Source of the DNA: Branchiostoma floridae
Taxonomy: Eukaryota > Chordata > Leptocardii > Amphioxiformes > Branchiostomatidae
Reading direction: 5' to 3'
DNA: 64,000 nt
Assembly (NCBI RefSeq): GCF_000003815.2
Contig: NW_023365738.1
Coordinates: forward strand, 62,001 to 126,000
The notes beneath the pieces were generated by a model, which saw only the letters and a list, made by a program, of their open reading frames with translations, was not told the DNA's origin and did not search any database. This document shows positions 1 to 64,000 of this stretch, one piece after another (positions within the stretch are counted from its first letter, which is position 1; each line of letters opens with the position of its first letter). A program made the translations under genes and the position numbers.

Positions 1-219
1 ATGTATTTTTGAATTGCATATACAATAATTTTGGAATATAAATTAGCTCCAATGAAGCAAAAGTTTTCTTTTACATGTTAAGTTGTGATCTGATTTACTA
101 TTTTTAATTCAAAATATGGTAATCGGTTTACAGAAATGTTAAGATGTATATACATGAGAATGTATTATGTCTCTTTTAAAAGCCTTCCTGTATTCAATAA
201 AAGTAAAAAGTCAACTCAC

Positions 220-732
220 GACAATACGCCTCAAAGGTGTCTTCGAAACTCAGTTGTCCAGCGGTACAGTTGAGTTCGAACTCGGCAAACCCGATGTCAA
301 ATGTGTCCACGGTTGATGTTTCTCCGTCGATGGTCATGTCAAATTGTTGATTTGCAACCTTGTCTTCGATATCAAAGTAGATATCGTCCAGGGCAAAGAT
401 AAGGTCAGATTGCTCATTTTGGGTGACTTCTTCTGGGGCAAGCGAGCTGATGGCAACTACCATGAACTTAACCGCGAAGCCGTTTGCTGACCTTTCGGCC
501 TTTGGGCCGACGTTGCGCCCCCTTATTGCAGAGCTGTGTCTTGCTGACTCTCCACACTTCACTTCTACGTTTTGTAGTTGGGTTGTGATTGTTCCACCTG
601 GTTGGGAGGACGACAGTTGACTGAAGAGCTGTTGGAAGTTAGTGATGATGTCGACTATTCTGTTGGCACAGTTGGTTCCAGAGTAATAGTGGATCTCTCC
701 CATCATGTGGGGGCGTCCAGGACGGTGCCTCT
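220..732 (-). CDS. Gene L exon: C-terminal module Y (long form)
   Basis: Internal exon of a mosaic secreted protein, read leftwards. It is bounded by an acceptor (CACCACAG) at 733 and a GTGAGT donor at 214-219, and is open for all 513 bp. The first ~60 residues carry RPGRPH, a YYSGTNC loop and an IITNFQQLFSQL helix; these match the last exons of the two plus-strand paralogues at 32632 and 48056. About 100 further residues, rich in acid and beta-type sequence and ending FEAYC, are missing from those paralogues. I do not recognise the module by name. It follows a CCP-like exon in all three genes, so the two probably work as a unit. The gene continues beyond the left edge of the window. The exon is well supported; the function is unknown. 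Confidence 0.75.
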
Positions 733-2724
733 CTGTGGTGCATATGATTGCAGCTTTAATTATGTACATGCTCGTTGCTGCTTTAAAATGAGTGCAAATA
801 TGAACTGTCATTGCCCCAATCCTATCGTCACTTATACCCTTTACATGAAAGGTGTATTTTGTTTAACCGACGTCACAAAAAGTGTGAAAAAATTTGGTTA
901 ATATTTTATTCCCCAAACCTATAAAGGAAAAATGTATTTTGATGTGCTGATGTATTTCCCTACTTCATTCTCTTTTTTTCAATTTAGTCAATGTGTAACG
1001 ACAAACTATGTATATCCTTTTGGTACTAATAGGTGCATGCATCTTGTACAAAAGCTAGGCAAGATCAATTTATCAACAGGTTGGGTATATCTATAAGACA
1101 TTATTTTGCAGCTTCTGGCCTTATTGACCTTATCGGTACACCCTCCAGTTCTTCCGCGACAGGGCCCGAGGTATTGCGCGACAAAAAAGTGACGAAAGGC
1201 TTCCGAGGGTCTATGTTTGAGTTGGCATTTCTCATCATTTACGGAGAAATGACATTAAACGCTTACATGGCTGAAAAGCGCAGAAAAAGGTGTGTTTTAT
1301 GTGCAAATTGTGTTTCGGCCCGAATTACATTTCCGGATATTCATTTCCAGATACCCATACGCCTTCAATGTAAACAGGCCCGTGACCTAGATTGACTTCT
1401 GAAGCGCTGTGTTAAGCCAAGTTGTAATGTCGCGCGCCGTGGATGATAAATAAAAAAAACTCTAGTACTAGAATTTTCTTTATAATTGGCTGTATTACTC
1501 GATAGATTTTCTTCTTTCTGGCAGTATCAGTCGTGCTTGCCGGAAAAATCTTCTTCATCTGTTTTATCCAATGCGAAAATGCCCGATTTTGTGCATCATT
1601 TTTGACATGAAAATAATGTTTTTTCCCTATAATTTTTCAGAATGAGAGACGTTGAAGGATCGGAACTCAGTTGGTTTTGTAGCTGAAGGTATATCCTCTC
1701 ACCCCATGCAGTTATTTTGCTTCAGGATAATTCCCTGGAAGAGATGGTCGCTAGACTTGAGGGTGTGCCGCCTCCATTTGAAACCCCAAATAAAGTGGGG
1801 TGTGCCCACTTATAGGTCAGGCCATGTTGATTTAATCATATAGATGACATCCTCTGGAAACTCCAAAACTGATGCGAGCAAGCGAATAAAAAAAGTTTGG
1901 CCAAAAAAAAAAGTTGCCTTCAGTATGAAATCAAAGTGGACAGGAAGGTTGAACATAGGAGTAAACACACATAGTATGGTTTACGAACAGTTAGGTGTAA
2001 GGTCCAGTACATCATACGGGTGCAAAACATTTTTTTCTTCTTGGCCCAATTCGAAAAAAACAGACCTGAAAAAAATCAGAGGAACAGGTTTTGCCAATTA
2101 CAAAATGGACACAATGTGTCGGCAGAGTTTGGGGTCTTACCGGGCCAAGAAGACAATAAGAGCGAAGTCAAGTAGAGTTTATAGTCAATTGTACCAAGTT
2201 TCTATAGTCAAAGGTACAGAGGCAGTTAGCCTTTATTACAATGGGGATGGGATTTTAAATGCCAGCGGGAGTCCAATAATCCACCAAACAGATTCCTTTG
2301 TAGCAAAATTGACCAACTATCATTGTTTTGAGTATTGCCAGTTCTACAAGTTTCCACAGACAATCAGGTCCAGGTTCAGGTCCGGACCTGGAAATGATCC
2401 TCTGGCCTTGAATTTTCTGTACTGGTACCTCCCCCTACTAACAATAGATTTTATTCTTTCTGTAATTTCACACCTTACTCTTTGACTTAAGATTTATTTT
2501 GGTATTCTACGGCATTAGTTATCTGTTTTCTGATCCTGTTTTTCAATGTACGGAATATTTGTGCTCATTTTTACAGCTGCTTTGCACAATTTATTGTGTG
2601 GTTGAAAACCTTTTATTTTTGGAAACGGCCAAAAATTGGTGCGAGCGCGGATGTCATCAACATGGCCTCACAACTTTTACTTTGAGTAGAAAGTAGTACT
2701 TTTATTCATCAAAACTATACTGAC
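733..2724 (-). other. Intron of gene L, mostly featureless
   Basis: AT-rich intronic sequence between the CCP-like exon and module Y. The only notable content is a 213-codon plus-strand open frame at 1844-2485. It starts in lysine-rich, low-complexity sequence, matches no family I know and has no splice context, so I treat it as a chance or repeat-derived frame. A short GC-rich segment near 2365-2390 contains GTCCGGAC. Confidence 0.4.
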
Positions 2725-2943
2725 CTGTGCAGTCTGGCCAGGGACTACCCTGACTCTCCACAGGAGTAGAGTCAGCGAACCAGCCCCCATCGGCCCGGCA
2801 CGTGTACGCCTGGGCAGGTGCTATGGCAAACTCCTTGTTACCCTGACAGAAGACAGTACAGAACATGGCTCTTGTCATTTCATCCGTCACCGAGCAGGCT
2901 TTGCCGCCGTTCTGAGGAGGATCGTAATCCTCGCTGCAGGGTG
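2725..2943 (-). CDS. Gene L exon: six-cysteine CCP/Sushi-like module
   Basis: 219-bp exon with acceptor (TACACAG) above 2943 and a GTCAGT donor at 2719-2724. The frame gives [19 protein letters not shown], a YTCRADGGW segment and PWPDC. The proline-asparagine-glycine near the first cysteine, the C..G.W core and the terminal W.DC are the complement-control (Sushi) pattern. Six cysteines rather than four suggest an extra disulfide. Plus-strand copies of identical length are at 31346-31564 and 47251-47469. CCP modules are extracellular binding modules; the ligand is unknown. Confidence 0.85.
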
Positions 2944-3397
2944 CTGTGTAGAAAATGGAAAAAAGAAAAATGGAAAACGAAAGTTAATACATGTACTGAC
3001 AAATTTTGATCATTACACAATAAAAGTTTTGAGCGAGGTAAGTAAAAACTGTTATCTTTGTCTAGATAAATGACAAACTATACAATGATGTAAATCCTAG
3101 GATGACGCTATGAGATTTTATGAGCAGGCAAATATGCGGCCTTTGCTGATAATGAGACGCTGGGTTATCGTCAATTTTTCTGAAAATAAGATGCACTGAC
3201 ATTGAACAGAATTGTTTGTGAGTTCTACAACTCTATGAATTAAACCGAACCTTTGATATATGATTAATAAAAGAAATGTGTTTCATGAAAACAATTAAAA
3301 CCGTCACATGTGACTAACTGGTTAGAAATAAAAGAGGTTTCGACGACATTATTAAAAACAATCTTTAGCACAATGGGAACTCCATTATATGGTATCA

Positions 3398-5531
<2,134 letters not shown>

Positions 5532-5651
5532 CGACACAATCCTTTCCTTCGGACAGCTGGTACCCAAACCGGCAGGAACAATAGTAGCTGCCCACAGTGT
5601 TGGTACAGGCGTGGTCACACCCGCCGTTGTATGTCGAACACTCAATTATGT
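5532..5651 (-). CDS. Gene L exon: EGF-like domain
   Basis: 120-bp phase 1-1 exon, with a GTAAGT donor at 5526-5531 and a CAG acceptor at 5652-5654. It encodes [16 protein letters not shown], then [10 protein letters not shown] and [10 protein letters not shown]: six cysteines, with the consensus aromatic-cysteine turn of EGF_CA domains. The P1 and P3 equivalents (26315-26434, 44600-44719) have the same length but carry a seventh cysteine. Confidence 0.88.
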
Positions 5652-6889
5652 CTGAACAATTTGGAAGATAGAGTACCTAGTTATTGCCTTCACTGAAAAG
5701 TTTATGCATTCGGGTGGGCGTGTCTGTCAGTTTTTTTGTTAGTATATTTCTAATAGCATAAATCGAGACACTGAATATGACTCTTTAACCAGCTATCCAG
5801 ACTGGGCTTTTTGGGCACTCCTTAATACCTGCTCATTCGGCCCCTTCGTAATTTCGAAACGGCTTACTGTACGATAACCAAACTTTTAAGTGGGTGTTTT
5901 ATAATTGCAAGAACTATGAAATCATTAATAGAACTTAATGTATAACTTGAACGGTCTCTCAAAGAATTCCAGAGATAAATGACGAATGTTCTCTCGTTTT
6001 GTGTATTTTGTTGTCTTCCAAGTTAAAGTTATACTTTTATATTACGCAAAATCTAAATCATAAAATCAAGACTGTAAACAAATCCAATTTTGTTCACTCT
6101 ACAGTCGCTAAGCTTGAATCTAATAGTATCCATGCGTTCGGCTTGCTGTTTTTGGCGATGCCTCGGGGGCGAGCCAAATGGCATAGTATTGTGTACAGTT
6201 TGCAAGAATTCTAGGAATTGGACAGGAATGTGTCCGGACGTCCACAGGAATACTGGTCCACAGGAATGTTTGGAATTTAAGTCAGGGAGGCAGTGTTGGG
6301 CAGGGCTGCTGGAATTCCAGATGCTAGTAGAAAGTGGGCCATGACCCCTTTTTGCACCGCGACCATCGTACGACCCCTAAAAAAATCGCGGGATGATCGT
6401 GCTCGCAGAAACGTCGTCCGATCTATTTTCACCAAATGTGTCAGGGGTATAATGGAATTTAGTACCTAAGCTCAACCTAAAGTACAAGGGTCTAAAATAA
6501 TACAAAAACAGGCCCGAACCTGATGCCACAACAAACCTGTTGACACAACAAACCAGCAGCGACGTAAACATGTATTATGTAATTCTTAGTGTGCTACGCT
6601 ATATAATTTTGTGCGAGCTCATGCGTGAAGGTCTGCTGATAACCAGGTACTGGGCTAGGATTAAGATAAGATAAGAAAAGAAATTACAGCAATACTAATG
6701 GCTTTTAAAGTTAGACAAAATCAGAACAAAACAATTCAATGTGAATCGTCGGTCAAATGTGAAGTTGTATGTCGTAACTTAGTTTGCTTTAGAAGTAAAT
6801 ACAATAGGTCTTTACGCAAGCAAAAGATATACAAAACACAGGCTCCGTGAAACTAAATGACTAACGCTGTCGTAAACACATTCCGACCG

Positions 6890-6939
6890 TCAGGATTTTA
6901 CAGAAAAATGGCACGGATTGCTGGCACACTCGTTGATGT
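6890..6939 (-). pseudogene. Decayed EGF exon (relic 1)
   Basis: Reading leftwards, a TTAG acceptor is followed by DINECASNPC, the start of a calcium-binding EGF exon. The frame then loses the remaining cysteines and stops within about eight codons. No donor in phase is seen. It lies between the lectin and EGF exons of gene L, so the ancestral gene probably had more EGF repeats. Confidence 0.55.
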
Positions 6940-7211
6940 CTAACACAGAAAAAGATACATAAAAGTTAGGTGCCAGTTTGAACATAAATCTATGTTACAT
7001 GTATATCATAATTATTTTGGTAAGACGAAGTATGCCTTATGGATATGGAATGGAAAATACTATTCGTAAAATAGCATTAATTTTTTTGTTGAACGAGATT
7101 GATATTGAACTAGAAACAATTAGAATAGTTGGAATGCAAATATTTAATATTTTCAATCTTTAAAGATGGTTACAGCATTTAACTACAGGGCCTAACAGGG
7201 GTCTAAAATGT

Positions 7212-7335
7212 TTTCAGTCCCTTGAGCCAGACAGCTCAGACCAGGTACCCGGCCCGACAGATACAGTGGTAGCTACCCGGGGTGTTCACGCAGTTTTGGT
7301 GGCATTTTATATTCATGGGGGCCACGGGAGCATTA
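7212..7335 (-). pseudogene. Decayed EGF exon (relic 2)
   Basis: The minus strand reads KCHQNCVNTPGSYHC then ICRAGYLV followed by a stop. Downstream sequence still resembles an LSGSKDC ending in another frame. This is an EGF_CA exon broken by a nonsense or frameshift change. It resembles the relic at 34281-34398. Confidence 0.6.
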
Positions 7336-8205
7336 GTTTGTGTCTTGGTTTAGAATGACAGGTAGATTAGACTCATGTCCCAATCAGTTTTTCCCAAATC
7401 CATATATTAATGCTAATTGCTTTCAAGTATCCGAACCCCATTAGGTGTCGGGCGAGATTTTATGTTGAACGGGGTTGATAGTGAACTTTAGATAGTTGGA
7501 CAAAACATTTATGAAGGTCAGACAGGCAGGTTAACAATATTGAATGGCAATTCTCTTTAACATGACAAAATACGGAGATAGCCTCCTGGCATTTCGAATG
7601 ACACCAATCACTCTTCTTTATTGTTTCTAGAATGGATTGGCAGATCATGATGTTAGGCTATTCCCTATGTTAAGACAGCACCATAAAAATGTCCTTTATG
7701 TTGAAAAGCGGAGTCCTGTATGCTATGCTATCATCTGCTCATGGCTAATACGAGATGGGGGATCACCCGGCCTCCATCCGAGTGATTTGTAGTGAATCAC
7801 CAACTCCCGACAGAAAGATTTGGTACGGACGCGGAGTCATGATCAACAAGGCTCTACAACCCCTCATTATTAAAGCGGATGGGACGACTACGCATAGAGT
7901 TCTCCAGTAAATGGGCCTATGCTTTGCTGCAACATAAAGGACAGTAACAGTTCCTGGGACTTTCCAGATTTGCCACGTATGGGTGACATTTAATTTTCAT
8001 ACGATGCTTATGAGTTACTTTTTGAAGAAGAAGTGCATGTCATGCAAAACGCCGGTAGGTTATTTCCTATATAATTTCATCCAGTTGTGGAGATCGAATT
8101 GCCACTATAAAAAAATGTTGGACAATATGTTTTATAATAGGTGTACATGTACCTACAACGTATTTTTACATAATCTTTGTTACTATGGTGTGCATTGATA
8201 CTGAC

Positions 8206-8377
8206 CTTCGCACATGGAGGGAAAGAGTATCCATGAGGCCTCATCATAAAAGCCCCAAGTCCCACCAAGGTTTGCCAATACGCCCCTGTCCTGCCACATG
8301 ATATTCCATGGTCTGCCCCAGTGCCAGTTCCAACTAGAAGCAGGACTATCGTCAGACCAGTGCCATCTTCCAGAACT
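8206..8377 (-). CDS. Gene L exon: C-type lectin domain, second half
   Basis: 172-bp exon, with a TTTTCAG acceptor above 8377 and a GTCAGT donor at 8200-8205. It encodes SGRWHWSDDSP, SSWNWHWG, GGTWGFYDEASW and ends PSMCEG, the WSD..P..NW..G / G.W / CE pattern of a C-type lectin-like fold. It has a single cysteine (the last), so the usual second disulfide cannot form. The EPN/QPD sugar-binding tripeptide is RPW, and WND is replaced by TWGF. Calcium-dependent sugar binding is therefore doubtful (inference). It joins in frame to the exon at 9093-9289. Confidence 0.82.
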
Positions 8378-9092
8378 CTGAAAATGTTTTGAGTAAAAAT
8401 ATTCTAAAATAACCATACAGTGAACATTCATAGGGGTGGGGAATTCAATTTTATATAAATGTCAAGTAATCATGTAAATTTGATATCCTGCACACAAGAC
8501 ATCCGACAGTTATGGGGATTTCGGAATTTGTGACAGAAAAGAACATTCTTTGTCTTAGAAATTTAGATTTATTTTTTTTTTCCATAGCGCCGAATGTATA
8601 TCCTTTGTACAACAGGGCTTTGTAACATAGTCATGAGCTGCCATACGCGGTATACGATGTCTCAAGGTTGCGTTGGGTTTACTTAACTGTGGTAGATAGT
8701 CCGAAAACTGTCGATTTGTAAGTAACCTTTGTCATTATTCTTTTCAATTAATAACAAATTCCAAGATTACAGCAATAGTTCATTATATTCACTCTATTCT
8801 ACTCTCACTATTCTACATTCCTATATGCACATGATAAAATAGCCGGTCATTTCTGAGACTGTCTGGGTTAAACGGCTAGAATTCTGTTGTAGATGGAATC
8901 ATTTGACACAACAAGCCTCACAAAGCATGTCTCATTTGGGAAAAAACGACCAAAGGAGGGTATACAAGAAAAATGGGAAGAATCTTGCTGCAGTAAAGTT
9001 TGAAATGTGATACGTCTAGCTTTACACGTAGACTTTTAACCAATTTAAAACGCTGTTTCTAAGGGTTTGGCTTAAAAGTAACTAGAATGTAC

Positions 9093-9289
9093 CTTGCGGA
9101 GTCCAATCCAGAGGTGTGTGTATCCGCGGGCAACGTTGTTTACGAGGAAACGCTCAATTTCAGAAGTTTCCACGTCCGCAAGATGGCCACCCTCGCGCTG
9201 GCATCCCGAATTTGCGGCCCCGTACGTCAGGAAGTCATATCCGTTAAACCAGTACTCAACGCCATTGTGTGTTCTTACATCAGATCTAC
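9093..9289 (-). CDS. Gene L exon: C-type lectin domain, first half
   Basis: 197-bp exon, with a TTTAG acceptor above 9289 and a GTACAT donor at 9087-9092. It encodes NGVEYWFNGYDFLTYGAA, then GCQREGGHLADV, the helix ETSEIERFLVNN and LWIGLRK. These are the hallmark first-half motifs of a C-type lectin-like domain (cysteine-x-glycine-glycine-histidine-leucine-alanine, then WIGL). The exon ends on a complete codon that continues into 8206-8377. Confidence 0.85.
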
Positions 9290-9339
9290 CTAAATATTGA
9301 AAAAAATGGTCCATTCGACATGTGATTAGACATTGGGGC

Positions 9340-9740
9340 CCTTTACTAGAAAAGCAGAGTCCGTTCGAAATGATTTTTCTACCTCCTTCAGCTTTTCCCC
9401 CGACCTGTTCACCTTTTCCCCGGACTTCTTCTTGAACCCCGCTGTATTTTTTTGTGTGCCCCCGTCCTTCATCATTACCCCCATTGTAATCCCCCTTGTC
9501 CCTACACTTCCGCTTTGCCACCAATGGCCGACGACAACCCGAATTGCACCTAGTCGACACGAAAACCGTTCAAAAAGTGACAATAACGGGTGCGTTACGG
9601 AACATGAAATAGCCTTTTCTCTAGTACACATTCTGGGCCACCTTTCTGCCAAGCGGCGTTTTACAACTCCTTCCCAGCCTGAACTGAAAAGTTACATGCC
9701 GTCAGGAGCGTGTAGTTTGTGGAGCTGTGTGGTGGAACGC
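9340..9740 (+). repeat. Dispersed repeat, copy 1 (inverted relative to 16790-17170)
   Basis: A ~400-bp segment whose reverse complement recurs at 16790-17170. Shared landmarks include GTCGACACGAAAACCGTTC, GGGTGCGTTACGGAACATG, ACTGAAAAGTTACATGCC and the CCACCTTTCTGCCAAG block. The long open frames over it on both strands are by-products. The family is unknown. Confidence 0.7.
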
Positions 9741-9962
9741 TTGAGGCCGGCATGCTGTGCTATGGCGATCGGGCAACTCGCTAAGTTCGGCATCGATATG
9801 GTTACACCGGGAGGTCAGGACTAACAGGTCGTTAAAAGAGGGACACATTGACCCAGGTTGGAAACAACGCAGGTAAAAGTCCCCGTGTCCATCCAAGTAG
9901 CAGGGTCGCGCCCATGACCAGGCACTGCGTCGTCCCGACCGACATAGTAGGACCGAACTCGT

Positions 9963-10062
9963 NNNNNNNNNNNNNNNNNNNNNNNNNNNNNNNNNNNNNN
10001 NNNNNNNNNNNNNNNNNNNNNNNNNNNNNNNNNNNNNNNNNNNNNNNNNNNNNNNNNNNNNN
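9963..10062. other. Assembly gap (100 N)
   Basis: Exactly 100 Ns, so the true length is probably unknown. Sequence on either side (minus strand) has exon-like acceptor context at ~10100, but I could not identify a domain. Confidence 0.95.
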
Positions 10063-10970
10063 CTCCGAAAGTAGAGCTTGGATTAACTTGAAAGCCAGAG
10101 TTATCTGGTAGGCCTGTACATAACGCACTGCACCGTGGTCATTCGGGCCCACATAGACCCAAAATAATGATTTTATGGGGCAAAAATGGGTGAAAAAATA
10201 GCAATTTTAACACAAAATCGAACTTTAGAACACCTCTGGAATCTTGGAACGTTGTTCGAAACGAGGTCAACGACCGCCGCAGCTATCGAACAAGCCGCCG
10301 CGCCAGCAGAAGGATATATAATACCCCAAAAGTATCGAAATGTGTGCAGGGATAGGTCACTAATTGTATGAATATATATCAAGTCAAGATTAAGTGTCTG
10401 TTGGGCATATTATTTTTGATTTTGTTTAAGTTCAGTAACCTGAACGAGCCAGTTGTACCTTATCTCTAAGCTATCCAAACATTGATATGATTCTATGTTG
10501 TATTCGATCGAGTTACGTCAAATCGACAACACACACGGTGTCATACATTGTATGCCAGCACTAGTGTTTTGATTCAACTGTTTTTACAAGGTTGCATGCT
10601 CACGTACTAATTTGTAAACAAACGCATACCGTCGACAGAGAGAATATGGATTGGTGTATAGTTAACCAAATTTTGAGTAAACAAGAAAAATTGTGCACAA
10701 AAAACATGCTCTACGTTACACGCAAGGTCACTGCGTATTGGCGGCTTTTACGCACGAAGATCGTCATCCAAACTGAAAGATTTACATTTGACACATATTA
10801 GGTATGCAAAACACAAACGAGGGACTTGAGGATTTTATTTCGCAAGTAAACTGACCTGAACAAGCAAGATAAACCGCAACGTGGAACGCCCTCCATCCCC
10901 ATCGCACGTCGTCATAATTTCCGTTACCACAGCGTTGGGTTGGTCCAGACGTTACCACAGCGTTGGGTTG

Positions 10971-11741
10971 NNNNNNNNNNNNNNNNNNNNNNNNNNNNNN
11001 NNNNNNNNNNNNNNNNNNNNNNNNNNNNNNNNNNNNNNNNNNNNNNNNNNNNNNNNNNNNNNNNNNNNNNNNNNNNNNNNNNNNNNNNNNNNNNNNNNNN
11101 NNNNNNNNNNNNNNNNNNNNNNNNNNNNNNNNNNNNNNNNNNNNNNNNNNNNNNNNNNNNNNNNNNNNNNNNNNNNNNNNNNNNNNNNNNNNNNNNNNNN
11201 NNNNNNNNNNNNNNNNNNNNNNNNNNNNNNNNNNNNNNNNNNNNNNNNNNNNNNNNNNNNNNNNNNNNNNNNNNNNNNNNNNNNNNNNNNNNNNNNNNNN
11301 NNNNNNNNNNNNNNNNNNNNNNNNNNNNNNNNNNNNNNNNNNNNNNNNNNNNNNNNNNNNNNNNNNNNNNNNNNNNNNNNNNNNNNNNNNNNNNNNNNNN
11401 NNNNNNNNNNNNNNNNNNNNNNNNNNNNNNNNNNNNNNNNNNNNNNNNNNNNNNNNNNNNNNNNNNNNNNNNNNNNNNNNNNNNNNNNNNNNNNNNNNNN
11501 NNNNNNNNNNNNNNNNNNNNNNNNNNNNNNNNNNNNNNNNNNNNNNNNNNNNNNNNNNNNNNNNNNNNNNNNNNNNNNNNNNNNNNNNNNNNNNNNNNNN
11601 NNNNNNNNNNNNNNNNNNNNNNNNNNNNNNNNNNNNNNNNNNNNNNNNNNNNNNNNNNNNNNNNNNNNNNNNNNNNNNNNNNNNNNNNNNNNNNNNNNNN
11701 NNNNNNNNNNNNNNNNNNNNNNNNNNNNNNNNNNNNNNNNN
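10971..11741. other. Assembly gap (771 N)
   Basis: Run of N. Its left edge is preceded by two copies of GTTACCACAGCGTTGGGTTG (10923-10942 and 10951-10970), which suggests an unresolved tandem repeat. The open frames spanning the gap are artefacts. Confidence 0.95.
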
Positions 11742-11981
11742 TGCTGAACTGACTTATAAAAGGGATTTGTTTACATTTACGCACCCATTTTGACGGCACC
11801 GACAATGACGGAAAGGACAAAATCTAACTTATACAAGTGTATTCAACTTCCACTGAACTTCGCCGCGCGCGCTCTGCACCAAATCGGAGCACGAGACTAA
11901 GGCCACACCAAGTACATTTTATGGATGACATCAGCGTGCGCATTAAATTTCGCCTGATTTCAGGGAAAAAAAAGAACTTTT

Positions 11982-12009
11982 GCATTTTGCCGCCTTAGCG
12001 GCAAAATGC
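11982..12009. repeat. Perfect 12-bp stem hairpin
   Basis: GCATTTTGCCGC, a four-base CTTA loop, then the exact reverse complement GCGGCAAAATGC. It is isolated in non-coding sequence with no gene or T-tract beside it. It may be a transposon-end relic. Confidence 0.7.
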
Positions 12010-13020
12010 CTTGTGGCCAGAGTAGTCGACGTTGGAATGAAAGGACCTGTTCAATCTATGCCGAACATTCGTATACCTGTTAAAACTGATGTTTCCTCAG
12101 CATGTTCGCTCTAGCGCAGTGGAGGGAATCTTTTTAACTGTCTTTTTTTTCTTTTTTACATCCATTAAAGTACTAATTTTTACATCCATTGAAATACTAA
12201 GTACAATACGTTTGTATAGAACATTAAAACTGACCTTTGCACCTGTTCTACTTCTGCATTTTTTCGCTGTTGGGATGCTTGAATGAACGAACCGTCAGAC
12301 GTGCGATACTCTGCTTATATGTCGTTCTAACTTTCCATAAAATGCCCATACAACATCTATATCACAGAATTACACAAGAACAAACTGATTTTCTCGAAAA
12401 TAACTGTATACTGTATGACAAAAAGTTTCACTAAACAAATTCATTTTCATATTTCTGGACATAAAATCATTTGCATATTTGTGAATCTCTCCATGTGCCC
12501 ATATCAGGTTTAGTTACTCTGTTCTATTATATGACGTTCTAATAACTAGAAAAAAAAACGTTCACACACCTTTGCAAAATGCCAGCTTTTTAAAAGCACT
12601 TGTTTCCTTCTGCAGGGATGGTCAACATGACGATAAAATACCAAGAAGAGCAAATATGTTGTGTTGTAGGCTTATAGTTGTACTTGTAGAAGGGACACTT
12701 CTAAGGTACCCGAGACTGTAGTTGTAGAAATGAAACTTATTGGATAGTGTGGTTACCAACTTTGTTGGTGATGCCAGTCTACCACACTAGTGTCACTTTT
12801 ACTACACCAGTACATGTCTTAAGTACAGGAATGAATGCATTCTTGGTTCTGATACCACGTTTTGTCCCTTTATTTCTTTTTACAACAGTCATCACAACTT
12901 TATGGTGCCTATTTTTGAAAATGATGCCACCTTTTTTTCACCCATTTTTTTTCGCCCTATCGCACTATTTTTGCAATCTGCAGAGAATGTCATCCATAAA
13001 ATTTACTTGCTGTGGCCTAA

Positions 13021-13935
13021 AGGTGGGCTCCCACTGCACTCGCGCCACGATTGCGTCGCTTCGGGGTTCGTTCATTGTGTCACTGTTGTGTTATTTTCGC
13101 CGATTTTCTGTTGCGCTCCCACTGACATGCGTCACTGTTGCGTTTCTAGACTAAATTGACAGGTTATCGGAAGTCGCAGCGTTGTCAATGTATGAAAAAT
13201 CACTGTAAAATGATGAAAATGCCTAACAATGAGATTTATAATGGAATAATTTCCCTTGTGATGATGCTTATGCTTATAAATGTTACTTATGTTATATGAT
13301 AACCCTGAAAGACTTTTACAGTAAAAGAAGTAACCCAAATGAATGGACACGAATATACCAGATTTGACTCCATCGCTTATGTGTTTTGCAACAAGTATGT
13401 GTAATGGTGTGTGTTAATTTGCATATTTCACAAATGAAAAGTCTTGATATTTCCTACGTTTTAATAGGAAATAGACAAAATATAACCGTGATACTGTTGA
13501 AGGCATGTTGGCGTCACTGTTGTGTCACTGTTGTGTTACTCTTGGGTCACTGTTGTAACTGAAAAACTGTTGTAAAATGATATCCAAAATGTATCCAAAA
13601 TAGCTTTTCAATAATAAAATGATGTTTACTTTTGATACTTGGTGCAAAATAGACAAAATATAACCTTGATACTGTTGAAGGCATGTTGGCGTCACTGCTG
13701 TTTCACTGTTGTGTTCTCTTGGGTCACTGTTGTGTCACCCTTGGGTCACTCTTGGGGCATCTTGCCACTTGCGTTATTTTTTAACTTCCAAAAAAACGTT
13801 GCTTGTGTCACCTCTAGGTTTGCTTGTGTCACCTCTAGGTTCGCTCGCGTCACCTATAGGTGCCGCGGGGTTACGTCTGCGTTGTCGAACCCCGAAGCGA
13901 CGCAAGCGTGACGCGAGTGCAGTGGGAGCCCGCCT
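13021..13935. mobile_element. Non-autonomous DNA transposon, TAA target duplication, ~50-bp terminal inverted repeats
   Basis: The left end reads AGGTGGGCTCCCACTGCACT and continues CGCG..CACG..TGCGTCGCTTCGGGG. The right end is its near-perfect reverse complement over about 50 bp. Both sides carry TAA (13018-13020, 13936-13938). The 915-bp interior has no transposase, but has many short GTCACTGTTGTG-type direct repeats near both ends. A 3-bp TWA duplication is typical of PIF/Harbinger; the family assignment is inference. Confidence 0.85.
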
Positions 13936-16165
13936 TAATGGATTTCAAAGCTTTTTTTAAACATTTGAATACACATCGTTGAAGGAAAACAATTTTTTTC
14001 CATGGCTCTCTCCCCAATTTCCATGTAGAAATGTTAGGCTAGACCATGTGAAGGTAAACATTCTGTATTTGCTTGCAAATGTTACCTTTCTAGTTCATTT
14101 TATTTCAGTGATATTAAAAGTGCGTCTACACACGGAAGACTTTTACTACATGAATAATCTAGGGATAAAAATTTTTTTCTGATTTGTATCCAAGCGGAAG
14201 CCCTCAGGGTGTCTGAAAATGGGTAACATTTGATATTTCTGTTTACTTTTCGAGAGAAATTACCAAAATCTGTACCTAATGAGTTGGGCACATATCAGCA
14301 CCTTTTCTGGTGAGAACACAAAACTGGCAGCACTCACTTCCCCGGAGGAAGAACAAAGAACTGTAGAATACAACATTGAAGGCAGTCGGCATGAAACTGT
14401 ATGCACTTTGCCTACAGACGCAATTGAACTATCGTAACGTAAATCAACAGCCTTGATAACGTAAGTCAAACATCTCTGGTATCAAACATATAACAACTGC
14501 ACAAACCAGTCTATGTGTGTGAGAGATACTGGGCAGACTGTCTGTATTGTACAACGTAAGCTACTATATAGTTCTTATTTTCCTTTTTTCTAACTAATGT
14601 TGCATCCGCCTTATTTTATTGCAGTGTCCACTTTTTTCTTAAGCCCTGAATTTGAACTTAATCTTTAAGCGCGACGCTTGGCTTTTTATCCCTCCATTTT
14701 CCCTTCTACCCTAATGGCCTTATCGTCTCTAAAGCTTTCTTACTCCCTCAGGAACCCACTGGTGTATAGTATTCTATAGCGGGAGCGACCTCTTGATTCA
14801 TATACTCATCGCCATCCCTGACCTCCCCACTCTCCCTATGTGCCCTCTGTATCTCCGCCTTTGTCTACATAGAAGACAAAATTCAAAATGAATTTCCACT
14901 AAAATGTGTACAACAGTTATGGAAATATAGTTTTAGGTAGTGGGTTCAATGTACTATGACATCTTTGAAGTTTGATAACTCCATAGCCTTGGCGTTTACT
15001 TACGTTACCGTGTGATGAAGACTTGATCAAAAAGCTGTGCAGAAATCGACATTTAGCCTACTGTGTTGACTATAACATCATGTTATCCGTAGGAAAACAC
15101 ATTTCGGAGTCACAAATATTGCTAGGTTTTCATAAATTTTGTGCGTCTCAAAAAGTCACGCCAACGTTTACTTACGTTACCAATGTTTCTAAATGTTCAG
15201 ATTCTTCGAGGAAAGAATTGAGATTTGTTTGACTTTTTGCCCTTGTCAGTTTAATCATTGTTTAATGGCAGTTAACAAGCTTTATGTTTCATCCTTGCAA
15301 GGAAATTATTACGTATTTTCCTTCCTAAAAAGCAGATGTCTATCTGTGGAAAAACCGTTTTCCTGTTAACACTCATAAAAGGTCAGCACGATACTAGAAC
15401 TATGGCCATCATGCCAAACTGGACCTCATAGGTGTTACCTGACTTTGGCATACTATCTGACTTTCAATCCTACCTGATTACCATATTAAACGCTGTATGT
15501 TAGATATCGCATAAGGTTGTGGTACCATAAGTTAAGCGGTAACGTAAGTAAATTGTGACAAGTAACCGGTGAAAGAAATAGAACAGTCAGGTTGTAGAAA
15601 GAAATTGCGGATGATAAGTACTTATCTGGTTGTGCCCTTTCTTAAAACGGGCGCGCCAAGGCTGCTATTTCTATTTGGAGCGGTAATAATGGTAATATAA
15701 GCTTGATAACAAAAACTGTCCAAACGCATCGAGCTGTAACATAGCTGTAATATATCCTTAGTTAGTTTCTTACATCCCATATGGGGTCTTTGGTAGTATA
15801 CTACATATATTTGCCGATGGAAACATATGCATATGAAGAATTCAGGGAAATCACGCTTTTGTGACTAATTTCTGTTCACCTGTTTTAGTAACGGAAGTCA
15901 AAGTTAAAAACTTGCGACAGGCATGAATAGGGCTTTGCGGGAGATACGGACATCTTGAAACTTCCCCGCTTGTTTCATGTTAGCCTCATCGATATGTACA
16001 AATCGACGCCGATTCAAGAAACGCGTTTTCACTATGTTGATGCAGTGCAAAGTGTGTTTTTGACGGTCTCAGACCAAAACCTGGCCCTGTACGATCACAA
16101 AACAGCTTACCATAATAGTAAAAAGGCTACTAGTTATATTTGTCGTATCTACGGGTAACATTTAA

Positions 16166-16394
16166 CCACCAAAGTCAAGGAGTTAGTCTCAAAAGTTTGT
16201 TTCAAAAACTGCACTTTTTTGCTGGGGTCCGTTTATAGTTTCCAAAGTATTGTACCAATCTTCATAAAAACTTAGGAGAAGGTATAGAAGATATTGACTG
16301 ACAAAGTCACAAAAGGAATTTTTCTTCAGATGAAAAATGTTGAAATTGTACTTCAAAATGTACGCCTGGGGTCCAAATGGATCCCACTCGGGTA
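16166..16394 (+). repeat. Truncated fragment related to the TTAA element at 29733-30704
   Basis: Matches the right ~230 bp of the piggyBac-like element downstream: the GCTGGGGTCCGTTTA motif, the TATTGACTGACAAAGTCAC block and TACGCCTGGGGTCCAAATGG. It stops at CTCGGGT without the terminal TTGAGGG, and the internal GGACCCC segment is deleted. It is a decayed copy. Confidence 0.75.
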
Positions 16395-16789
16395 ATGCCA
16401 TGCTGGCACAAAGCGGGATCTCAAAGTGCTTGTTAGGAAGGGAGTTATGGCTCCACGTGCAGAAGTACTTACAGGGCAATAACTCCCTTCATCAGCAAAC
16501 CCTCTAGTCCGCATTAGAGAACCCTGGCCAATGTTGAAAATCACGAACCAGTGCTCCCCAATAAAGTTAAAAGTCAGTAAGTCTGCAAAGGAGGCTAGGA
16601 ATACAACGTTTCTGACTAAATTCTACCATGATATGTTTATATACACCCTATCTGATATCATTGAATTTTACGTTCTTTGATCATACCTCCAGGATGATAC
16701 GTAGTAAACACCACAGCAAACTTGCAGAAAAGTCTAATGATTTTAAGGATCTGGAACGCCACAAAACCCCGGCCAAGCGGTCCACTACA

Positions 16790-17170
16790 CAGCGTCCATG
16801 AATCTGGACTTATGTGGGGGTGGAGCGCCACAAACTACGTGCTGCTGACGGCATGTGACTTTTCAGTTCAGACTGGAAGGAGTTGTGAAACACCACTTGG
16901 CAGAAAGGTGGTCCAGAATATGTACCAGAGAATAGGCTATTACATGTTCCGTAACGCACCCGTTATTGTTACTTTCTGAACGGTTTTCGTGTCGACTACG
17001 TGCAATTCGGGTTGACAGCAGCCATTGGGGGCAAAGCGGAAGAGTGGGGGACAAGCAAAATTACACTGGGGGTAAAGATGAACGACGTGGGCACAAATGA
17101 ATTACAGCGTTTGGCAAGAGAAAGTCCGGGGGAACTGGGGGGGGGGGGGGATCTGAAGGAGGTAGGTAGG
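16790..17170 (-). repeat. Dispersed repeat, copy 2 (inverted partner of 9340-9740)
   Basis: Reverse-complement match to 9340-9740, with landmarks such as GAACGGTTTTCGTGTCGAC and CATGTTCCGTAACGCACCC. A poly-G stretch interrupts it near 17139-17150. The two copies could pair across ~7.4 kb. Confidence 0.7.
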
Positions 17171-18364
17171 GATGGACAGACCCCAGCAAAAACCTATCGA
17201 CCCTACCGTTCGTTCCGTCGGCCGCTGGTGAGCATAACATTTTCAATTTAACATCAAGGTTATACAATTCAAAACAGACTTTCTGTATTAAAACTCTTGT
17301 AACAGTTTATTGCTTTAAACAGTTACCAAATAATAGTTACTTAAAGCTGATTTTATAGGCTAAAACGATGTAAACAGGGAAGTCCCATATTAACTTTTTG
17401 GTTTCAGACATTATTCTAGGAAAAGTTACCAAGTTTTGTTGCCCTAGCACAAGCCGTTGGGGAGTTATAAGACGTCAAATCTGGCACTTGAAGTTATAGA
17501 CCCCCCCTCCTGCAGTGGATAGGGTTATCTTGTTTTCAATAAATATCATGAACATCTTAAATTGTAGATTTGGAACATATCGCCAGGTTCTATCCAGTCA
17601 ACATTTCAAGAAATACTCAATAATTCAAGTAAAAGCATGGATTTATAATTGTTCAATTTGTATTAGTCATGCTTTCAATTAAACAACTATTTATGCCACG
17701 AATCCTTTGACAACAAAATTTACTAAAATTTCTAATTACAGAGAAGGTACGACGAGAGCACCTTTCTAAATGGAAAGGGGTCATTTATAAAGGAAAAAAT
17801 GTTAACTTTAAAGGTTCAAATAATAATGTTTGGTATCATCCAAATGCAATGTGAATATTTGAAAAACATTCAATTTGGCACATTGACGATAAGCTGCTAG
17901 GATTTTGACTGTTAAAAGTAATTCATATGCTTTTTTATTAAAAACAACAACAACAACAACAATGGTACATTTGTCAACCACTAAGACTAGTGTTTGTACA
18001 GTCGAGTACAATTGCACATGGAGGGATAACATATACTGGTGTGTCTGGACGAATTACATGTGTAACAAAACATGCAGTACATGGGCAGTGGAACAGTCAG
18101 GAAAGAGAAATACATGTAGTACATTTGTCAAAATACTGGGAAACCTTAAGGAATATGTACAGTCTGTTACAACACTATGATCGAACATGGAGTAGTCTAA
18201 TAATAGGTGGGGTTCATGCCAAAATATCAATAGTAAATCTGTACAATGCATATTCTTCATTCACTAATTCCGACTGAATCAGAGTGAGTACATTTTATAT
18301 GTTAATCTTTGTCACGATGGTAGAAAAATTATGATAGTTGATAATGGCGTATCAGTTTTCCTAC

Positions 18365-18422
18365 CTTCGCTGACTCTCCACAGAAGAGGGAGGACCATCC
18401 ACAATGCCACGGCTGCCCGCAT
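18365..18422 (-). CDS. Gene L exon: signal peptide
   Basis: Begins with ATG at 18422 and encodes MRAAVALWMVLPLLWRVSE plus one base before a GTAGGA donor (18359-18364). Short basic start, hydrophobic core and phase 1 end match the phase 1 start of secreted-module exons. It is the only signal-like exon on the minus strand upstream of the lectin exons, so I assign it to gene L. Further exons may lie in the intervening gaps. The link to the lectin exons is inferred. Confidence 0.65.
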
Positions 18423-18612
18423 CCTTTCAGCACATTGAAATACAGTCAATATCACTTTAAATACACATTAATTCATTTCATTTTGAAAGTTTAAAAGATC
18501 AACTAGAACTGTCTGGGTTCACGGTGTCACAATAACATTTTACACTAGCATCTGTGTATAAAACAATATAGACGAAGAGCTTTAAAATCGCTTTGGAGAC
18601 CATTTGTCACTT

Positions 18613-18616
<4 letters not shown>

Positions 18617-18658
<42 letters not shown>
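18617..18658. repeat. (AT)21 microsatellite
   Basis: Uninterrupted AT dinucleotide run. A 16-base G homopolymer follows at 19068-19083. Confidence 0.95.
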
Positions 18659-18660
<2 letters not shown>

Positions 18661-21068
18661 CCTTAAATACTAAAGCCAATTCCATATTACCGATTTTTTG
18701 CCTATTGTTGTCACATTTTAAAACCTTTCTAACAATCTGAGATAAGGGACTGTTTAGAATGATTTCTAAAATTTGCTGTCGCTCTAGATATTTTCTGTTG
18801 TATTTCTACATGTTATGAAAAATTCTAATATCAAAAACATTATTTGAGTTAATTTATGAGCTGTTCCAAAATGTATTCTTCATTTGCTGTAACATGTTCG
18901 AACATTGGTACAGTACTTTGTAACTGGGCCAGTGGGCTGGGAAGAGGGCAATTAATACAACCCCTGTCAGTATATGAAATTTTGTCTGACAGCTTCCGAC
19001 AAAAAATACCAGTGTCTAGCTGTGAAATATTAAAAAAAATACAAAGAATAGAATCAAAGTAATTTTTGGGGGGGGGGGGGGGGAAGCATAATCCACCATT
19101 TGGAAAATTACACAAATTGTTAGAACATCCAAAAGTGAAAAAAGACATAGAAAACTGTTTAGAGATTTTTTACTGTTATTTTAAAAACGTTTCCTGCATA
19201 TTTTCGGGAAAAAAAAACAATTAATTGCTCTAACTAGTTTGGCTGAAATATCGTTTTAGAATAGTTCAAAAATATTACAACTTTTGATCTAATAATCGAC
19301 TATATATTGTAGCTTGAGCAACTACATGTCAGTCTCTATGTGTATACCATGATGGCGGCACGTCACCTCTTGCGACCCCAAAACAAACCACTCAAATTTT
19401 AACGTTACGCTGAATATCGGACTATTGAAGCTAGTGTCCTATAATTGAATACATGCACTATCAGAATCAAATATAAAGACTCTGAGCCATTACAATATAG
19501 TATTACCATGATTTCTTTGTATCGAAGAAGAGATATTTTGTATATAGTTGTCTCAAAGCGACAAGTCGCACCCGGCAAAAATGATACTTGGATATTTGGT
19601 CTTTGCATTGAAAATGTCTTCAGAAACACATGAACGTAGTACACGTAGTATCATTGAAAAAAGGAAGCTTCACTTACCTTATATCACACTTAAATATCAA
19701 CATTTACAACAGATTTACGAAGCTAAAATCGATACCATTAACGCCTTTTTAGAATACGTCAAGACAAGGTAAAGCGCACAATTTAAGGAAGCTTAACATG
19801 ACTTAAAAGTATCTCAGTCATTCATAATTACGCGTGATTAACGATGTTTAATGATATACATATGGCCTCAACTGGTCGCTAAATTGAGGGCAAATAAGTG
19901 CGCTGTACGGACCCTACTTACCCTACATAAATGTTGGGTAAATATAATATTTGGGCAGACGTAAATCTTGTGTGAAAAAGCCGAGAGACTACTTAAACGT
20001 TACCATTGCATGGGGAGCGGATTCCGTACAATTGAACCCTCAACAGTACACCTTCCCGGACTGATCACTCTGTCCACCTGGGGACCGCGCGGACCCCAAA
20101 ACATTGTTTTGCAATTTCCAGAAATTACTAGTATGAAACCACCTCAATTCTTTTGCTGAAATGATGTGTGACATCCTGAGTCCATATTTGTAACAAAAAT
20201 CACACATTCTTACTTTTTTTTGCTTTTTTTGGTTAAGAAAAGAAGAAATCAAGAAAAATTCAATTTTCAAAGATTTTTATTTTTATTTTGGAGGGGCTTA
20301 AAGTTTAAGCATGGGTATTTTCAAATATATATGCTACTTAAGCATTACTGTAGTACACAAAAATGATAATTAATAAATTTCAGCACATTTTGATCGATTT
20401 TCATATCATTTCAGCAAAAACGGATGGATCTGTCCGCGCGGACCCCAGCGCTACATTGCAGTTTAAGTACTTAGTATCTAAATATTCCGAGTACAACTGC
20501 TCGATTTTCCGTTTTATTAAACCTTAAACTTCTCGATGAATGCATGAAAGAAACATATTGATGATCCCCATAGTAACCATGGCTAATTCCTCCAATATGA
20601 CCTTATAAATATGCATATGCCAAATGTGCATATACGCTTTCATTCGTAGTATATGTAGGGTATGTGGATATCCCATATTTCATTCGAACAGCTAAATGAA
20701 TTTGGTATGAAAAAATGTATAAAACTAGACAGGCATCACACGCAAATAAAGCATATTCAAACCATCTGATCCCACTCCCATGCAACAATTGACTGTTCCA
20801 AAAGTGATTTTGAAAAAAGTCAACCTACTCGTAGAATGAGTTTTGCATATATCCAAAATTGAATTCAATGGATTTATCCCGTGCAAGAATAGATCATTTT
20901 AGTAGTCAAAACATTGAACGTTAAATCACCACCCGTCAAAAATTGAATTAAAAAAAACTCCGCCTCCGTGCAAAAATGGACTGTCCCAGTGACACCCCCA
21001 TGTAAAGTAGAGCAGGCCATAAACTTCTCCGCTCAGAAAATGACTTTATCATTATCACCCAAGTCTAA

Positions 21069-21953
21069 TGCCTAGGTTACATGTGCACATAGCCGACTTT
21101 GGCTCCCGAACACCAACCGACTCTTAACCGACCCAATTCGGCAGTAGTTCGGGAGTAGTCTGGCCAGTTTAGGCCGCGCCTATTTTTTTTTAGGGCCGAA
21201 CATGTGCCGAACATCTCCCGACCAGTAAATGACTTACTCTCGACTGTGTCCCGAATGCTGTCAAACTTATTCCCTACCATGCCGACATCTAGCCGCAGAC
21301 TGCCGAATCACTCCTGACTGATTCCCAACCGATTGCAGACCCTCTTTTGACTTGAAATAGACATAATCAGCGATTTTCAAAAGAGTGGTCATTTTCGTTT
21401 TTAATCAAGATTATCCTTTCTTCTATTTTGTAAACATCACCAAGACATCAAATATGGAACACAGATAGCTTCAATGCGGCATTTATGGTACTTTTTGCAT
21501 TGTTTTGGGCTGGATGTCGGTCGTGTGAAGTTCGGGAGTGATTCGTCTACGTTATGGCAATAGTCTTTTTGCTTGGGAATGAGTCAGCAAAGATTTGTCT
21601 ACGGTTTTGGGGTGAATCATTGGTAAGTTGGAAACAAGCTGGGAGTAAGTCAGCAATATTTATGGCGTGGTTAAGATTTAATTTGACTGCTGACTTACTC
21701 CCGAACACCAACCGAACACTAGCCGACTGTGCCGAATACCAGCAGAACACCAACCGACCCATTCCAGACCCGCCGTTCAGAGCCGAATGTTTTGAATATT
21801 TCAAAACATTCGGATGGAGCAGCCGAACACCAGCGGAACGCCAGTCTACTCAGCCAAACGCCAGCCGACTACAGCCGACTAGGTCCCGAATCACCCCTAA
21901 ACAATATTCGGGAGAGAGTCGGGAGCCAAATTCGGCTATGTGTAACCTAGGCA
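21069..21953. mobile_element. Non-autonomous DNA transposon with TGCCTAGGTTACA ends and TAA duplication
   Basis: Left end TGCCTAGGTTACA, right end TGTAACCTAGGCA. The inverted repeat continues through CATAGCCGA and TGGCTCCCGA to about 40 bp. TAA flanks both sides (21066-21068, 21954-21956). Subterminal regions repeat CCGAACACCAACCGAC variants at least six times. The 137-codon frame at 21554 is made of these repeats and is not a transposase. PIF/Harbinger-like by duplication; the family is uncertain. Confidence 0.85.
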
Positions 21954-23114
21954 TAAACATGAATTAAAACTGGACTCGTTCAGGCACCCCATGTGAAATA
22001 ATGAAATAGACAAGCCTAAACGCTTCAACTTAAAATGTTAGCTTTTGTTGAAATCAACTCTATTTGATATTGAACTTTTAAAAAATGCCCCCCGTGTATG
22101 AATGGACTCTTCCAAATTACACATATTGGATAAAAAATGGCAAAAATCTTCCAATTATACCGAGACGAAGAGAGACGAATAGAGACGAACGGGGGGGGGG
22201 GGGTATAAACTTAGCCATGTTTGGGACCGCATCCTTGCCACTACGTCACAAAGTGGCAAGGGTGATTAGCGTATCACGTTCGAGAACATTCCATTTCAAG
22301 TAATTACGTCACAATACAATAGCTTAAGTTCACGTTTGCACTGTGTAAAGTTCATATCGCACTGATAACGTAATTAATGTTCATTTTGTACAGCTAAAGG
22401 TGACAGACAGTCACTGAAACGTCTGCAGAAGAATAAACGATGGTTGTGAAACGATGAAGACTTTGTTCAGTTCCAATTATACCATTTTGAAGTAGCGTAT
22501 GCCATATAGATTCCTGTGGGCATATGTCCAAGGCACTCCTGTACCAAGTTTTTGGTCATTTGTTTGAATACCAGAGGACATGAGCCAAAAATGTACTTTT
22601 TTGTACTTTTAAGGACTCCGAGTTGCCCAACGAGGAAAGCATCACAATACATGATTTTATTGTTGGATGATACTAAGAAGAGCCAACCTGACCATGGAAG
22701 ATACGCCACTGACTTATTTTAACTGAAAACTAAGGTACGACATAAGAGTGAACAGAATGCCATAATGGTAACAAGAGACAACATTTCCTCAATGATGGTT
22801 TTCGATCGGAAAACTTACAATTTGCCAGAGGGGTGGGGGTAAAGGTGGCACAAATTACAACACAATAAACGCCAGACTAGTCAAGCATATGGAAATACAT
22901 CCTATCATTTAAAACTACAGGTATCTGAACAACCAACAAAGCCATAAATGACCGTAAATCGAAGAGCGGTCCAAGCTACCAACCAGAATTCAAAACTGAA
23001 TTAAGTATTTACTATCTTCTAAATATATCTTGGTTTACCAAAAATGTGGCTCATGCGAGATTCGATGTTATCTTTCTCCATCTAACAAGGTATAAATGAT
23101 GGAACTTTTCTTAC

Positions 23115-23205
23115 CTCACTTCTTTGCAGACGTTGCCGAAGACCGTATCGCGTGGCTCTCACCGAGCCTCCTGTTGTTGGAGCAAAACGGCGCTCACTTA
23201 TACTC
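23115..23205 (-). promoter_or_regulatory. Possible promoter and non-coding first exon of gene L
   Basis: On the minus strand a TATAAG box (23198-23203) is followed ~30 bp on by non-coding sequence ending GAAGTGAG and a GTAAGA donor at 23109-23114. This is a plausible TATA promoter plus 5' UTR exon for the signal-peptide exon at 18365-18422. No acceptor pairing can be proven from sequence alone. Confidence 0.35.
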
Positions 23206-23589
23206 ACCAGAAGTGTAAAACATACAGGGAAATGTCATCCAACGGGAAATAGTATATTTGTCCAGATCTTTAAAAACCAAATTGGCAAAGAACTTGCATT
23301 TTTCATTTTCTAACGCTAAGGAAATTTTGCAAACACTTGAAACTTTGCAAACGCTCGAATCGTTTGAAAAACATTGTCAGGTTGTCAAGCTGAAACTAAC
23401 CTGCATGCTATGAGATGGAAGTATCCAAAAAATTGAATCTGTTTTGATAATATGCAAATCAAATGTACCAAAGTACCGGATATCACATATGCTGCCACTG
23501 CTTATATTTCATAGAATTAATGTTAAATGTAAAGATTTCAACTTAACAGTTAGCGTTTTAAGTTTTGGGAGAATATTCAATAATATGAC

Positions 23590-24730
23590 AAGTTCCAGCA
23601 TTTTTGCGTATTGAGAAATATTATCTGATATTTACACAAACATTGAGTATCAAGTATACGGCCACTGCCGTCCTGGTATCCAATAAAACTACCTCATGAG
23701 AAATGTTTACCAAACTGTTGTAGAATGTATGATGATATGTCAGGATCCAGATGTTTGCAATGCAAAAGGTTACAAATGTTTTTATAATATGAAGTTTCGT
23801 CCTGGATGTCAAATATCCTGCCTCGTTCAGTCTAGTATGCAATAACATACAACCTTTCAGCATTGTTTACAAACCAATTGTGGACATGTAGCCATATGAC
23901 ATGGTCAGGATGTTTGCAATACAAAATGTTACAAATTGTTTTATAATCTGTAGTTACGTCCTGGGTATCAAGTATGGGGCTTGTATCTAATAAAACACAA
24001 CCTTTGAGCATTGTTTACAAACCAATTGTGGATATGTAGCCATATGGCATGGTCAGTAGATGTTGCATACAAAAAGTTACAAATTGTTTTAATCTATAAC
24101 TACGTCCTGAGTATCAAGTGTGGAGCCCTTGTCGTCTTTGTAATGAATAAAATCGAATTTTTGAGCAGTCTGCAAATCTATTGTGGAATATGTGACGATA
24201 TAACAGGATCCAGATGTTTGTAATAGAAAAGGTTTCGAATACTTTTAAGATAATATGTACCTGTCTTGACTTTTACTAATTGATGCGACTTGGTATCCTA
24301 TTAAACAATAGAATTTAACCTTTAAGCGGTGTCTACAACCTATAGTGGAATGTGCATTTATTATAATCGTATTACAGGGTTCGGATGTTTGCAATACAAA
24401 AGGTAACAAATGAGTTTATGATATGTCTCTACGTCCTAGGTATCAAGAATGGGGCACTTCTGTTTTTTGTGTTCAATAAAATGTAACCTTTAAGCGTTAT
24501 TTACAAACGTGTTGTGGAACTTGTACCCATATGACAGAATCCAGATGTTTGCAATACAAAAAGGTTACAAATGTTATAATAATACGTACCTACGTCTTGG
24601 CTCTTGAGTATCAAGTGTTGCCGTCCCGGCATCCTATTTCATATTGGCATTCTACCTTTCAGCAGTGTTTGCAAACCTCTTCTAGAATGTGTAACGATAT
24701 GAAAAGATACTTGAGATGTTTGAAATAGAA
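23590..24730 (+). repeat. Degenerate tandem array A, ~160-bp units, upstream of P1
   Basis: About seven units, spaced 150-170 bp. Each carries AATAAAA..AACCTTT, GTTTACAAACC.ATTGTGGA, GGATGTTTGCAATACAAAA and TACGTCCTGGGTATCAAG variants. The anchor GCAATACAAAA recurs near 23757, 23919, 24069, 24221, 24391 and 24552. Small open frames here are repeat artefacts. The array ends ~300 bp before the P1 5' UTR exon. Related arrays lie upstream of P2 and P3. Confidence 0.85.
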
Positions 24731-24949
24731 AATATTTTAATGTTCCACAATCAGAGGGCGTACGCCATGGATGTCCGTTTTGATAAATTGCTTTAATTTT
24801 GCAAAGGATGCAGAGTGCCTTTTACCTTTCATATCCTGAACATCTTGAAATGTTTTTACCAGCCCCAATGAGGACACGAGGACAACTCTTCAAGATATAA
24901 GAACACACAAGGTATTACAGTCAGCGGTGATCTTTGGCGCATGTACATG

Positions 24950-25029
24950 TATTAACATATAACGGTGTGGCCTTTCGAAAACTTTTGGAGGCTCGAAAAG
25001 ACATTGTCAGTAGTCAAGTCTACAAACAG
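24950..25029 (+). promoter_or_regulatory. P1 promoter region / 5' UTR exon end
   Basis: GACATTGTCAG.AGTCAAG then ACAAACAG precedes a GTGAGTTGAGCAATCC donor at 25030. The same sequence and donor occur before P2 (36339) and P3 (40783). Each is spliced to an acceptor 15-16 bases upstream of its ATG (25355, 36997, 41327). The transcription start is not determined. Confidence 0.6.
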
Positions 25030-25371
25030 GTGAGTTGAGCAATCCTTTGTTGTAACAGCTTCGCAAAAGTCATGCTACTACTGCGTACAGACTAGCTATA
25101 CCGCCAATATGCTATAAACAACATTTGCTCTAAAAGTTGCAACGTAACAAGCAGTAGCAAATTAAAATCCTCAAACTGCAGCAAAAATTGAACGCATGAC
25201 ACGGCTTTGTTACATTGTTTGTGACATGTTTTCATTAATCTGAAGCTATAATGTAAAGTGATGAGGAATTATCAACAATTTTCCATTTCTGATGTATCAT
25301 TGTTTCTGAATATGTATCCGTAACAACATTATCGTTTACAACATTTTCATCCCAGTTCACAGAACACAAAC

Positions 25372-28300
25372 ATGACTGGTACTTTCATCCTTGGGTTGAA
25401 GCTCGTTCTTTTGCTGTCCTGGCAGTGTGTCCATTGCGACCAAGCTCTCAAGGGAGCCGGAGAGATATGCCAAGCGGGTAAGTTCAGTGACACACAATGT
25501 AATGCTCGCAGAAATCGGCCCACTTGTAAATGTTCTACTTTCTGAGCTAGTCTAGTAGATCTCATCACAGTAGTTGATTGCAAACGTCACATTTTGACAA
25601 TAAAAGTGTGTAGAACCACAAGATTTTCGTCAACAGCATTTTTGCTTAAAATTCAAAATACGTTATCCAACTTTATTTTATTACCGAAGTGTCCTTTTCA
25701 TGTGTAGAAAAACATAGTCTTCATTTATCACGTTCTACTATTATGACTACACTACGCTTCGGTCAAGTATTAGGCCAAAGAATGATTTTCTTTGTTTCAG
25801 ACATCGACTATTTTCTTACAATTAGAACCCCATACTACAAAAATTACTCTTTCAAAACATCATATGCGAAATACAATAATAATAAGCCATAAATGTATGG
25901 CTCTTCTCTCGCACAAAAGCTTCTTCATACCAAATTTCCGGTCATCTCAGCAGTAACATAGAGAGTACCAAAACATCCAAACAGACACATTAATTCATAG
26001 TTAGGATAAACGCATTTTGATTCATAGTTAGGAAATCCTGTTCTTCAACTAGATCTCTTTTACATATCAATTCACATCTGGGATATAAAGCCCCTCTCCA
26101 ACAAGACCCCTTCAGTGTCATTGACGAAAACTAACAGATGCTAGTTGAAACCTCTGACCGTTTCCAAAACCATATCCAGTTGCTTGAGTATCTGCTTTAT
26201 GGCGTATCTTATTACCTGGATATCTAACCTGCATCGACGTAGACACACATACACTAGACATAGCCTACTCGGCAAAAATTGATAGGTATCAACCCTCTCT
26301 TTCTAAATGTTTAGACATCGACGAGTGTTCCTGTAACAACGGTGGATGTGAACATTACTGCCACAACACCCATGGCAGCTACTTCTGTTACTGCCAGCCA
26401 GGGTACCAGCTGTCAGGGACATCGCATTGTGTCGGTGAGTAAAATTCTATACATATGCTATTATATAGCAGAACACAGGATATGAAAACACAAATATCAT
26501 GTTGATCTCTAGCTCCTTACTGAGCTAAAACTGCAGCGAGATCACTTTCCTTTTTACATGCATGTTGTTCACATAGAAACACATACAAGCAAGCTATAGC
26601 TAGCCTAGTCAGCATTATCCGCTGGTCGGCGTTGGGGTGCTTTTGTCTGCCCATCTGATTATCCTAGCCTCTACCAGGCTCCGTGGATCGGTGGTCTAAT
26701 TGTAGATATTGGACAAATATAGAGTGGCGTCGGGCATGGCGTAACTGGCAGAACGTTCGGTTTGGAATCTAAATCTAAATCTAGAGGTCATGAGTTAGAT
26801 CCCCGCTGTACCGTCGAGGTAGTGCCCTTGGGAAAGGCACTTTACATTATACAAGACCTTCCTCACTTCACCCAGGTGTAAAAATGACTTCAGTTGGGAA
26901 GGTAAATGACTACCTTTACCTTCCGTCTGTATTGTGTACGTGGCACTGTTAATATTTGCAAAAACTTGAGTGCAGTGCCACATTTTCCTCGTCTTTCTAA
27001 AAGCAAATAGAAAAAAATAGAGAGAGAGAGTCTATAGTACGTAGAGTGTTTTTACTAGCCGGCCGACTTCTTTAGCGTACTATTGACTCTATATTTGTTC
27101 AATTTCTACAATTAGACCACCGATCCACGGAGCCTGGTAGACTATGATAAGCCGGCCTTTCGAGATTTCGATGCTAATGCTTGTAGCTGGACTTGTGAGT
27201 TTATGCCAACGCGATGAAACGCAGCCCGACCCCGTAAAAATTCCCCCGACCTGCGCTTATTACCTGGACGGGCCGGCTACCCCTACAGCGCCCATTGGTA
27301 TGGTCATCAGCTGGCTAAAGCAAGCAGGCACAGACAACATAACCATCCTGGCGAAGAAAAAAAAATACCACCCTGTCGGATAAATATTGAGCTATATCGT
27401 GGATTTTATAATGTACATGTACAAACAAGTGGACACACACAAACACACGTGCATACATAGTCATTAACCATACAAGCAGCGTTCCCGCCAGGCATACGTC
27501 TTTACGTCTTTGGACGCATCTTTTTCTGGAAAGACGCACTCGGCTCAGCTGAATGCGTCCATAAAAAATTCCGAAAGAAAGGCTGACCTGTACCACCAGT
27601 GTACAAAATGTATCTGGAATCTTTTAAAAAAATCTGTCTTTATAAGAAGGAATCCTACCTTTACAATTTATACTTCAAATTCTTCACTTTCCGGTCATCC
27701 CAGTAGTCTGAGCATGGGGCGGAGGGCGGCACGTTTTACAACTAGCGAATCCATGTGCAACACACCCTGCCACGCGCCAGTCTGAGCCGTCCGTTGCGCA
27801 ATGTAATTTTTTGTAGTCCGTGAAATACATCTGACAGTCAGCATTCTTTAACACTCGAAGAAATCTTATGCAGATTTTATATTCTGATATTAACATAATA
27901 CTAACTTGTCCTCATTTTCACGTATTTGTTAAAGATTTGTGGGCAATACAAGTATTGAACGAACAAACTGTTCTGAGCGAGTGCTGCACATCTTAACAAA
28001 AGTTCTCACGCTGTGGGCAGATGATTGGCAGTCGGTATTTTTGACAACAGGCCGCCGGCGCCATGCAGTCCAGATTGGCCACCAGGTCCAAATCCAATCA
28101 ACTTAATAACCAATCAGCATTCGATAAATGTAATGTTACACTCTGTCATTGGTCACCGGGAAAAAAAGTTGCCGACTATTAGCGCACGTGATGTTGGTAG
28201 CCGCCCCTGTCGTCTGGAAACTTGTGTTTCTTCCCTAGCTGCTAACAATTTACTATTAAAGTTTCCCCATTTATCCAAGTTAAAAAAACGTGCGCGGTAA

Positions 28301-31300
28301 ATAAGTGAAGAATTCAAAACTATACACTTTATTTCTTATTTACAAAATTCCTTTTGTTTCAAAAAGACAAAAAATTTGCGGCAGAAAAGGGGCCGCAATA
28401 TTGTTGTCAGGCGTCGATCGAGTCGGTTGTGCACTAGCATTGGCCTCCGTGGCACATGGCGCGGCACGCCCCCCTCCCCAGATGGATCGTCGATCGCAGC
28501 GCCCAGCACGCTGGGACGTCTTTCTGGCTACTCCTTCAAGGCTACACCGGCACTGATCACTGCCAAAGAGGCAGCAGATCGTCCTCCTTCGAGTAATGTA
28601 TAACATCCTTGGTCTATCTAAAAAGAAATCCAACCAAAGATTTCACTCCGAAAACGGGGTTACCCGAGGTCGCAGGAAACAAACGCACGCTCGTAGAAAA
28701 TGACGGCGCGGCCTTGTAAAACCCCACCGATTCGAAAAATTTGAGTAAAATCATCGGGCAAAATAGAAAAAAACACAAAGTGTGATGGAGCCGTTATTTT
28801 ATCGTCTCGGAAAACTACTGTATTTGATGCGGGAGGGCGCAACATCGATCGCAGGAGGTAGACATTTTTTTATTCAATGACGGAAAAAAATTGGCAGAGG
28901 GTGGTCGTCGATAACTGAAAATGGGAGTAAAAGAGGCAACCGACGTCCAATCTCAAGTGCATGATTATCCTCTCAAATTGCAGGAAATTGTGTTCTAGAG
29001 GGTTTGAAATTCAAATTTTCCCGGGGGAGCATGCCCCCGGACCCCCCTAGAATGCGAGCGCCTGCGGCGCTCGTCTCGCGCCTCCGGCGCTCATTACGCC
29101 CCTCCCAAATATTTGGACGCATACTTTCAAGAACCTGGCGGGAACGCTGCATACAAGTAAAATCTGTACCTCTGTCTTCTGCTTACATGTATCATGTACA
29201 TATTATGTTCGTGTCTTATAGATATTAAGCTTAGGCCTACTCTGTCTGGGCGCATAAAGCATCACACACGTTGATAAAATGTTACTCATACATTCATTCA
29301 TTCATTTAATCATTGATAAGTTATCACAAGAATTGTTTTCCCACCTCCCATTCTCACAAATATGTATCCTTTGTACCAGTGATGATAGATGTAGACAACT
29401 GCACCCCAGGAGCCTGCGAAAACGGTGGTACGTGTATCGATGGCCTCGACACCTTCATCTGTGTGTGTCCACCTGGCTTCAATGGAGAGCAATGCCAAAC
29501 GGGTGAGTTCAACAACACTTGGCACTTAACCATGAAATGCTTACGGCTTCCAGTCCACCGTCCAATGCTATGATTGCTGTGACTACTAGTAAAGTTACTA
29601 TAAAAAACGATAAATTGAACTCGTAGTGTGATAGACTGTAGCCATGAATACATTGTCCAAACATTTCAGCTTAATCATTCTTTCGTACCACATGTAGCCC
29701 ATGGATTATACATATAGTTTGGTTATCTTTAACCCTCAAGCACCCGACCTTTTTTTGCGACTAAAATGACCGAGTGGGGTCCAAACGGACCCCAAAATGT
29801 TTTGTTCATAAAATCTCAGTGCCATTTCTTATCGGCGATCATTGTATATACATTGCTTCGTCAATGTAAGAGGAAGATTTTGAAATGTTAAGGTGTTGCT
29901 AATTCCAACTCATTATCATAATTTATGCAAAAGTTCAGAAGGACCACGTTTTGCACTAAACCTATTCCGACCAGATAGTGGAATTTTGAGGCCCTCAGCA
30001 ACACTTACGTCGCACAACTCATGAACGGCTAGAGCTAAAGCTACGAAATTTGGTAATTTATCACAAAATAATGTTTGCAAAAGTTTTTGGTCAATAAAGT
30101 AAGTTTATCATTTTCGGAGGTTGCCATGGCAACCATATTCTAACAGGCATATTTTTACCAAAATTTGACAATTTCAATTTAAACAAGGTTTTCTTGGTAA
30201 ACTACACCTGTTTTCTGACAACAATTAAATTCTATGAAATTCAATGTTATTTTCAGGACTTAAAATTTATAATTTATGCTAATTTCATGACGTCATTGGT
30301 CAAAATCCAAGATGGCCGCCCTGATTAGGCAAATGACGTCATAATGTCGTCACATTACATGTTGATGACACAGAAATCTTTGTGATGATTTAGGTTTACA
30401 TTCTTATTATTGTCTGAAAGTTTGGTAGTCATACTGTAAGTGGTTAAGGAGTTAGCCTCCAAAGTTTGTTTTAAAAACTGCACATTTTTGCTGGGGTCCG
30501 TTTGGACCCCAGAGGGACTGAACACAAACTTTCTTTATCATTTCCACATTATTGTACCAATCTTTGCGAAAACTAAGGAGAATGTATAAGACATATTGAC
30601 TGACAAAGTCACGGAAGGATTTTTTCTTCAGATCAAAAATGTTCAAATGGCACTTCCAAATGTACGCCTGGGGTCCAAATGGACCCCACTCGGGTGTTTG
30701 AGGGTTAAAAACACTTTCACTCGTTACAGTTTATTTATCAAAGTCCGTGTCACGACATTGAAGGAGAGTCCTTTTCATGTGTGGCGAAGTCTTAACTTTT
30801 CACGTTATATCATTCATCACTTCATTTTTAGGTTCATTATAAGCGCAACGATTTGTTTTCTTTGATTCAGTTCATCAGAAATAGACGCTTTCTTGATCAG
30901 ACATTGAAAAAGAGTAACTTCCCCAAGACCACTTTTTCAAAAGTTTAAACAATTAGCATAACAGATATAGAAAATTGAATATCATTTTGTCATATAAAAA
31001 CCATAATCTCAAAGCAGATCATACTGTGGAATAAGATATTATCATGAGCTAGCTGAAGGAGTGTAGCCGGCCTAGGTGTCTGCATATTGGCGAAACACTC
31101 CTAGGCCTACGCACATTTCTTCGGCTAACCGCCGTAGGATCTGCTTGGAGATTATTGTAAAAATAATATACATGATACATGATAAAATCGAGGATATACG
31201 TACCAGCATACACATACTAGCGGCTTTTAAATCATAATTATCTTGACAAAGGTAAAAAAAAAGACATGTCAGCAGTTCATGCAAAATGGAACAGAATTCA

Positions 31301-32825
31301 TTTGACATAAGGCATAACAGAATATGACATTCCTTTTACCTATAGCGCCCTGTAGTGAAGATTACGACCCTCCCATCCATGGCGCCGTTGCCTGTGCGAT
31401 GATGGACGACACGACAGGGGCCATGTTCTGTACTGTCTTCTGTAATGGCGACAAGGAGTTTGCCATAGAACCTGCCCATGCGTACACGTGCCGGGCCGAT
31501 GGGCACTGGTTTGCTAACGATTACCTTGTGGTGGGCCAGAGCAGGCCTTGGCCAGACTGCACAGGTACGATTTCAAAATCTATCTTTTAAGTCAACAAAG
31601 AACAGCTCTTATCCCATATTGCCATTAGCAGCATAGATCTTAAATGGCTGTTGCCAACAGCACTTTATTGCTTGAAACACTATGTCACTGGCATCCGTGT
31701 TTGAATCTGTTTTATCATTTTATACGAATGCGATAGCGATTAAGCGTCGAATGGTAAGGCTAGCGGAAAAGGGATCGCGAGGTCCGGGGTTCGATTCTAG
31801 GCTAGGGAGCTGTGTCACTGGGAAAGGCACTTAACACGTTGTCTTTCCTTACTCCACCCAGGTGTAAAAGTGGTTATCTGGCTTCGGTTGGGGAGGTGAA
31901 AAGGTGGTGGTAGAAAAGGGATGGGGTCCACCATCCAAATTGAATACTGGTATTTTTTATTCAAACGTAGAACAGGTTGATTTGCTGGTGTATTGTTATG
32001 TCTTTTTATGTATTCCTGTTTCAGTATATGTTGTATGCAATTCATGCACCCGATCCACATAATTAGATAGAATTATCATATAGCCAGTCGCCGCGGACCA
32101 ATCAGAAGGCCCCGTTCCACGTTGGTTATGACGCCGTAACACGTAGATTCAGGCCAGGCAGGTGGGTATCGCTCCCCTGATTGGTCAGAAAGAATCGACA
32201 CCGGTGCCGGTGTCGATTCATTCTGACCACTGGAATGCTTTGTACAGTGTGCAGTCCATGTTAGAGTTAATCCAAAAATTATTATTGTTCTCATTCCTTC
32301 AAATTTATTGAATATGTACAACTATAACTTAGGATTGAATAGCAACACACTTGTCCCAGCAGAAGGGAATTTGTCANNNNNNNNNNNNNNNNNNNNNNNN
32401 NNNNNNNNNNNNNNNNNNNNNNNNNNNNNNNNNNNNNNNNNNNNNNNNNNNNNNNNNNNNNNNNNNNNNNNNNNNNNNNNNNNNNNNNNNNNNNNNNNNN
32501 NNNNNNNNNNNNNNNNNNNNNNGCTCACTCGGTGGTTTATTCGGTGGTTATCGCACCTGACCAGGGATTATCTCACCTCGGGCCGGGGCATTAACCCTTT
32601 AATATTAACTTTGTTTCGGATTTTAACGCAGGAAGGTACCGTCCCGGACGCCCCCACATGGCAGGAGACGTCCACTACTTCTACGGGACTGACTGTTCCA
32701 GTAGCACAGCCGAAATCATCTCCAACTTCCAACAGCTTTTCAGCCAGCTGCAATCCGCACAACTAGGTGGAGCCATCACAGCCGACGTCAGCAACGTGGT
32801 GGTGAAGTGTGGAGTTACGGCTTGA
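25372..32825 (+). CDS. P1: secreted EGF-EGF-CCP-Y protein (250 aa)
   Basis: Five coding exons, all with GT-AG introns and phase 1 joints: 25372-25477 (signal peptide, [17 protein letters not shown] core), 26315-26434 ([15 protein letters not shown]), 29389-29502 (EGF, CENGGTC / CPPGFNGEQC), 31346-31564 (six-cysteine CCP-like, MFCTVFC / PWPDC) and 32632-32825 (module Y, RPGRPH / IISNFQQLF, stop TGA). The exon lengths sum to 753 bp with no break. The TGA lies where gene L continues for ~100 more residues. The joint after it (32839/32840) reads GAG|GCAAGG, a GC-AG type donor, where P3 has GAG|GTGAGT. The 3' UTR exon starts at 33567. Introns hold a SINE, a hAT-like and a piggyBac-like element. 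Extracellular, ligand unknown. Confidence 0.82.
26659..27150. mobile_element. Terminal-inverted-repeat element in P1 intron 2, carrying a SINE
   Basis: The left arm ACCAGGCTCCGTGGATCGGT, continuing GGTCTAATTGTAGA..T..ACAAATATAGAGT, is repeated in inverse orientation at 27084-27150. The outer ends are about TTATC.TAG. No transposase is present. The interior is taken up by a tRNA-derived SINE. P3 lacks the element at the equivalent intron. Target duplication not resolved. Confidence 0.75.
26726..26990 (+). mobile_element. tRNA-derived SINE (copy 1)
   Basis: An A-box-like TGGCGTAACTGGCAGAACG and a B-box-like GGTCATGAGTTAGATCCC are followed by a conserved body: GGGAAAGGCAC, TCACTTCACCCAGGTGTAAA, TTCAGTTGGGAAGGTAAA. 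The same body is in the SINEs at 31735 and 47685. It resembles a core widely shared among invertebrate SINEs, though I cannot name the family with certainty. Confidence 0.7.
27477..29149. mobile_element. Non-autonomous hAT-like transposon with 8-bp target duplication
   Basis: Left end CAGCGTTCCCGCCAGG, right end CCTGGCGGGAACGCTG, exact inverse complements starting with CAG. Both are flanked by CATACAAG (27469-27476 and 29150-29157). An 8-bp duplication with CAG-type ends is the hAT signature. The paralogous P3 intron retains a single uninterrupted CATACAAG (near 46110) followed by related sequence: an empty site. The 1673-bp interior is CpG-rich with no transposase-like frame. Confidence 0.92.
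29733..30704. mobile_element. Non-autonomous piggyBac-like element with TTAA duplication
   Basis: Left end CCCTCAAGCACCCGA, right end TCGGGTGTTTGAGGG, each bordered by TTAA (29729-29732, 30705-30708). TTAA plus CCC termini is diagnostic of piggyBac. Three GGGGTCC....GGACCCC palindromes mark the subterminal regions. P3 has one intact TTAA at the matching site (CTTTAAATACACTTT, ~46735), an empty site. No transposase coding. A truncated relative is at 16166-16394. Confidence 0.92.
31735..31920 (+). mobile_element. tRNA-derived SINE (copy 2) in P1 intron 4
   Basis: A clear B-box GGTTCGATTC (31788-31797) is followed by the GGGAAAGGCACTTAACACG and CTCCACCCAGGTGTAAA body and GGTTGGGGAGGTGAAA. The same SINE is at the same intron position in P3 (47685), so it was inserted before the P1/P3 duplication. 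Confidence 0.8.
32183..32228. repeat. Near-perfect 46-bp palindrome
   Basis: GGTCAGAA.GAATCGACACCGG, a two-base centre, then the inverse complement with one mismatch. It lies in P1 intron 4, just left of an assembly gap. It may be a foldback element end or an extrudable cruciform. Confidence 0.75.
32377..32522. other. Assembly gap (146 N) in P1 intron 4
   Basis: Run of N between the palindrome and the module Y exon. It does not touch a coding exon. Confidence 0.95.
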
Positions 32826-32943
32826 CAGGGCCATGCGAGGCAAGGTTCATTTTCCTTATCATTGTTTTACAGGGGGGAGGGCAAGGAGGACATCAACACG
32901 TACGTGACACTCAGGCATGTAGCAAATTATATGATATATATAT

Positions 32944-33173
32944 GTGACTACTTTTTAAAGGTAAACACACGTACTTCCAAATTTTCGATGACTATCAGTC
33001 CATCTTGCTCACGGAGTGATCCAGTTCTCGTGAAAGTTGCGAGAACTAGGTCAAGGCTTGCTAGTTCTCGCAACTCTCGCGAGAACTGGGTCACTCCGTG
33101 AGCAAGATGGACAGATAACTATCGAAAATTTGGAGGTGCTAGGTACATGTGTTTATCTTTCACAAGTAGTCAC
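32944..33173. mobile_element. Foldback element with ~110-bp arms
   Basis: From GTGACTAC at 32944, the arm CACACGTAC, CCAAATTTTCGAT, CCATCTTGCTCACGGAGTGA, CCAGTTCTCG is followed by its inverse complement, ending GTAGTCAC at 33173. Almost the whole 230 bp is one hairpin. P3 lacks it at the equivalent place (~48730), so it was inserted after duplication. Confidence 0.85.
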
Positions 33174-33234
33174 TTCTTGATTAAAAGAATCTATTAACTG
33201 TGTGCATATGTGACTAATCAATCTTTTAAACGAC

Positions 33235-33380
33235 AGAGCAAGGACGTTATGTCATGTCTTTGTCAGAGGAAGCTCATTCGATTCGGTCGCTACGCAATAC
33301 CAAATTCGTAGTGACCGATTGGAATTCTAAGCTTTTTCTGACAGTGAAACCAGTACAAACTTCGGAACATTTCAATACGT
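33235..33380 (+). pseudogene. Relic of a LINE reverse-transcriptase C-terminus in P1's last intron
   Basis: Degenerate sequence matching P3 48822-48995, where the translation is clearer. In P1 it carries stops and frameshifts. Presence in both copies dates it before the duplication. Confidence 0.55.
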
Positions 33381-33566
33381 TGCTTGGTTATATCACTATT
33401 TTTTGTCATGAATAAATACATACATAATCTGGTGAAATAAATTTAGAATTAATTTTCATTTTGGACTGCTTTTTTATGTGTCCATTATCTGCCCGTTCTG
33501 ACCTGATGACGAAAATGATACGTGTTGTGTTGTTTTCATTAATAATCTTATTTTGATATATTACAG

Positions 33567-33760
33567 AAACCAACAAACAAACAGGGCGGACGAACCCGAA
33601 ACCCACATCGACACACGAGAAAAGCACCTATCTGCAACTTAGCTCATCTTTCAGCACTAGTACAAAGACGCTACGCTACGAAGGCAACAACAAGAAACTG
33701 CAACTGCTCGCTTGCTTATTTTCCCAAGAAACAGAAATAAAGAGCTTAACTTCAAAATCT
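33567..33760 (+). other. P1 3' UTR exon with polyadenylation signal
   Basis: Acceptor ATATTACAG at 33558-33566, then a block strongly similar to P2 38430-38625. Shared landmarks: CACGAGAAAAGCACCTATCT, CTTAGCTCATCTTTCAGCAC and an AATAAA at 33736-33741. It is downstream of the TGA stop, so I call it 3' UTR. One frame is open through it in both copies. Confidence 0.65.
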
Positions 33761-34280
33761 CAAATGTTCTCGTGTTGTCATTGTTAAATATCTGATTACT
33801 TTAAAACTGGTACTCAACGTGTATTAGTCTTTAAGCCCCAAAATGATAATTCTGCACCCAACAATTATGTACAAACGTGTAACTACATATGAAATGTAGT
33901 TAAAGCTGTTTGAGCAAGTTTAAAGCATTGTCCCGAGGATGCAGTTTCTAGAGTGCTTATACGCCAAAAAGCAATTACTTGAGCAACAGGATATGATTTC
34001 GGAAACAGTCAGATCTACAATCTTTCGCCAGTGACTCTGAGATCCGTTAACAAGCTAGTTTTATACCCTAACTATGAATTGATATGCAAAGAAGGTAAAT
34101 ACACGTTTTTTAATAGTCCAATAGGGAGCAAGGGTAAGAAAAGTTAAGGTTAACGTTTCTGATTGTTTATCCAGTTGGTTGAGTAACTGTTTTTGGAGTA
34201 TCCTAGTACCTGGATGTCTAACCTTCGTTGACGTATCAACTAAATACCATCTCAGAGATGCACTCACTAAAGCAGTCCTT

Positions 34281-34398
34281 TGAACCAGATAAATGATGCC
34301 CTGATCGACAGGTGCATTGGTAGCTACCCACAGTGTTCACACAGTTGTCACGGGCTGCAATCTCCATTGTCCGTGGAGCATTCGTTAATGTCTGTATT
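34281..34398 (-). pseudogene. Decayed EGF exon between P1 and P2, opposite orientation
   Basis: The minus strand reads DINECSTDNGDC, then a frameshift, then DNCVNTVGSYQC, TCRSGHHLSGSKDC: an EGF_CA exon with one reading-frame break. Its orientation is opposite to P1-P3 and the same as gene L. Just to its left, 34160-34245 resembles P1 intron 1 sequence in plus orientation, which suggests a local rearrangement. Confidence 0.7.
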
Positions 34399-34949
34399 GG
34401 ACGAAATAATTTCCCATTGACAGTTCAGAAAAGAAAAACTATGCATCTCAAGAAATCAGCAACCAGAGATTACATTTGAGAGCTACAAAATGTGTGTGGT
34501 TTTGATATAGCTATTTCGTGTAATTGCTCATTGTGATATAGTAGTGGCGTGGTCATACATCTGGCCCTCATAGAGTTTGTTGCAGATACCTTTGTATTAC
34601 TAAAGTAGTACGTTCTGTTGCCAGCAAGCATGACTCGACATTCCTTTGCAATATAGCATTCGTCCAAACTAACTAACTAAGCAAGACTCTTGCAGTTTTT
34701 GGTGCTCTAACTCTGCGTTAACTTTGTAAACACTTAATTAACAGTCCTACTTGTTGCAACATTGTCAAGTTGTCAAACTACGTAATATGAAACGGATAGA
34801 ATTCTTGAATACAAAGCAATCAAAGAATTAATATCTTTTGATCATATTGAAATAAAATGCATCTACGTCCTGGATTTCACACATGTTGCCATCGCAAATA
34901 TTACATAGAATTTAAAAGTTACAATTTCAAATAGTGTTTTGCTTTTATC

Positions 34950-36010
34950 AAACTATAGTAGGATATGCAATGATGTGATATGGTCCAGATGTTTGCTTAT
35001 TGAGAAATGTCATCGGATATTTCATACATTTTGGATATCAAGTATATGGCTACTGCCGTCTTGGTATCCAATAAACATACATGTTTTTCAAACTAGAATG
35101 CGTGATGATATGTCAGGTCCCAGCAGTTTGTAATACAAAAGATCACAAAATAATGTTTTTATAACATGACGTTTCATCCTATATGTTAGGATACGGCTAT
35201 TCCCATCCTAGTATGCAATAAAATTCAACCTTTGTGCATTGTTTACAAACCAATCGTGGACATGTCGACATATGACATGATCAGGATATTTGCAATAAAA
35301 AATGTTACAAATTGTTTTATAATCAGTAGTTACGTCCTGGGTATGAAGTATGGGGCCCTTGCCGTCTTTGAATTCAATAAAATCCAACCTTTGAGCGGTG
35401 TTTACAAACCTATTGTGGACATATAGCCTTATGACACAATCAGGACAATTGCAATTTACAAACGCGGTTACAAATTGTTTTAAAATCTATACCTACGTCC
35501 TGGGTATCAAGTATGGGCACTTGTCGTCTTTGTATTCCTTAAAATCTTATTTATTACATGACATTTTGTCCTATATGTTAGCATGCAGCCACCTACCATC
35601 CTAGTATGCAATAACATACAACCTTTGCGCATTGTTTAAAAACCAATTGTGGACATATGACATGGTCAAGATGTTTGCAATGCAAAAATGTATTACTAAC
35701 AAATTGTTTTATAATCTGTATACCTACGTCCTGGGTATCAAGTATGGGGCCCTTGCAATAAGATTTCATCTTTTAGCAATGTTTGCTAACCTATCATGGA
35801 ATTTGTAACGATATTGCAGGATCCAGATATTTGTAATACAAAAAAGGTTACAAATGTTTTTAGTTTTTATAATAATATGTATCTATGTCTTAACTCTTGA
35901 GTAATATAAAATTGAATTTTCAGTGGTGTTTACAATCCTATTGCAGAATGTGTAATGACAAGGTCTTTCATATATTTGGAATAGAAAAGGTTACGCAATG
36001 TTTTTTTTCT
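34950..36010 (+). repeat. Degenerate tandem array B, ~160-bp units, upstream of P2
   Basis: Same unit as array A, with GTTTACAAACC, CAGGATGTTTGCAATACAAAA-type and TACGTCCTGGGTATCAAGTATGG variants repeated about six times. It is more degenerate than arrays A and C. Confidence 0.8.
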
Positions 36011-37013
36011 TTACAATACTGGCTTGCGTTCTGAATGTCAGTTTTGATAAATTGGTTTAATTTTGCGAATGAAGTAGAGTGGCTTTTACCTTCAATATCC
36101 TGAAAATCTTGAAATTTTGTAATTAGTCCCTGTAAGGAGACGATGTAACAGCTTGACGAACACGTGGATACTTATAGTCAAATAGTCAAAACATATTAAA
36201 CATAAGGTAATAAGGATAGCGGTGACATTACATATGTCTTTGACGCATATATTCCGTACACATAAGTCTGAGTGTTCTAAAACTTCCAGAAGCTTGGTAA
36301 GAGCCAGAGGAGACTGTCAGCAGCAAAATCTGCAAGCAGGTGAGTTGAGCAATCCAATTGTAATAGCTTCGTAAAATGCATGTTCCTACTTTATGTGGTT
36401 TAACCGTACTGCTATATAGTACAGTACTGTTACAATCATATGAGGTTTACTGCGTACATGGAGAAATGTTCGCCACGGCCGCTTCACCGCGAGCTTAAAA
36501 CTACCGCCAACAGTTTTTTCATGGCAGTAAGAGACTACCGTGCATGGTGCTTCTGCGAACTTCAAACCACTGAAAACAGTCCTTTTTCCTGCTACCGCGA
36601 AATTAAGATACCGCGATTTATTTTATTTTCAGTATACAAGCTGAATAAAATACAAGCAGATGGAAGTAGAAATAAATTTCTCATCCCTTAGCGAAATTTG
36701 ATCGAAACACTTTGACTTATACCTAATGAAAATTGTTCGCCTTTTTTGTTATAGTTACTGTATTTGTTCATAGTTACTGTATTTGCTCATTTAGCTAATA
36801 AAAGGACAACTCTAAAGATGAGTGAGTATCAATATGTTTCAGCTTTTTTTTTAAAATTTGTCCATAATGTTACCCAGGTGTAATTCTAAATCTCATATTT
36901 GATTCGTAGTGAAATCAAGGGAGAGCCTAGCACTACATTGCAATGTGACTCCTATGTACCGATAATAATGTTATGCCTTACAATATTTTCACCCTAGTGC
37001 ACAGATCACAAAC

Positions 37014-37930
37014 ATGACAGGTACTCGCATCCTTGGGTTGACGCTCGTGTATCTGTTGGTCGGACAGGGTGTGCATTGTGGCCTGCCAAGATCCAGAGGA
37101 GAGAAATACCTAGCGGGTGAGCTGGAAAACAAATAGTGTAATTGTTACGGCTTTCAGACATACATACATCCACATACATATTCATACTTGATTCTAACAA
37201 GTTGAAGCATTCACATAGTTTTGCTTCCATAGTGTTCTATTTTTCATCAGTTCAATAGTTTCAGACGGGAAGGATATTTGATCTGATGTTGGTTTGTCTG
37301 TAAACTGCAGTACAGTCGAAAACTAGTCGTATCCAGGATCAGTGGACCAAGGAAGTCTTAAGTTTTGTTTTACATATACTTACGTTATACATATGTAGAA
37401 GGGGTACTGGTTCACGATTTTCAACTTTGAATACCAAGGTTGTGTCATGCCGGAAAAGGGGCGAAAACTAAATTCAACGACAAACTCTCTTTCCCGACAA
37501 TTATAAAGCCTTAGCTAAAGTCAACGTTAAAGAAAATTGGGAACGAGTGCGTACAGGTGCCCTTCAAAAAGAAAAAAAAATATAAAACCAGCCCTGATAA
37601 GAAGTCTGCAAAGGAGGCTACTATTGTGCTAGAAAATCTTTCTACTGGGGCAATGTCTCGAAGATAATGACATACTTCATGGGATAGGTAGACGAAAGAG
37701 AATTGGGCTTCGTAACAATAAAATCTACAATCGTCCTGATTTTTTCTACCACAGGTAAGCTCTGCGAGAACCTGCCAGACGGCACCTTCCGCCCCCACCC
37801 GTACGACTGCTCCATGTACGTGCAGTGTTACCAAACGGGACTTGACATGGTGTTCGGCTGTCCCCCGGGAACCCGCTGGAGCCAGGAACTACTGACCTGT
37901 GCCAGCTCGGATCTGGTCATTTGTGACTAG
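37014..37930 (+). CDS. P2: small secreted chitin-binding (CBM14) protein, 92 aa
   Basis: Two coding exons. 37014-37116 encodes a signal peptide (MTGTRILGLTLVYLLVGQG) closely related to that of P1 and P3. 37755-37930 encodes one peritrophin-A/CBM14 domain: LCENLPDGTFRPHPYDC, MYVQC, FGCPPGTRW, LLTC, VICD, stop TAG. All six conserved cysteines are present, with the aromatic positions typical of chitin contact. The joint is phase 1 (GTGAGC donor, CCACAG acceptor). A GTAGGT donor follows the stop by five bases and leads to a 3' UTR exon at 38430. The family binds chitin extracellularly. The domain is unlike its neighbours, while both gene ends match them. Confidence 0.88.
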
Positions 37931-38429
37931 TCAGGGTAGGTGTGCGAAACAGTGTTTCTGTAATTTTTGCAAAGAGGTAAAACTTTATGCTCTTGTAGTA
38001 ACAAGATTTTTAAGCTCTTCAAATTTCTATTGCGTAAGAAACATGCGCTTTCACAATGAATTATTGCCAAAGCAGCGTCAAGGATACTGTACATATAACA
38101 ATTCAACATTTTCCAAAATCTTTAGATAGTTTAAATAGTAAGCAAGACCCGTTTAAATAGACAATAGTCATTTTACAGCAGGATGTTCTAGAACTTTAAA
38201 CATTAGATTTGCCATATGTCAAAATCTGAAAATCGTTGTTTCCTAATATCGTTTTTTTTTCTCATGACTGAATATTTGCATAACCTGACGAAGTGAAATC
38301 AATTTAATAATCTTCTTTCATTGTTCTAGACTCATTTTTCTTGACTCCATCATCTGCCTGTTATGACATGATGGTGATAAATACGTGTTGTGTTGTTTTC
38401 ATTAATGATATTGTTTTGATTTATTACAG

Positions 38430-38625
38430 AGACTAACAGACAAACAATACGGACGAACCCAAAACCCAGATGGACGCACGAGAAAAGCACCTATCTGCAT
38501 CTTAGCTCATCTTTCAGCACTAGTACAAAGATGCAACGCTACAAAGGCAACCACAAGAAACTGCTACAGCTCGCTTGCTTGTTTCCCCGTCAAATGCTAA
38601 TAAAGGGCTTAACTTCAAAATCTCA
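38430..38625 (+). other. P2 3' UTR exon with polyadenylation signal
   Basis: Acceptor TTATTACAG ends at 38429. The exon closely matches P1 33567-33760, and AATAAA is at 38599-38604. It follows the CBM14 stop codon. This shared 3' end is the second half of the evidence that P2 is a domain-swapped relative of P1. Confidence 0.65.
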
Positions 38626-39599
38626 AATCTTTTCCTCGTGTCATCATTGTTTTACTATTATGTTTGACGCTATCAGTTCAAAACAGGTAATAAACGTGTA
38701 TTAGCCTAGAAATGACAGTTCTGCATTGAACTACGTATACGTGTATTTAAAGCTGATTGAGCAAACTCAAAGTACTATTCCCCACCGTTTACTTTAGTTT
38801 GCCTACTTAACCCTCTACCTTTATGGAGAATTTGGTAATTAAACATCTTTAACCATGGGCACTTAAATATATTTCATTCGGGTTTCGAGACCTCGGTCTT
38901 ATCTCAGCTATACCACTATGTTGTTGATCATGAGATTGGCTGTCTTACGATTGGATTTTCAAATTCAGATTGTATATACTGCAAATCATACATGATTCAG
39001 AACGTATCATCGTTAGGATGTTACAACAAATTGAACACTAATTGACAGAAAATTGAAGGGACACAAGCCATGTTTCTAATAATACCAAGTTGTCATCAAA
39101 TAATAACATGACCGTGAATCTCATGAATCTACAAGCTTTATTGACTTGAAACCGTTATGCAATTATGTTTGATACAAATGATTTTCATGTCTCACAAGGG
39201 ATGAAAGGAAAAGTAAATGAGTATACTAAGTACCGAAAAGATTTAATTGAATAAAATAAAAATATGATATTCTTCTTTAGCTAAATGGCATTAGTTTCAA
39301 AAATATAGAATAATAGTCTTAATTATGAGTTTTGGTGATAAATGATTATGATTCTTTTAATCTTGGTTATGATTCTTAATCGATGGTTTGTCGTATAGAA
39401 TACGATTTTATTTTGTCGAAGTGATCAATGCATTCTCTGGGGAGGCAAGAGAAAAATCATTTTATTAAGACACCTGTTAAAGAGAGGAATATCAAAGAGG
39501 CAAAAATTATGCTAAGCATCATATCATAAATTACGTTGCCTGACATGAAATTGATAGAATTCTTGAACACGAAGCAACTAAAGGATTGAATATCTTTTA

Positions 39600-40490
39600 A
39601 TCATTTTCTCCAAACTATTGTAGAATGCATGGTGATATGTCAGGATCCAGAAGTTTGCAATACAAAAGATTATGAATGTTTTTTTTTATAACATGACATT
39701 TCATCCTGTATGTTAGCATACAGCTACTACCATCTTAGTATGCAATATATTTCAACCTTTGAGCATTGTTTACAAATCTATTGTAGACATGTAGCCATAT
39801 CACATAGTCAGGATGTTTGAAATACGAAAGGTTAAAAAATGTTTTATAATCTGTACCTACGTCCTGGGTATCCTTGCCGTCGTTGAATTCAATAAAACCT
39901 AATCTTTGGGCAGTGTTTACAAACCTATTGTGGAATTTGTAACGATATAACAGATCCAGATGTTTGTAATACAAAAGGTTACGAATGCTTTTAAGATAAT
40001 ATGTACCTGTCTTGACTTTTGGGTACGACTTGGTATACCTTGGTATCCTATTAAACAATAGAATTCGACCATTAAGCGGTATCTACAAACATATTGTGTA
40101 ATGTGTAATTATCATAATGGTGTTACAGGTTCCAGATACTTGCAATACAAAAGGTAACAAATGGTTTTATGACATTTCCCTATCTCCCGGGTATCAAGAA
40201 TGGGACGCTTCTAGCGTTTCTTGTGTTCAATAAAATCTAACCTTTAAGCGTTATTTACAAACGTGTTGTGGAACTTGTACCAATATGACAGAATCCAGAT
40301 GTTTGCAATACAAAAATGTTACAAATGTTATAATAATACGTACCTACGTCTTGACTCTTGAGTATCAAGTGTTGCCGTCCCGGCATCCTATTTCATATTG
40401 GCATTCTACCTTTCAGCAGTGTTTGCAAACCTCTTCTAGAATGTGTAACGATATGAAAAGATACTTGAGATGTTTGAAATAGAAAATATT
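39600..40490 (+). repeat. Degenerate tandem array C, ~160-bp units, upstream of P3
   Basis: Same unit as arrays A and B. Its last units (40285-40490) are nearly identical to 24531-24735 of array A, and the match continues into the P3 5' UTR exon. The 65-codon open frames in both copies are artefacts of this identity. Confidence 0.85.
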
Positions 40491-41343
40491 ATAATGTTCC
40501 ACAATCAGAGGGCGTACGCCATGGATGTCCGTTTTGATAAATTGCTTTAATTTTGCAAAGGATGCAGAGTGCCTTTTACCTTTCATATCCTGAACATCTT
40601 GAAATGTTTTACCAGCCCCAATGAGGACACGAGGAAAGTAACAACTCTTCAAGATATCAGAACACATAAGGTATTACAGTTAGCGGTGATCTTTGACGCA
40701 TGTCCAAGTTTATAACAGTGTGACCATTCGACCAACTTTTGGAGGCTGGATAAGACATTGTCAGCAGTCAAGTCTACAAGCAGGTAAGTTGAGCAATCCT
40801 TTGTTGTAACAGTTCCACAAAATGTATGCTAATACAGTAACTCAGCATTGTCATATCCTATCGCACCATCTCCTAACCCAACAGCGGGCTGCCTCGTTGG
40901 CCCCTCTTAGTTCACTGTCGGCGTGGCCGAGTTCACAGTTTTGTCCGCATGCATAGACAGGCTGCACTTGTAGACTTGACCCATTTCAACATTTGTACCA
41001 TTTCAACATTTTCCCCATTTCTGCAGTAACTGCATACAGTCTGTCTACCAGAACGCCATAAACAACATTCCCTTATATAATTGTCACTTCACAGACGGTT
41101 AACAGTTGCAAATTAAAATTCTTAGTGAGTAGAAAACTTTAATAGCGTTATTTTAAAAAATTATGACATAGCTGTGTGACATTGTTCCTGACATCTTTTT
41201 CTTATATGTTTTTAATGGGATAATGTCAAATAATGAGGAATTATCAACATGTTTCGATTTCTGATGTATCATTGTTTCTGAATATGTATCCATAACAACA
41301 TTATAGTTTACAACATTTTCATCCCAGTTCACAGAACACAAAC

Positions 41344-44300
41344 ATGACTGGCACTTTCATCCTTGGGTTGAAGCTTGTCCTTTTGCTGTCCTGGCAGTGT
41401 GTCTATTGCGACCATGTTCTCAAGGGAGCCGGAGAGATATGCCAAGCGGGTAAGTTCAGCAACATACAATACTTAAACCATGTAATGCTTACAGAATTCA
41501 GTCCGATTGTAAATGTTCTGAGCTAGTCTAGTAGATTTTTTATTACGATCTCATCGCAGTAATTGATGGTAAACGTGGTATTTTGATGATTTTTTTTAGT
41601 CGACAGCCTATTGAACATACGCGTTTTTTGCTAACGTTTCAAATACGTTATCCATAGCCTGATTAAATCTCGCTTATAGCAGCCCGCCAAACATCCGCAG
41701 GCCCCCTATCAGCTTGATAAAGAATAGTCCTTAGTCAAGGGAACTGGGTTTTCCATATATGGATAATGTATGTAATTGTCATGAGCCCACCAGGGCCTGG
41801 CTTTTGGTTGCTATGGACTGGGTTGGGTTGCTATCTGCTATCTGTAGTTGATCTCTCTGATCTGTGCCACATGTACTGATGGTAGGAACAACCAACTATG
41901 TATGCATAGTTCTACTATTATAAAATGATGTCTTTTTTTAGCAACCGCTACACCGAAGAACTAATGTGAAAATTACCATTCAATACATAGAATAGCATTC
42001 CTTTAGATAAATGTGCCTGTGGCATAACTTTTGATGTGCCCAATCATTATAGGAGGGACATATCATGGTTCTGAGAAGTTTGACCAAGGAGGTTGACAGG
42101 CTTCAAGTGTCACAACATCATGGCGGGCAAGGACTGCAACTTTGAATTCAGACAAGTGAACAGAGAGGAAGTGTACCAACTCCTACTGGCCCTGCCAGAA
42201 GGAAAAGCAGCTGGACTGGATAACATGGACAATAAGCTACTGAGAATTGCAGCAGAGCATGTTTCTACTCCCCTCTGTTACATTATTAATTTATCATTTG
42301 TAACCTGAGTCTATCCAAGTGNNNNNNNNNNNNNNNNNNNNNNNNNNNNNNNNNNNNNNNNNNNNNNNNNNNNNNNNNNNNNNNNNNNNNNNNNNNNNNN
42401 NNNNNNNNNNNNNNNNNNNNNACTAGTAAGATAATGGAACGTATTGTTTGCAAACAAGTGTCAGACTATTTCTCGAAGAATTCACTTATGTCTGAGAATC
42501 AGCATGCATACAGGAAGAACCATTCAACCTGTACTGCACTGCTGCACATGGTAGATGATTGGTACCACAGTATAGATCAGGGGAAACTGGTAGGCGCCAT
42601 CTTCCTCGATTTCTCTGCAGCTTTCGACCTTGTTGATCACAACTGTCTACTTTCGAAATTAGCATGTTATGGCTTTGATGAATCTACCACCAAATGGATG
42701 GCAAGTTACCTGACGGGAAGAGAACAATGTGTTCACATCAATGGAACAAACTCTTCCTTTAAGGAACTGCCTTGCGGTGTGCCCCAGGGGAGCCGTTTAG
42801 GGCCCCTTCTTTTTACCATTTATACTAATGATCTACCGCTTGCCATCACTCAGGCCACAGCGGATATGTATGCTGATGACACATCAGCCTACATATGCGC
42901 TCCTTCTATTGAAACTATCTCACATAATCTACAGACAGAGGTAAACAACATCTGTAGCTGGGTTAAAGTGAACCGGCTTTTCTTGAACACTTCAAAAACA
43001 AAATGTATTGTACTGGGGAGCAAGCCCAAAATGTCTGCTAAACCCAAACTCACATTAACTGCAAATGGTAAGGTTATCGAACAGGTCTCAGAGGTAAAAC
43101 TACTTGGTTCGACAGTAGATGAGTGCCTTACCTGGAATACTCACACAAAATTAACATCTAAGAAAATGGCTAGATCACTGGGGATGATCAAAAGATGCGC
43201 ATACCTTATGGATCAAACATTGTTAAAAATTGTAATAGAATGCCTTGTACTATCACACATCGATTATTGCAGCCCAGTTTGGTCATGCACAACTAAAACT
43301 AACATAAACCTTCTGCAACGAATGCAGAACAAGGCAACTCGTCTGTTTCAGTCGAAGCCACAGTGGAAACCTGTGCACACGAGATTGTCAATAAACACCA
43401 TGACAACATTTAAAAGGATAACACTCACAAACGAACCTATTTGTATCAGTAGGCAACTGCGTTCGGTCAACAACTTGCATAGTTACAGAACCCGTTTTGC
43501 TGCTAAACAATCTTTTCTGTTAGAGAAACCTAGAACTAACGCACTGATGAAGTGTTTCATGTACAGGGCTGTCAGAGTGTGGAATAACCTTCCAATTGTC
43601 ATGCAATCCACACAATCCCTGAGAGTGTTTAAGGATGGTTTGCACAAATACTTCCACCAGTAGTTACAAGCACTGTGCGACAGGATTGTCAATTTTTAAA
43701 TTATGTATATTGTAAATATGTTATTGATTTAGATGTGTTTGTGACTTGTCTAGTTGCCAACCATGTTTGTATAATGTATTGTCTCTGTGAATGAATACCA
43801 GGAAGACTAGCGGTGGACCCTAGGGTCCACCGCTAATGGTTATTCTAATAAAGTTTCAAAGTTTCAAAGTTTCACAACAACATGGCATTTTTGTGAACCA
43901 ACTGTTTTTCTGCAGTTGTCTACCCATATAGATTTTAAAAAAAATGTACTTCGTTGCTGGCCACATAAAATCTCACCACCAGGCAAAATAATAGTTCCAG
44001 GAAAGTCTGCGCTCCAAGATTCCTTCAAGGTTCTTGAAATCCCCACAAGATGTTGTTTTCCCAACACAAACATGCCTCTGCCCCCATGGGTCCTTCACAG
44101 ACAATGGGAGAGGCAACTAGCCCGCCCACCGTCTGGGTGGTGGAGACATGCTAATATACCGGTTTCCACGGTAATGGGGGCTTGACCAAAATCCTGGCTT
44201 GCCATTGGTGTTGGTATTTTCTACAACAGTTCCCCCAGCTTATAGCTAGTGGAGCACAAACTCCGCGGGGAGGGGCCAGTTAGAGACCTGGACAGCGGGA

Positions 44301-47300
44301 GTTTGTGTTACACAGACTACGTTATCCAACTTTATTTTATTACCGGAGTGCCATTTTCATGTGTAGGATATAAAAACCCTCTCCGACAAGATCTCTTCAG
44401 TGCCATTGTCTAAAACTAGTGGATGCTAAATGAAACGTCTGACCGTTTCCAAAATCTTATCCAGTTGCATGAGTATCTGCTTTATGGCGCATCTTACTAC
44501 CTGGATGTCTAACCTGCATCGACGTAGACACACATACACTAGACATAGCCTACTCGGCAAAAATTGATAGGTATCAATCCTCTCTTTTTAAATGTTTAGA
44601 CATCGACGAGTGTTCCTGTAACAACGGTGGTTGTGACCATTACTGCCACAACACCCATGGCAGCTACTTCTGTTACTGCCGGCCAGGGTATCAGCTGTCG
44701 GGGACATCGCATTGTGTCGGTGAGTAGAGTAAAATTCTATGCATATGCTAGTATAGCAGAACACAAGATATAAAATTCAAATCATTATTCACATGACGGA
44801 TGTCACGTTGATATTTGGCCCTTAAGTGAGCTAAAACTGGATAAAAATCACCTTCCTTTTTACATGTACGTAGTTCACATAGAAACGCATAAACAAAAAG
44901 GCAGGCACCGAAAACATGTTCTTGTTAAAGAAAACGTATCACCCTGTCGGATAAAGATTGAGCTATATCCGCAAGTTTACAATGTACAAACAAGTGGACA
45001 CGCACAAACACAGATATATACCACGCTCCTTCACAGCGTCGTAATAAATTGTCTTGTTCCACTGAATATGCGTGTGCGAGTCTTTTATGCAATTCACTTT
45101 TTGGCCGCATGAGGGCTACTAGCGGTTTGTTCGCAAAGACAGCCCTGGGACAGAGAACGTATTTTTCTGCGCGAAGCATGCTGGGAGGGCGGTAGTATCC
45201 TGGGGACGTGAATGTTGTGTGGCCAAACTCGCTGCCGTAGCAGGGGATCCGCCAGCGATTCGGCATGCAAATTGATGGTTGTAGTATGTAGGTCAGGGCC
45301 TAAAACTTTAAGATTTTTTTCTTGGAAAAATGGGTAGAAATTCTGGCAGTTTTGAGGTCAATGTGACTGGGGAGGGTTTCTACTTTCTGATTATGGCCAA
45401 AAAGCTGAGTTTTTGTGGTTATCAGGGGATATGAAGTTGGGACTATTTCCTTGTTGTGTAAGGCTCTGTTCCCTTGGTGGTTATGCGTTTGAGGGGGTGA
45501 TAGGGTTTGGGGGTATTTTTCTGCAAATTATGCCGTATGATTTCTAATGAAAGTGGTATTTTATCACAGCTGAGATGATGGGCTTTCATATGAGGGTAAG
45601 TTTGTATGCCAGTAATGTCAGAAAGGTGAGTTATTGGCACTGTCTTTCTGTGCCTTTATGTACACTTTTCAATGTGCCAGGGCTTGGCTGGCGTCTCCCA
45701 TAGCAAACCCCCTTCCGTGACATAAGTCCCCTCTCGGCAATCTAGAAGGGTAATCTAACACCCTCGCAGCGCCACCAAATTAGGTACATTTTAAAGTTCC
45801 CTTTGATATAACGTATCACCATTGTGGCAACATTTTACCCCCGAAATAGTAAACTTTCGTCTTGTTTTCGCCTCGGTAACTGTGGAAAATACTAGCTAAC
45901 TAGGGTACAGTCTCACGTTGTATAGAGACGCACACAAGAGTCACACAACTTACGATTTGCTAAGATAATTGAGACAAACACAAAACAAAAGAAAATGACA
46001 GCTGTGGATTCCATATAGTTTTATTTGTGTATTGGTTGAGCCCACAATCTAAACCTATGGCTTCTTCGCGGCGCTGGGTACGAGCGTGGGTATATATAAG
46101 TCTTTATCCATACAAGTGGGATCTGTACCTCTTTTTCTAACATGTCTTTTTCTAACATGTATCATATTATGTTTGTGTCTTATAGATATTAAGCTTAGGC
46201 CTACTCGGTCTGGGCGCATAAAGCACCACACACGTTGATAAAATCTTACTCATGCATTCTCATGCATTCATCCATTTGATCATTCATAATTTTTCCCAAA
46301 AATTGTTTTCCCATCTCTCATTCTCACAAATATGTATCTTTAGTACCTGTGATAATAGCTATGGAATCCGATGTAGACCACTGCTTCCCAGGAGCCTGCG
46401 AAAACGGCGGCACCTGTATCTATGGCCTCGACACCTTCACCTGCATGTGCCAACCTGGCTTCAAGGGAGAGAGATGCCAAACGGGTGAGTTCAACAACAC
46501 TTAAAAATTCATCATGTAATGCTTACGGCTTTCAGTCCACCAGTCAATGGTATAATTGCTGGGACAACTAGTAACGTTACTACAAAAACAAATGATGAAT
46601 AAACAAAGAGCGTGGTAGACTGTAGCCGTGAAGACATTGTCCAACTTTCAAGAACAGAGTGTTAAAGCTTTATAATCATTCTTCCTGTTTTACCGCATGC
46701 AGCCCATGGGACATACATATAGTTTTGTTACCTTTAAATACACTTTATACAACTTCATGCCGTTGCATGAGTGTCTTTTTCATACTTGATTAACTCTTTG
46801 CTATCCACGTCATAGCATTTGCGACTTAATTTTTCGGTCCAATATCGTTGCAACGAATTGTTTTTGTTTGTTTGTTTTAATTTGACGGTTCCTCGGCCAG
46901 ACATTGCAAAAATGCCAATTTCATAATTTTCACTTTGTCAGTAGTTCAACCAATCGGTATAGCATATATGTAATAGAAAAAAATCACATATCACGACACT
47001 CGTCGGAAAATATAGATAAAGAACCAGTTATATCGTCTAATTTTATCATATTAAACAATTATCTAGAAGCAGATCCTGCATAGCATAATGAGCCGGCCGG
47101 CATCCGGGTGTGCATTTTTACATTTTTATACAAATATACGAGTGGCTTCTAAATGAATTATCTTGCCAAAGGTAAAAGGTATGCCAGCAGCAAAAAGAAG
47201 AGAATTCATAAAACATAACGCATAACAACATTATTGTTTTTTACCTATAGCTCCCTGCAGTGAAGATTACGATCCACCCATGAATGGCGCCGTTGCCTGT

Positions 47301-48243
47301 GCGCTGACGGACGACACGACAGGGGCCATGTTCTGTACTGTCTTCTGTCAGGGTGACAAGGAGTTTGCCATAGAACCTGCCCAGGCGTACTCGTGCCGGG
47401 CCGATGGGGAGTGGTTCGCTGACTCCGATCTTGTGGTGGGTCAGGGTAGTCCTTGGCCAGACTGTACAGGTGCGATTTCAAAAGCTATTTTTTACGCCAA
47501 AAACGATCAGCTCTTATCCTCTCTTGCCATTAGCAGACACCAATACAATCATAGATTCTATACAACGATGATACATGTATGGACCTTTCTAAAAAATGCC
47601 ATTATTAACAACACTTCATTGCTTAGAACATTATGGCACTGGCATCCCTGTGTGAACATGGCTTATCATTTTATACGAAAGTGATAGCGATTTGGTGTCA
47701 AATGGTCGAGCGGGTAGGCTAGCGAATAAGGGATCGCGAGGTCCAGGGTTCGATTCTCGGTTGTCACTGGAAAAGGCACTTCACACGTCGTCTTTCCCCA
47801 AGCCACCCATGTGTAAAGATGACCATGGTTATATGACTTCGGTTGGGGAGGGGTAGAAAAGGGATGGGGTCCACCTTCTAAATTGAATACTGGTACTTTT
47901 TATTGAAACGTATATATAGGACATGTTGATTTGCTGGTGTATTGTTATGTATTATAATGTCTTCCTCTTTCAGTGTATGCTGGATATAGTTCATGCACCC
48001 GATTCTCATAATGGAATAAAAATAAACATCGCCTTTGTTTCGGATTTTAACGCAGGAAGGTACCGTCCCGGACGACCCCACTTTGTCGGAGACGTCCACT
48101 ACTTCTACGGCAATGACTGTCACAGCAGCGCAGCCGAAATCATCTCCAACTTCCAACAGCTCTTCAATCAGCTGGTGTCCTCCCAACCAGGAGAGACAAG
48201 CACAGTCCGCCAACTGGTGGTGGAGTGTGGAGGGACGGCTTGA
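41344..48243 (+). CDS. P3: secreted EGF-EGF-CCP-Y protein (252 aa), paralogue of P1
   Basis: Five coding exons: 41344-41449 (signal peptide), 44600-44719 (EGF, seven cysteines), 46359-46484 (EGF, 12 bp longer at its start than P1), 47251-47469 (six-cysteine CCP-like) and 48056-48243 (module Y, stop TGA). The exons sum to 759 bp with no frame break. All joints are phase 1. The stop is followed 14 bases later by a GTGAGT donor at 48258, but I cannot find the expected 3' UTR exon downstream. It may have been lost or replaced. Intron 1 carries a 2.66-kb insertion with LINE sequence. The CCP exon differs from P1 at roughly 13 of 73 residues by eye. Extracellular; function unknown. Confidence 0.82.
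42093..43663 (+). pseudogene. LINE reverse transcriptase, 5'-truncated and interrupted
   Basis: 42093-42308 matches the start of a reverse-transcriptase domain ([16 protein letters not shown]) and then stops before a 100-N gap. From 42434 the frame is open to 43663: [51 protein letters not shown] (catalytic), then thumb and C-terminal motifs ending [16 protein letters not shown]. The endonuclease is absent, so the copy is non-autonomous. This is CR1/L2-group LINE coding by motif; the exact clade is unsure. Confidence 0.85.
42322..42421. other. Assembly gap (100 N) inside LINE fragment
   Basis: Exactly 100 Ns inside the reverse-transcriptase region. The missing part should encode the NYRPIS-type motif. 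Confidence 0.95.
43808..43883 (+). repeat. LINE 3' end: 28-bp perfect palindrome, AATAAA and GTTTCAAA tail
   Basis: TAGCGGTGGACCCT followed by its exact inverse complement (43808-43835), then AATAAA at 43847-43852, then GTTTCAAA repeated tandemly (43853-43868, with a partial third unit). A terminal hairpin and short tandem 3' repeat instead of poly(A) are CR1/L2-type features. The hairpin may be the template recognition structure for the reverse transcriptase. Confidence 0.8.
47685..47880 (+). mobile_element. tRNA-derived SINE (copy 3) in P3 intron 4
   Basis: B-box GGTTCGATTC (47747-47756), then the GGAAAAGGCACTTCACACG and CACCCATGTGTAAA body. It is orthologous in position to the P1 copy at 31735-31920. 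Confidence 0.8.
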
Positions 48244-48322
48244 CAGGGCCATTCGAGGTGAGTAGTTTTTCTTATTTCTGGTTTATTTAGCCAAGGTGGC
48301 CAATCTCAGTGGAAAACAATGC

Positions 48323-48657
48323 CAGGGCTCGAAATAATCTTTTTCTGCATACTTGCACTGGTGCAGGTAACATTGAAAATTACCTACACCAGACAAATTT
48401 TACCTGCACCGCCATGAATTTAGGAAGTATGGACCATACTAAAATTGTTCAGGACCATTGTTTTTTTAATACTTTATATGTGGTACCAGTCAATGTAACT
48501 AATAATAATCAACAAACACCTACATCATAGGACATTTATGTATCAAACCCAGTACATGGACCAGTGCAGGTTAGGTGCAGGTAGACACCAGAAATACCTG
48601 CACAGTCCCATTTTTACCTGCACTAACCTGCATATGCAGGTGGTATTTCGAGCCCTG
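48323..48657. mobile_element. MITE with CAGGGCTCGAAATA ends
   Basis: CAGGGCTCGAAATA at the left and TATTTCGAGCCCTG at the right are exact inverse complements bounding 335 bp. The interior has alternating GGTGCAGGTA and TACCTGCAC motifs. The P1 counterpart lacks it. No target duplication can be seen. Confidence 0.85.
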
Positions 48658-48821
48658 AATTCTTTACAGTGGGACCTAAGAGGACATCAACACATATATG
48701 ACATGTAACAAATTATATATTATACAAAGCAAATACACAACTTGGCAAATCCATACTCCGATCGCAAGGGGGACAAGCTGTCAATTTCATCATACGCTCA
48801 AACGTTGCAAAATTTGTAGCT

Positions 48822-48995
48822 GATTTCATTGTCAGAGCAAGAACGTTATATAACGTCCTTTGGCCAGAGGAAACTCATTCCTTTCGGTCGCTACGCAATA
48901 CCAAATTTGTAGTGACCGAATGGAATGAGCTTTCTCCGACAATGAAATTAGATACAAACATAGCAACATTTAAGCGTCTGATGAGATCGACACCA
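48822..48995 (+). pseudogene. Relic of a LINE reverse-transcriptase C-terminus in P3
   Basis: The translation includes THSFRSLRNTKFVV, TEWNELSPTM and NIATFKRLM. This is the usual end of a CR1/L2-type ORF2 (arginine-rich strand, WN.LP-like box, F+..L). A degraded copy sits at the same place in P1 (33235-33380). Confidence 0.6.
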
Positions 48996-50374
48996 CCTTG
49001 CGACCGGACCGGAATATGGATTATAAGTATGCATTTTGGGTTTGGCTTGGTCAAGTTCTGTGAATGTTCTCCATTCGGTCGCTGCGCAATACCAAATTTT
49101 CAATCTCCAGGGCGATTTTCCCGCGATAAGATAACTGCCGACCAAGTCTGTTAGTGACTCAAGGACACCGTCTTAGCGGAAAGTAACGATTTTGCAACGT
49201 GTGGACCTGCTTGCAGATATCAAAATTCGATCATCTTAACATAGTGTAGTGTTCCATGACCATGATAAACTTGTCATCTATACAAAACTCAAAAGCTATG
49301 TTGATTTCATAGAATAGGCATGTCTAGTTTTAAAGTGGAACCACTTTTAAGATTGCATATTCTTTCTATTACTAATAACAAATATTTTAACCTCTTCGGG
49401 TGTAATTGAGAATTTAGCATTGACTTCGTAATGGAGCAACAAGTAGAACAACAAGTATTTCAGCCCCTGGCTGCATGATTCTTGATTTTTAAAATAAACC
49501 ATTTGTTGTGTTACATACATAACGTTGTTCTTATGATAACACAAAAATCAATTTAGAATTTCCCATCTTCAGACCGCCTATGAAGAATAGTTTAAGACCA
49601 GTGATTGTTAACACCTGTTCATACACTTACCTTCTAGGCAACCTGCCCCTGGCTTGAACAGGATGTGAGGTCAGCCTTTGTTGAATCGACTGAGACAGAC
49701 CAACGACACTTAACCTTGCTCCAGAACTTTAAGTTGAGCTACTTAATGTTTCCAATGATAGAATTCTCAAAAACAACTTCCTTTCCAAGCCCCAGATAAT
49801 ATACTAGTGAAATCATATTGAACATCTTGACGAATTAAAATCACAACTTTCTTCTTAACTGCTCAGTTACAGATGTCCATCGGTTTATTGTTGATTTCAT
49901 ATTTGACTCGATATAACCCTATACGATTCCATATATCTAAAGATATTTGATTTGTATGACGGGTGGAGGATGGAGGGTGGCTTCAGAATCAATAAAACGT
50001 GTAGAACAACTCGAGTGTCTTGTGTCAGTGCATGACATCTTGCAAGTTTAAACTGATGTTCTGATGCATTTTTGTCTTCTTCTTTGTTCTGCAATACAGC
50101 CTTTGTTGTCACCAAATGTTACTGTACAACTGTGCCAGAATCAAGAACTTACTACACTGACTCCATATCTTTGCATAAAAGAACTTATGTTTATAAGAGA
50201 AAATATGTTTGTAATAGAAAAGATGTTTTTAAAATATGTACAAGCTCATTCACTTAGGACATCAAGCATAGGGGACATAACGTTCTTAGCCTGCTCTAAA
50301 ATTTCAACAAAGATTTTTAAAAGTCAAGGATTTGTGGTACAGCCTTTGTCTTTAATAAAAAAAAGTTTTTGGAG
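48996..50374. other. Intergenic region between P3 and INO80C
   Basis: AT-rich. It holds no recognisable P3 3' UTR exon and no transposon ends. A TTTATT at 49884-49889 is a minus-strand AATAAA that could end INO80C transcripts. P3 and INO80C converge here. Confidence 0.45.
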
Positions 50375-53300
50375 TTATGGCACAGGTGTATTTGCTCTTC
50401 TCAGAGCCAGGTATCCAGTCACAATATCTGATGGCAGCATTCTTATTCTGGAGAACTCATCTGTGTTGGCATATCTGATCTTGGTGTGAGGATCTGTGTA
50501 GGAGGCCTGCAGAGAATACATCAGATATAGTATCAGATATGTACAGTTATTCCAGCACTTGAGACTCGAGAAAATATATCAGTTTGTAAAGCTGTAAAAG
50601 TAGTATTGAGGCATGTTGCAATTACAGGTAATCATGATGATTTTAAAAAAGGTGTTTGCTTCTCAAAGCATGTTTTTGACAGTTTCCATGTTTGCCATGA
50701 TCCATGTGTCATATACAGGCACCTAACTCTTGTCTTACTGTAAATAACTCATGACAAAAACCTGAAATCTAAGGAATAATTTTTCCTGTATCTGTATAGC
50801 CAGTATAACTGCCCTTTGGCGTAACACACCAGCTTCTATGTCTGTGTCTATATAGCTGGTATAACCGCCCTTCGGCGTAACACACCAGCTTCAAAGGCAC
50901 GCATAATGGCAGCAGCCGTTTTCAATGTCAATGAACCATTTCTCATTTCTGATATTACACTGAACAACCCGTCACAACTATCTTTTGCATATCTATCTGC
51001 AAGTGTTCTTTAAAACTATCCAGAGAAGATGCCCCTACTGTGCTTAGTGATAACAAATTCCACTCTACGATAGTTCTGGGAAAATACGAATTTCTTAACA
51101 CATCAGTCCTAGGTTGGTAACTCTGGTAATTGAAGGTATGACTGTTTCTTGTTCTTTTTGCCTTGCCGCCAGCTTTCTTCCATGGACGGACGGACGGACC
51201 TTTTAACCCAGCCCTTCCAAAGCCCCTTCCAAAGGCCCTTCTTTCCTTGCCGAGTTTTATGGCTTAGTTAGACAATAGTACATTCCAGGCGAGTATTAAA
51301 ACGCTCTTCTAGACGCATGTTACTGTATGTGGTCCAGCGTAATAAATCTACGCTTTAACTCACCATGTTTATATAAATATATATCACAAATTACATCAGA
51401 AGGAACTTAGTTTGTTACAGCGCCTTTCCATGACCCAGACACAGACGAACTCATTGGTACTGTAACTCTACACATCTATCATACTTGCAAGATCCTGGTA
51501 CAAGGCCCAGCATGTTACCTCTGGGTAATGTACACCTTCGAAGAGTTGAAAAAGTCGATGGCATCAACATGTACGATCGCTGAAGTGGAATGTGAAGATA
51601 TCATGTGCAATGAATGTAACCGCCCTGGGCCCGAGGATGCCGGTGTTATCCAGTGTGACATGTGTCATAACTGGTTCCATTATGCGTGTACTGGCGTGCA
51701 TGAGTTCATACTACACGAGCTAATCAAAAATGTGGAAAGTGTGTTCATATGCAATCACTGCTCACTGGATAGTATTGCAGCTGACAGTGACACAGAGTCG
51801 CCCGAATCACGCCAAAATGTCGACCATGAGGAAACAATCCCAAAGATGACGGTTCGGTCACACGACCACGAGGAAACAACCCCAAAGATGACGGTTGGGT
51901 CACACACCAGTGCAGCGATCGATGGGAACAACAACGATAGACTTTCTATGCTCCAATGTAGTGTAGATAAGCTGGAGGCTATTCTGACAAACAGAATCGT
52001 TCACGAAAACGAGAAGTTTGACGCATTGTCTGCGCGCATTTCGCTGATTGACACCTTATCGTCGCGCATTTCTCACATGGAAGCTCTGTTGTCGAAAACA
52101 AAGGACACTCCCGCCGAGAAAATGGCAAAAACTAGCGACAGTGAAACACTAAAAAGACGCGTCAATGCACTAGAAGCAGAGAACAAAAACCTACGAAACA
52201 GAATAATGCTCTTGGAACAGAAAATCACAAAAAGCGGGGACCGCACCGTGAGTCAGGCGGACACCTCTCCAAAAACAGCTCCCTCAACAAGACAACATGA
52301 GTCATCAAACAACACCGCTGCAGCCGTGCTCACCATCCCCACTAGAAACAGATTCGAGGTTTTATCGGACGATACAACAGGTACAGAACAGATCGCAAGT
52401 GCGTTAAAAGCTATCCGCGGCAGCAGTCGGTCACAGTCCGGCACAGCTGATGACAACAAACTACAAGCAGAACGCAAGACAAAGGACCAATCATCCCACT
52501 CAACACGTAACAATGACCAGCCGCAGACACGGCCAGCGCCAAGGCGCTCAGGTGATAACAGCCTAGCAGAAATAGTCATCATTGGGGACTCAAACACAAA
52601 AGGCATTATCCCCAGCGTGCTCTACCCAGGTAAACAAACAGACAAACACTCAGCGATGACAGTTCCTCAAGCCATAGAACTGATCACAACAACGGTGTAC
52701 TCGGATCCCAAGTGCATTGTCTACCACGTGGGGACAAATGACGTAAGAGAGGAAAGGGCGGCAAACGGTGTAACGGAGAACCTGAGACAGCTGGTAGCGA
52801 CAACACACTCAAAATACCCCAACGCGACCATAGTTATGTCTGCCATACCGCCGAGAAACGACAAACATCTGATGGAAGTCATACGAGACGTGAACACTTT
52901 CTTGGATATTCTCAACCAAGAAACCTCCTATATCAGCCTGGCAGACAACAGCTATCTAGGGGAAAATGGTTCCATCAAGGCAACTCTGTACAAACAAGAT
53001 GGGTACCACCTCAACAGAGACGGCCTTAAAGTGCTGGCAGCTAGCTGGAAGGCTGCCATTCATCCGACTGTAGGAATGGGTCCCTACAATAGAGGGAAAA
53101 AAAGGACCAGTGCTCCAACACAGTTGGCAGACCGACAGACCCGCTCAGAAGCAAGTCTCACGCAGACGTCAGAGCAAACCAGGCAACGCACATCTCAAGG
53201 ATGGCGTCTATCAAACCCAAACTCTGACTGGAAGCCGAACCCAGACTGGCGTCCGCACGACTTGCCGAATCCAGGCTGCCGCCCGTCCGAGCGACAGAAC

Positions 53301-56300
53301 CCTGACTGGCGCACGTACAAGCGACCTGACTCAGACTGGCGTGCATACGACCGACAGAACTCAGACTGGCCTACACACCACCACGACAGACAGAACCCAG
53401 ACTATCGTCCACGCGACCGACAGAACTCAGACTGGCGTACACACCACCACAACCGACCGAACGCAGACTATCGTCCACGCGACGGACAGAACCCAGACTG
53501 GCATCCACCGCTCAACACACCACTCCACGGAATCCACGGTTATGGCGACCCATACCTGGACTGGTTGGCAGGAGAGATGAACGGGCCGAGAACGTGGTTT
53601 CAACCCCAGCGACACGAAGATCACCCAGCCTGGCGTCGCAGCTACAGAGGGTTCTAACCTCCAGCGCCGTATCCTTACATTATTCACGATATTTGGATAG
53701 CATACAGAACGATAGAAATGTTGTGATACTTAAAAGAATAATACATAAACGGAGTCTACAACTTCGCTGGATATTAAGTTAAGTTACGTTAAGTATATGA
53801 GACCTTGGGTGGTATTAGACAAATGCAACAACAAGATATAGTAGAAACTTTACAAGTGTAGATGACTAAGAATGCTCCTCAGTAAGGTAGGCTTATTTAT
53901 CGTAAAAGCAGGGAAAAAGTCAGTACTCTGGTTTTGCAAAACTATGCCTTACAGTTCATTGAATATAGGCTTTTGGAATGTACATGGATTGGGTAAGAAA
54001 CTTGAAGAAGATAGTTTTAGAAGTAGATTAGAAAAACTGGATCTCTTTGCTCTTATTGAAACCTGGAGTAATGAATCATCAGAAGTAGACTTTCAAAATT
54101 TTCATCATCTCTCATCATTTAGACAAAAACATCAGAAAGCTAAAAGAAATTCAGGAGGAATCATATTTTATTTTAGAAAAGAAATTGAAAAACACATCAA
54201 AAGAGAACGGGGTACTTCTGAATGTAATGATTTACTCTGGGTTCGTGTATCAAAAGACCTCTTAGGTACACCCAAAGATGTTTTTCTCTGTAGTGTATAT
54301 ATAAGTCCTGTTTATTCGGCCGTTCATAAAAGAGCCGACGATTCGATTTTTGATGTCTTAGAGCAGGACATAGAGCTGTTTTCCTCGAAAGGTTATGTGA
54401 TTCTTGGGGGAGACTTCAACAGCCGGTTAGGTTCTCTGCAAGACTTTAATGAAGATGACCCCTTAGATTTAGACCTTGAACCTGAAATGCTCACTAATAT
54501 AGACATCCCTAGAAACTTTTCCGATAGAAATCCTGCAAACGGTTTTGGCAAAAGCTTGACAAATTTATGCACCCAGTCTGACTTACGCATACTGAATGGG
54601 AGGATACTGGGGGATTTGAGTGGCAAATACACCTGCTACCAGCCCAATGGCTGTAGCACGGTCGACTATGTAATCGCCAGCAGTACACTATTTCATAACA
54701 TCAGTATGTTCAAAGTACACCCATTAACAGACTTTTCAGATCATTGTATGGTCTCATTAAATATTAGGTCAGCATCACGTTCATTTGAACATGTAAAAGT
54801 AGCAAAATCAAATTCACGTCTTTTCCCAGAGAGATTTGTTTGGGGTCCAGACTCTACCCAAAAATTTATAGATGCATTAAACTGCCCGATAATCACTCAG
54901 AAATTAAAAGACTTCTCGTCTTTTAGTCTTAATAGTGCAACAACAAAAGCAGACTTAGACCAAAAAGTAAAAGAGTTTCAAGAAATATTAGTGACAGCGG
55001 GCAGAATGTCTTTGCAAGTAAAACATAAGAAGAAATCGAAACAATCTAAAAGAAACAAACGGTGGTTTGACAAATCCTGCTTTGAGGCGAGAAACGAGCT
55101 ACGAAATTTAAGATATCTACTTGTGCGCAACCCAAAAAACCCGTTCATAAGAGGCAGTTACTTCAGGAAAAAGAAAGAATTTAACAAACTTATTCGAAAA
55201 CGTAAAAGGGAACATGAAAACTATCTTTTAACACAACTACAAAATCTGCAGGACAAAAACCCAACAGCGTTCTGGAACCTACTAAAAAAACTAAAGAATG
55301 AAAAATCAACAGATCAAGAAGTCATACCAACAGATACATGGGTAGAGCACTTTAAATCCATTCACAGCAGGTCTAGATTAGAGAAACAGGTATTTGACTA
55401 CAATTTCGAGAAAGAAATATTAAACAAATTAAAGGTTTTACAAAAAGATAACACAAGTCAAGGACCCCTAGACTATTGCGTCACAGAATCTGAAATTTGC
55501 ACTGCGATTCAAGCACTCAAAACCAAAAAGGCTAGCGGGGAAGATATGATAGTTAATGAGATGTTAAAAGGGGGAAAAATACTTTTACTGAGACCCCTCG
55601 CAAAGCTATTTAATAGCGTACTAGAAACAGGAACCTTCCCACAATACTGGTCGAGAAGCTATATTGTCCCAATACACAAGTCGGGAAGAAAAGATGATCC
55701 AAACAATTATCGGGGTATTGCCATCTCAAGCTGTCTCGGAAAATTATTCAGCTCGATCCTTAACAAAAGATTGTCAACTTTTATGGAAGAAAACGAAATA
55801 TTAAAACCTAACCAAACAGGATTCAGAAAAAAATACAGAACAGCAGATAATATATTTATATTGAAAACCCTAATCTCTAAATACACACAGTCCGGTAAAC
55901 GACTCTTTGCTTGTTTTGTTGATCTATCGAAGGCTTTCGATTCCGTTTGGCATCATGGTCTTCTATTCAAACTTCTCTCAAAAGGCATTTCTGGCAAATT
56001 CTTCGATATCATGAATAGTTTATACAATCAATCAGAAGCTTGTGTAAAGACCAAGATAGGCTTGAGTGAAACTTTCCCCATAGAAATCGGCGTGAGACAG
56101 GGCTGTGTATTAAGCCCCTCGTTATTTAATCTGTACATTAGCGATTTAGTAAACGATCTCAATACAGGAGACCTGGATGCTCCTATTCTCCATTCATCTC
56201 AAGTATCGAGTTTATTTTATGCCGATGACGTTGTTATCTTATCATCAAGTCAACGTGGCCTACAGAATGCAATCAATATTCTCGGTCTCTACTGCAGCAA

Positions 56301-59300
56301 GTGGAAACTAACAGTAAACCTCAAGAAAACAAAAATTATCATTTTTAATAGAAAAGGAGAAATATTGTCAAACTTTAAATTCTATTTATTAGACAAAGAC
56401 CTAGATGTAGTCTCCTCATATTGTTATCTAGGCGTGGTATTCACAGCGGGATGTAACTTCAGCACAGCCATGAAAACCCTCCAAAAGAAGGCGCTAAGAG
56501 CGATGTTTAGCATTAGAACAACTCTGGGCGAAAATAATCCCTCAGTATCACTGCAATGTAAGTTATTTGATGCATGTATTGTACCTATATTGTTGTATGG
56601 TGCAGAAGTGTGGGGCAATGCTGGTTTAAATGATAATTCCCCACTAGAGCAAGCACATTTGAAATTCTGTAAAGCTATCATTGGAGTAAGAAGAAATGCT
56701 AGTAACCTCGCCACAAGAGCGGAACTTGGCAGGTTTCCTTTGCGGATCGAGGCTTGCAGCAGGCTCTACTCTTATTATAGCAGGTTAACTAGAGAAGTAC
56801 CAACAAATAGTTTACAATATCAAGCACTCCTTGTACAACAAGATCTACACCGACGTAAGGTACCATGTTGGCTTTCAAATGTAAGTAAGATTCTCGAGGA
56901 GTCTGGTTATGGGTACCTACTGTTGAACCAAGACTATAATATACCATCAGCTCAGTCGCAAGTGAAACAAAGATTGAAAGACATATTTCTACAGACTTTC
57001 TATTCCGAACTCAACTCTAATGGAAAAAAGGAAAATCAAGGAAACAAACTAAGAACGTACAGGAAGTTCAAAGACACCTACGAAAGAGAACAGTACCTAA
57101 ATATACATAATTTCAGCCATCGCCGAGCCATGGCTAAATTAAGAATTAGTGATCACCCTTTACAAATAGAAGTAGGAAGATACAACCGGACTCCTCCGAG
57201 TGATAGAATCTGTACACTTTGTAACGCCAAAGATATTGAAAATGAAGTTCATTTTGTATTGGAATGTGAGTTATATAGTGATATACGTAATTCTTTTATT
57301 AATTCCCTGAATTTTGATACACGAGCTAAACAGTTAGTAAAAGATGAGCTTTTTGTATACATAATGAAATCATCTGACAACATTGTACTGCAAAAACTCT
57401 GTGAATTCATATACACTTGTTTCAAGAAGAGAAAAGCGACATGTAAATTGTAGAATAGTATAGCATTACATATTTGACTATTTTGTAAACGATAGATGTA
57501 CTTATAGTGTAGCATAGCCTTAGTTGTTCTGTCTCTCCCACTGCCACTGTAAAGATTCTTTACAGCAAAGTTTTATGTAACTACTGCATTTAGCCCATAT
57601 GGGCAAGGTCATGCAAATAAAGATCATTGTCAATAAAAAATAACACTACACGAAAAAGCGAATATCTGGGTCGAATACTCCTGCATATAAACCCAGATAT
57701 TCAAAATATGTGGCCGATAACGGGTATATGCCGTCCGCACACTTGGTATAGACGGACCTGCATATGACCCGGAGATTCACAACTATTAGTGTGCGGGACA
57801 TATGGAGGCCGATAATGCCTGCATATGTGCCTGGCCATCCCGGTGCATGTCCCGCCCATGTCCGCTCATCCGACCCAAATTTCCTGCATATGCCTGCCTA
57901 TTCGGGACATGCACCCTTGTTAGCACCTAATTATCACCTAATTATCTCACCCAGGCCTCGACTAGAGCACCCTTTGTCATTGAAAGCAGCTTTGTTTTAC
58001 TACCCTGCCCTACCTAGGATCCCCCCTCCCTGTAGTGTGTTTATTTTGCTTTTATTCTTTCTGAATGGTGAATGAATTTTCTTTATTTTTTCAAAGTATT
58101 TCTGGACAGTAGACTGTCCTGACGATTTCCTCCATATGTGCTGGGAATGATGCTCCTTTTACGTCTTGTGAAGTTCTGCATTCCCGCTATCATACATTCT
58201 GTTGTCCACCCGTCTTCTGCACAGACTTTTGTTAGTCAGGAGCACAGCTGCGGCAAAATTTCTAAACGTGAACGTGAAGATTTGTGGTAACCATTGATCC
58301 ATCGCGACACGGGTGGGCAGCCTCCACTGTCCACGGGGCCGAAGCAGAAATCACCCGAGCCAACCACGGCCTCCGGCAGCAACTTTTAAGCCAGCCCTAC
58401 ATGGCGACGTGTGACGTAGTCTCAAACCGTCCGCAAAATCACAACCGAGCATGTCAGTCGTACCCCACCGTACTCTACAGCGCCTGCCCGCACGTAAGGC
58501 TGGATACTAGCTATAAAATTACAGTTGTTTAAAACTCCAAGCAGAATCCAATCCTTCCAGCGTAGGCAGTTCAAATTCCACGCGGCAAGATGTTGTTTAG
58601 TCTCGAGGTCGTATCATTCTAAATCCCTCAGTGTTCACTGATGTTGTCTGCCGTGCATGCAGATATCCAGCTATCGGGATTCGTTGCGTAAAAGCGCAAC
58701 CTCACAGAAAGAAGTCTAGCTCTGAAATGCCAACTGTAAAATTTGAAAATGTTGACATGTACGTTGATTGGTCCTTATTTTCAAACACCTACATGCTGTG
58801 TGAAATACAATTGGCTAGTTCTGATGAGTATTTGCATACAGACAGACACAATAGGTCGGGAGGTCCACTGTAGCTAAATTCAGCTTTTGTCACCTGGCCA
58901 GTTCACAGTCAAACAATACCCACAAGGAACTAGGTGAAAATGTGTTACTGTAATTGTTAATGATTTCATACATCAGTCTGGTAACAAACATATTTTTGTT
59001 GCAACAAGCATTATCCACAAGGATAAAAACGAATGAAGGCTTCCAATGCGAGCGTGGGTATATCATATACGCCATGTTTTCTTTTGTTTCAAAAGCACAA
59101 CATTGGTCTTTAGACTGAAGCGGCCGTTTCATTGATAAGCTTAGGGCGTAAAATGACTACCCCACCATAGAATGGTGGAGAATGTTATCATCAAACGTGT
59201 TAGATTTTACTTAGAATGTCCATTTCGTGTAGTTCAATCTAGGCAACAAACTTCCGCAGCAAAAAAAAAAAAACGAATATTAAAATTGAGCGTGGGTAAG

Positions 59301-62300
59301 CCATGTTTTCTTTTGTGTCAAAAGTTAAAAAAAAGGTAAAATTAGTTGATTAGCTAAAAACGTAAAACCGACGCTTAAGAATATAATAATACCAAACGCT
59401 GGTATACGATGCCCTCAAAGTTATTTTTAGTGTTCGTTCTAGATAACAATTCATTGGAAAACGATGATATGCGCCATTCGTGCGTAGGCCTTTCTTTGTT
59501 CTTGTAAAACAATGCATTCGTTTATATCAGGCGTTTGTGAGTTTTGTTGACTGAAAATGCCAGACAAGTCAATAAACATCCGCTTGGAGAGTACTTTTAT
59601 GTAAAGCGGATGTATCATTACGTCTATCAATTCACACACAAGATGGTCTCTTGTTTGGCATTACTCAAGACACGAGACGTGAGCAGGGGCCGCATATCCC
59701 CATACATGTCTAATTACCGGATGTGCAGGCATAAGCGGTAATATGCAGGACCCGCGCTTGTCATAACAGGATATGACTGCACATGCCCCGGATACACCAG
59801 GTTTCACGGGACATATGCAACCCCAAAAACGACCGGATATTCAAGTTTTCGTGTAGTGTAATGCATATTCATTGTGGGTCAAAAAGTTTTACAAAACCTG
59901 TTTAATGTGCCAATAATTCATCTGACATAAATTATGATAATGAGGGGGGGAGGGGGGCGACATGTGGAACTCGGGATTTTTAAGCGTAGAATCTAGTCTA
60001 TCTTACCAAAATAACATAAAATACGCGGCAAGGCACAGCTTTTTTAAAAAGATTTCTTGTTTGACCTGGTATTAGATACTTATCAGTTGGTACGTCCACC
60101 AGTTTATTGGTCATTTTGTACATCATGCAATGTTGTACATCATGCAAAGTTTTGATGGTGCAAAGCTCAATAACAGAATAAGGGGGTAAATTTGATGCAA
60201 TCCTGTGTGAAAATTGGTGGATAAAATCAAAATCACCCGGTCTGTAACTAGACGAATACAATAATTGTACATGTTGCATTGACCAGCTACATCTATTGAT
60301 ATAAGTTAATTGAGGGTTTAATCAATACTCACTGGCAGGCCTGATAAATCTGAGTACTTTTTTGCTGGTTTGAAGGAAGGAGGTCCATCCAAACTGCTGT
60401 CTGCAAAGTGTAAAACAAAACAAGAGAACAGAAAAAAATAATGTACAATTCCCAATCATTGTTTAGGGTAAAATCTAGCCCCATAACCTTTTTGAGGCCA
60501 TAGGAGCAGTAGATTGGTAATGTAATCCACTGTGTCTAGGGCATGGTATTGGAAGGTGGAGCCCATCTCTCTCCTTCTGACAGGTGAAAGGAGTCTGAAC
60601 CGAACACACAAAGAATACAACAATTATATATATATACATGCATAAAGAACAGAATGAGAAGGTTAAATACAAAGGGTAAGTTAATCTTCACTGGAAAAAG
60701 GTACCAAAGGCTTCAGTCTTACATGTAGGGTCCTCTGGTTTCCATGGTAAAGTCCTCTCCATAGCGAGGATCTGTTTCAGATTCTTCCACGTCTTCGTCT
60801 TCTTTCCAGCTGACACGCCACCCTTCCCAGAATGCTAAGGGGAAAAAAGGGACACAAAATATCTACAAGTGGCCTATCAACAACTCAGTCACCTGCTCTA
60901 GTGACCATCTCTAAATAGGGACCAGCTGGTGGTGTAAAACTATTTTGTGCAAAGAAGAACATAGCACCCATGGTCTCTGTTCAGTATTGTTTTTTATGCA
61001 TGCCTTATGTTCAGGACAGCCACACCAAAAGCATTTTACAAGAACCTTTCACACAGGAGAAGGGGTCCTTCCTGACATGAGTAGATCAATCCTTACACTC
61101 TAGTCTCATGGTTGACATCTTAAGAAGGTGATACTCACTTGTTATGTCAATCATTCCACAAACTAAATAAATAGTGTTGAATACATAACCTTTCATGTTG
61201 ATAGCACACATGATCATGACTAACGTTTTATGATACAAAATCCTGACACCACTCACCACAAAATTCTGGTCTTTGAAAACAAATTGCTTCACAGGTGTAG
61301 CTTCGGGTGCTGCTGTAGCTGCAGCTGGGTTCTGAATAACTGTAGCTGCCTCGGGTGCTTCAGGTGCAGATGCAGCAGCTGCTGACGGCTGCGGGGTGAC
61401 AAGAAGATGGAACCATTAAAAATACAGTACATGCATTCAAGTATGTTAATATTTTTAACCTCCTTGATGCATGTGGTAGGTGCAGTTGGAGAGACAGCTG
61501 GATTTTTTTAGATATTTTCCAGGTAGCACGGATGCTTCAGGTGCTAAGTGCAATTAAAGCTAGAACCAGTCAATCGGACTACTGCGGAGTGTCGAATTTC
61601 TAGATTTCTTCGCAAATAAGCCCTTTCACAGAAGTCAGGACGTCAGGGTAAGGCCCACAAAAAGTAAACAAAACCCGTCAGGGCGTTGTTATGCAAATCA
61701 AATAAAATAAGACAAGGACTGCTTACTTTTTGCAAATACCACCTACAATTGCTGTCGCCGCAAATGCGGTCTGATTTCTGTGAAAGGGCTTATTTTAGCG
61801 GCAAATAATTATGGTCTCATAACACAGTATTTATCCGCGACCCCCGTCCCCAAAAGTAGTTCGGGTTAAAATAGTGCATCGCGGTACTTGCAAAGGCCGT
61901 ATTTATTCTTCCGTGCACGACAGCGAGGTGGAATCTGTGGTGAATAGTAGAGGAATACATCGGTGTTCATACTGTATAAGTTGGATTACGTCGCTTTTTC
62001 GGCCGGCGGGAATTTGCGCCTTGATATGTTACCGGCACTTCCTGTTCGCCGCCTGCAGTTCCATGACCTCCGCTGGGGGTCAAATCAAAGTGTCTGTTAT
62101 GGAAAAACGAGCCGGCAAATCTATGCTCATCTTCAGATATTTTGTAGCTTGTACCCTCAACTTCAACATACTAAATTCTTGTGAATAGTATCTGCACCCT
62201 ACTATAGGTTTTGAGTCGTCGAACCACCTCACTTTGGGGTCCTTAACCATGTAAATCCCCATACCTGAAAAACTGTGTTCTGAGACCTTCATCCACAGCG

Positions 62301-63018
62301 TGAATTCCCCAGGGATGGACAAGCACATTAAATTTGACCGATATGTTAGTAATTGACCTCGGCTGACTTGAACTGTAACATTTTCGTTACCGTCTGACCC
62401 GCCGTTACCATGGTAACGGCCGCCTAGACCGTTCCCTATGCTTAAGTATAGGACTTAGTGCGGTCTAAAGCCCGCTCGACTCCCCCCCCCCCCCTTTTTC
62501 CGCCCTAAAAAAGACAAACCCCCAACCCCAATCACTCAGAACGTTAGAATGTGGTCTGGCAAGCTCCCTTATAACAGAAAAAGTCAACCAGAATATTGAA
62601 TTTGTTGAGATAATGAGACCAATTAGCGGCCCCTCAGATAGTCCTTGTACAGTGCCGACACCTGTGCTAGGCGCCAAAGTGCAAAGTTGGCTATATCTCA
62701 GGAACCATTTGGATTTCTGCTCTAAAATTTGGTACGGTTTTGTATCTTGACTAGTTTTATTGTATGAACGTAAAGAAATCCAAGGTCAAGTTGGCTTATG
62801 GACGAAACATCAACTGGGGGGGGGGGCAGTCTATTGAGACTAAGCGACTCAGAATACAAGGGACTCCATCAAAAAATCGGACGTAAATCTGACTGATATA
62901 AGTATAGGAACTTTACCGTGCCCGGACGGCGTCTCTTCCCCCCGGCTGTAGCGGCTGCAGGGCTGTTAGGACGTTTGTTCGGGCGGCGGGACCGAGAATT
63001 TCCACCGGGAGACGCCAT
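50375..63018 (-). CDS. INO80C: INO80 complex subunit C (Ies6-type), five exons, 181 aa
   Basis: Exons 5' to 3': 62917-63018 (MASPGGNSRSRRPNKRPNS, basic start), 61257-61388 (alanine-rich linker, then KQFVFKDQNFV), 60723-60834 (HSGKGGVSAGKKTKTWKNLK, QILAMERTLPW), 60333-60400 (SSLDGPPSFKPAKKYSDLSG) and 50375-50506 (ASYTDPHTKIRYA, MLPSDIVTGYLALRR, stop TAA). All joints are GT-AG and in phase (0, 0, 1, 0). The FKD.NFV, TWKNLKQIL, PPSFKPAKKYSD and YTDP.+.+R sequences match vertebrate INO80C, of similar length. Family role: small YL1-C-domain subunit of the nuclear INO80 ATP-dependent chromatin remodeller, partnering the Arp5 module. The last intron is ~9.8 kb and holds an antisense LINE and a DNA transposon. 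An upstream AG at ~63063 hints at a 5' UTR intron. Confidence 0.93.
50789..50892 (+). repeat. Two 56-bp tandem units in the LINE 5' UTR, each with a hairpin
   Basis: TGTATAGCCAGTATAACTG / GGCGTAACACACCAGCTTC is repeated as TATATAGCTGGTATAACCG / GGCGTAACACACCAGCTTC, period 56 bp. Each can fold CTGGT with ACCAG around a CGCC-CTTC-GGCG stem. It may act as a promoter monomer or RNA structure. Confidence 0.75.
51528..53657 (+). CDS. LINE ORF1: PHD finger, coiled coil, SGNH esterase, repeat tail (709 aa)
   Basis: Residues ~24-80: PHD-type zinc finger (MCNEC, CDMCHNWFHYAC, CNHC). Residues ~205-235: leucine heptads (LKRRVNALEAENKNLRNRI), a coiled coil for self-association. Residues ~348-510: SGNH/GDSL-like esterase with block I IIGDSNTKG (~352), block III GTND (~401) and block V DGYHLN (~490), so Ser, Asn, Asp and His positions are all kept. 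Residues ~564-662: a degenerate repeat of D/RQN-P/S-DWR and HHHDRQNPDYRPRD. In the family, ORF1 is the RNA-binding/particle protein. The esterase's role in transposition is not settled. The start is the first ATG in frame after a long 5' UTR. Confidence 0.9.
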   Translation: MYTFEELKKSMASTCTIAEVECEDIMCNECNRPGPEDAGVIQCDMCHNWFHYACTGVHEFILHELIKNVESVFICNHCSLDSIAADSDTESPESRQNVDHEETIPKMTVRSHDHEETTPKMTVGSHTSAAIDGNNNDRLSMLQCSVDKLEAILTNRIVHENEKFDALSARISLIDTLSSRISHMEALLSKTKDTPAEKMAKTSDSETLKRRVNALEAENKNLRNRIMLLEQKITKSGDRTVSQADTSPKTAPSTRQHESSNNTAAAVLTIPTRNRFEVLSDDTTGTEQIASALKAIRGSSRSQSGTADDNKLQAERKTKDQSSHSTRNNDQPQTRPAPRRSGDNSLAEIVIIGDSNTKGIIPSVLYPGKQTDKHSAMTVPQAIELITTTVYSDPKCIVYHVGTNDVREERAANGVTENLRQLVATTHSKYPNATIVMSAIPPRNDKHLMEVIRDVNTFLDILNQETSYISLADNSYLGENGSIKATLYKQDGYHLNRDGLKVLAASWKAAIHPTVGMGPYNRGKKRTSAPTQLADRQTRSEASLTQTSEQTRQRTSQGWRLSNPNSDWKPNPDWRPHDLPNPGCRPSERQNPDWRTYKRPDSDWRAYDRQNSDWPTHHHDRQNPDYRPRDRQNSDWRTHHHNRPNADYRPRDGQNPDWHPPLNTPLHGIHGYGDPYLDWLAGEMNGPRTWFQPQRHEDHPAWRRSYRGF
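53872..57453 (+). CDS. LINE ORF2: AP-type endonuclease and reverse transcriptase (1193 aa)
   Basis: Residues ~30-305: endonuclease/exonuclease/phosphatase fold (NIGFWNVHG, ALIETW, GGDFNSRLG, VDYVIAS, FSDHCMVSL, catalytic D and H kept). Residues ~600-880: reverse transcriptase (YIVPIHKSGRKDDPNNYRGI, FVDLSKAFDSVWHHGLL, GVRQGCVLSPSLFNLYISDL, FYADDVVILSS with the YADD catalytic pair). C-terminus: CTLC and H.VLEC zinc-knuckle (zf-RVT type). The first ATG may not be the real start; a second, MPYSSLNIG, lies at residue ~26, closer to the endonuclease. It nicks target DNA and copies the LINE RNA in place. Confidence 0.92.
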   Translation: MLLSKVGLFIVKAGKKSVLWFCKTMPYSSLNIGFWNVHGLGKKLEEDSFRSRLEKLDLFALIETWSNESSEVDFQNFHHLSSFRQKHQKAKRNSGGIIFYFRKEIEKHIKRERGTSECNDLLWVRVSKDLLGTPKDVFLCSVYISPVYSAVHKRADDSIFDVLEQDIELFSSKGYVILGGDFNSRLGSLQDFNEDDPLDLDLEPEMLTNIDIPRNFSDRNPANGFGKSLTNLCTQSDLRILNGRILGDLSGKYTCYQPNGCSTVDYVIASSTLFHNISMFKVHPLTDFSDHCMVSLNIRSASRSFEHVKVAKSNSRLFPERFVWGPDSTQKFIDALNCPIITQKLKDFSSFSLNSATTKADLDQKVKEFQEILVTAGRMSLQVKHKKKSKQSKRNKRWFDKSCFEARNELRNLRYLLVRNPKNPFIRGSYFRKKKEFNKLIRKRKREHENYLLTQLQNLQDKNPTAFWNLLKKLKNEKSTDQEVIPTDTWVEHFKSIHSRSRLEKQVFDYNFEKEILNKLKVLQKDNTSQGPLDYCVTESEICTAIQALKTKKASGEDMIVNEMLKGGKILLLRPLAKLFNSVLETGTFPQYWSRSYIVPIHKSGRKDDPNNYRGIAISSCLGKLFSSILNKRLSTFMEENEILKPNQTGFRKKYRTADNIFILKTLISKYTQSGKRLFACFVDLSKAFDSVWHHGLLFKLLSKGISGKFFDIMNSLYNQSEACVKTKIGLSETFPIEIGVRQGCVLSPSLFNLYISDLVNDLNTGDLDAPILHSSQVSSLFYADDVVILSSSQRGLQNAINILGLYCSKWKLTVNLKKTKIIIFNRKGEILSNFKFYLLDKDLDVVSSYCYLGVVFTAGCNFSTAMKTLQKKALRAMFSIRTTLGENNPSVSLQCKLFDACIVPILLYGAEVWGNAGLNDNSPLEQAHLKFCKAIIGVRRNASNLATRAELGRFPLRIEACSRLYSYYSRLTREVPTNSLQYQALLVQQDLHRRKVPCWLSNVSKILEESGYGYLLLNQDYNIPSAQSQVKQRLKDIFLQTFYSELNSNGKKENQGNKLRTYRKFKDTYEREQYLNIHNFSHRRAMAKLRISDHPLQIEVGRYNRTPPSDRICTLCNAKDIENEVHFVLECELYSDIRNSFINSLNFDTRAKQLVKDELFVYIMKSSDNIVLQKLCEFIYTCFKKRKATCKL
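57644..59858. mobile_element. Non-autonomous DNA transposon with CACTACACGAAAA ends and TAA duplication
   Basis: Left end CACTACACGAAAA, right end TTTTCGTGTAGTG; imperfect extension through AATATC.GGTC to ~28 bp. TAA on both sides (57641-57643, 59859-59861). Both subterminal ~200-bp regions are packed with GCATATG, GGGACATAT and CCGGATAT motifs in both directions, like the subterminal repeats bound by CACTA-type transposases. The 3-bp duplication fits CACTA/EnSpm or PIF/Harbinger. The interior codes no transposase. Inserted exactly at the LINE 3' end. Confidence 0.85.
61611..61801. mobile_element. Small MITE in INO80C intron 1
   Basis: CGCAAATAAGCCCTTTCACA, continuing GAAGTCAG, is mirrored at the right end (CTGATTTCTGTGAAAGGGCT, then TATTTTAGCG). 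About 190 bp, no coding. Target duplication unclear. Confidence 0.75.
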
Positions 63019-63497
63019 GATGGTTCAGCTAACCCCTGACCTCTCATGGATCGGACCACTGTAAAACAAGGGGTAAAATAAATCGTACCATTTGCCATTT
63101 CTAAAAATAGCTGATGTTTAAATTTACAACAGAACTGTGTAAAATTACCTAAAACTTTTGTTTCCAAAGACTGAAATCTTAATTTGCTTGTCGAAATTGA
63201 CGTTTAGGATTTTTCACACCCCTCAGGGCAATGCAGAGCTCGTTGACCTTTGACCGATCATACTGGCATCCCGAAGCCCCGCCCCCTGTTCGATCATGTT
63301 CTATTTCGAACACCTCCGTCGAAAACAGCGCCTGTCGGACAGAACTGGCCGCCGCCGCTGTTTAGCTGATAATAACGACTGAATTCGGTTTAGCTCTTTG
63401 GACCCTGAAATCCTCTCAGACCGGGCCGAAAAAATGCCATGACTTCTTTGTTGAAGGCTGCATCCACTGGGCACAGTCGTTTGAGGAGGGGGCTGGT
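63019..63497 (-). promoter_or_regulatory. CpG-rich upstream region of INO80C
   Basis: Sequence just upstream of the INO80C ATG is CpG-rich (notably 63240-63420, with GCCGCCGCCGC). No TATA box is evident. A TTTTACAG at ~63063 (minus strand) could be the acceptor of a 5' UTR intron. Promoter placement is inferred from position. Confidence 0.4.
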
Positions 63498-63645
63498 AAA
63501 TATAGAATACAACACGGCGTATTCCGTATCACCTGAGGTATCAGCCCGACCGCGGGTCGGATCGCACGACGGCCGGAGGGTGATCCGACCCGCGGGAGGG
63601 CTGAGACCGAGGGTGATGCGGAATACACCGTGTTGTATTTTATTT
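63498..63645. mobile_element. Foldback element with ~70-bp arms
   Basis: AATACAACACGGCGTATTCC, then GTATCACC and CCGCGGGTCGGATC, is followed by its near inverse complement ending GGAATACACCGTGTTGTATT. It occupies 148 bp ~480 bp upstream of the INO80C start. No target duplication identified. Confidence 0.8.
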
Positions 63646-64000
63646 ATGTCATACCCACCTGAGAAAACCACTATTTTGATGCGAAATGCGCCAGAAGTTG
63701 AACAAATTGGTTGCCCTCGAAAAAAATGCGTTACAACAGTAATGTTCCAACGTCCGAATCAGGTATTCGAACTTTCGATGGCGCCGTACTCGGTCCACTC
63801 GAAACAGTTCGATTTATTCGAATGGAGCCCTTGTGATAACCCCGGGCCGTACGGAAAGTTATCATCCGGTCCGGAACACCCGTATCGAACGTTTTCGCGT
63901 CACAGGTATGACATAAAGTTGAAGTGAGGGCGTTATGATTTCAATCAAAGCAAAAGTGGGAGGCACCGCATATCATTACCTTTTTGGATGGCAGAAGTGC

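Follow-up and report, generated by a model that had tools for sequence, protein, structure and literature searches.

In the mammalian REST/WFDC/SPINT genes, conserved first and last exons enclose a phase-1 middle exon for unrelated proteins, and the last exon is untranslated, as described in the excerpted part of PMC3209443. Members of this locus include semenogelin, elafin/PI3 and SPINT3-5 (excerpts of PMC3209443 and PMC7556508). Composite REST genes, which take promoter and signal exon from one gene and the body from another, appear in the excerpts of PMC7556508. For lancelets, the fastest exon shuffling in animals has been reported, with a 1-1 phase bias (excerpts of PMC4284660), and a critique lays this rate to gene-prediction errors (excerpts of PMC4967905). 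According to the excerpted account in PMC2632668, the amphioxus genome holds more than 250 CBD open reading frames, mostly of the CBM_14 type, and a modelled transcript has a foreign signal peptide directly joined to a CBD termination exon. In the same account, amphioxus VCBPs are secreted, VCBPs 1 and 3 have a CBM_14-type domain, and all VCBP exons splice in frame 0. No description of the gene set treated here was found among the best matches in the open-licence literature.

We analysed a 64-kb stretch of Branchiostoma floridae DNA, called the window throughout, with the neighbouring genes P1, P2 and P3 and a further gene, P0 (Table 1). P2 is an intact small plus-strand gene of four exons: a 5'UTR exon, a signal-peptide exon, a CBM14 exon that includes the stop codon and a 3'UTR-only exon. 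In layout it is like the REST/WFDC/SPINT genes as the excerpts present them, with a signal exon, a phase-1 body exon that ends in a stop codon and a few 3' untranslated bases, and a 3'UTR-only last exon with a poly-A signal. Also as in REST-type genes, outer exons are conserved between neighbours with unrelated middles; P2 shares the first ones with both P1 and P3 and the last with P1 alone. P2 departs from those genes by an additional 5'UTR exon and a repeat array, by bodies that are CBM14 or EGF-rich instead of WFDC, Kunitz or semenogelin, and by a last exon that just two of the three genes share. The likeness is thus one of layout, and we claim neither homology nor membership. The snake Kunitz/waprin case was set aside as a parallel, since the excerpts of PMC2242803 describe a fusion rather than a body swap.

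Like the shuffling reported for lancelets, the locus features phase-1 domain exons, promiscuous extracellular domains and transposon-rich surroundings. Unlike in the excerpted reports, the case is built on homology of non-coding DNA and not on compared gene predictions, and the CBM14 exon of P2 departs from the 1-1 pattern given there, running from phase 1 to a stop codon. P2 is also unlike the VCBPs, in which two V-type Ig domains precede the CBD: Pfam gave CBM_14 alone for P2, with no V domains, and its joint is of phase 1, in contrast to the frame 0 of the excerpted VCBP account. The case is one of a gene assembled from the parts of others, a kind known from mammals and described for lancelets in the excerpts cited above.

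Table 1. Features of the P1, P2, P3 and P0 genes and their surroundings, in positions of the 64-kb window
Feature	Position	Strand	Remarks
P0: C-type lectin domain, EGF, EGF, 'CCP'-like and Y exons	220..9286	-	limits of 5' part approximate
P1 signal-peptide CDS, comparator	25372..25477	+	
Junction in P1 last intron	33372..33378	+	P3-like on left, P2-like on right
P1 3'UTR exon, comparator	33567..33757	+	AATAAA 33736-33741; end inferred
EGF exon relic with frameshift, P0-like, located between P1 and P2	34268..34391	-	63% identical over 144 columns to P0 EGF exon
P2 upstream array, 5 units of ~150 bp	35216..36038	+	nhmmer, E 1e-3; TRF periods 148 and 159
P2 5'UTR exon	36290..36339	+	start putative; aligned with P1 (end 25029) and P3 (end 40783), donor context alike
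P2 signal-peptide exon	36998..37116	+	ATG 37014, phase-1 donor 37117
End of P2 signal exon, donor and first 41 intron nt, corresponding to EGF-2 type exon tail with intron	37092..37157	+	tail alignment test
P2 CBM14 exon	37755..37930	+	phase-1 entry, TAG 37928-37930, donor 37936 or 37940
P2 3'UTR-only exon	38430..38620	+	AATAAA 38599-38604; cleavage site putative
P3 signal-peptide CDS, comparator	41344..41449	+	
P3 second EGF exon, whose end and next intron match signal-exon ends	46344..46484	+	tail test, self-BLAST

N is absent from 32523 to 42321, and P2 therefore lies inside one ungapped stretch. The border of its 5'UTR exon at 36339 reads CAG/GTGAGT (donor gtgagt at 36340), and the signal exon, with its coding sequence at 37014-37116, has an acceptor 16 nt upstream of the ATG and a second AG 9 nt upstream. 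The product has 92 residues, of which residues 38-91 match Pfam CBM_14 (PF01607) over profile positions 1-53 of 53 (E 4.3e-10; 40 bits versus a cut-off of 22.1), so that the single CBM14 domain named in the first-pass annotation is confirmed over the full profile. The six cysteines of the CBM14 exon are spaced 14-5-10-12-7, a pattern that we take to fit the CBM14 / peritrophin-A family. GC content is 60% in this exon versus 31-38% in the P2 introns. In PDB, sequence search ranked 8in3 first, a 25 kDa polyphenol-binding protein of three domains (2.1e-10), and not tachycitin; a single-sequence structure model of the CBM14 exon had a low-confidence mean pLDDT of 55.6. Small, secreted and with six cysteines, P2 presumably resembles peritrophin domains and CBM14 proteins of one domain, for example tachycitin. 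We expect its product to be secreted, with a signal peptide of ~22 residues and then ~70 residues with a single CBM14 (peritrophin-A type) domain, and family membership predicts that it should bind chitin. Ciona chitin-binding VCBPs bind chitin-rich gut mucus (excerpts of PMC4757023); by comparison, we might guess that P2 acts in such mucus.

Origin of the CBM14 body exon in place by gain of splice sites, the route suggested for REST genes, was rejected, as the whole CBM14 profile is matched. Terminal inverted repeats flanking this exon were not found, save one 12-nt palindrome. By tblastn, the P2 introns held no relics of EGF, 'CCP' or Y exons apart from an EGF-2 tail, and the short nucleotide matches in them fit no exon, the best being 19/19 from 37602-37620 to 16579 (E 8e-4). 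The acceptor of the CBM14 exon (37750-37760) reads ...TTTTTTCTACCACAG/GTAAGC and also resembles the consensus of a recursive splice site; re-splicing from this putative site would omit the CBM14 exon.

All joints had been described as phase 1. This holds for every coding joint of P1 and P3 and for the joint between signal and CBM14 exons, but P2 has just this one coding joint. Its CBM14 exon, entered in phase 1 and ended by a stop codon, is not symmetric 1-1; the 3' joint lies between untranslated sequences and is therefore without phase, and the phase argument covers one joint. In the EGF-EGF-CCP-Y order proposed for P1 and P3, the 'CCP' label found no profile support: Pfam gave no match for 3/3 exon-5 peptides and a PDB profile search gave none, and the name stands for a likeness by eye.

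The EGF block also occurs in P0, for which Pfam recognised Lectin_C (2.8e-12) and EGF_CA (1.9e-14) and which matches P1/P3 exons in nucleotide sequence at 550-730, 2723-2955, 3418-3555 and 5518-5674. Its domain order resembles that of selectins, and its Y exon is open for 107 residues beyond the P1/P3 stop. A tblastn search of P0, a gene in which no first exon was located, did not find a P1-type signal exon; the best row (E 0.034) fell in another frame of the lectin exon. Decayed EGF pieces were seen in the P0 region at 7304-7245 and near 6940. The EGF relic between P1 and P2 has 4 gap positions relative to the P0 EGF exon and falls into two frames in tblastn; beside it, 34168-34235 and 33959-34013 match, in opposite orientations, the intron that precedes the P1 EGF exon. 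No source of the CBM14 exon was found within the 64-kb window, and for CBM14 relics in P1 and P3 tblastn gave chance-level rows alone (E 0.069 and worse). A CBM14-like row in P0 (8415-8441, minus strand; 7/9 residues, E 0.005) was taken as chance because a stop codon lies two codons before it and no more CBM14 residues are seen by eye.

Several other elements were observed in the window. A non-LTR retrotransposon at 51411-57447 has two long open frames: the first matches a GDSL esterase and, with a score under its cut-off, a PHD finger, and the second has endonuclease and reverse transcriptase. A reverse transcriptase piece (42430-43670) sits in P3, within the intron that separates the signal exon from the first EGF exon. 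At 9691-9960, a metazoan SRP RNA match scored 73.8 versus a gathering score of 70 and possibly is an SRP-derived repeat; the stretch 9379-9726 beside it is repeated, inverted, at 16824-17165.

We compared the ends of P2 with those of its neighbours by BLAST of 34800-38800 against the window itself. The upstream repeats of P2 match those of P1 (E 7e-147) and P3 (9e-108), its 5'UTR exon with donor (36315-36390) matches both genes (3e-12 and 2e-9), and so does its signal-peptide exon (36953-37121; 5e-22 and 3e-19). The array, the 5'UTR exon with its donor, the acceptor before the ATG and the signal peptide, claimed beforehand as common to the three genes, were thus recovered, with splice sites and open reading frames as described; the same is true of the claim that P2 carries a module of a different class behind this array, leader and signal exon at a phase-1 junction. 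With an nhmmer model built from 4 units and a threshold of E 1e-3, 7 array units were counted upstream of P1, 5 of P2 and 6 of P3, all on the plus strand and none elsewhere in the 64 kb. The array may evolve in concert, and hence its identity gives no date. Units of the arrays at 23682-24772, 35216-36038 and 39600-40526 carry TGTTTAC, 8 on the plus and 0 on the minus strand, a putative FOX-like site. Around the 5'UTR exon, identity is 140/203 for P1-P2 and 171/204 for P1-P3, and around the signal exon, flanks included, it is 127/184 and 181/191. Signal-exon dS, calculated from just 22 codons with 16.5 synonymous sites, is 0.63 for P1-P2, 0.97 for P3-P2 and 0.23 for P1-P3, with a P1-P2 dN of 0.21. 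Judged by these alignments, array, 5'UTR exon and signal exon of P2 are paralogous to those of P1 and P3, and from the upstream homology we expect that P2 would share their promoter type and be expressed where P1 and P3 are.

The signal exon itself holds a trace of an EGF gene. In the self-BLAST, the end of the P3 signal exon aligned with the EGF-2 end (41431-41504 against 46466-46538, E 6e-10), and a short nucleotide row placed P2 37137-37157 against 46515-46535. For a tail test, 120-base exon tails were aligned with 500 dinucleotide shuffles as null; the z values, here as for the P1 junction below, describe fit and carry no correction for choice, as the tests were chosen after the sequence had been viewed. 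Against the EGF-2 tails of P3, P0 and P1, respectively, z was 12.0, 11.0 and 9.4 for the P2 signal tail, 22.2, 9.8 and 21.2 for that of P3, and 17.7, 6.9 and 11.8 for that of P1 (0/500 shuffles each). Signal tails did not match EGF-1 and 'CCP' tails, with a top z of 1.9 over 15 comparisons and at most 0.9 for P2. When the exon part and six intron bases were cut, the P2 intron alone gave z 5.1 with the P3 EGF-2 (0/500 shuffles), and more weakly z 3.1 with that of P1 (reached by 6/500) and z 2.5 with that of P0 (11/500). The signal exon is thus best read as a signal peptide fused to the tail of an EGF exon, a fusion that arose within an EGF gene before P1, P2 and P3 split. As P2 carries this tail, its front would therefore come from an EGF gene, and this sets a direction, in which a front end from an EGF gene was set ahead of a CBM14 exon.

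At the other end of P2, the 3'UTR exon with flanks (38234-38707) matches P1 alone (E 1e-105; 365/475 identical), in keeping with the shared, AATAAA-bearing exon of the first-pass annotation, and no 3'UTR exon of the P1/P2 type was found downstream of the last coding exon of P3 (48244-51400). The exon alone is 86% identical to P1 33567-33766 (172/200), its flanks 74% and 73%. A 55-nt core (38477-38531; 33614-33668) has one P1/P2 mismatch and is a possible mRNA control element. The phase-1 frame of this exon is stop-free in P1 and P2, as it is in 2.3% of 5000 single-base shuffles made from the P2 exon; an alternative coding exon was nevertheless rejected, as the substitutions are not biased to third positions (7/11/9) and no stop codon closes the frame ahead of the poly-A site.

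The last intron of P1 is a mosaic. By local alignment with 200 dinucleotide shuffles, its part left of 33372 is homologous to P3 48824-48971 (z 46) and its part right of 33378 to P2 38234-38429 (z 30). Cross-homology is absent at the junction, with z -1.1 for P1 left against P2 left, -0.3 for P1 right against P3 right and 0.6 for P3 right against P2 left. The junction was read from a single assembly, in which an N gap lies 850 bp to the left of it. A short palindromic element, common to the last introns of P1 (33234-33372) and P3 (48833-48971), ends near it; the P1 stretch was considered as a LINE tail and rejected, as the alignment consists of this element with homologous flanks in P1 and P3. 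The claim that EGF-gene ends surround a chitin-binding middle thus stands at the 5' end by virtue of the EGF-2 tail and is doubtful at the 3' end in view of the junction in P1. New in this analysis are the trace of an EGF-2 exon at the end of the signal exon and the mosaic structure of P1's last intron. It is more likely that the 3' end originally belonged to the CBM14 gene and was handed on to P1 afterwards than that an EGF gene supplied it to P2. Sharing between P1 and P2 here looks later than at the front, as a separate exchange, because the 3' identities given above stand against signal-exon dS values of 0.63 and 0.97.

We hence favour, with a probability of roughly 0.55, a history in which the front end of an EGF gene was joined to a CBM14 exon with its own 3'UTR and a 3' end of the P2 lineage later made P1. 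An EGF gene of the P1/P3 family would have supplied array, leader exon and phase-1 signal exon. The CBM14 exon would then have been joined through a break in the intron downstream of the signal exon, with phase 1 preserving the frame. Since the signal-exon donor and the CBM14 acceptor are both of phase 1, phase-1 bodies can be inserted here without frame loss, and since translation stops within the body exon and the last exon is all 3'UTR, no phase constrains the 3' joint. Most likely, the CBM14 exon arrived with its own 3'UTR exon, so that one joint would have made P2. A later break in the last intron of the EGF gene, joined to the 3' end of the P2 lineage, would have produced P1. The simplest history thus needs two single joints. 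What the sequence itself shows is the front-end homology, the EGF tail of the signal exon, the one phase-1 coding joint, the intact CBM14 exon and the mosaic in P1; intron breaks, the order of events and the origin of the 3'UTR exon are what we infer from an unrooted set.

A less probable, though still sizeable, alternative is that the whole EGF-EGF-'CCP'-Y gene, 3'UTR included, was duplicated and that in P2 the stretch from intron 2 to the last intron was replaced by the CBM14 exon. This would agree with both ends of P2 being common with P1, with the 5' direction set by the EGF tail, and with the EGF block standing in three genes of the window and CBM14 in one. P3, however, has no such 3'UTR exon: with P1 as the ancestral form, the right break of P2 and the loss in P3 would be two separate events that happened to hit a ~730-bp intron within ~6 bp of each other. 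The palindromic element nearby could be a break hotspot, which softens this objection; a single junction in P1 would still explain the mosaic better than two coincident breaks. It is doubtful, but conceivable, that the region as a whole works as a re-usable secretion chassis, with array, leader and signal exon as one unit and the 3'UTR exon as a second.

We regard it as improbable that the front end came from a CBM14 gene and that P1 and P3 arose when the EGF-EGF-'CCP'-Y block was attached downstream of it. The block indeed stands in P0 behind a lectin domain, where the search for such a signal exon was negative; yet the EGF-2 tail in the P2 signal exon needs an EGF gene before the CBM14 joint. 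It is the tail test that turns the odds to the EGF gene as the earlier partner. Very little weight goes to an assembly artefact, in which diverged haplotypes or paralogues were joined to give the P1 junction and the missing 3'UTR exon of P3. There are N gaps at 32377-32522 and 42322-42421, and lancelet genomes are highly polymorphic (excerpts of PMC4284660), but P2 itself lies in ungapped sequence, and at the junction P1 is 18% divergent from P3 on the one side and 26% from P2 on the other, which is too much for alleles of those copies. Least credible of all, despite the tandem array on the 5' side and the repeat-rich window, are shared ends that are ordinary dispersed repeats, or a CBM14 exon of an unrelated gene lying there by chance, as the array unit occurs at three genes only, a check for the shared ends at unrelated genes found none within 64 kb, the homology runs in order over donor, acceptor, start codon and signal peptide and at the 3' end over last acceptor and AATAAA, and the 3'UTR exon is better conserved than its flanks.

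In the favoured reading, domain replacement is documented in non-coding DNA, that is, in upstream array, leader, intron start and 3'UTR. The replacement is thereby independent of gene prediction, the point disputed between PMC4284660 and PMC4967905 in their excerpted parts. The REST/WFDC/SPINT design of constant outer exons and a replaceable middle is present in an unrelated gene set, and the findings suggest that the 5' end of a gene and its 3' end can be replaced independently, one event for each. If the region were indeed a secretion chassis, bodies and 3' ends would be swapped independently, and new secreted proteins would inherit the transcription of one gene and the mRNA control of another.
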